Positions 1-31,310 of a DNA stretch of 31,310 bases are shown here, in pieces. The notes under the pieces were generated by a model. That model saw only the letters and a list, made by a program, of their open reading frames with translations. It ran no database searches and had not been told where the DNA came from. Position numbers and translations under genes: made by a program. Source of the stretch: a virus; IMG/VR virus record IMGVR_UViG_3300020595_002975, positions 1 to 31,310 of that record; one strand, given 5' to 3'. Position 1 is the first letter of the stretch. Each line of letters opens with the position of its first letter.

Positions 1-702
1 TTTTTATTAGCATTTCTATTTGGATTTACAGCATCTGGTCAGGTATTAGGTAAAACAGTTACAGAAGACTACACAGCAGGCTTTGAAAAACAAGCATCTG
101 TATATCAAATACCAGAATATGATGGTATGCCAGTCCCTGTCGCTATCCTATCCATTGGAGTTAATGAACAAGTACTTGAACAGTATCCGGAACTAGGAGA
201 TTACCGCGTAGGTTTAGGTCTTTCCAATATAACTGTAGCGTTTATGGACGAAACATTTAGATTTGAGTTCGTAGAAACTAGAGATGAAATAAAAGATAGA
301 ATGGTAGCTCAATATAAAGCTTCTCAAAGAGGAATTACTTCTGAAAAATTAAAGTTAGTAGGTAACATAACTGCTGCTAAATACTTTGGTTATATAGAAG
401 TATATGATTTCAGTATATCTGAGGATGAAACTATTAACCTGAAAGACGGTATTAAAAATAAACTTGTTACTAGATTAGGTTTACAAGTAAGATTAGTTGA
501 TGCTCAAACCGGAGTCTATATGACTGGATCTGGTTTAGGTAAGTCAACTACTACAAGGGAAATGACTCTCTTAAACGATGCTAACTTAGAAGAAGTAGCA
601 TTTAACCAATCATCCATAGGAACTGCTACAAAGAAAGCTCTTAATACTGCTGTCTATAAAATAGTAAAGAGAATGAGACAAAAGAAAATATTTGATCATT
701 AA
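1..702 (+). CDS. CsgG-like curli secretion channel protein (5' partial)
   Basis: The frame is open from base 1, so the true start lies upstream of the window. The first visible residues (FLLAFLFGFTASGQ) look like the hydrophobic core and cleavage end of a signal peptide, which supports export. The body (about 220 residues visible) resembles the CsgG family: a PVPVAILSIG strand near the N-terminus, a mixed alpha/beta middle, a late strand pair around LGLQVRLVDAQTGVYMTGSG, and a C-terminal helix ending in basic residues. CsgG forms an outer-membrane export channel for curli, and CsgG-like genes are known in marine T4-like phages, where their role is not established. It is followed three bases later by another exported protein, so the two may act together at the host outer membrane. 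The family call rests on pattern recognition only. Confidence 0.6.
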   Translation, partial: FLLAFLFGFTASGQVLGKTVTEDYTAGFEKQASVYQIPEYDGMPVPVAILSIGVNEQVLEQYPELGDYRVGLGLSNITVAFMDETFRFEFVETRDEIKDRMVAQYKASQRGITSEKLKLVGNITAAKYFGYIEVYDFSISEDETINLKDGIKNKLVTRLGLQVRLVDAQTGVYMTGSGLGKSTTTREMTLLNDANLEEVAFNQSSIGTATKKALNTAVYKIVKRMRQKKIFDH

Positions 703-705
703 TGG

Positions 706-2604
706 ATGAGAAAACTAATAATATTATTTCTACTATTTTCATTTAGTGGAATATACTCACAACAGATAGTTCAGACTTATACTGATAGATGTACTGGTGC
801 AACTAAAGTTTTTACCGTACAGCTAGGAGGATCTACAGTTATTACTTTTTACGATAGATCTAAAGTCTTTACTTCAGCCGAATTTCAAAACGGTGCCTTA
901 CAAACGTGGTTAGAACAAACCTATCAATACTGGAAGAACTTAAGTCAATGTTCTACTAACCAATCTAACAGTACCAATACTACAAATACAACTTCTAACG
1001 CTACAAGCAGTAGTAATACAGCTTCTAATAACGCTACTAACAATAATAGTAGTTCATCTAACTCTGGTTCATCTGGAGGATCTGGTGATAGTGGAGGAAG
1101 CAGCGGTGGAGGAGACTCCGGAGGAGGGTCTGGTGATTCAGGAGGAGGATCTGGAGATAGCGGTGGTGGAGGATCTGACGGAAGTGACGGCGGTGGCGGT
1201 GACGGAGGAGGAGACTCTGGTGGCGGTGGAGATGGAGGAGGAGATTCCGATGGTGGAGGTGGTGATTCTGATGGAGGAGGAGACTCTGACGGAGGCGGAG
1301 GCGATGACGGTGGAGGTGATTCCGATGGTGGAGGAGACGGAGACGACAGTGGAGGTGATTCTGGAGATGGAGGTGATTCTGATGGTGATGGAGGAGATGA
1401 TGGAGGCGACGGAGGTGATAGCGACGATTCGGATGGTGGAGATGGTGATGATGGTGGTGACGACGACGGAGGTGATAGTGACGATTCAGATGGAGGTGAC
1501 GATGACGGCGGCGATGATGATGGGGGTGATGATGACGGAGGAGATGATGATAGTGGGGACGATGATGAGGGAGGAGATAGTGATGATGATGATAGTGGTG
1601 ATGACGACGATAGCGGGGATGATGACGAAGGTGGAGATGATGAAGAAAGTGATGACTCAGAAGAAGAAAGCGAAGAAGAGTCTGAAGAAGAAGAACAAGA
1701 AGAGGAGGAAGAACAAGAGGAAGAAGAGGAACAAGAAGAAGAAGAGGAGGAAGAAGAAGAAAAAGAAGAGGAGGAAGAAGAGGAAGATGAAGAAGAGGAG
1801 GAAGAAGAAGAGGAAGAATCTGACGATAGTGAAGAAGAAGAAGAGGAAGAAGAAAAGAAAAAGAAAAAGAAAAGACAGCCACCTGTTATAGCTGCTAACT
1901 TAGTAACTATGCAAATGATAGATGGTACTGTAAGTACAGCAGCATCTTTTGGAATGACACAAGCTAACTTAATAGGTACTACAACTTATAGCTACAATGC
2001 TATGATATGGTCTAATATGCAACAATTTATGGTTGGTACTTCAGTTAGTAATGTATGGTGGGCTTATGATAAACCAGTTAATTATTATTTAGATAACCCT
2101 TTTACTGGAGAAAAAGAATTATTTGGAACGTTTATGGATAAAGGTTCTATTCATTATGTAGATACTAACTCAGTTAACTTTATGTATATGTACGGTACTA
2201 CTATGTTATCGTATAGTTATAGTAGAGTCTTTATGGGTCAAAAAGATAATAAGTTTAAAGGTGCAGTTGGAGGATATGCTTTAAGTACTGGGTTAATTAG
2301 GTCTTTTGGAGAAATATCATCTACTACGTCTATCACAGGATTTGCTACTAAGCCATATCAAATAGGTCAAAGCAAAAAACTTACCTTAGCTCCAATGGTA
2401 GCACTGTCTTTACCAGTAACAGTTAGACCTTTAGATTTAAAAATTATTCCTTTTGAGAACTTTACTTATATAATAGGATTAAATAATAGTTATAGATTAT
2501 CTCAAAGATTTAATGCAAACTTAGGAATAACTACAATTCATAATACAGATAAAAATATCCCTATGACGTTTGCTTTAACTGTTGGAGCAAGGTTTGCTTT
2601 TTAA
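706..2604 (+). CDS. Exported outer-membrane-barrel-like protein with giant low-complexity linker
   Basis: A 632-residue protein of unknown function. Residues 1-18 form a signal peptide ending YSQ, typical of Flavobacteriia. Residues 19-80 are an ordinary small domain. From about 82 the chain becomes Ser/Asn/Thr-rich, then Gly/Ser (about 120-165), then Gly/Asp/Ser (to about 310), then Asp/Glu and nearly pure Glu (to 383), then Lys6-Arg at 384-390. The C-terminal 240 residues have alternating polar/aromatic strands and end in FALTVGARFAF; a terminal Phe is the usual outer-membrane barrel (BAM) signal. The acidic repeats might bind Ca2+ or keep the linker extended, but that is inference. It directly follows the CsgG-like gene and precedes the lysis genes. 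Codons in the repeat vary (GGA/GGT/GGC, GAT/GAC, GAA/GAG), which argues for protein-level selection and against a sequencing artefact. Confidence 0.75.
   Translation: MRKLIILFLLFSFSGIYSQQIVQTYTDRCTGATKVFTVQLGGSTVITFYDRSKVFTSAEFQNGALQTWLEQTYQYWKNLSQCSTNQSNSTNTTNTTSNATSSSNTASNNATNNNSSSSNSGSSGGSGDSGGSSGGGDSGGGSGDSGGGSGDSGGGGSDGSDGGGGDGGGDSGGGGDGGGDSDGGGGDSDGGGDSDGGGGDDGGGDSDGGGDGDDSGGDSGDGGDSDGDGGDDGGDGGDSDDSDGGDGDDGGDDDGGDSDDSDGGDDDGGDDDGGDDDGGDDDSGDDDEGGDSDDDDSGDDDDSGDDDEGGDDEESDDSEEESEEESEEEEQEEEEEQEEEEEQEEEEEEEEEKEEEEEEEDEEEEEEEEEESDDSEEEEEEEEKKKKKKRQPPVIAANLVTMQMIDGTVSTAASFGMTQANLIGTTTYSYNAMIWSNMQQFMVGTSVSNVWWAYDKPVNYYLDNPFTGEKELFGTFMDKGSIHYVDTNSVNFMYMYGTTMLSYSYSRVFMGQKDNKFKGAVGGYALSTGLIRSFGEISSTTSITGFATKPYQIGQSKKLTLAPMVALSLPVTVRPLDLKIIPFENFTYIIGLNNSYRLSQRFNANLGITTIHNTDKNIPMTFALTVGARFAF
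1061..1876 (+). repeat. Low-complexity coding tract (GGN/GAY, then GAR, then AAR)
   Basis: An imperfect trinucleotide-like tract inside the barrel gene. It begins with GGA/GGT/TCT/GAT codons and turns into GAA/GAG and finally AAA/AAG codons. Bases 1733-1787, 1789-1818 and 1831-1875 are uninterrupted purine runs on the + strand. Such homopurine tracts can adopt triplex structures and are prone to slippage. No fixed repeat unit is conserved. Confidence 0.9.
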
Positions 2605-2625
2605 TATTTATGATAAATACGTTTC
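2593..2625 (+). promoter_or_regulatory. Bacteroidetes-type promoter before the holin/lysin genes
   Basis: TTTG at 2593-2596, then 21 bases, then TACGTTTC at 2618-2625. This matches the Bacteroidetes primary-sigma consensus (TTTG, about 19-21 bases, TAnnTTTG) at all but the last base. The -33 box lies inside the end of the barrel gene. The predicted start of transcription falls in the 39-base gap just before the ATG at 2644. Confidence 0.5.
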
Positions 2626-2643
2626 ATATAAAAATGTTTTATT

Positions 2644-2898
2644 ATGTTTAATTATTTAAAAAATAAATATATGGCTTTCAAAGATATGTTTAAAGATGAT
2701 AATGATATCAATGAAAAATCAGTAGTAGGATTTGCATCATTTGCAATGATGTGTTTATTTGCAATTGCTGATATTGGTACAGGATTTTTTGGAAAAGATT
2801 TAGTAATACAAGAGTTTATCTATAATTCATTCGTAATCATTACACTTGGTTCATTTGGAATTGCTGAAGCAGGTAAAATCTTTAGTAAAGAAAAATAA
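2644..2898 (+). CDS. Small two-TM membrane protein, holin candidate
   Basis: An 84-residue protein with a charged N-terminal segment (1-27) and two hydrophobic stretches, about 29-50 and 57-77, separated by a short polar turn, with a Lys-rich C-terminal end. Size, two membrane segments and position, four bases before an endolysin, fit a phage holin. Holins are too diverse to recognise by sequence alone, so the call is contextual. It could also be an unrelated small inner-membrane protein. A good promoter match sits just upstream, so holin and endolysin are probably transcribed together. Confidence 0.55.
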   Translation: MFNYLKNKYMAFKDMFKDDNDINEKSVVGFASFAMMCLFAIADIGTGFFGKDLVIQEFIYNSFVIITLGSFGIAEAGKIFSKEK

Positions 2899-2901
2899 AT
2901 T

Positions 2902-3393
2902 ATGGCAATAGTACCTAAAGGAATAGTAATACATTCTATGGGAGAGTACCTTCAATGGGAAGGTGAATGGATAAATGCATATGATTTTTTAAAAAAACTA
3001 AAACTATCAGTACATGGTTTTATTCATCCTAATGGACACTATGAAAAAATGATAGAATCACCAGGAAAAGCTTCACATGCTGGTAAATCAGAATGGGATG
3101 GAATTCAACATTTAAATTCTCATTATTTAGGATTCGAATTATTAGTACCTGGTAAACAAACTTATGGTAGTTTCTTAAAAGCTATTGAAGAACCTGGAAC
3201 TTATACACAAGAACAGTTTGATAGTGCAGTAGATACTTGCAAATGGTGGATGAAACAATATAATATCCCAGTTAATAATGTTATAAGGCACTCAGACTGT
3301 AGTGGAGACCATGTAAGAGGCAAAGGAAAAGGAAAAGTTGATCCTGGTTCTGCTTTTAATTGGAAATTATTTAAAGAATCCTTAGTTGGATAA
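2902..3393 (+). CDS. N-acetylmuramoyl-L-alanine amidase (Amidase_2 endolysin)
   Basis: A 163-residue single-domain amidase that would cut the bond between muramic acid and the stem peptide at host lysis. Zinc-ligand positions of the AmpD/PGRP family are visible: His11 in GIVIHS, His130 in VIRHSD, and Asp147 in KVDPG. Lys145, two residues before Asp147, matches the catalytic Lys of AmpD. Glu79 in LGFEL fits the conserved family strand. There is no cell-wall-binding domain and no signal peptide, so a holin is probably needed for access to peptidoglycan, and the gene four bases upstream is a good candidate. Length is typical of compact phage amidases. Confidence 0.9.
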   Translation: MAIVPKGIVIHSMGEYLQWEGEWINAYDFLKKLKLSVHGFIHPNGHYEKMIESPGKASHAGKSEWDGIQHLNSHYLGFELLVPGKQTYGSFLKAIEEPGTYTQEQFDSAVDTCKWWMKQYNIPVNNVIRHSDCSGDHVRGKGKGKVDPGSAFNWKLFKESLVG

Positions 3394-3416
3394 TTAAATA
3401 AATTTTCGTATATTTA
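3385..3416 (+). promoter_or_regulatory. Bacteroidetes-type promoter
   Basis: GTTG at 3385-3388, 20 bases, then TATATTTA at 3409-3416, one mismatch in each box from TTTG/TAnnTTTG. The -7 box is embedded in TTCGTATATT (3405-3414), which recurs before other genes in this window. The next start codon is at 3428. Confidence 0.45.
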
Positions 3417-3427
3417 TTTCCACATTT

Positions 3428-4636
3428 ATGTTTAAAACAATAAAAAAAGGAATTTTACCTTTCTTAATAGGATTTTCTGCTCTATCTGTTAGTGCCTCAG
3501 CAGCATTTTATTCAGTTAGTGGGTTATCTAAATTATTTGCAGGAGCACAATTCGAAGTAATTATAATGGCTGGCTCATTAGAGATAGCTAAGTTAGTTAC
3601 TGCTTCTTTACTTTACCAATATTGGGATACTATAAATAAAATACTTAGAACGTATCTTACGGTAGCTACTGTAGTATTAGTATTAATTACTAGTATGGGG
3701 ATATATGGGTTTTTAAGTGCGGCATATCAAGATACTTATAGACAACTCACTATTAAAGAAAATCAAACAATTTTTTTAACGCAGAAAAAAGATTTTTATG
3801 AAAAAGATGTTATACGTTATGATAAAGAACTTGAAAGAATTAGTAGTAATATTAATATTCTTTCTAATGCCAAAGCTCAGTCGATCCAAGTACGAGACAC
3901 CACGGTATCTGGGGGCGTTAGACAAACCATCTCTACTACCGAACTTAGGCTTTCGCAAAAACGTATTGAAGTTGAAGAAGAAAATAGAAAATTTATTCAA
4001 TCTAAAAGGGAAATAGTAGCAGATTCATTACAAAAATATCAACTTAAAATATTAGATTTAGAAAATAATTTAGATATAGCAGGTGAATTAGGACCTTTAC
4101 AGTATCTTTCGGGTTTAACTGGGGCTCCTATGGATAAAATAATTAATATACTATTATTAGTTATTATATTTGTATTTGATCCTTTAGCTATATCTCTTGT
4201 AATAGCATCAAATTTTGCTTTTGTTAAAGCTTTTCCACCTAAAAAAAAGGTAGAAAAAGAAAATCTAAAAAAGAAACCCACTCAAACTTTAATTTGGGAA
4301 GATGATATTGATATTAAAAAATCTTCTTCTTTTTCTACTAATACCCATCAAATAGATGAAGAGTTTGATAAAAATTTTTGGTCTTCTTATAATGAAGAAG
4401 ATGAACAAAGAATGAATATTATTGGTCAAAATGGAAATGATGGGGAACATTATGAAGATGAAAAATTTAATGATTTAGATTTAAATAAAGATGGAATTAT
4501 TGACGAAAACGAAAGATCAATTGCCGAAAATAAAATTAAAGAATTAGAGAAAAAAATAAAACCTGGGGTATCAGGGTTTAGAGTAAATAAATTTAAAGAA
4601 GAAATAAATAAAATTAAAAAATCCTTAGAAAAATGA
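3428..4636 (+). CDS. Membrane protein with periplasmic/cytosolic coiled coil and EF-hand loop
   Basis: A 402-residue protein that I do not recognise as a named family. Hydrophobic segments at about 10-30, 41-64 and 75-98 are followed by a long charged coiled coil (about 105-220) and a fourth membrane segment at 238-265. The tail is hydrophilic and acidic, and residues 351-362 (DLNKDGIIDENE) fit the 12-residue EF-hand Ca2+ loop (D-x-N-x-D-G-x-I-D-x-x-E). A paired second EF-hand was not seen. Residues about 153-180 (3885-3965) use C/G-ending codons unlike the rest of the gene. It sits between the amidase and the exported nuclease, overlapping the latter by four bases (ATGA), so a role at the host envelope is plausible but unproven. 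Confidence 0.8.
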   Translation: MFKTIKKGILPFLIGFSALSVSASAAFYSVSGLSKLFAGAQFEVIIMAGSLEIAKLVTASLLYQYWDTINKILRTYLTVATVVLVLITSMGIYGFLSAAYQDTYRQLTIKENQTIFLTQKKDFYEKDVIRYDKELERISSNINILSNAKAQSIQVRDTTVSGGVRQTISTTELRLSQKRIEVEEENRKFIQSKREIVADSLQKYQLKILDLENNLDIAGELGPLQYLSGLTGAPMDKIINILLLVIIFVFDPLAISLVIASNFAFVKAFPPKKKVEKENLKKKPTQTLIWEDDIDIKKSSSFSTNTHQIDEEFDKNFWSSYNEEDEQRMNIIGQNGNDGEHYEDEKFNDLDLNKDGIIDENERSIAENKIKELEKKIKPGVSGFRVNKFKEEINKIKKSLEK

Positions 4637-5244
4637 AAAAATATTATGTTTTATTTTTAATGTTATTAGCATTAAGTTGTACTGCCCAAGAAAATATTAT
4701 AGAAAAAAGAGAATGTTGTGAAGACATTACAGTTGAAACACCAATATTTACTGTTTATTATTCAGAAAGTAAACAACAACCTATTACTTTAACTTATTTA
4801 TCTACAGACAGACCTAAAAACGTAGATAGAGGTTCTATGAATTTTAGAACAGAAAAAAATTACTACACTTCTGATAATAATGATTATAAAGGTATTCCTT
4901 ATGATAAAGGTCATCTAGCACCTGCCGCTACTTTTTCTGATTCCTACGAAAACTTAAGACAGACATTTTCATTCCTTAACTGTGCTTTACAAAAAGATAA
5001 ACTTAATAGAGGAGCATGGAGATTATTAGAACAAGAAGAAAGAGTATGGGACGATGAACAAGATCTAGAAGTTACCATTAATGTTATATTCTCAGATTCA
5101 GTTATGGCAAATGGAGCTACTTTACCCTTAGGTTTTGAAAAACATATAAAATTTTTAGAAGACAATTCTACAAAGTGTTTCTATTTTCCTAATGAAGATC
5201 CTACTAAAGACTGGGAAGAATATGAAGTAAATTGTAGTAATTAA
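4633..5244 (+). CDS. Exported DNA/RNA non-specific endonuclease (NUC1 family), putative lipoprotein
   Basis: A 203-residue protein with a signal peptide and lipobox-like LALSC ending at Cys16. The catalytic motif YDKGHLAPA (His94) is the DRGH motif of Serratia-type nucleases with Lys for Arg. Asn125 in LNRGAW and Glu133 in LLEQEER match the Mg2+-site Asn and following Glu of the family. The mature enzyme would therefore face the periplasm or outside and cut DNA or RNA there. It is translationally coupled to the upstream membrane protein (ATGA overlap). Possible jobs are digesting released host nucleic acid, aiding nucleotide supply, or attacking incoming DNA; the sequence does not decide between these. 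It is shorter than the roughly 240-260-residue secreted nucleases. Confidence 0.85.
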   Translation: MKKYYVLFLMLLALSCTAQENIIEKRECCEDITVETPIFTVYYSESKQQPITLTYLSTDRPKNVDRGSMNFRTEKNYYTSDNNDYKGIPYDKGHLAPAATFSDSYENLRQTFSFLNCALQKDKLNRGAWRLLEQEERVWDDEQDLEVTINVIFSDSVMANGATLPLGFEKHIKFLEDNSTKCFYFPNEDPTKDWEEYEVNCSN

Positions 5245-5257
5245 AAGTTAAATTTAA

Positions 5258-5289
5258 TTTGGATACCTAAAATAAAGGTTGTATATTCA
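5258..5289 (+). promoter_or_regulatory. Bacteroidetes-type promoter before the DNA-modification block
   Basis: TTTG at 5258-5261, 20 bases, then TATATTCA at 5282-5289. It lies in a 62-base gap, the largest clean intergenic gap in this half of the window, and would drive the genes from 5307 on. The stretch from TATATTCACG through CAAATAAA to the start codon closely resembles that before 16175. Confidence 0.5.
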
Positions 5290-5306
5290 CGGCAAATAAA
5301 AGTTAT

Positions 5307-5819
5307 ATGTTTGATATTCCCCTGTCAAAAAAACAAGTAGAAAAACAATTAAGCCAATATCAAAAAATAAACTATAACCAGTTTAGGTGGTGGAGAAGTT
5401 ATCAACCAAAGAATAAACCATTAGATAATCGTAAACCACTTCGTGAACGTATATTCAATGGTGATTTTGATTATTCATGTTATAAAGCCCAACAATACCA
5501 AGTCGAATATCAGCTAAATGATATATTAGAAGAATGTGAGATGGATTATGGTAAATATCTTGAAAAAACTTCTGTTATTAGGGCTCGAAGAAAACGTTTA
5601 ATTGAAGACTTTGAAAAAGATGAAGCTGAAAGGTTAAATTCTTTAACTATCGAATTCACAAAATATTTTAAATGTAATAGAGAACAAGTTGAAGAAGAAA
5701 TGTTAAAATGTAGTGGTTCTTTAATAGATCTTTATTATATTATAGAAGATAAATATAAAATAGTTCATGCCCCCTACCCTTTAAAGCGTAGAGGACGACC
5801 TAAAAAATTAAGTATATGA
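5307..5819 (+). CDS. Unknown protein with C-terminal AT-hook
   Basis: A 170-residue hydrophilic, helix-rich protein without a recognised fold. The C-terminus carries KRRGRPKKL (about 160-168), a clear AT-hook: the RGRP core flanked by basic residues binds the minor groove of AT-rich DNA. The middle (about 85-125) is rich in Arg/Lys/Glu and probably helical. Its stop overlaps the start of the DpdA-like gene by four bases, so the two are probably co-translated and may work together on DNA. It is the first gene after a candidate promoter. The functional link to DNA modification is inference from position. Confidence 0.8.
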   Translation: MFDIPLSKKQVEKQLSQYQKINYNQFRWWRSYQPKNKPLDNRKPLRERIFNGDFDYSCYKAQQYQVEYQLNDILEECEMDYGKYLEKTSVIRARRKRLIEDFEKDEAERLNSLTIEFTKYFKCNREQVEEEMLKCSGSLIDLYYIIEDKYKIVHAPYPLKRRGRPKKLSI

Positions 5820-6622
5820 AAGTAAGCCATGAAGTACCTCGCTGTTTATTAACAGCATCAACTGAATTTAATGATTATGATTATTGTTTACCTCACTTAT
5901 TAGACCAAGATGAGGAATATAAACAATATTTTATCAATGCCAGAGATAAAGGTAGGTATGTTATTATGGATAATTCACTTCATGAGTTAGGTGAAGCATA
6001 TGATTATAATAGATTACGTTATTGGGTAACTGAATTAGAACCAAATGAATTTATGGTACCTGATGTTTGGATGAATTGTCACCAAACAGCTGCTCAAGCT
6101 AAATATTGGTTACAATTTAAATTTCCTAAGAGAACTAAAAAAATAGCAGTAATCCAAGGTGAAGATAAAAACCAAGCATACTTATGTGCTAGTTTACTAC
6201 AGGGGTTAGGTTATGATAAACTATGTGTATCATATGGTGCTACTTGGTATAATGATTTTTTTCCACATAATAACCCAGATATGGGAAAAGCATTAGGTAG
6301 AGTACGATTTGTACAAGGTTTATTAAAGCTAAAACAGTTAAAAAATATTAAATTTCACTTATTGGGATGTTCAATACCTCAAGAATTTGGATGGTATAAT
6401 AACAACCCAAGAATAGAATCAATTGATACTTCTAATCCTGTAATGGCGGCTTTAGAAGGTATAGAGTATAAAGATCATGGTTTAAATAATAAGCCTAAAG
6501 CTAATATGAATGATCATTTTAATATTAAATTTGAAGACATCCAATATTTAAATATTATTCATAATACAACTAAATTCAGAGAAATAAATAATATTAAAAA
6601 AATAGATATATGGCAGAAGTAA
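5816..6622 (+). CDS. dpdA: DpdA/TGT-like DNA guanine transglycosylase
   Basis: A 268-residue member of the tRNA-guanine transglycosylase superfamily, shorter than bacterial Tgt (about 375). Landmarks in Tgt order are VIMDNS (Asp52, matching the base-recognition Asp in DSGG), VPDVWMN (Asp83), VIQGE (113-116, matching the VQGG loop), HLLGCSIPQE (about 181-190, matching the LMGVG strand), and ESIDTSNP (Asp204, the likely nucleophile). The Tgt C-terminal Cys/His zinc site is not seen, which fits phage DpdA proteins rather than tRNA enzymes. Phage DpdA swaps guanine in DNA for a 7-deazaguanine such as preQ0, protecting against restriction. The following queC, queD, queE and folE supply that base. 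The substrate assignment comes from family and context. Confidence 0.75.
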   Translation: MKVSHEVPRCLLTASTEFNDYDYCLPHLLDQDEEYKQYFINARDKGRYVIMDNSLHELGEAYDYNRLRYWVTELEPNEFMVPDVWMNCHQTAAQAKYWLQFKFPKRTKKIAVIQGEDKNQAYLCASLLQGLGYDKLCVSYGATWYNDFFPHNNPDMGKALGRVRFVQGLLKLKQLKNIKFHLLGCSIPQEFGWYNNNPRIESIDTSNPVMAALEGIEYKDHGLNNKPKANMNDHFNIKFEDIQYLNIIHNTTKFREINNIKKIDIWQK

Positions 6623-6795
6623 TAAAACACGCATTAGGGTTTTGTGGAGAGCACTTTCATCCAAATATTTGGACTCTTCTTATAGGGGGGTTTGGGATAT
6701 CAACTATATTTTCGTATGTTCGATTATATATAAAATGCAAATTTAAACAAGCGTTAGCCTATACGCGAAATACCTGGCAAATTTTAAATAAATAA
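6610..6795 (+). CDS. Small single-TM protein of unknown function
   Basis: A 61-residue frame overlapping the end of dpdA by 13 bases and ending three bases before queC. Residues about 18-38 (beginning NIWTLLIGGFGI) are hydrophobic enough for one membrane helix, followed by a basic tail. The tight fit between two real genes supports coding. No family is recognised, and it may be a short accessory membrane peptide. Confidence 0.5.
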   Translation: MAEVIKHALGFCGEHFHPNIWTLLIGGFGISTIFSYVRLYIKCKFKQALAYTRNTWQILNK

Positions 6796-6798
6796 ATT

Positions 6799-7590
6799 AT
6801 GGCACATTGTGTAGTAAGTTTAAGTGGTGGAATGGATAGTAGCACCCTATTGTTAAGAGCTATCGAAAAGTATGATACAGTAACAGGTATCTCATTTGAT
6901 TACGGTCAAAAACATAGAGTTGAACTTGAAAGAGCCCAACAATTAATTGATTACCTTGCAAGTAAAGGTCACAAAGTAAATTATCGTCAAATTAAACTAG
7001 ATGGTTTAGTAGATTTATTAGATTCAGCATTAACTGAAGGCGGGAAAGATGTACCTGAAGGACATTATGAACAAGATAATATGAAAGAAACAGTTGTTCC
7101 TAATAGAAATAAAATGTTTGCTTCTATTACTCAGGCAGTAGCATTATCTGTAGCAAATAAAACAGAAGAAACTTGTGATATCGCTTTAGGTATTCATGCG
7201 GGTGATCATGCAGTTTATCCTGATTGTAGACAAGAATTTAGGGATGCAGATGATGCAGCTTTTAGAATTGGTAATTGGGATGCAGATAGAGTAGGTTATT
7301 TTACCCCATATTTAGATACTGACAAATTTGGTATTTTACAAGATGGTGAAAAATTATGTAAAATTTTAAATATTGAATTCGATGAAGTCTATTCTAGAAC
7401 TAATACTAGTTATAAGCCTTTTCCTAGTGGGAACAGTGATTATAAATCTGCTTCATCTGTTGAAAGAATTGAAGCATTTATTGCTTTGGGTAGGAAAGAT
7501 CCTGTTCAATATGAAGACGAAACTGGTGAAGTTGATTATGAAATAGCAAAAGCTCATGTTGAGAAAGTGCTTGCTACTTATACTAAATAA
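6799..7590 (+). CDS. queC: QueC-like 7-cyano-7-deazaguanine synthase lacking the zinc cysteines
   Basis: A 263-residue PP-loop ATPase. SGGMDS (9-14) is the ATP pyrophosphatase loop; VPNRNKMF (100-107) and YPDCRQEF (140-147) are family motifs. QueC turns 7-carboxy-7-deazaguanine into preQ0 with ATP and ammonia, by way of an amide intermediate. Canonical QueC ends with four zinc-binding Cys (C-x8-C-x2-C-x2-C) just before V/TER. Here VERIEAF (221-227) is kept, but the four positions are Ser204 (one-residue shift), Asp214, Ser217 and Ser220, so no tetracysteine site exists. It is slightly longer than the usual roughly 230 residues. The enzyme may fold without zinc, may be altered in product (for example stopping at the amide), or may be inactive; neighbouring pathway genes argue against simple decay. 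Confidence 0.88.
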   Translation: MAHCVVSLSGGMDSSTLLLRAIEKYDTVTGISFDYGQKHRVELERAQQLIDYLASKGHKVNYRQIKLDGLVDLLDSALTEGGKDVPEGHYEQDNMKETVVPNRNKMFASITQAVALSVANKTEETCDIALGIHAGDHAVYPDCRQEFRDADDAAFRIGNWDADRVGYFTPYLDTDKFGILQDGEKLCKILNIEFDEVYSRTNTSYKPFPSGNSDYKSASSVERIEAFIALGRKDPVQYEDETGEVDYEIAKAHVEKVLATYTK

Positions 7591-7602
7591 TATGTATATT
7601 AA
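7570..7602 (+). promoter_or_regulatory. Weak Bacteroidetes-type promoter candidate
   Basis: CTTG at 7570-7573, 21 bases, then TATATTAA at 7595-7602. Both boxes deviate from consensus. It would give transcription into the small gene at 7629 and the tRNA that follows. Confidence 0.3.
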
Positions 7603-7628
7603 TAATAAAAAATATTAAGTATAAAGTA

Positions 7629-7772
7629 ATGGATTTAAATAGTCAGCAAAACGGTAATACCCAACTTAATAATGATAGAAATGCTTTTAACTCAAAAGTT
7701 AGTAAGTATAGTAAGTTAGGTAATACCAAAAAGGTACAATGGAGCGATAAAAGAAGATATCGTAACATTTAA
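7629..7772 (+). CDS. Small basic hypothetical protein (47 aa)
   Basis: An ATG frame of 47 codons, beginning MDLNSQQNGN and ending KRRYRNI. It is Asn/Gln-rich at the N-terminus and Lys/Arg-rich at the C-terminus, with no Cys. It occupies the space between queC and the tRNA and uses the same A/T-ending codons as its neighbours. No function can be assigned. The C-terminal basic patch could bind nucleic acid. Confidence 0.5.
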   Translation: MDLNSQQNGNTQLNNDRNAFNSKVSKYSKLGNTKKVQWSDKRRYRNI

Positions 7773-7778
7773 AGGATT

Positions 7779-7851
7779 TGTCTCGTGGTGTAATTGGTAA
7801 CACGTCTGGTTTTGGTCCAGAAGAGTATAGGTTCGAAACCTGTCGAGACAA
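7779..7851 (+). tRNA. tRNA-Gln (anticodon TTG)
   Basis: A full cloverleaf of 73 bases. The acceptor TGTCTCG (7779-7785) pairs with CGAGACA (7844-7850), and the D stem GTG pairs with CAC (7788-7790/7801-7803). Anticodon stem TCTGG/CCAGA encloses TTTTGGT with anticodon TTG at 7812-7814; the T stem ATAGG/CCTGT encloses TTCGAAA. The discriminator is A7851 and CCA is not encoded. U1-A72 fits glutamine tRNA. It reads CAA, a common codon in these AT-rich genes. Glutamine tRNA is not a queuosine substrate, so its place in the que cluster does not suggest a tRNA-modification link. Confidence 0.95.
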
Positions 7852-7878
7852 CAATTAATTTTAAAAAATAAATAAGTT

Positions 7879-8049
7879 ATGAGTAAAAACGAACAAGAAC
7901 TTCCAGATGCTTACTTACACCAAAGAGTAAGTTTTATGAAATCTACTATTAGAATAGTAGGTTATGGTTTTCTTCCTTTTAATTTGGAAACCGCAGCTAT
8001 TATTCTTATATTGAGTGAGATAATTGGAATAATAGAGGAATTAGTTTAA
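7879..8049 (+). CDS. Small conserved-type phage membrane protein (56 aa)
   Basis: Fifty-six residues: a polar start (MSKNEQELPD), a basic middle (QRVSFMKSTIRI), and a hydrophobic C-terminal half from about 28 to 55 that includes IILILSEIIGIIEELV. The pattern of a basic KSxIRI segment followed by a hydrophobic helix ending in EELV resembles a short protein common in T4-like marine phages. Function is unknown, and membrane association is likely. Confidence 0.65.
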   Translation: MSKNEQELPDAYLHQRVSFMKSTIRIVGYGFLPFNLETAAIILILSEIIGIIEELV

Positions 8050-8051
8050 AT

Positions 8052-8168
8052 ATGAATAAAAAAAATATCTCTAAAAAGTTAATAAGAGAACAACTTTTAT
8101 TTGAAAAATTAAAAGTAAATCCTAACTATGATTTAATAAGAAAATTACAACAAAAATTAGATAAATGA
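8052..8168 (+). CDS. Very small hypothetical protein (38 aa)
   Basis: A 38-codon frame from ATG, two bases after the previous stop, whose TGA overlaps the thioredoxin start (ATGA at 8165). It is Lys/Leu-rich and probably a single helix. The overlap at both ends with real genes supports translation. No function is visible; it could act mainly in translational coupling. Confidence 0.5.
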   Translation: MNKKNISKKLIREQLLFEKLKVNPNYDLIRKLQQKLDK

Positions 8169-8410
8169 AAAAAATACTTTATTTTAGTGCAGCATGGTGT
8201 AGTCCATGTAAAACATTAGGTCCTATTATGGAATCATTATCAGGCCAAATTAACTATCAAAAAATTGATGTTGATACTAATCAAGATCAATCTATTAAAT
8301 ATGGAATTAGAAATATACCTGCTTTAGTTTTATTAGAAAACGGAGAAGTTAAAGATAAAAAAGTAGGAGTATTATCAAAAGATCAAATTTTAAATTTTTA
8401 TAATGGGTAA
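8165..8410 (+). CDS. Thioredoxin-like protein
   Basis: An 81-residue compact thioredoxin fold. The redox site WCSPC spans 11-15 and the cis-proline loop NIPA has Pro52; IDVDTNQD matches the strand before it. It is shorter than classical thioredoxin (about 105) and close in size to T4 NrdC-like glutaredoxins. It probably reduces a cytosolic phage or host enzyme such as ribonucleotide reductase, which is not in this window. It overlaps the genes on both sides (four bases before, eight bases into the QueD-like gene), placing it in the modification operon. Confidence 0.9.
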   Translation: MKKILYFSAAWCSPCKTLGPIMESLSGQINYQKIDVDTNQDQSIKYGIRNIPALVLLENGEVKDKKVGVLSKDQILNFYNG

Positions 8411-8867
8411 ATATCAATCAAGTAAAATATTTGATGGTTTTTCTACTGTATTTAGACAATGGAAAGCAGAAACAACTCATTGTAAATTTATACATGGTTA
8501 TGGGATTTCATTTAAAGTATATTTTGAAGGTGAATTAGATGAAAGGAATTGGGTATGGGATTTTGGTGGAATGAAAAGAGCTAAAACTCAAATTGATGGT
8601 AAATCCCCTAAAGAATGGATGGATTATATGTTTGATCATACTTTAATTATAGCTGAAGATGATCCTTATCTTAAAGCATTTGAACAAATGGGTGAAGCAG
8701 GAGTAGCCCAAGTAAGAATAATACCAGCTACTGGTGCTGAAAAATTTGCTGAATATATTTATAAGAAGCTTAATGAATTTGTTAAAATTGAAACTCAAAA
8801 TAGAGTAAAAGTTACTAAGGTTAAGTTTATGGAGCATGGGAAAAATGCTGCGTATTATGTAGAATAA
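8403..8867 (+). CDS. queD: QueD-like 6-carboxytetrahydropterin synthase, variant metal site
   Basis: A 154-residue protein of the PTPS/QueD fold, longer than E. coli QueD (about 120). Cys27 and His31 in HCKFIHGYG match the catalytic Cys and first His of the C-x3-HGH motif, but the second His is Tyr33. The upstream AAH zinc His is also absent (TVFRQW region). His79 in FDHTL fits the catalytic LDHxxL His and Glu144 the substrate-binding Glu. His26 could be a replacement ligand. QueD makes carboxytetrahydropterin from dihydroneopterin triphosphate, the FolE product, on the way to 7-deazaguanine. FolE and QueE lie just downstream. The family call is good; activity with a changed zinc site is uncertain. 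Confidence 0.75.
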   Translation: MGKYQSSKIFDGFSTVFRQWKAETTHCKFIHGYGISFKVYFEGELDERNWVWDFGGMKRAKTQIDGKSPKEWMDYMFDHTLIIAEDDPYLKAFEQMGEAGVAQVRIIPATGAEKFAEYIYKKLNEFVKIETQNRVKVTKVKFMEHGKNAAYYVE

Positions 8868-8908
8868 AAGTTATAATAGTGAATAAAAAACCACTTTAAA
8901 AAATTTAT

Positions 8909-9697
8909 ATGGAACACAAACAACTTAAAAGAATCGAAGATTATAATAAAAATCTTCCAATTGTAGAAATTTATACCGCGGTACAAAGTGAGGGAAGTAG
9001 AGCAGGCTACCCAACTGTTGTAATTAGAACTACGGGTTGCACACATCGTTGCTATTTTGGTGAAGGTGGATGGTGTGATTCTTGGTATACTTCAATCCAC
9101 CCAGAAAAAGGAAAATTTAATTTTAATAATATTATTAAAATGTATGAGGATAATCCTCATATAAAAGAAATGATGTTAACTGGGGGATCACCTACTATGC
9201 ATTCTGCTTTAGTAAATGAATTAACCCACTTTGCAAATGAAAAAAATATCTTTATTACTATTGAAACTGAAGGAAGTCATTTTTTACCGACTGATTATCC
9301 TATTAATTTGCTTTCTATTAGTCCTAAGTTCTCCAATAGTGTACCTGTACTTGGGGTATCTACACCTCAAGGAGCTGTTACAGACCAAAGAATGATTGAT
9401 AGACATAATAAGCTTAGGCTTAATTATGAAGCAATTAAACAATCAATAGCTTACCACTCAGATTATCACATTAAACCTGTATGGGATGGTAAAGATAAAA
9501 AAGCATTAGCTGAAATTATGGAATGTATTTCTATATTAGATGTTAAACCTGAAAAAGTATGGTTTATGCCTGCAGGTGATTCTAGAGAAGCATTGTTTAG
9601 ATCTTATCCTATATTATTTGATTGGGTTAGAGACAATGGTTATAGAATGACTTGGAGACCTCATATCATAGCATTTGAAGACCAACGTGAAGTATAG
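8909..9697 (+). CDS. queE: QueE-like radical SAM 7-carboxy-7-deazaguanine synthase
   Basis: A 262-residue radical SAM protein. Cys44, Cys48 and Cys56 form C-x3-C-x7-C (CTHRCYFGEGGWC) instead of the usual C-x3-C-x2-C, an insertion in the cluster loop; some QueE proteins are known with unusual spacing. LTGGSPT (90-96) matches the GGEP SAM-binding motif with Ser for Glu, and SISPKFS (about 136-142) matches the conserved SPK of QueE. QueE contracts carboxytetrahydropterin to 7-carboxy-7-deazaguanine. The N-terminal VEIYTAVQSEGSRAG segment is the typical substrate-loop start. It sits between QueD-like and FolE in one run of genes, matching the pathway. Confidence 0.85.
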   Translation: MEHKQLKRIEDYNKNLPIVEIYTAVQSEGSRAGYPTVVIRTTGCTHRCYFGEGGWCDSWYTSIHPEKGKFNFNNIIKMYEDNPHIKEMMLTGGSPTMHSALVNELTHFANEKNIFITIETEGSHFLPTDYPINLLSISPKFSNSVPVLGVSTPQGAVTDQRMIDRHNKLRLNYEAIKQSIAYHSDYHIKPVWDGKDKKALAEIMECISILDVKPEKVWFMPAGDSREALFRSYPILFDWVRDNGYRMTWRPHIIAFEDQREV

Positions 9698-9834
9698 TGG
9701 ATAAGCAAGAAGCCCTTCGTATATTGGACGAAGTAAAAGAAAATGTAAATACTTGTTGTGCCATTACAATGGAACCTGATGAAGTATTAGTATTATTAGA
9801 TAAATTAGAAAGTTATATAAATGAACAAACGTAG
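9697..9834 (+). CDS. Short hypothetical protein with GTG start (45 aa)
   Basis: The GTG overlaps the last base of the queE stop, and the frame ends 14 bases inside folE. The product is acidic and Leu-rich, with Cys-Cys at residues 20-21 and a probable C-terminal helix. The filling of an otherwise 120-base gap and the tight overlaps favour coding, but length and start codon leave doubt. No homology is recognised. Confidence 0.4.
   Translation: MDKQEALRILDEVKENVNTCCAITMEPDEVLVLLDKLESYINEQT
9715..9733 (+). promoter_or_regulatory. Inverted repeat with promoter-like box before folE
   Basis: CTTCGT (9715-9720) and ACGAAG (9728-9733) form a perfect 6-base inverted repeat around ATATTGG. The centre also contains TTCGTATATT, the recurring promoter-associated string, here 96 bases before folE. 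It could be an operator, a hairpin or chance inside a small gene. No TTTG box stands at the right distance. Confidence 0.25.
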
Positions 9835-10513
9835 AAAAATTCACGAAGAATTAGAAGTAGTAAAAGTAGGTTATGCAAATGGAGTTGCTGAAGGATTTCC
9901 TTTTACAGATAAACAAAAGGAAAAAATAATTAATAATGCTGAAAAAGCTTATGGTAAGTTTTTAGATGCATTAAAGTGTGATTGGAGAAATGATCCGAAT
10001 TCTATAGAAACCCCTCGTAGAGTAGCTAAGGCTTATGTTAATGATTTATGGGAAGGTAGATACACAGCGATGTCTCCTATTACATCATTCCCATCGGATG
10101 GTTATGATGGTGTTATTATAGAACGTAATATACCGTTAACTTCAATGTGTTCTCACCACCATCAAACTATTGGAGGAGTAGTTCATATAGGTTATATATC
10201 AGGAGAAAATGGTCAAGTAATTGGTTTATCTAAATTAAATAGGATTGTAGAGTTATTTGGTCGAAGGGGAGCTATTCAAGAACAATTAACATCTGCTATC
10301 CATAATGCTGTAGATAAAATTACTGAAAATAATAAAGGAGTTATTGTTACTATAGTTGGGACTCACAATTGTGTATCTTGTAGAGGAGTTAAACATGCTG
10401 GAGCAGCAATGGTAACTACTAAAGCATCAGGAGCTTTTAGAGAAGATTCAAATCAAGCACGTAAAGAATTTTTTGATTCATTAAAAATAAACAATGGAGG
10501 ACACAACATCTAA
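9821..10513 (+). CDS. folE: GTP cyclohydrolase I (FolE)
   Basis: A 230-residue type I enzyme that converts GTP to dihydroneopterin triphosphate, the first step towards 7-deazaguanine (and folate). Zinc ligands Cys110 and His113 are in MCSHHHQT, and Cys184 is in HNCVSCRG. GLSKLNRIVELFGRR (135-149) and RGVKHAGA are family motifs. The N-terminal helices (ETPRRVAKAY) are intact and the length is normal. Its place after queD and queE strongly suggests that it feeds that pathway, not folate. The next gene overlaps it by 20 bases. Confidence 0.95.
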   Translation: MNKRRKIHEELEVVKVGYANGVAEGFPFTDKQKEKIINNAEKAYGKFLDALKCDWRNDPNSIETPRRVAKAYVNDLWEGRYTAMSPITSFPSDGYDGVIIERNIPLTSMCSHHHQTIGGVVHIGYISGENGQVIGLSKLNRIVELFGRRGAIQEQLTSAIHNAVDKITENNKGVIVTIVGTHNCVSCRGVKHAGAAMVTTKASGAFREDSNQARKEFFDSLKINNGGHNI

Positions 10514-11015
10514 AATATTTCTTAAATGGTCTGATATACAGGAGTATATTGAAATATTATCATTAAAAATATTAACAGACTATCCAAACATAGATTCAGT
10601 AATGGGAATACCTAGAGGTGGTTTAATTCCTGCAGTAATGATTTCACATGAATTAGGAATACCATTAGTTATACATCCAACTAGAAATACTTTAGTTATA
10701 GATGATATTAATGATACAGGGTATACTCTAGATAAAGCACCAGGAGTTTATCATGCCGTTTTACATCATAAACCAACATCAAAATTTAAACCTAATTTTT
10801 ATGCCGAAGAAGCAGGTGAAGAATGGATAGTTTATCCTTGGGAAAAAGAAGATTCAGAAGCTTTACCCGATTATTTCCAATCAGATGAATTTTTAGAATT
10901 TGCAGAAGGAGAAGATAACTCTGTGGCATGGTCAGAAGAAGATAATAAATTACATACTATTGGAGGATTAACCATGCCTAAAGAAAACACAAATAAATTA
11001 AATAAAAATGAATAA
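10494..11015 (+). CDS. Purine phosphoribosyltransferase-like protein
   Basis: A 173-residue type I PRTase. VIDDINDTG (68-76) is the PRPP loop with two Asp, GIPRGG (38-43) the pyrophosphate loop, and EEWIVYPWEK (about 108-117) resembles xanthine/guanine PRTase ends. The hood is short and the last 50 residues are acidic and low in complexity. The likely reaction is joining a purine base with PRPP. It overlaps folE by 20 bases and precedes a MazG-like gene, so it may serve purine supply, or may act on a deazaguanine base; the latter is speculation. Xanthine/guanine PRTase is the best guess. Confidence 0.75.
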   Translation: MEDTTSKIFLKWSDIQEYIEILSLKILTDYPNIDSVMGIPRGGLIPAVMISHELGIPLVIHPTRNTLVIDDINDTGYTLDKAPGVYHAVLHHKPTSKFKPNFYAEEAGEEWIVYPWEKEDSEALPDYFQSDEFLEFAEGEDNSVAWSEEDNKLHTIGGLTMPKENTNKLNKNE

Positions 11016-11577
11016 ACACCCAAAACTAGAATCTAATCCTTGTTGTGCACATGATTTAGAAAGTGTACCTTTTGTAGATGAAGTAGAAGAATTTAATAAA
11101 ACATTTGGAAAACCGAATAAATATGAACCCACAATACCAGAAAAAAAAGAATGGCAATTCGTATATGACTTTATACTTGAAGAATTGGAAGAATATAGAC
11201 AGGCTTGCGAAAACGGAGACATCGTGGAAGTTTTGGATGCTCTGTGTGATATTGCTTATGTTTCCCTTGGGAACGGTACTATGTTACACGGCCTTAAAGA
11301 TAAGATATGGCCAGCCTATCAAGAAGTACAAGGAAGCAATATGTCAAAGTCTTGTATCACTGAAGAAGAGGCCATGGAAACTGTCACCCTCCGTTCTAAA
11401 GAACAAAATGAGCCATGTCACTATGAAAAGGTGGAGGAGAAATTTGTAGTATATAGAACTAGAGATAGAAAGGTTATGAAATCAATTAAATATTATAGAC
11501 CTGATCTTAATCAATTCTTTACAGAACAAGAAGTAGATAAATGTAAACCTAATTATGATCCTGGGACTATTATATAA
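11008..11577 (+). CDS. MazG/HisE-like NTP pyrophosphohydrolase
   Basis: A 189-residue protein with an all-alpha NTP-PPase core. EELEEYRQ (58-65) gives the E-E-x2-E metal motif, and EVLDALCDIAYV (74-85) gives the second helix with Asp77 and Asp81. Such enzymes hydrolyse (d)NTPs to monophosphates and are common in marine phages. The C-terminal part (from about 115) contains a tail rich in charged residues and Tyr, not assigned. It overlaps the PRTase by eight bases and abuts the polymerase gene (one-base overlap of stop and start). Bases about 11210-11420 use more C/G-ending codons than neighbouring genes. Confidence 0.8.
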   Translation: MNKHPKLESNPCCAHDLESVPFVDEVEEFNKTFGKPNKYEPTIPEKKEWQFVYDFILEELEEYRQACENGDIVEVLDALCDIAYVSLGNGTMLHGLKDKIWPAYQEVQGSNMSKSCITEEEAMETVTLRSKEQNEPCHYEKVEEKFVVYRTRDRKVMKSIKYYRPDLNQFFTEQEVDKCKPNYDPGTII

Positions 11578-13286
11578 TGTATAAAAAAGCATATTCTACT
11601 AGATTAGGGGGAAATAAATATAAAATTCATCTATGGGATCATGCTGGATATGACGAAATTGAGTGGTATAATTATGCTTACCAAGAATGTTCAGATGAAG
11701 ATGCTACTCATAAAGGTTTAAGTGGAGAATCTCTTAAAAAGATTTATAAATGGGATAAAAATACTTCTAATCTTCATTTTCATGATATAACTCCATATCA
11801 AAAATTTCTAATAGAAAAATATGGTACTAATGATAAACCTTCTACTGGCCATAAAGAATTATTTTTTGATATTGAATGTGAAATAGGAGGGGCATTAACT
11901 GAAGAATATATTGAAAGAGCTCCTATGCCTATTACAACAATAGCATATTGGGATAAAACATCAGATACTTGGGTTATATTAGTTCGTGATGATAAAAGTG
12001 AATTAAAAAGAACAAAAGCTAAAAATAAAGAAATTGTTCCAGTTAAAACTGAACAAGAATTATTAGCAACCTTTTTAGAACGTTTTAGAGAAATTGATCC
12101 TGATATTTTAATTGGTTATAATAGTGATTATTTTGATATACCTTATTTATATTATAGAATGTGTAATGTATTAGGTAAAGAATGGGCAGATCAATTATCC
12201 CCTTTAGGTAAAGTTAATGCTAAAAAAAATAACCAATATTTTTATAAAAGAAACCAATTTGTAGATATTATGGGAGTTGAATCTCTAGATTATATGAGAT
12301 TGCATAAAAAGTATAGTTGGAAAGATGAACCTAGTTGGAAATTAGATGCTATTGGGGAAAAATATACAGGTATAGGTAAAATAGACTATGAAGGAAATTT
12401 AGATCAATTATTTAAGATTGACCTACAAAAATATATTCAGTATAATTTCCGTGATGTTGAAATATTAAAGTTATTAGATGAAAAGCTTCAATATATAGCT
12501 TTAACTAAAAACCTATCACATAAGGGAAAGCATAATTATAGTGAAGTTTATGCTAATAGTAAAACCCAAGACGGTGCAATTTCAGCTTATTTATTAAGTC
12601 AAAATATAATTCCCCCTCCTAAAGATCCTAATCCTAGAAGTAAAAAAGGATACGCTGGGGGTTATCTTTTTTGTCCTAAAGCAGGGTTATATAAATACAT
12701 GTTTGATGAAGATTTAACATCACTATATCCATCTATTATTATGTCTTTAAACATAGGTAGAGAAACATTTAAGGGCCGTATTATAGATGCTGATGATCGT
12801 AATAATAGATTAGGCCTTAATGATTTGAAAGAACGTGACCAAGATGAAGAATTATTAGTTGAAAATGCTAAGGGACGCCAAACTAGAGTTAACGTTAGTA
12901 AGTTAATTTCTATGGTAGAACAAAATAATTTAGCTATGTCTGCTAATGGTTGCTTATTTACTACTGATAGAGAATCTACCTTATCTACTGTTCTAAATAA
13001 ATGGTTTGATGAAAGAGTAGAATATAAAAATAAAATGAAAAAAGCATATAAAACAGGAAATAAAGAAAAAGGAGCATATTTTTATTTAATGCAATATACT
13101 ATGAAGATTTTACTTAATAGTTTATATGGGGCTACTGCTTTACCTTCATTTAGATATGGAATGAGTTTATCTGTATTAAGTGAAGCAATTACCTTATCAG
13201 GCCACAGAATTATACAAGAATCAGCTTTATGTGCTAATAGACATATGAATAAAGTAATAAAAGGGCAAATAAAGTTAGAAATATGA
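11577..13286 (+). CDS. Family B DNA polymerase, N-terminal part (exonuclease, motifs A and B)
   Basis: 569 residues equal to roughly the first two thirds of T4 gp43. Exo I is FFDIE (Asp98, Glu100), Exo II is IGYNSDYFD (about 180-188), and Exo III is YNFRDVE (about 288-294). Motif A is DLTSLYPSI (Asp379) and motif B is KILLNSLYG (Lys510, Asn514, Tyr517). The frame ends shortly after motif B and lacks the catalytic DTDS of motif C, which is on a separate gene at 13897. Together the parts give 880 residues, close to T4 gp43 (898), so a two-subunit polymerase is likely. The stop overlaps the start of a cupin gene (ATGA). No homing endonuclease is visible at the split. Confidence 0.93.
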   Translation: MYKKAYSTRLGGNKYKIHLWDHAGYDEIEWYNYAYQECSDEDATHKGLSGESLKKIYKWDKNTSNLHFHDITPYQKFLIEKYGTNDKPSTGHKELFFDIECEIGGALTEEYIERAPMPITTIAYWDKTSDTWVILVRDDKSELKRTKAKNKEIVPVKTEQELLATFLERFREIDPDILIGYNSDYFDIPYLYYRMCNVLGKEWADQLSPLGKVNAKKNNQYFYKRNQFVDIMGVESLDYMRLHKKYSWKDEPSWKLDAIGEKYTGIGKIDYEGNLDQLFKIDLQKYIQYNFRDVEILKLLDEKLQYIALTKNLSHKGKHNYSEVYANSKTQDGAISAYLLSQNIIPPPKDPNPRSKKGYAGGYLFCPKAGLYKYMFDEDLTSLYPSIIMSLNIGRETFKGRIIDADDRNNRLGLNDLKERDQDEELLVENAKGRQTRVNVSKLISMVEQNNLAMSANGCLFTTDRESTLSTVLNKWFDERVEYKNKMKKAYKTGNKEKGAYFYLMQYTMKILLNSLYGATALPSFRYGMSLSVLSEAITLSGHRIIQESALCANRHMNKVIKGQIKLEI

Positions 13287-13630
13287 AATATGAAGTAGAA
13301 AGCAGACCTTGGGGTATGTACGAAGTATTATTAGATTCCCCTGAATGTAAGGTAAAACGAATTACTGTTGCTCCGGAATCAAGATTATCATATCAATATC
13401 ACTATAAAAGAAAAGAAACTTGGACTATTATTAAAGGTAATTTAACTATTATTTTAGATGATGAAAAACTATTTAGGGGACCAGGTCAATCAATAAGAAT
13501 ACCATTAGGAGCTAAACATAGAGCTTGGAATGAAACTGATGAATTAATTCAATTTATAGAAGTACAAACTGGAGATTATTTTGGAGAAGATGATATAATA
13601 AGAATAGAAGACGATTATAATAGAAAATAA
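13283..13630 (+). CDS. Cupin: mannose-6-phosphate isomerase type II-like
   Basis: A 115-residue protein matching the isomerase domain of bifunctional AlgA/ManC enzymes: RPWGMYEVL at the start, KRITVAPESRLSYQYHYKR, ETWTIIKG, IPLGAKHRAWN and GEDDIIR near the end. The cupin metal site is Gln38, His40, Glu45 and His79. It would interconvert mannose-6-phosphate and fructose-6-phosphate, feeding GDP-mannose for the glycan genes after 26327. The guanylyltransferase half is absent. It is lodged between the two halves of the DNA polymerase, with a four-base overlap to the first, an odd place for a sugar enzyme. Confidence 0.85.
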   Translation: MKYEVESRPWGMYEVLLDSPECKVKRITVAPESRLSYQYHYKRKETWTIIKGNLTIILDDEKLFRGPGQSIRIPLGAKHRAWNETDELIQFIEVQTGDYFGEDDIIRIEDDYNRK

Positions 13631-13631
13631 T

Positions 13632-13895
13632 ATGGCATTAAAAAAACAATCAATAAGAAAAGGAATGGATATCTTAGTTAATGAAGATAGAATTTCTAAA
13701 GAAGAATTAATTATAATTAGTGAATCTTGGGATGAAAGACAAGAAAGATTCTTCAGAAAAATGTTAAAACAAGGAGGTGAATTTAAAATTAAAGGTATTA
13801 AATATAAAATATTTTTAAAAGAAAGATCAGATTTAAATTCTCAAGGAGAAAAACCTATAAACCTCCCACCTATTTCTGGAGAGAGATCATTTTAG
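13632..13895 (+). CDS. Small basic hypothetical protein between polymerase halves
   Basis: An 87-residue protein that I do not recognise. It is strongly basic in the first 60 residues with a likely helix (ISKEELIIISESWDERQERF) followed by short strands (GEFKIKGIKYKIFL), and a Pro-rich end. There is one base between it and the cupin stop, and one base before the second polymerase part. The basic character fits nucleic-acid binding, and a role in polymerase assembly is conceivable, but nothing in the sequence shows it. Confidence 0.7.
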   Translation: MALKKQSIRKGMDILVNEDRISKEELIIISESWDERQERFFRKMLKQGGEFKIKGIKYKIFLKERSDLNSQGEKPINLPPISGERSF

Positions 13896-13896
13896 T

Positions 13897-14832
13897 ATGA
13901 AGCATTTAGAAGAAACACCTTGGTGGATTTGTGATAAAGAAGATACAAATTATTGTGCTTATATGGATACAGATTCAGTATATTTAGATGCAGAACCCAT
14001 ATTAAAACATTTGTATCCTAATTTTGAATCTTATAGTGATAAAGAAAAAGATGATAAGTTAGAAAAAATTGCAATGGAATATCAAGACATTATAACAGAT
14101 TATTATAATGTGTTAGCTAAAGAATGCTTCAATGTTTCTAATCATAGATTAGAAATGAAAACAGAATGTGTTATCCGTTCCGCTTATTTTAGAGCTACTA
14201 GAAGATATGCACAGTGGATTACTAAACAGGAAGGTATAGAAAAAGAAAATCTAGATATTAAAGGTTTAGAATTTATGAAAGCTAATTTTCCACCTATATT
14301 AGGTGATTTTTTTCATAATATTTTACAACAAGTATTAAAAGGAGAAGAAAAAGATAGTATAATTAATCAAATAAAAGTATTTAAAAAACAAATACTAGGA
14401 GGTGAAATACCTTTAACTAAATTAGGTAACCCTACTTCAGTTAAAAAATTAGAAAAATATTCAGGAACAGGAGCTAGAGCAGGGGAAATGTTTACTGAAA
14501 TATTAAAGGGTGCTCCTGCTCCTGTAAGAGCAGCTATCCGTTATAATGATTTATTAAGACTATGGCAATTAGATAGAAAATATAATTTAATTACTATGGC
14601 GGATAAAGTTAAATGGATTTATTTAAAAGATAATCCTTATAAAATAGAAGCTTTAGCCTATCAAAACTATGAAATGCCTGATAAAATAAAAAATTTTTTA
14701 GACATTTATGCTGATAGACAAAAAGTATTTGATTCAATATTATTAAATAAATTAGAAGGGTTTTTTAGTGATTTAGGTTGGTCTTTAGATTTAAATCCTT
14801 ATACAAATGCTTTAAAATCCTTTGAAATCTAA
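13897..14832 (+). CDS. Family B DNA polymerase, C-terminal part (motif C, palm/thumb)
   Basis: 311 residues continuing the polymerase of 11577-13286. Motif C is YMDTDSVYL (Asp24, Asp26), the second catalytic metal site. KTECVIRSAYFRATRRYA (about 88-105) matches the following palm strands (KxY-like region), and the rest is thumb. It has its own ATG, one base after the previous stop, and has no exonuclease or motif A/B, so it cannot work alone. The break lies between motifs B and C, where the fingers return to the palm. Splits of gp43 genes are known in some T4-like phages, mostly linked to homing endonucleases. Confidence 0.9.
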   Translation: MKHLEETPWWICDKEDTNYCAYMDTDSVYLDAEPILKHLYPNFESYSDKEKDDKLEKIAMEYQDIITDYYNVLAKECFNVSNHRLEMKTECVIRSAYFRATRRYAQWITKQEGIEKENLDIKGLEFMKANFPPILGDFFHNILQQVLKGEEKDSIINQIKVFKKQILGGEIPLTKLGNPTSVKKLEKYSGTGARAGEMFTEILKGAPAPVRAAIRYNDLLRLWQLDRKYNLITMADKVKWIYLKDNPYKIEALAYQNYEMPDKIKNFLDIYADRQKVFDSILLNKLEGFFSDLGWSLDLNPYTNALKSFEI

Positions 14833-14851
14833 AATAAATTTCGTATATTAT
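14821..14851 (+). promoter_or_regulatory. Bacteroidetes-type promoter before the sliding clamp
   Basis: TTTG at 14821-14824, 19 bases, then TATATTAT at 14844-14851, within the recurring TTCGTATATT string (14840-14849). The clamp ATG follows at 14856, so the leader would be extremely short. Confidence 0.4.
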
Positions 14852-14855
14852 CGTT

Positions 14856-15578
14856 ATGATAAATAAAAGCCAATTAACAAGTATTATTTCTAAGTATTAT
14901 CTAAATGGTTTAAACAACCAAGTAAAATGGAGAATTAAAGATAATACTTTAACAATATATGCCGGGGAATCTGGGAGAGTATGTAAAGTAGTGTTAAATA
15001 ATTTCCAATTAGAGGATGCAGAATTAGGGGTATTTGATACTAATAAATTAAGTAAATTAATATCTATTACTAATGGGGATTTAATGATTTCCTTAGAAAA
15101 AATAAAAGCAGTATACACTAAAATGCATATTGCTGATTTAAATTTTGATTTAACTTATTCTTTAGCTGATATTCTTATTTTAGGTAAAAATACATATTAT
15201 GAAGATCCTGAAGAATGGGAAGTTGATTTAACATTAGAGCCTGAAGATATAGACCGTTTAATTAAAGCTAAAAATGCTTTAGGAGATGTAAATTCAATGT
15301 TAATAACAACTACAACAGATTTTGATGGTAATAATATATGTGAATTTATATTTGGAGATAATACAGGTTTTTCAAATAAAATATCTTACAAAATTCAGGG
15401 TAATATTACTGAAAGTGATATTCAAATTCCTTTTGATTCCAATATTTTTAAGGACATTTTAAATTCAAATAAGGATATGTTTAAGGGTCAATTAAAATTA
15501 TCAACTACTGGTATTTTAAAATTAAATTTTACTTCAGAAGAAATTACTTCTGAATATTATGTAGCAAGAAATGAATAG
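14856..15578 (+). CDS. Sliding clamp, gp45-like
   Basis: A 240-residue protein of the T4 gp45 size (228). It has the repeating strand-helix pattern of a two-domain clamp subunit: an N-terminal NNQVKWRIKDNTLTIYA strand pair, the central LEPEDIDRLIKAKNALG helix, and the final GILKLNFTSEEITSEYYVA strands seen in phage clamps. As a trimer it would tether the split polymerase to DNA. It comes directly after the polymerase and before the chaperone group; the clamp loader is downstream at 18723. Codon use is typical for the region. Confidence 0.85.
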   Translation: MINKSQLTSIISKYYLNGLNNQVKWRIKDNTLTIYAGESGRVCKVVLNNFQLEDAELGVFDTNKLSKLISITNGDLMISLEKIKAVYTKMHIADLNFDLTYSLADILILGKNTYYEDPEEWEVDLTLEPEDIDRLIKAKNALGDVNSMLITTTTDFDGNNICEFIFGDNTGFSNKISYKIQGNITESDIQIPFDSNIFKDILNSNKDMFKGQLKLSTTGILKLNFTSEEITSEYYVARNE

Positions 15579-15635
15579 AAATAAAAAATAATATATTTAT
15601 AATAGAACATAAAATTGTAGCTAGGGCACGATGTT

Positions 15636-16103
15636 ATGTTTAAATTAATCGAGAGCTTCGGCCTCACAAAACTAAATGATATGAGTACATTACAATTATT
15701 AGAAAGACACTTAAGTCCTTTCGACATCCTATTTAGGAATCACTTTAAATCTGACAGCGTATTTAATCCTGTTACAAACACAAAACACCCACACCCACTT
15801 AATATTTTCTTCGATGATAAAGGACTTCACTTTGAAGTTGCCTGTACAGGGTTAACTAAAGGAGATGTTATCCTTGATATTGAAGGGGATACTTTAAAAA
15901 TAAACTATAAAAAACCAGAAGAGGAAGATTTCCATCAAGGGATGATCCATAATGGTTTATCTAAAAAATCATTTGATTTAAGATACAAAATTGCACCTAA
16001 ATTTAATTTGTTAAAAACAGATGCAACTTTAGAAAATGGATTACTAGAAATTTTTATACCTTTAGCTGAAGAAGCTAAACCAAAGTCAATAAAAATAAAA
16101 TAA
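15636..16103 (+). CDS. Small heat-shock protein (Hsp20)
   Basis: A 155-residue alpha-crystallin-type holdase. The core runs from about 54 (PLNIFFDDKGLHFEVACTGL) through GDVILDIEGDTLKINY to the LENGLLEIFIPL strand, followed by the C-terminal IKIK anchor. It would keep unfolded phage or host proteins soluble. The start is uncertain: ATG 15636 gives 15 extra residues, and ATG 15681 (MSTLQLLERHLSPFD) resembles the start of other phage Hsp20 proteins. If 15681 is right, a hairpin at 15651-15665 lies in the leader. It is the first of three chaperone genes here. Hsp20 is common in marine T4-like phages. Confidence 0.9.
   Translation: MFKLIESFGLTKLNDMSTLQLLERHLSPFDILFRNHFKSDSVFNPVTNTKHPHPLNIFFDDKGLHFEVACTGLTKGDVILDIEGDTLKINYKKPEEEDFHQGMIHNGLSKKSFDLRYKIAPKFNLLKTDATLENGLLEIFIPLAEEAKPKSIKIK
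15651..15665 (+). promoter_or_regulatory. UUCG-capped hairpin near the Hsp20 start
   Basis: GAG-a-GC TTCG GC-CTC: five G/C-rich pairs with one bulged A and a stable TTCG tetraloop. It lies within the first codons if translation begins at 15636, or 16 bases before the alternative ATG at 15681. It is unusually stable for such AT-rich DNA and might affect translation, but it could also be simple coding sequence. Confidence 0.3.
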
Positions 16104-16139
16104 AAGTTATTTAAAAAAGCGTGTCCTAGCGCAATATTG

Positions 16140-16153
16140 TTCGTATATTCACG
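16140..16153 (+). promoter_or_regulatory. Recurring TTCGTATATTCACG element before 16175
   Basis: Shares TATATTCACG and the downstream CAAATAAA-to-ATG layout with the promoter before 5307. No TTTG box is present about 20 bases upstream (GTGT instead), so promoter strength is doubtful. It would start the 106-residue gene and the GroES-GroEL pair. Confidence 0.35.
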
Positions 16154-16174
16154 TCCAAATAAATAAAGTTATAT

Positions 16175-16495
16175 ATGTCTAGAAAACCAAAAAGTCTCAC
16201 AGTAATTTCGGATCCTTTATTAGAACCATATTATGTCACTAAAGATGATATGTGTTACACAGTTAATGAAAGGATTATCCCTAATGAAGATCACTTTAGA
16301 TCTAAAGGTAAAGGTACTGAATATTCAAAACCACAAGGGTATTATTGTAATTTTAAACAAGCATTAGAAAAAATATCTAATGAAAAATTACATACTAAAA
16401 AAGAATATTCTTCTTTACAAACATTTTTACAAGAATTTAAAACAATAGAAAATAATATTAAAAATTATACAGATGGAATTAGAAGCACTATTTGA
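16175..16495 (+). CDS. Hypothetical phage protein (106 aa)
   Basis: Starts MSRKPKSLTVISDPLLEPYY, followed by a Tyr-rich middle with TEYSKPQGYYCNF and a helical C-terminal half (KQALEKISNEKL onward). The pattern of a short strand-rich start and a helical end resembles small conserved proteins of marine T4-like phages, but I cannot name a family or function. It overlaps groES by 23 bases, so it is probably co-translated with the chaperonin pair. Confidence 0.75.
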   Translation: MSRKPKSLTVISDPLLEPYYVTKDDMCYTVNERIIPNEDHFRSKGKGTEYSKPQGYYCNFKQALEKISNEKLHTKKEYSSLQTFLQEFKTIENNIKNYTDGIRSTI

Positions 16496-16835
16496 TGCCG
16501 TTATAGTAAAACCTATAGAATCAAAAGAAACTACTTATGGTAATATCATTGTACCAGATTTAGGAAAAGAAAAAAATGAAATGGGGGAAGTTATAGCTGT
16601 AGGTCCAGGAAAACCAACAATAACAGGAGATTTTATACCTACTATACTAAAAGAAGGTGATACTGTAGTACTACCTACAATGGGTTTTACTAAATTACCC
16701 TATAATGGAGAAGAATATTATGTAGGACCTGAAAATCAGGTTTTGGCAAAATTAAACCAAACAGTAACAATTGAAGATGCTTTAGCTGAAACAAAATTAA
16801 CAGAAATAGAAAAAGAACATTTAACAGATATTTAA
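16473..16835 (+). CDS. groES: GroES-like co-chaperonin
   Basis: A 120-residue Cpn10 fold protein, longer than cellular GroES (about 97). The first strand FDAVIVKPI, the mobile loop with ETTYGNIIVPD (19-29), GEVIAVGPGKP (38-48), and EGDTVVLPTMGFTKL are in family order. The C-terminal 25 residues (from about 98) are an acidic extension not found in bacterial GroES. It would cap the phage GroEL encoded one base downstream. The mobile loop differs from the usual GG-IVLP hairpin, possibly matched to the phage chaperonin. Confidence 0.9.
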   Translation: MELEALFDAVIVKPIESKETTYGNIIVPDLGKEKNEMGEVIAVGPGKPTITGDFIPTILKEGDTVVLPTMGFTKLPYNGEEYYVGPENQVLAKLNQTVTIEDALAETKLTEIEKEHLTDI

Positions 16836-16836
16836 T

Positions 16837-18456
16837 ATGAGTAAACAAATAGAATTTGGTTCAGAGGCAAGAAACCAACTAGTAAAAGGAATTGATATTC
16901 TAGCTGATGCTGTTGTATCAACATTAGGACCTAATGGTAGAAATGTAGTTATAGCAAATGAACAAGGTACACCCCAATCAACAAAAGATGGTGTAACTGT
17001 AGCTAAATCTATATCACTAAAAAATCCTAATCAAGAATTAGGAGTTCAATTAGTAAAACAAGCAGCAATTAAAACTGCTGAGAAAGCAGGAGATGGTACA
17101 ACTACTTCTACTTTATTAGCTAGAGAAATGATTAAAGGAGGGTTAAATGCTCTAAATAATGCTGAAAATGCAGTTCAAATTAAAAGAGATATTGATAAAA
17201 CAGTTGAAATAGTAGTACAAAATTTAAGAACCAAAATTTCAGAAGATATTTCAGGTGAAGAACAATTAGAACAAATTGCTACAATTTCTTCAAATAATGA
17301 TTCCGAAACTGGGAAATTAATATCGACAGCAATTGAAAAAGTAGGAATGGAAGGGGTAGTACATATTGAAGAATCTAAAACAGGAGAAACTTATTTAGAA
17401 ACTGTTGAAGGGATGCAATTTGATAGAGGATTTAAATCTCCATATTTTGTTACTGATAATAATAGTATGACTTCAGTTTTAGAAAATCCTATGATTTTAA
17501 TCTTGGATCAAAAATTAACTCAAGTAAAAGATTTACTTCCTATTTTAGAAGCAGTATCTTCCCAAGCAAAATCTTTATTAATAATTGCTGAAGATATTGA
17601 TGGTGAAGCTTTAGCAACTCTTATTGTAAATAAAATGAGAGGTACTATGAAAGTATGTGCTGTTAAATCCCCTGAATTTGGAGATAGAAGAAAATTAGTT
17701 TTAGAAGATATAGCCATAACAACAGGTGGTCAAGTATTTAGTAAAGAAAAAGGAATGAAACTTGATAAGTTTAGTTGGGATTGGTTTGGTGAAGCTAGAA
17801 ATATTACAGTAGAAAAAAATGTAACTACTATAGTAGATGGTAAAGGAAATATTGAAGCAATAGAAAATAGAATTGAGGAATTACAAAAACAGATTGAAAA
17901 GTCCCAAACTCCATTTGAAACTGAAAAATTACAAGAAAGGTTAGCTAAATTTGTAGGAGGAGTAGCTATTATCCATGTAGGTGGGAATACTGAGACAGAA
18001 ATGAAAGAGAAAAAGGATAGAGTTGATGATGCTTTACATGCTACAAAAGCAGCTATTGAAGAAGGTATAATACCTGGGGGTGGAACAGCATTATTATATG
18101 CTTCATCAGGATTAGAAGTTAATTCAACAGGAGCAGCTATTGTAAAACAAGCATGTGCAAAACCATTCAATCAAATTTTAGTTAATGCTGGTCATGAAGA
18201 AGTTACTGCTACAATTATAGCAGATGGTATGATTAATTCTGGAAATGATGGTTGGTTAGGTTATAATATTAAAACTGAAGAAACAGTTGATATGAAAGAA
18301 GAAGGTATTATTGACCCAACTAAAGTAGCTAGAACAGCATTACAGAATGCAGCATCAGTTGCTGGTACTGTATTATTAACAGAATGTACAGTAGTAAATG
18401 AACCTAGTGATGATAAACAACAACCCCAAATAGACCCTATGATGGGGATGATGTAA
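16837..18456 (+). CDS. groEL: GroEL-like chaperonin
   Basis: 539 residues, full length for a group I chaperonin (about 545). TLGPNGRNVV (29-38), Asp51 in TKDGV, and GDGTTTSTLLA (Asp86) form the ATP site. The equatorial return has DDALHATKAAIEEGIIPGGG, and the tail ends in PMMGMM like the Gly/Met repeat of bacterial GroEL. The apical part appears complete. It is a diverged, probably working chaperonin; the phage may need it for its own capsid or replication proteins. It lies in the same run as GroES and Hsp20, between clamp and clamp loader. Phages with both GroES and GroEL are uncommon. Confidence 0.97.
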   Translation: MSKQIEFGSEARNQLVKGIDILADAVVSTLGPNGRNVVIANEQGTPQSTKDGVTVAKSISLKNPNQELGVQLVKQAAIKTAEKAGDGTTTSTLLAREMIKGGLNALNNAENAVQIKRDIDKTVEIVVQNLRTKISEDISGEEQLEQIATISSNNDSETGKLISTAIEKVGMEGVVHIEESKTGETYLETVEGMQFDRGFKSPYFVTDNNSMTSVLENPMILILDQKLTQVKDLLPILEAVSSQAKSLLIIAEDIDGEALATLIVNKMRGTMKVCAVKSPEFGDRRKLVLEDIAITTGGQVFSKEKGMKLDKFSWDWFGEARNITVEKNVTTIVDGKGNIEAIENRIEELQKQIEKSQTPFETEKLQERLAKFVGGVAIIHVGGNTETEMKEKKDRVDDALHATKAAIEEGIIPGGGTALLYASSGLEVNSTGAAIVKQACAKPFNQILVNAGHEEVTATIIADGMINSGNDGWLGYNIKTEETVDMKEEGIIDPTKVARTALQNAASVAGTVLLTECTVVNEPSDDKQQPQIDPMMGMM

Positions 18457-18462
18457 AATAAA

Positions 18463-18472
18463 TTCGTATATT
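18463..18472 (+). promoter_or_regulatory. TTCGTATATT element abutting the start at 18473
   Basis: The same ten bases found before 3428 and 14856, here directly touching the ATG. No TTTG box is seen 19-21 bases upstream. A promoter -7 box here would start transcription inside the next gene, so the element either serves the clamp-loader gene at 18723 or has another role. Confidence 0.25.
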
Positions 18473-18742
18473 ATGGCTACACAGATTGAAGAAAAAAATA
18501 TATTAATTGCTAGAAGAGTACCACCAGGAGATAAATGGAGATTGGTTGCAAATGAACCTGATGGTCCTTTACATAAAACTTTAACTGATGCTTTAGAAGC
18601 ATATATGGTTAAAACTGGATTCAAAGGTAGTTATAGATTAGAGCCTTTAAAAAGTAATTTATATGCTATTGATTCTAAAGAAACAGAAATAAAACCTGAA
18701 CCTGTAAAAAAATATTCAATATATGGCGAATATGGAGAATAG
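18473..18742 (+). CDS. Hypothetical protein (89 aa)
   Basis: An 89-residue protein with a small mixed alpha/beta look: strands around NILIARRVPPG and KWRLVANEP, a helix THE LTDALEAYMVK stretch (about 37-47), and GSYRLEPL near residue 52-59. The tail is Lys/Glu-rich. No family is recognised. It overlaps gp44 by 20 bases and lies 16 bases after groEL, so it may belong to either the chaperone or the replisome group. Confidence 0.7.
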   Translation: MATQIEEKNILIARRVPPGDKWRLVANEPDGPLHKTLTDALEAYMVKTGFKGSYRLEPLKSNLYAIDSKETEIKPEPVKKYSIYGEYGE

Positions 18743-19643
18743 CTTATTAGTAGAAAAATATAGACCATCTAAATTAGATAATTATGTTGGTAATGAAAAT
18801 ATTAAAAAATCTATTTCTAAGTATATAGAACAAAATGATATTCAAAATTTAATATTTTATGGTCCTGCAGGCACAGGAAAAACAACATTAGCTAAAATTT
18901 GTGTTAAAAATTTAGATTGTGATCACCTTTATATAAATGCTAGTGATGAAAGAGGTATAGAAACAATTAGAGACAAAGTATCAAGTTTTGCAAGTGTTGC
19001 TTCTTTTAAACCTCTTAAAGTAGTTATTTTAGATGAAGCTGATTTTTTAACAATTCAAGCTCAAGCTTCACTTCGAAATATAATAGAAACTTTTTCACGT
19101 ACTACTAGGTTTATTATGACTTGTAATTTTGTAGAAAGGATTATTGATCCTTTACAATCAAGATGTCAAGTACTTAAAATAGTTCCTCCAACTAAAAAAG
19201 ATGTTGCCAAACATTTAAATTGGTTATTAAATAAAGAATCAATTGAACACAACGTTAAAGATTTAGCACCTTTAGTTAACCAATACTACCCAGATTTACG
19301 TAAATGTATTAATACAATACAATTATCTACTCAAGATAATAAATTAAAATTAGATAAATCAATATTAGTATCATCAAATTATATAGATCAAGTTATTTCT
19401 ATTTTAAGTACTCAAAACTCACAACAGGGATATCCTACAATTAGACAGATTATAGCAGATGCTAATGTAGATGATTTTGATGAATTGTTTAGAATGCTAT
19501 ATGAAAAAGCACCAGAATATATGCCGGGTAAAGAAGGAACGGCTGCTATTTTAATAAATGAACATCAATATAAAGCAAACTTTCGTATTGATAAAGAAAT
19601 TAATACGATGTCATTAATACAAAATTTAATAAAAAATAAATAA
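18723..19643 (+). CDS. Clamp-loader large subunit, gp44-like AAA+ ATPase
   Basis: A 306-residue AAA+ protein of T4 gp44 type (319). Walker A is GPAGTGKTT (47-55), Walker B is VVILDEAD (100-107), and the arginine-finger motif SRC is at 146-148 with the usual LQSRC context. LLVEKYRPSKLDNYVG (8-23) is the N-terminal hallmark of clamp loaders. It would load the gp45-like clamp at 14856 with the small subunit at 19875. The lid and collar follow from about 150 to the end. Confidence 0.95.
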   Translation: MANMENSLLVEKYRPSKLDNYVGNENIKKSISKYIEQNDIQNLIFYGPAGTGKTTLAKICVKNLDCDHLYINASDERGIETIRDKVSSFASVASFKPLKVVILDEADFLTIQAQASLRNIIETFSRTTRFIMTCNFVERIIDPLQSRCQVLKIVPPTKKDVAKHLNWLLNKESIEHNVKDLAPLVNQYYPDLRKCINTIQLSTQDNKLKLDKSILVSSNYIDQVISILSTQNSQQGYPTIRQIIADANVDDFDELFRMLYEKAPEYMPGKEGTAAILINEHQYKANFRIDKEINTMSLIQNLIKNK

Positions 19644-19645
19644 TT

Positions 19646-19888
19646 ATGGACCAACAATTACAACAACCTCAAATTGATTTAAAAAATACAACTGGGGTTA
19701 AAAATTCTAAAGGAGGTAGTATATTCCTTCAAGGAGTAGTTTTAAGAAAAATTTCTAGATTTGTAACAGGTACAGATGAAGATGCTTTATTACCTGTCCC
19801 CGTATTTTTTGACCCAGAAACTAAAAAAATATTAGAATCAACACTTCCTAAAGATTTAAGAGAAGAATTTAAGGATGAATTGCTCTAA
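19646..19888 (+). CDS. Small conserved-type phage protein between gp44 and gp62 (80 aa)
   Basis: An 80-residue protein starting with a Gln-rich segment and containing GSIFLQGVVLRKISRFVTG (24-42) and DEDALLPVPVFFDPETKKIL (44-63). A similar small protein stands between the clamp-loader genes of T4-like marine phages, from memory of that gene order. Function is unknown; its place suggests a replisome link. It overlaps the next gene by 14 bases. Confidence 0.7.
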   Translation: MDQQLQQPQIDLKNTTGVKNSKGGSIFLQGVVLRKISRFVTGTDEDALLPVPVFFDPETKKILESTLPKDLREEFKDELL

Positions 19889-20294
19889 TATATTTGATTG
19901 GTTAAAGCATATAAATCAATATAAAACCCCAACTAAATCTTTTAGCGATAAAGATTGGGAGGTATTTAATAGTTATATGATTCATAGGTTTTTATCTATG
20001 AATCCTGATTATTTAGAGATAGTTAATTTTGTTCAAGATTATCCCCCACAGGAAAAAAAATCAATTTATGCTATTTACAAAGAATTTATACCTAAAAATA
20101 ATAAATGGAACAAATATATTAAATCTAAAGTTAAACAACCTAATAAAGATTTAGTAGACCATATTAAAAATTATTTTAAATGTTCTAGTAAAGAATCAAA
20201 AGAATACATAAATATATTGGATACCTCAAAAATAAGTCATATATTAAAGGAAATAGGATTAAATAAAAAAGAAATAAAAACTATACTAAAATGA
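19875..20294 (+). CDS. Clamp-loader small subunit, gp62-like
   Basis: A 139-residue helical protein with NIFDWLKHINQYKTP at the start and the SYMIHRFLSMNPDY segment (about 33-46), which resembles the gp62 small subunit of marine T4-like phages. It lacks any ATP-binding motif, as expected. T4 gp62 is 187 residues, so this is shorter. Position directly after gp44 and one small gene supports the call, which is moderate on sequence alone. The stop overlaps the next start by four bases. Confidence 0.65.
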   Translation: MNCSNIFDWLKHINQYKTPTKSFSDKDWEVFNSYMIHRFLSMNPDYLEIVNFVQDYPPQEKKSIYAIYKEFIPKNNKWNKYIKSKVKQPNKDLVDHIKNYFKCSSKESKEYINILDTSKISHILKEIGLNKKEIKTILK

Positions 20295-20518
20295 ACGAAA
20301 AATTATTCAACATGTTAAAACTATCTGCAGAGGCAGATAAAGCAAAAGCATTATTATCTCTTGAATTATTAGGAGAAAAAGCTGTAGGAATTGGAGACCA
20401 TTCTACAGGAGATTTTTACAAAAATGCTGAAGAAGCATTAAATTCTTTAGTAGATGCTGATGATAGAATATCAACCTTAGACAAATACTTTGCTAAAACA
20501 CTCTTACTAAATGAGTGA
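20291..20518 (+). CDS. Hypothetical helical protein (75 aa)
   Basis: A 75-residue Ala/Leu-rich protein that is probably an all-helical hairpin (KLSAEADKAKALLSLELLG, then NAEEALNSLVDADDRIS). It has no membrane segment or metal motif. It occupies the place where T4 has regA after gene 62, but it does not resemble RegA. It overlaps genes on both sides (ATGA before, eight bases after). No function is assigned. Confidence 0.7.
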   Translation: MNEKLFNMLKLSAEADKAKALLSLELLGEKAVGIGDHSTGDFYKNAEEALNSLVDADDRISTLDKYFAKTLLLNE

Positions 20519-20912
20519 TTCAGTTAAAAATTATTTTGGAAATATGAAAAAGAAAAAAACTATAGAAAGTAGTAAAGATAATGCAATAGAAGTATTTGAA
20601 TTAGAATATCCAATATTAGCAGATGAATTTAGACAAATCCAAAAAGAAATGTATAAAATGTTTGCTCGTAAACATATGGATTATGGTTTAAATAATATTG
20701 CTTTAGGTGGTGATTTAAATAATAATGATGATAAGAAATTTTCTTTAACTGGTTTATGTATTAGACTTACAGATAAAATTTCACGTTTAAAAAATTTATT
20801 AATTAATGGTAGATCATTTGTTAAAGGTGAAGGTATGGAAGATACATTTATAGATATTGCTAATTATGGGATAATTGGTCTTTTAGTAGGCCGTAATAAA
20901 TGGAAAAAATAA
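20511..20912 (+). CDS. DUF1599-like protein (nucleotide-modification-associated)
   Basis: A 133-residue protein with the DUF1599 signature: RKHMDYGLNNIALGGD (about 53-68), then LCIRLTDKISRLKNLL (about 83-98), and DIANYGIIGLL near the end. The His/Asp/Asn pattern suggests a helical metal-dependent fold. The family has been linked to modified-nucleotide metabolism by gene context, but its reaction is not known to me. In this phage it could act in the deazaguanine or dNTP pathway; that is inference. The N-terminal 35 residues are basic and probably flexible. Confidence 0.75.
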   Translation: MSDSVKNYFGNMKKKKTIESSKDNAIEVFELEYPILADEFRQIQKEMYKMFARKHMDYGLNNIALGGDLNNNDDKKFSLTGLCIRLTDKISRLKNLLINGRSFVKGEGMEDTFIDIANYGIIGLLVGRNKWKK

Positions 20913-20913
20913 T

Positions 20914-21885
20914 TTGGCTAAAAAAATCCCAAATATAGTTAAGGAGATTCGTTTAAATCCTCCTCAAGAAATCAACTTTGCCTACCAGAAAAACATTTCT
21001 TATTCGCAAATGTCTATATTTCGTAGTTGCCCTCATAGATGGAAATTACAGTATAAAGACAAAATAAAAAGATTTACTTCTTCTATACACACAGTATTTG
21101 GTACTGCTATACATGAAGTAATGCAGCACTATTTAGATGTAATGTATGAAAAAAGTGGGGCGTATGCTGATAGAGAAATAGATATTAAAGAATTATTCCA
21201 TCAAAAATTTATAGAAGAATACCAAACTCAATATAAAAAAAATAATAATGAGCATTTTTCAGACGCTTCTGAGATGAGAGAGTTTTTTGAAGATGGGGTT
21301 AATATATTAGATTGGTTTAAGAAAAAACGTAGTAGATATTTTTCTAAAAAAGGAACATATTTAGTAGGCTGTGAAATACCTATTGTAATAGCGCCAAATA
21401 AAATGTATAATAACGTATTATACATGGGGTATTTAGATGTTGTCACATATAATGAAAATACTAATACCTTTAAGATAATAGACATAAAAACAAGTACCAA
21501 AGGATGGAATGATTATTCTAAAAAAGATGAAAATAAACAATTCCAACTATTATTATATAAACAATATTTTTCAGAACAATATGGTATACCTTTAGATAAT
21601 ATAGAAATTGAATTTTTTATTGTTAAAAGAAAAGTATTAGATATTAATGATGAAAAACTTATGTCACCTTATCAGGCTCATAGAGTACAAACATTTACTC
21701 CACCTAGTGGAAAAATTAAGTTAGGAAGAGCAAAAAAAGCTATGAATAGTTTTATAAATGAATGTTTTAATTCAAATGGAGAAATAAAAGATATAGAATA
21801 TCCTAAGTCTGTTTCTAAATGGAACTGTACTTTTTGTCCTTATAAAGAGGATAAAGAAAATTGTGGGGAAGGTATAATTTACTAA
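20914..21885 (+). CDS. PD-(D/E)XK nuclease with Fe-S cluster (Cas4/RecB-like), TTG start
   Basis: 323 residues. SYSQMSIFRSCPHRWKL (29-45) with Cys39 is the N-terminal cluster motif; TAIHEVMQHYL (64-74) has the catalytic His67. GYLDVV (Asp175) and IIDIKTS (Asp190, Lys192) give D-(D/E)-x-K, FQLLLYKQYF (210-219) is the QxxxY-like helix, and Cys305, Cys308, Cys317 complete a four-Cys Fe-S site. This is the plan of Cas4/AddB nucleases that process DNA ends. The start is TTG (TAATTTGGCT), since the first in-frame ATG would remove Tyr30-Gln32 and part of the first motif. It may replace the T4 gp46/47-type recombination nuclease or process ends for replication. Confidence 0.88.
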   Translation: MAKKIPNIVKEIRLNPPQEINFAYQKNISYSQMSIFRSCPHRWKLQYKDKIKRFTSSIHTVFGTAIHEVMQHYLDVMYEKSGAYADREIDIKELFHQKFIEEYQTQYKKNNNEHFSDASEMREFFEDGVNILDWFKKKRSRYFSKKGTYLVGCEIPIVIAPNKMYNNVLYMGYLDVVTYNENTNTFKIIDIKTSTKGWNDYSKKDENKQFQLLLYKQYFSEQYGIPLDNIEIEFFIVKRKVLDINDEKLMSPYQAHRVQTFTPPSGKIKLGRAKKAMNSFINECFNSNGEIKDIEYPKSVSKWNCTFCPYKEDKENCGEGIIY

Positions 21886-21930
21886 CCTCTGTATATATTT
21901 ATATTAAATAATGTTATTAAAATAAAGATT

Positions 21931-22119
21931 ATGAACGTAAAAAAAGAAATGACACTTACCAGTGTTAAAGTCAAAAGTAATTTGTTTGAAAATTTTAAAA
22001 TTGAATGTGTAAAAAGAAAATTTTCATTTCAAAAACTATCTGATAGAGCTATTTATTTATATCTTACAGATGAAAATTTTAGAAGACAAATTACAAATCA
22101 AACAGACTTAGAACTTTAA
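21931..22119 (+). CDS. Small ribbon-helix-helix-like protein (62 aa)
   Basis: A 62-residue basic protein. TLTSVKVKSNLFENFKIECVKRKF (8-31) looks like a strand followed by a helix, and SFQKLSDRAIYLYLTDENFRRQI (32-54) like the second helix of an RHH/Arc-type DNA-binding fold. Such proteins often act as small repressors. It stands alone after a 45-base gap and before the glycan block, where it might regulate those genes. The fold call is by eye. Confidence 0.6.
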   Translation: MNVKKEMTLTSVKVKSNLFENFKIECVKRKFSFQKLSDRAIYLYLTDENFRRQITNQTDLEL

Positions 22120-22131
22120 ACCTAAAAATTA

Positions 22132-23580
22132 ATGAATAAGAGTTTTAAATATCTTCCAAAAGATAAAAGGAAGAAAATATTATTAATCTGTGATGATATT
22201 AGAGTACATTCTGGAGTTGCAACAGTTGCAAAAGAAATAGTAGTACATACTGCTCATCATTTTAATTGGTGCCAAATAGCAGGTGCTATTAAACACCCAG
22301 AATCAGGAAAAAGATTAGATTTATCCCAAGATACTAATAAAATATCAAAAATTGATGATTCTCATGTATTTTTATACCCCGCCAATGGTTATGGTGATAT
22401 AAAATTAGTTAGAGAAATTATTAATATTGAAAAACCTGATGCTATATTATTAATAACAGACCCTAGATATTTTACTTGGTTATTTAATGCTGAAAACGAA
22501 ATTAGAACAAAAATTCCAATTTCTTATTTAAATATTTGGGATGATTACCCAGCACCCTTGTATAATAAAGCATATTATGAATCTTGTGATTTATTAATGG
22601 GTATATCTAAACAAACTGTTAATATTAATAAAATAGTATTAGGAAAATCTGGAAAAAATAAAATATTTAAATATATCCCACATGGGTTAAATTCTAATGT
22701 TTATAAACCTTTAAAAGAAGGTGATGAAGAATATACTAAAATGTTAGAGTTTAAAAAAAATATATTTAAAGATAAAAACCCTAGTTTTGTAGCATTTTTT
22801 AATTCTAGGAATATTAGAAGAAAACAAATTCCTGATACTATGTTAGCCTTTAGAGGATTCTTAGATACTTTACCTAAAGAAGAATCTAAAAATTGTTATA
22901 TGATATTACATACTGAGGCAGTTACAAATCATGGAACAGATTTAGAAAAAGTTAGAGAATATTTATTTGAAGAAAATTATAAAGATAATATAATATTTTC
23001 TCACTCAAAACTTACTATTAATCAATTAAATTATTATTATAATATAGCAGATGTTCAAATGTTATTAACTTCTAATGAAGGTTGGGGGTTATCATTAACT
23101 GAAGCTATATTAGCAGGAACTCCTATTATAGCTAATGTTACTGGGGGAATGCAAGATCAAATGAGATTTGAAGATAAAAAAGGTAATTGGATTAATTTTG
23201 ATAGTAATTTTCCATCTAATCATAAAGGCACTTATAAAAAACATGGAAAGTGGGCTTTCCCGTGTTATCCAACTTCTAGATCAATACAGGGTTCACCTGC
23301 AACCCCTTATATCTATGATGACAGGTGTAGATGGGAAGATGCTACTGAAAGGTTAGTAGAAGTGTATAAATTAGGAAGAATTAAAAGAAAAAAATTAGGT
23401 CTAAAAGGAAGAAAATGGGCATTGTCTGATGAAGCTGGATTCACACATGAACATCAGGCATATAGAGTAATGGAAGCATTTACAGAATTATTTAGTACTT
23501 GGAAACCTAGAGAAAAATATGAACTAATAAATACCAATGAGTATAAAGGTAAATTTTTAACCCATAAATTGTTATATTAA
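22132..23580 (+). CDS. GT4-type glycosyltransferase
   Basis: 482 residues of a GT-B enzyme. The acceptor half begins with KKILLICDDIRVHSGVATVA; the donor half has SNEGWGLSLTEAILAGTPIIA with the GT4 Glu316-x7-Glu324 pair and VTGGMQDQM. It probably transfers a sugar from a nucleotide donor to a phage or host glycan in the cytosol; no membrane segment is seen. The last residue overlaps the start of a second GT4 by one base. Substrate cannot be told. Confidence 0.88.
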   Translation: MNKSFKYLPKDKRKKILLICDDIRVHSGVATVAKEIVVHTAHHFNWCQIAGAIKHPESGKRLDLSQDTNKISKIDDSHVFLYPANGYGDIKLVREIINIEKPDAILLITDPRYFTWLFNAENEIRTKIPISYLNIWDDYPAPLYNKAYYESCDLLMGISKQTVNINKIVLGKSGKNKIFKYIPHGLNSNVYKPLKEGDEEYTKMLEFKKNIFKDKNPSFVAFFNSRNIRRKQIPDTMLAFRGFLDTLPKEESKNCYMILHTEAVTNHGTDLEKVREYLFEENYKDNIIFSHSKLTINQLNYYYNIADVQMLLTSNEGWGLSLTEAILAGTPIIANVTGGMQDQMRFEDKKGNWINFDSNFPSNHKGTYKKHGKWAFPCYPTSRSIQGSPATPYIYDDRCRWEDATERLVEVYKLGRIKRKKLGLKGRKWALSDEAGFTHEHQAYRVMEAFTELFSTWKPREKYELINTNEYKGKFLTHKLLY

Positions 23581-24869
23581 TGAGTAAACCAAGATTTGTC
23601 ATATCATGTCCCTTTGATACCTATTCAGGATATGGGGCACGTAGTAGAGATTTAGTAAAAGCTATTATTGAATTAGAAAAATATAAAGTAGAACTATTAC
23701 CCCAAAGGTGGGGGGGTACTGCTTGGGGTTTTTGTAACGATCACCCTGAATGGAAGTTTTTAATGGCTCATACTTGCAAACCAGATTGGAATAAAACACA
23801 ACCTGAGATTTGGATGCAAATATCAATTCCTAATGAATTTCAACGTATAGGAAAATATAATATAGGATGTACTGCTGGTATTGAATCTACAATGTGTAAA
23901 GCAGAATGGATTGAAGGGGTTAATAGGATAGATGAAACTTGGGTTTCTTCTAATCATGCTAAAAAAGTATTTGAAAGTACTATATATGATAGAAAAAATA
24001 AAATAACACAACAAGTAGAAGGTAAATTAAAAATTGAAAAACCAATTCATGTTGTATTTGAAGGGGCAAATTTAGATATCTATAAAAAAATTCCTTCATC
24101 AAAAATTAAAAATATTAATTTAGATCAAATAAAAGAATCATTTTGTTTTTTATTTGTAGGACATTGGATGCAAGGAGAATTTGGACATGATAGAAAAAAT
24201 GTATCTTTGTTAATAAAAGCTTTTTTTGAAACATTTAAGAACCAATTAAACCCTCCTGCATTAATATTAAAAGCTTCAAATGGTGTTTCTTCTTATATGA
24301 GTAGAGAAGATTTATTAGATAGAATATTAAAAATCAGAAAAACTGTTAAAGGTAATAAAGCTAGTGTTTATTTATTAAATGGGGATTTAACCGATAGTGA
24401 AATGAATGAGTTATATAATCACCCTAAAGTAAAATCAATGGTAAGTTTAACTAAGGGTGAAGGATTTGGTAGACCTTTATTAGAATTTAGTTTAACAGGA
24501 AAACCTATTATGGTTTCTGGTTGGTCAGGACATACTGATTTTTTACATCCTAAATATAATTTTTTACTTCCTGGAAAATTAGAAAAAATACACCCTAGCG
24601 CTGCTAACCAATGGTTAATAGCAGAATCTAGTTGGTTTAAACCTGATGAACCCCATATTGGTTCTTCATTAAAAGAAATTTTTAAGAATTATAGAAAAGT
24701 ACTTAAGAAAACTACTAAACAAAGCCAACATGCTAAAAATAAATTTAGTTTTAATAAAATGAAAAAGTTAATTAGTAATTTACTTACTTCTAACCTTCCA
24801 TACTTTCCAAAACAAGTAGAACTTAACATACCTAAAATTAGTCTTCCTAAATTAAAAAAAGTAAAATAA
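23580..24869 (+). CDS. Second GT4-type glycosyltransferase
   Basis: 429 residues. The start, PRFVISCPFDTYSGYGARSR, is a Gly-rich acceptor loop. The donor half carries VGHWMQGEFGHDRKN and KGEGFGRPLLEFSLTGKPIMV with Glu294-x7-Glu302, and ends in a basic tail rich in Lys. It overlaps the previous GT4 by one base, so the pair is probably made together. It differs clearly from the first enzyme, so is not a recent duplicate. Similar paired GT4 genes in tailed phages may decorate virion or DNA; which applies is open. Confidence 0.88.
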   Translation: MSKPRFVISCPFDTYSGYGARSRDLVKAIIELEKYKVELLPQRWGGTAWGFCNDHPEWKFLMAHTCKPDWNKTQPEIWMQISIPNEFQRIGKYNIGCTAGIESTMCKAEWIEGVNRIDETWVSSNHAKKVFESTIYDRKNKITQQVEGKLKIEKPIHVVFEGANLDIYKKIPSSKIKNINLDQIKESFCFLFVGHWMQGEFGHDRKNVSLLIKAFFETFKNQLNPPALILKASNGVSSYMSREDLLDRILKIRKTVKGNKASVYLLNGDLTDSEMNELYNHPKVKSMVSLTKGEGFGRPLLEFSLTGKPIMVSGWSGHTDFLHPKYNFLLPGKLEKIHPSAANQWLIAESSWFKPDEPHIGSSLKEIFKNYRKVLKKTTKQSQHAKNKFSFNKMKKLISNLLTSNLPYFPKQVELNIPKISLPKLKKVK

Positions 24870-24870
24870 T

Positions 24871-25314
24871 ATGAATTTTGATACATTAAAAGAATGTTCT
24901 AGATGTGGGTCTGATGCCTGCTATAGTCAAGAAGTAACTAAAGATGTTACTATTGAATTGTGTTATGGTTGTGGGTTTCAATCAAACTCTATTATGGTTA
25001 GTGGAAGTGAATTTCTTATAGAACAAATGGGATTATTACCTGAATTACATAAAGAATTAATGGATGAAGAAGAAGATTCGGGTAAAATTTGGATGCCTAC
25101 TACAATTAATTTAGAAGATAAGGGAATGGTATTCGCTGATGGTACATCAAAAAATAATTGGAGATGGGCTGGAGTTAAAGCTGTCCCTATTAAGGATGAA
25201 GAAAAAGAAAAATATAAAGATAAAAAGTTTAAACCCGATATGTCTACTATACAACATTTTGAAGAACGTGATTTTATGGAAGCTCTTTCTTATATTGGGG
25301 TATTACCTAGTTAA
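24871..25314 (+). CDS. Zinc-ribbon hypothetical protein
   Basis: 147 residues. Cys9-x2-Cys12 and Cys31-x2-Cys34 (CSRCG, CYGCG) form a zinc ribbon, with an extra Cys17. The rest is acidic, with a strand-like middle (WMPTTINLEDKGMVFADG, about 71-88) and a helical end. The zinc ribbon may bind nucleic acid or a protein partner. It sits inside the glycosyltransferase run but shows no sugar-enzyme motif. No family name is offered. Confidence 0.75.
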   Translation: MNFDTLKECSRCGSDACYSQEVTKDVTIELCYGCGFQSNSIMVSGSEFLIEQMGLLPELHKELMDEEEDSGKIWMPTTINLEDKGMVFADGTSKNNWRWAGVKAVPIKDEEKEKYKDKKFKPDMSTIQHFEERDFMEALSYIGVLPS

Positions 25315-25317
25315 ATT

Positions 25318-25947
25318 ATGAAAATAAGTTATGCCGTTACTGTTTGTAATGAATTTATAGAAATTCAAAAATTAGTTAACTTCCTTAGAAAAAATAAAAG
25401 ACAACAAGATGAAGTAGTAATACTTTATGACCAAAAAAATGGAAATGAAGAAATAGCTAGTTGGCTTACTAAACAAAATAAATACCCTAATATTCAGTTT
25501 TGGAGAGGATTAGATTTTAATAATCATTTTGCTGACTGGAAAAACCAACTTACAGAATACTGTAATGGGGATTATATATTTCAAATTGATGCTGATGAAA
25601 TGCCTAATGAATTATTATTAATTAATCTTCCAGTTATATTAGAATGCAACCCTGACAATGAAGTTTATTTAGTACCTAGAGTTAATACCGTAGAAGGATT
25701 AACTCAGGAACATATTACAAAATGGAGATGGAATATAAATGATAAAGGTTGGGTCAATTGGCCTGATTATCAATGGAGAGTATGGAAAAATAAACCTGAA
25801 ATAAAATGGGTTAATAAAGTACATGAAAAATTAGAAGGGTTTAAAACTTATGCTGCTCTACCTCAAGAAGAAGGATTAGCTTTATATCACCCTAAAACAA
25901 TAAACAAACAAGAAAAACAAAATAAATACTACGATACATTAGCATGA
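25318..25947 (+). CDS. GT2-type glycosyltransferase
   Basis: 209 residues of a GT-A fold: KISYAVTVCNEF at the N-terminus and FQIDADEMPNEL with the metal-binding DADE at 91-94 (DxD-type). The chain ends with YQWRVWKNKPEIKWVNKVHEKL, typical of family 2 glycan enzymes that recognise a carrier-bound acceptor. It is short for the family (often 250-300), so it may be minimal. Its stop overlaps the next start by four bases (ATGA). Confidence 0.85.
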   Translation: MKISYAVTVCNEFIEIQKLVNFLRKNKRQQDEVVILYDQKNGNEEIASWLTKQNKYPNIQFWRGLDFNNHFADWKNQLTEYCNGDYIFQIDADEMPNELLLINLPVILECNPDNEVYLVPRVNTVEGLTQEHITKWRWNINDKGWVNWPDYQWRVWKNKPEIKWVNKVHEKLEGFKTYAALPQEEGLALYHPKTINKQEKQNKYYDTLA

Positions 25948-26324
25948 AAAAAACAGCATTACTTCTATTACTATTTACTACTTTAAGCTGGAGTCAAACT
26001 TACAAAGAAGAGGGTATTAACATATCCACTAAAGAAGGAATAACTTCTATATACTTTAAAAACGGAAACTCTGATGGGTTTTACTTAGATGGAGTATTTA
26101 TGGAATCCTATGGGGTATTAAAACTACCAGTAGATCAATTTATACAGTTTATAGAAGACTTATCTAAAATATCTAAAAAATCTGAAGCAAGTTTAGAAAG
26201 AGAACTTTATACATTAAATAAATTTGATTTTTCTGAAAACGAAATATTTTTTAATGTTAAAGATAAGATTGGTACTATTACTAGAAAACAGTTGAAAGAT
26301 TTAATTAAACAAAATAATTTATAA
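25944..26324 (+). CDS. Exported hypothetical protein
   Basis: 126 residues with a clear signal peptide (KKTALLLLLFTTLSWSQ, cleavage after about 18, again the SQ ending of Flavobacteriia). The mature part has strands (ITSIYFKNGNSDGFYLDG) and a Lys/Glu-rich helical end. No Cys is present, so it is not a lipoprotein. Function unknown. It is curious that an exported protein lies within a sugar-enzyme operon; it might modify or shield the host surface after infection. Confidence 0.7.
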   Translation: MKKTALLLLLFTTLSWSQTYKEEGINISTKEGITSIYFKNGNSDGFYLDGVFMESYGVLKLPVDQFIQFIEDLSKISKKSEASLERELYTLNKFDFSENEIFFNVKDKIGTITRKQLKDLIKQNNL

Positions 26325-26326
26325 TT

Positions 26327-27469
26327 ATGAAAAAAATTTGGTACGCTCCCAATAAATTAGAAGCCTATGGGGAAGAAGAAATAAAAGCTGTTGAACAATG
26401 TCTTAGAGATGGATGGTTAGCTGGGTTTGGGCCTCGTTCTATAGAGTTTGAAGAAAAAATTGCTAAAGAATTTGGTAAAAAATATGGAGTATTTGTAAAT
26501 TCAGGTTCTTCTGCTTGTTTACTAGCAATAGCAGCTTTAGATTTACCTAAAGGAAGCAAAATAATAACACCTGCTTTAACTTTTTCAACAACATTAGCTC
26601 CTATTATACAATTAGGATATGAACCTATTTTTATAGATTCTAATTTAACATCTTATGTTCCTGACATTAGTGATATATTAGATGCAATAACACCTGATAC
26701 TAAAGCAATTATGGTTCCTAATTTAATTGGGAATAAACCAGATTGGGATAAATTAAAAAGGTATTTAATAGAAATTAATAGAGAAGATATTTTTATTATT
26801 GAAGATTCAGCAGATACTGTAACTTATACAAAAGAATCAGATGTTTCAACAACAAGTTTTTATGCTTCTCATGTTATTACTGCTGGTGGAATGGGAGGAA
26901 TGGTAATGTTTAATGATAAAAAACATGTAAAAAAAGCATTACAGTATAGAGATTGGGGCCGTATAGGAGATAACAGTGAAAACATGGATGAAAGATTTGC
27001 ACATGATGTTGATGGTTTACCATATGATTACAAATTTTTATATGGTGTATTAGGATATAATATGAAATGTAGTGAAATGAGTGCAGCATTTGGTTTAGTA
27101 CAACTAGAACGTTTTCAAACATTTAAACAAAAACGTAGAGATAATATTGAACGTTATTTAGAAAATCTTAAAGATGTTAAAGAATTAATATTACCTAATG
27201 ATAGTATTAAACCTAATTGGTTAGCAATACCACTTCAAACGGAACGTAGATTAGAATTATTAAATTTTTTAGAAGATAATAATATTCAAACAAGAGTTAC
27301 ATTTGCGGGCAATGTTACTAGACACCCAGTTTATAGAAAATATTTACAAGATTTTAAAAATGCAGACCTAGTAATGAAAAATGGTTTTTTATTAGGTGCT
27401 CATCATGGTATGAATTTAGAAGATGTTGATTATGTTTGTGATAAAATAAAAACTTTTTTTAATAAATGA
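26327..27469 (+). CDS. DegT/DnrJ family sugar dehydratase, ColD/RfbH-like (His for Lys)
   Basis: 380 residues. NSGSSACLLAIAAL (58-71), TPALTFSTTLAPI (81-93), and IEDSAD (158-163) are family motifs. The PLP-anchoring Lys of aminotransferases is replaced by His182 in SFYASHVITAGGMGG, as in ColD and RfbH, which remove the C3 hydroxyl of a 4-keto-6-deoxy sugar using PMP. The length is close to ColD (about 388). With Gmd at 28898 it suggests a path from GDP-mannose to a GDP-3,6-dideoxy sugar such as colitose; the final epimerase/reductase is not seen. A CDP-sugar substrate is also possible. Confidence 0.82.
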   Translation: MKKIWYAPNKLEAYGEEEIKAVEQCLRDGWLAGFGPRSIEFEEKIAKEFGKKYGVFVNSGSSACLLAIAALDLPKGSKIITPALTFSTTLAPIIQLGYEPIFIDSNLTSYVPDISDILDAITPDTKAIMVPNLIGNKPDWDKLKRYLIEINREDIFIIEDSADTVTYTKESDVSTTSFYASHVITAGGMGGMVMFNDKKHVKKALQYRDWGRIGDNSENMDERFAHDVDGLPYDYKFLYGVLGYNMKCSEMSAAFGLVQLERFQTFKQKRRDNIERYLENLKDVKELILPNDSIKPNWLAIPLQTERRLELLNFLEDNNIQTRVTFAGNVTRHPVYRKYLQDFKNADLVMKNGFLLGAHHGMNLEDVDYVCDKIKTFFNK

Positions 27470-27882
27470 TTAAATATTATTCCAAAGTAAACCCTAAAAA
27501 ACTGCTACATATGGTAGTAAGAAAAGAAGATCTAAAACCTGGTAGAAAAGATATAGTTCCAGAAGAACATTTTATACAATGTTCTCATCTTAATATGGAA
27601 AAAGGTAAAACTTTTAAACCTCATAAACATATATTTAAAAACAGAAGAAGAAATGTTATTGCTCAGGAAAGTTGGATAGTAATTCAAGGTAAAGTTAAAT
27701 GTATATTTTATGATTTAGATGATACTATATTAGTAGAACCTATATTAGAACAAGGTGATGCCTCTTTTACATTAGAAGGAGGACATAATTATGAAATCCT
27801 TGAAAATGATACTCTAGTTTATGAATATAAAACAGGGCCGTATGAAGGTCAGGCTTTAGATAAAACATTTATAGATGAATAA
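27466..27882 (+). CDS. Cupin-fold sugar-metabolism protein
   Basis: 138 residues of a single cupin domain. The metal-site pattern is PHKH (His53, His55), Glu68 in QESWIVIQG, and His107 in GGHNYEIL. Cupins of this kind in surface-sugar clusters act as isomerases or epimerases or remain unassigned (WbuC-like). The four-base overlap with the dehydratase and eight-base overlap with the GNAT gene tie it to deoxysugar synthesis. It differs from the cupin at 13283, so is not a copy. Confidence 0.7.
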   Translation: MIKYYSKVNPKKLLHMVVRKEDLKPGRKDIVPEEHFIQCSHLNMEKGKTFKPHKHIFKNRRRNVIAQESWIVIQGKVKCIFYDLDDTILVEPILEQGDASFTLEGGHNYEILENDTLVYEYKTGPYEGQALDKTFIDE

Positions 27883-28300
27883 TATATTGTTTAGACCTGT
27901 TGAAAAAAACGATATAGATGAAGTTTTTTTATTGCTTCAACAAATGACTAAAATTGATTATTCTAATAGAGATAAAGAAAAATGTTGGAATTTATTTTTA
28001 TCTTGTTCATCTGAATCATTAGTTGGGATATATAAGGATAAAGTTATTGCTTATGGTAGTCTAGTATTAGAATATAAAATTAGAGGGGGGATTTCTGGAC
28101 ATATAGAAGACATTGTTGTAAGTGATAAAGTTAGATACAAAAAAATTGGTACTAAATTAATTGAAGAATTAGTTAATATAGGTAATAAAAAAGGATGCTA
28201 CAGAATAACTTTATTTTGTAAAAAATCATTAATTAATTTTTATTCTAAAAATGGGTTTAAAGTAAATAATATTGCAATGAAAAAATTTTTAAATAAATAA
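27875..28300 (+). CDS. GNA1-like glucosamine-6-phosphate N-acetyltransferase
   Basis: 141-residue GNAT protein. GHIEDIVVSDKVRYKKIGTKL (75-95) carries the acetyl-CoA loop (Arg87-x3-Ile-Gly92), and CYRITLFCKKSLINFYSKNGF (108-128) is the GNA1-type end with Tyr/Gly. GNA1 acetylates glucosamine-6-phosphate on the way to UDP-GlcNAc; another amino sugar is possible. It fits among sugar genes and overlaps the cupin. The GNA1 route is more typical of eukaryotes, but similar short GNATs occur in bacterial and phage glycan clusters. Confidence 0.75.
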   Translation: MNNILFRPVEKNDIDEVFLLLQQMTKIDYSNRDKEKCWNLFLSCSSESLVGIYKDKVIAYGSLVLEYKIRGGISGHIEDIVVSDKVRYKKIGTKLIEELVNIGNKKGCYRITLFCKKSLINFYSKNGFKVNNIAMKKFLNK

Positions 28301-28301
28301 A

Positions 28302-28901
28302 ATGAATTTTAATACTGTAACTAAATTTGAAAATAAAATATGTAAATTTTTTAATGCTCCTTATGGTATAGCAGTAGATTGTTGTACTCATGGTATTGAA
28401 TTATGTCTAAGACAACAAGATGTAAAATCAATTACAGTTCCTAAAAGAACATACCTTTCAGTTCCAATGTTAGCTAATAAATTAAATATTGAATTAAAGT
28501 GGAAAGACGATAAATGGGATGAGTTTTATTGGATTGAAGATACTAACATTATAGATGCAGCAGTATTATGGAGAGAAAATTCCTATATACCAGGTACTTT
28601 TATGTGTATTAGCTTTCAATTCCAAAAACATTTGTCTCTTGGTAGGGGGGGTATTATATTAACGGATAATAAAAAAATAGCTGCTGAACTTAAAAAAATG
28701 AGTTATGATGGTAGAATACCAAATATACCTTGGAGAGATCAAGATATAAACGCAATGGGTTATCACTATTATATGCCACCAGAAACAGCACAAAATGGTT
28801 TAAATAAATTAGAAAAAGCAATTAACACACCACCTAAAAAATGGTCTATATATGATTGGCCTGACTTAACAAAAATGGATATATTTAAAAATAGTTTATG
28901 A
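28302..28901 (+). CDS. Half-size DegT-like aminotransferase
   Basis: 199 residues against about 370 for the family. CCTHGIELCL (27-36), the Asp85 region (IIDAAVLW), and SFQFQKHLSLGRGG (104-117) with Lys109 keep the PLP site, and GYHYYMPPETAQNGLNKLE (153-171) matches the GYNYR/aaxGxxQL region. The C-terminal small domain and part of the middle are absent, yet the frame is intact and overlaps gmd (ATGA). It could be a shortened enzyme that needs a partner, for example the 380-residue DegT protein upstream, or a decayed copy. Short forms occur in marine phages, as far as I recall. Confidence 0.7.
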   Translation: MNFNTVTKFENKICKFFNAPYGIAVDCCTHGIELCLRQQDVKSITVPKRTYLSVPMLANKLNIELKWKDDKWDEFYWIEDTNIIDAAVLWRENSYIPGTFMCISFQFQKHLSLGRGGIILTDNKKIAAELKKMSYDGRIPNIPWRDQDINAMGYHYYMPPETAQNGLNKLEKAINTPPKKWSIYDWPDLTKMDIFKNSL

Positions 28902-29875
28902 AAAAAGCATTTATTACTGGAATTGGAGGGCAAGATGGTTCTTATCTAGCAGAATACCTATTAAAATTAGATTATGAAGTTTATGGTATAGTTAGAAGAA
29001 ACTCTACCCCAGAACATCAACAGTCACGATTAGATGGTATTAGAAATAACCCAAAATTGCATGTATCTTACGGTGATTTAAACGATACTCCTGGTATTGA
29101 ACGCCTACTACGAACAATTAATCCTGGTGAGGTATATAACATAGCAGCTCAATCCCATGTTAGGATTAGTTATGAAATTCCTCAATATACAGCACGAACT
29201 AATTCTATTGGAGTTTTAAATATGTTAGAAGCAGTACGTAATAATTGTCCTAATGCTAAATTTTACCAAGCATCGTCATCTGAAATGTTTGGGAGTTCCG
29301 TAGATGAAGATGGTTTTCAAAGAGAAACTACTAAAATGACACCCGTTTCACCTTATGGTTGTGCTAAAGTATTTGGTTATAATATAGTAAGAAATTATCG
29401 AAATGCATATAATTTACATGCTTCAAATGGTATATTGTTTAACCATGAATCACCTCGTAGGGGGTCAAATTTTGTTACTAATAAAGTAGTTAAAGCGGCT
29501 GTTAGAATTAAATTAGGACTTCAAAATGAATTAGAATTAGGAAATTTAGATGCTTATAGAGATTGGGGACATTCAAAAGACTATGTTCGTGCTATGCATT
29601 TAATTTTACAACAACCACATCCTGGAGATTGGGTTGTAGCAACAGGAGAAACTCGTTCAGTAAGGGATATGTGTGGTTATGTTTTTTCTCAATTAAATTT
29701 AGATTATAAAAAATTTGTAGTTCAAAATCAAAAATTCTTACGTCCTGAAGAGTTAAAATATTTAAAAGGAGATTCAACTAAAATTAGAGAATTAGGGTGG
29801 AAACCTGAATATACTTTTGAAAGTATGATGGATGAAATGATTAATTATTGGATGGAAATATATAAAAATGACTAA
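28898..29875 (+). CDS. gmd: GDP-mannose 4,6-dehydratase
   Basis: 325 residues of the extended SDR family. TGIGGQDGSYLAEYLL (7-22) is the NADP loop of Gmd, followed by GIVRR (30-34) and NIAAQSHV. The catalytic groups are Ser127-Ser128-Glu129 (SSSEMFG) and Tyr153/Lys157 (SPYGCAK). NHESPRRG (about 188-195) is the Gmd substrate segment. It makes GDP-4-keto-6-deoxymannose, the precursor of GDP-fucose, rhamnose and colitose. It is a little short for the family (about 345-370). It precedes a fucosyltransferase gene (eight-base overlap), so a GDP-deoxysugar is its probable product use. Confidence 0.96.
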   Translation: MKKAFITGIGGQDGSYLAEYLLKLDYEVYGIVRRNSTPEHQQSRLDGIRNNPKLHVSYGDLNDTPGIERLLRTINPGEVYNIAAQSHVRISYEIPQYTARTNSIGVLNMLEAVRNNCPNAKFYQASSSEMFGSSVDEDGFQRETTKMTPVSPYGCAKVFGYNIVRNYRNAYNLHASNGILFNHESPRRGSNFVTNKVVKAAVRIKLGLQNELELGNLDAYRDWGHSKDYVRAMHLILQQPHPGDWVVATGETRSVRDMCGYVFSQLNLDYKKFVVQNQKFLRPEELKYLKGDSTKIRELGWKPEYTFESMMDEMINYWMEIYKND

Positions 29876-30773
29876 TTATATAACTTTAAATAATATGGGG
29901 TCATCTGGGGGATTATGCTCTCAACTCCAAATCTTTTCAGGACTTTTATCAGTAGCAAGAGCTAATAATTTAAAAATAGTTTTTTCAAAAGAAAATATTG
30001 AGGGAATTTTAACTAAATATCCTCCAACCCAAGAACCTATTCAAACTAAAATTAGAATTTTTGATTTATTAGATTTAGAAAAGGAATATGAAATAAAACC
30101 TTTAGAATTTTTTAATAATTTTGAAGATAAATCTATTAATTTTCATACTACTAGATATGATAAAACTTTATTTAATTTAAAATCTGGGGTTAATTACAAT
30201 TTAATAGGTAGATTTGATTTATATTCTTATTGGTATGATTCTATAGGACAAGAAGTAGAAAAATGGGATTTTCTTCCCAACCTTCAAAATCAATCAACTA
30301 AAAGAATGAAAGATATTAAAAAATATTTTAGAAATGATAAACCTACTGTTAGTATTCATATAAGAAGAGGGGATTATTTGTTATCTAACTTTTCTTTTTG
30401 TATATTGGATCATGAATATTATACAAAAGCAATAGTAGATCAATTTATGCCCACAGAAGATTATAATTTTGTAGTTTTTTCTAATGATATAGAATTTGCT
30501 AAAAACTTACTTGAAGGAGATAATATATATTTTGTCACCCCCGAAGGAGGAGATAAAGTATGTACTGATTCAGAAAAAGAAGATTTAGCCTTAATGAGTT
30601 TATGTGATCATCATATTACTTGTAACAGCTCTTATTCATGGTGGGGTGCTTATTTGAGTAAAAATAAAAATAAAAAAATAATATGTCCCACTAATTGGTT
30701 AAAACAAGACCATCAATCTTCTTGGATTAATGGTAATTACTATCCACCAAGTTGGATAAATATAGATAATTAA
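29868..30773 (+). CDS. Alpha-1,2-fucosyltransferase-like (GT11)
   Basis: 301 residues. GSSGGLCSQLQIFSG (11-25) corresponds to the GGLGNQ-like acceptor start of GT11, and VSIHIRRGDY (161-170) is the HxRRGDY GDP-binding motif. NSSYSWWGAYLS near residue 254-265 matches the SSFSWW motif. GT11 enzymes transfer fucose from GDP-fucose to a galactose. The sugar here might be fucose or another GDP-6-deoxyhexose made from the Gmd product. GDP-fucose synthase (Fcl) is not in the window and may be supplied by the host or beyond the edge. Confidence 0.85.
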   Translation: MTNYITLNNMGSSGGLCSQLQIFSGLLSVARANNLKIVFSKENIEGILTKYPPTQEPIQTKIRIFDLLDLEKEYEIKPLEFFNNFEDKSINFHTTRYDKTLFNLKSGVNYNLIGRFDLYSYWYDSIGQEVEKWDFLPNLQNQSTKRMKDIKKYFRNDKPTVSIHIRRGDYLLSNFSFCILDHEYYTKAIVDQFMPTEDYNFVVFSNDIEFAKNLLEGDNIYFVTPEGGDKVCTDSEKEDLALMSLCDHHITCNSSYSWWGAYLSKNKNKKIICPTNWLKQDHQSSWINGNYYPPSWINIDN

Positions 30774-30774
30774 T

Positions 30775-31310
30775 ATGAAAAAAGTAGTTTATATAACGGG
30801 TTGTTTAGGATTTATTGGATATCATGTTACTCGTTCTTGTTTAAACAAAGGATGGCATGTACGAGGTATTGATAAATGTACTTATGCCGCCAATAAACAT
30901 TTATTAGACGAATTTTATGGTTATGATAATTTTGTATTTGAAGATAAAGATATTAATGATATTGAGTTTTTATATGAATGTGATTATATTATTAATACTG
31001 CAGCAGAAACTCATGTTGGTAATTCAATTGTTAAAAGTAACGATTTTTTAACTTCAAATATAAATGGTGTACATAATATATTAGAATTAATAAAAAATTA
31101 TAGAGCTGAAAGTTCCCAATTACCAACCTTACTACATTTCTCTACAGATGAAGTTTATGGAGATATAACAGAAGGAGAACATATTGAAACTGATATATTA
31201 AAACCATCAAATCCTTATTCAGCAACTAAAGCAGCAGCTGATCAATTAATTATGGCTTGGGGGAGAACATATTCAATCCCTTATGTTATATTAAGACCTA
31301 CAAACAATTA
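30775..31310 (+). CDS. NDP-glucose 4,6-dehydratase-like SDR (3' partial)
   Basis: Starts at ATG 30775, one base after the fucosyltransferase stop, and stays open to the window edge (178 codons visible). TGCLGFIG (8-15) is the NAD loop, FSTDEVYGD (122-130) and Tyr148/Lys152 in NPYSATKAA are the catalytic groups with Thr124-Asp125-Glu126 as in RmlB. RmlB converts dTDP-glucose to the 4-keto-6-deoxy intermediate; a UDP-sugar substrate is possible. Together with Gmd it indicates at least two deoxysugar routes. The C-terminal substrate domain is missing because of the window edge. Confidence 0.9.
   Translation, partial: MKKVVYITGCLGFIGYHVTRSCLNKGWHVRGIDKCTYAANKHLLDEFYGYDNFVFEDKDINDIEFLYECDYIINTAAETHVGNSIVKSNDFLTSNINGVHNILELIKNYRAESSQLPTLLHFSTDEVYGDITEGEHIETDILKPSNPYSATKAAADQLIMAWGRTYSIPYVILRPTNN

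Follow-up and report, generated by a model that had tools for sequence, protein, structure and literature searches.

A predicted 7-deazaguanine DNA-modification cluster of a marine phage, with a QueC that lacks its zinc site and a neighbouring Gpt-type phosphoribosyltransferase

Described 7-deazaguanine systems and the layout of the cluster

The replacement of guanine by 7-deazaguanine in phage DNA is an already known kind of system. Enterobacteria phage 9g, CAjan and Rosebush combine FolE, QueD, QueE and QueC with one DpdA-type enzyme, and their DpdA systems replace G partially (PMC6884629). Campylobacter phage CP220 is cited in PMC8306585 as carrying 100% dADG, with all dG replaced. Flavobacterium phage vB_FspM_immuto_2-6A (MW353175; immuto) also possesses 7-deazaguanine genes. 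Here, we analyzed one 31,310-nucleotide stretch of DNA (the window), which is a piece of the genome of an uncultured marine phage (IMG/VR record IMGVR_UViG_3300020595_002975).

The window shares the FolE-QueD-QueE-QueC set and a DpdA-type enzyme with 9g, CAjan and Rosebush; however, their DpdA proteins are not among the relatives matched by the window DpdA, and the QueC of CAjan and of one Rosebush-type phage is canonical, different from that of the window. CP220 has a homologous DpdA-like protein (35% identity), a QueC and a Gpt-type phosphoribosyltransferase (PRTase), but its genes are scattered and its QueC retains the zinc cysteines. Immuto shares DpdA (35%), the zinc-less QueC (69%), QueD (71%), QueE (82%), FolE (59%), the Gpt-type PRTase (53%) and the pyrophosphohydrolase (76%). 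Compared to the window, immuto additionally contains QueF, formyltransferase and one thymidylate-kinase-like gene beside dpdA; its QueC is located ∼11 kb from QueD, and it has no homolog of the AT-hook protein.

The earlier note had placed a 7-deazaguanine DNA-modification cluster at 5307–10,513. Our analysis supports this assignment, with the full GTP-to-preQ0 set and one DpdA-type transglycosylase being present; the 3′ limit did not hold, because two more genes extend the cluster to 11,577. The genes form a tight run on one strand, in the order given in Table 1. The coordinates reported for the ORFs and the tRNA were all correct, and the 61-residue membrane protein, the thioredoxin and the tRNA described within the run are all present; the 56-aa membrane peptide and the 45-aa ORF had been overlooked. 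Pfam and PHROG domain matches were obtained for all four enzymes assigned to the steps from GTP to preQ0. The arrangement is not due to chance: dozens of related viral contigs of IMG/VR show synteny with the run. The window contains 56 GATC sites, compared to 70 by chance, which is slightly low and uninformative.

Table 1. Features of the cluster. Fractions out of 55 refer to the relatives that hold both DpdA and QueE.
Feature	Position	Strand	Matches and remarks
AT-hook-tailed helical protein, 170 aa	5307..5819	+	overlaps dpdA by 4 nt
DpdA-type DNA guanine transglycosylase (predicted), 268 aa	5816..6622	+	phrog_19058 1.8e-43; homology; AF2 fold
61-aa protein, one hydrophobic segment	6610..6795	+	hydropathy peak 1.5; 42/55 relatives
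Zinc-less QueC (7-cyano-7-deazaguanine synthase variant), 263 aa	6799..7590	+	PF06508 1e-37
Degenerate QueC zinc site	7408..7458	+	Cys replaced by S204, D214, S217, S220
tRNA-Gln (TTG)	7779..7852	+	ARAGORN
56-aa single-pass membrane peptide	7879..8049	+	hydropathy peak 2.0; 54/55 relatives
Thioredoxin (WCSPC)	8165..8410	+	PF00085 8e-17; 53/55 relatives
QueD variant (6-carboxytetrahydropterin synthase type)	8403..8867	+	phrog_2389 6e-42; PTPS 2.5e-15
QueE (7-carboxy-7-deazaguanine synthase), Cx3Cx7C cluster motif	8909..9697	+	phrog_2076 3e-52; PDB 5tgs 3e-8
45-aa conserved ORF, GTG start	9697..9834	+	42/55 relatives
FolE, GTP cyclohydrolase I	9821..10513	+	PF01227 1e-42
Gpt-type purine phosphoribosyltransferase	10494..11015	+	overlaps folE by 20 nt; PDB 1vdm 1e-11
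PRA-PH/MazG-type nucleotide pyrophosphohydrolase	11008..11577	+	PF01503 8e-11

The DpdA-type enzyme and its AT-hook neighbour

The TGT/DpdA-like identity proposed for the 5816–6622 protein was borne out by both structure prediction and homology; the best matches are TGT and DpdA, not an unrelated fold. The AF2 model (pLDDT 94.6) is of the TGT-type TIM-barrel fold, and its top PDB matches are TGT 1q65 and 6ygl and bacterial DpdA 7ui4, with TMq values of 0.53–0.60. The protein shares 35% identity (3e-46) with the protein annotated as DpdA in immuto and 35–37% identity (2e-40) with the CP220-type hypothetical protein. One faint profile match to 7ui4 covers the HLLG...SxDxxxP motif; the Pfam TGT model (PF01702) did not match the protein at E 0.001. 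The three aspartates singled out earlier as Tgt landmarks, D52, D83 and D204, are invariant in 45 relatives, together with Q114 and G184; motif order and fold suggest that these residues correspond to those of TGT. As previously noticed, the zinc motif of TGT is missing.

Because this DpdA resembles that of CP220, a high level of guanine replacement is probable, as extrapolated from the 35–37% identity to the CP220-type proteins. One 2023 NAR paper reportedly defines newer DpdA subfamilies, among which DpdA3 is said to perform complete replacement of dG and to group with the CP220 DpdA. Our own DpdA tree was built quickly and its reference branches are very long; the placements of CP220 (a long branch of unsure position), phiST and L237 were therefore not relied on.

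The AF2 model of the AT-hook protein has a pLDDT of 87.8. Structure comparison identified no fold match in the PDB and one faint viral structure match, and the sequence matched none of 50,697 phage records. In 68 of 69 close relatives a homolog precedes DpdA, frequently with an overlap, and the RGRPKK tail is retained even in most homologs of 36–41% identity. The coupling to dpdA claimed in the earlier note is thus true for nearly all close relatives, in which the two genes adjoin; however, they are 8–16 kb apart in some immuto-type genomes, and immuto itself possesses DpdA only. Linkage of the AT-hook gene to dpdA is seen in the window but is not obligatory in other genomes. Whether the protein is a partner that brings DpdA to DNA is doubtful. 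Its position directly upstream of dpdA, and its clustering with dpdA in shuffled order in distant relatives, most of which retain the hook, would fit such a role; its absence from immuto argues against it, as do the immuto-type homologs examined, which are both distant and hook-less. These observations also weaken the candidate role of an obligatory DpdA partner.

QueC and QueD with lost or altered zinc sites

The catalytic motifs of the window QueC (SGGMDS, YGQKHRVE, VPNRN, YPDC and the TSY tyrosine) are all intact. It shares SGGxDS, YxQxHxxE, VPxRN, YPDC and the essential Tyr with canonical QueC (PF06508 cluster 1, PMC13329287), whereas the C(x)8CxxCxxC zinc motif is present only in the canonical enzyme, for which zinc is reported to be required (PMC13329287); in the window QueC all four Cys are replaced. 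The loss of this site had been missed in the earlier note. The window QueC has no Gat domain; a Gat-QueC fusion, ArcS or a QueF-like enzyme would point to DNA modification of the dG+ (archaeosine) type.

The replaced positions are invariant in 23 aligned zinc-less homologs, and the zinc ligands are lost in nearly all relatives; two of them (L060 and L061) carry a canonical QueC in place of the zinc-less one. All four Cys are retained in the QueC of 9 other phages. Cultured Thiotrichales yielded no QueC other than the zinc-less one, and it is the only full-length QueC in 7/7 bacterial genomes that also carry QueA. In living bacteria, the zinc-less QueC thus seems to serve queuosine synthesis.

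The QueD variant retains the catalytic Cys27, Asp78-His79 and Glu144; two of its three canonical zinc histidines are replaced (FRQW, HGY), and one new His precedes the Cys. QueE contains one insertion that is common to the window, immuto and phiST. The tRNA-Gln(TTG) has counterparts in 21 of the 35 relatives scanned, located in or adjoining the QueC-thioredoxin interval.

Guanine salvage, predicted chemistry and competing readings

Neither the Gpt gene nor the pyrophosphohydrolase gene that ends the cluster had been noticed in the earlier note. In addition to 1vdm, a purine PRTase, the Gpt-type protein matched GpT-1 (5e-9) and E. coli XGPRT (3e-4); these similarities, together with its PRPP motif, VIDDINDTG, place it among the purine PRTases, and the Pfam Pribosyltran match is just under the cut-off. 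It is present in 45/45 close relatives, CP220 and phiST; nine immuto-type loci gave no Gpt match. The pyrophosphohydrolase is present in 41/41 window-type and 60/62 immuto-type loci. Gpt adjoins FolE in one Brevundimonas phage and a QueE-like gene in PA5oct, and phages of Pseudomonas, Vibrio and Sphingomonas encode a fusion of the Gpt domain with FolE (hhalign 98.6%). A search with E. coli Gpt matched 16 of 50,697 records, and the 11 annotated true phage records among them are all 7-deazaguanine phages; two unannotated faecal scaffolds have Gpt without Que genes nearby, which, together with the nine immuto-type loci, counts against a salvage function. Conservation and the FolE fusions rule out that the PRTase is an accident of the region. 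A literature search returned no paper with both DpdA and phosphoribosyltransferase, which does not prove novelty.

We estimate a probability of about 0.8 that the cluster makes 7-deazaguanine from GTP and places it in the phage's own DNA. FolE, QueD, QueE and QueC, a complete preQ0 pathway, would convert GTP to preQ0 or the amide intermediate ADG, with QueC presumably working without the four-cysteine zinc site. The TGT-fold DpdA would then cut guanine from finished DNA and insert the deaza base, one guanine being freed per exchange. That several unrelated phages have Gpt fused to FolE, or located next to 7-deazaguanine genes, suggests that the displaced guanine is salvaged; most likely, the Gpt-type PRTase converts it to GMP, from which GTP, the substrate of FolE, is replenished. 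QueF was found in none of 20 window-type records of up to 156 kb, the window itself being a 31-kb fragment, compared to 6/6 immuto-type controls; formyltransferase was found in 0/10 long window-type relatives and 4/4 immuto-type controls. Because the long relatives thus lack both enzymes expected for a preQ1/formyl-preQ1-type modification, the final base is predicted to be dPreQ0 or dADG. By analogy with other phages, the modification may protect against restriction (PMC6884629).

Queuosine in tRNA also depends on preQ0 from these four enzymes, a task that the zinc-less QueC set presumably performs in Thiotrichales, and one tRNA gene lies inside the run. Even so, it is highly improbable that the enzymes supply tRNA and not DNA: tRNA-Gln(TTG) does not belong to the queuosine tRNAs; the transglycosylase has no TGT zinc site and, by sequence, is related to DpdA-like proteins of phages and not to tRNA TGT; and the long relatives have no QueF, yet bacterial TGT uses preQ1. 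It is unlikely, too, that the zinc-less QueC stops at ADG or modifies protein, the cluster then not being a preQ0 maker. The nearly general loss of the ligands, the dADG of CP220 with its related DpdA (PMC8306585) and the repurposing of QueC-fold proteins for protein modification (PMC13329287) are in favour of this. However, the QueC of CP220 has kept its four zinc cysteines; zinc loss and dADG thus do not go together, and a simple rule by which zinc-less QueC causes dADG is ruled out. The intact catalytic motifs, the status of zinc-less QueC as sole QueC in bacteria with QueA, and its pairing in immuto-type phages with QueF, an enzyme known to act on preQ0, also argue for a preQ0 synthase.

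Less likely still, the Gpt-type enzyme may convert the deaza base itself (preQ0 to the monophosphate), which would enter DNA via the polymerase after kinases and reductase, with the pyrophosphohydrolase removing dGTP. Such a route would account for both the full exchange of dG in CP220 and the conservation of the pyrophosphohydrolase, and the thymidylate-kinase-like gene adjoins dpdA in immuto-type clusters. However, DpdA, which is conserved and invariant in its catalytic residues, would then be superfluous, and the fusion partner of the Gpt domain is FolE and not a kinase or polymerase. The PRTase also retains the K and the WI...PWE motif, which we take to contact guanine in E. coli XGPRT.

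Relative to the earlier note, the new elements are the zinc-site-less QueC and the partner Gpt gene, which probably recycles guanine displaced by DpdA. Tentatively, at slightly less than even odds, we propose that DpdA phages run a guanine-recycling loop via Gpt, whether separate, adjacent or fused to FolE, and that this lineage makes preQ0 with an alternative set of QueC, QueD and QueE, in which zinc sites have been lost or altered and which Thiotrichales bacteria share. A QueC with the catalytic core but not the reportedly required zinc site offers a direct test of the role of zinc. Genome-wide guanine exchange must free a comparable amount of guanine and use a comparable amount of GTP. A phage salvage enzyme tied to FolE, if true, would explain how the exchange is afforded, and it provides a function open to experiment for a gene family until now catalogued simply as 'phosphoribosyltransferase'.

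Layout and conservation of the gene run

In the window, a 31,310-base fragment of a viral genome (IMG/VR record), the genes at 5307-11577 all lie on one strand, overlapping or almost touching, and next comes a family-B DNA polymerase split into two ORFs. The run is a 7-deazaguanine DNA-modification cluster, a variant of a known system type. The earlier note had proposed such a cluster at 5307-10513; the finding is real, the reading is correct, and the coordinates and gene assignments agree with the ORFs, tRNA and domain matches. However, its end was set too early, as the run reaches 11577 with a phosphoribosyltransferase (PRTase) and a pyrophosphohydrolase.

Features of the window
Feature	Position	Order or match
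Gene run, first half	within 5307-11577	AT-hook-tailed protein, DpdA-like protein, 61-aa membrane protein, QueC, tRNA-Gln(TTG), 56-aa membrane peptide
Gene run, second half	within 5307-11577	thioredoxin, QueD, QueE, 45-aa ORF, FolE, PRTase, PRA-PH-type pyrophosphohydrolase
Gpt-type purine PRTase	10494-11015	PDB 1vdm (1e-11), Sulfolobus GpT-1, E. coli XGPRT
Family-B DNA polymerase, two ORFs	11577-13286, 13897-14832	phrog_262 positions 70-567 and 565-843
Cupin, mannose-6-phosphate isomerase type	within 13283-13895, between polymerase halves	PF01050, 4e-28
Phage Hsp20, GroES, GroEL	15636-18456	
DUF1599 protein, 'nucleotide modification associated domain 1'	20511-20912	2.6e-8
Sugar module	22132-30773	glycosyltransferases, aminotransferase, nucleotide-sugar epimerase

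An IMG/VR scan identified 171 stretches encoding relatives of the window DpdA, 80 of which (69-88% identity) were retrieved. Across the retrieved loci the gene order is mostly constant: AT-hook, DpdA, membrane protein, QueC, membrane peptide, thioredoxin, QueD, QueE, FolE, PRTase, pyrophosphohydrolase, PolB. QueC is present in all 55 loci having both DpdA and QueE, the 56-residue peptide in 54 and the thioredoxin in 53; the PRTase is present in 45/45 loci having QueE and pyrophosphohydrolase. In a second locus type, near Flavobacterium phage vB_FspM_immuto_2-6A (MW353175; immuto), the genes after dpdA encode a formyltransferase, a thymidylate-kinase-like protein and QueF.

The first polymerase ORF is 558-593 residues in length in close relatives where complete, and in every close relative where the C-terminal part was found, it has an ORF of its own; the two ORFs overlap by 4 nt in loci L049 and L051, and the more distant relative L280 has a single 888-residue ORF. 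Between the halves (13283-13895), no homing endonuclease was recognised, and one 87-residue ORF has no Pfam match. The DUF1599 protein is possibly linked to DNA modification, and the sugar module might add sugars to the virion, the DNA or the surface of the host.

DpdA, its AT-hook neighbor and the predicted base

The 268-residue DpdA-like protein did not match the Pfam TGT model. Among phage records it is most closely related to an immuto protein annotated as DpdA (35%, 3e-46) and, at 35-37% (2e-40), to a hypothetical protein from Campylobacter CP220-type phages; as cited in PMC8306585, 100% of dG in CP220 DNA is replaced by dADG. The AlphaFold2 model, based on an alignment with 45 relatives (pLDDT 94.6, pTM 0.91), is most similar in the PDB to TGT from bacteria and to DpdA (7ui4), a bacterial enzyme that inserts preQ0 into DNA; the fold check suggested earlier thus returned no unrelated fold. 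The sole PDB sequence match of the DpdA profile to a transglycosylase is faint, on the HLLG...SxDxxxP motif of 7ui4. Asp52, Asp83 and Asp204, the landmarks noted earlier, are invariant among DpdA and its relatives (45 sequences), together with Gln114 and Gly184. The TGT zinc site is missing, as had been remarked; no CxCxxC motif was found in the DpdA sequence.

Neither the Pfam query nor the immuto QueF query detected QueF in any of 20 long contigs of the window type, the longest reaching 156 kb, and the immuto query found it in 6/6 immuto-type controls. The formyltransferase occurs in 0/10 long window-type relatives versus 4/4 immuto-type controls, and a Pfam search found no Gat domain in the window QueC. 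Owing to these absences, the modified base is predicted to be preQ0 or its amide ADG.

The coupling of the AT-hook protein to dpdA proposed in the earlier note holds among close relatives, where the protein lies upstream of dpdA in 68/69 and the spacing is -30 to +60 nt in 49/75. However, no homolog was found in immuto, and the homologs in 12 of 18 immuto-type records are 8-16 kb from dpdA in those examined; the hook is missing in both of these sequences read. Homologs of 32-41% identity lie near dpdA in several contigs, with changed order and RGRPKK mostly kept; the L237 locus type has a homolog without the tail. The protein matched none of 50,697 phage records, and its predicted structure matched no known fold in the PDB. 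A role in targeting DpdA to DNA is possible. In the 138-kb relative L247 (the record of L075), an in-frame stop interrupts the AT-hook homolog and dpdA is intact.

A zinc-less QueC and its partners

We aligned the window QueC with nine other phage QueCs, including those of CP220 (dADG), CAjan and a Rosebush-type phage (dPreQ0), and Dp-1 and HVTV-1 (dPreQ1). In this alignment, the four zinc cysteines are missing only in the window and immuto QueCs and their kin. In the window they are replaced by Ser204, Asp214, Ser217 and Ser220, which are invariant in 23 diverse homologs; the phage loci yielded 75 distinct zinc-less QueCs. The E. coli QueC catalytic motifs, defined in 2026 (PMC13329287), are SGGxDS, YxQxHxxE, VPxRN and YPDC, plus a zinc-region tyrosine; all are retained, if that tyrosine is taken to be the one following the first zinc cysteine.

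In loci L060 and L061, whose clusters are similar in other respects, a canonical four-cysteine QueC replaces the zinc-less one. Cultured Thiotrichales (Cysteiniphilum, Facilibium, Fangia) and Legionella gresilensis also encode zinc-less QueC (48-59% identity); it is the only full-length QueC in 7/7 assemblies, and each of these also encodes the queuosine-pathway enzyme QueA. The substitution and these bacteria suggest that zinc-less QueC still makes preQ0.

Where Thiotrichales genomes have queD and queE beside zinc-less queC, the products bear the oddities of the phage proteins: FRQW and HGY replace two zinc histidines in QueD, and the lengthened cysteine motif of QueE is CTHRC, 6-8 residues, C. 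The three variants therefore appear, from sequence comparison, to travel as a set, except that phiST and phi3ST:2 have the QueD variant without zinc-less QueC. The QueD variant has a new, nearly invariant His ahead of the catalytic Cys. In Cysteiniphilum, Facilibium and Thiotrichales isolates (L272, L268, L269, L274, L275), zinc-less queC and phage-like queD-queE are divergently placed.

A Gpt-type phosphoribosyltransferase beside FolE

The PRTase gene shares 20 nt with folE. Its relatives are present in immuto, in CP220 and kin, and in the phiST group. One directly follows FolE in Brevundimonas phage MaInes, whose genome has QueC/D/E at other locations, and another adjoins a QueE-like gene in PA5oct. 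The proteins annotated as FolE in Pseudomonas Quinobequin-P09, Vibrio VpKK5 and Sphingomonas MMDA13 begin with this PRTase domain (first ~115 residues; hhalign 98.6%, 6e-16), which retains RGG, DD..D(T/S)G and W(I/V)V(F/W)PWE; tblastn found the same N-terminal Gpt-like domain in related phages of Xanthomonas, Stenotrophomonas and Variovorax. It is unannotated in the Queuovirinae-like 'GTP cyclohydrolase' genes L250:2893-3786, L251:3498-4400 and L252:2989-3876.

As a query independent of these phages we used E. coli Gpt, which matched 16 of 50,697 phage records. Eleven are annotated true phage records, every one with 7-deazaguanine genes; two are unannotated faecal scaffolds with no such genes nearby, and three look bacterial.

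TGT-type base exchange frees guanine. DpdA would likewise free guanine from DNA, the Gpt-type PRTase would turn it into GMP, and the salvaged guanine would be recycled toward GTP-consuming FolE; guanine recycling is the simplest reading of the PRTase. Two findings are of lasting weight: the set of zinc-less QueC and its partners common to phages and bacteria, and the Gpt-FolE link, which points to guanine recycling.
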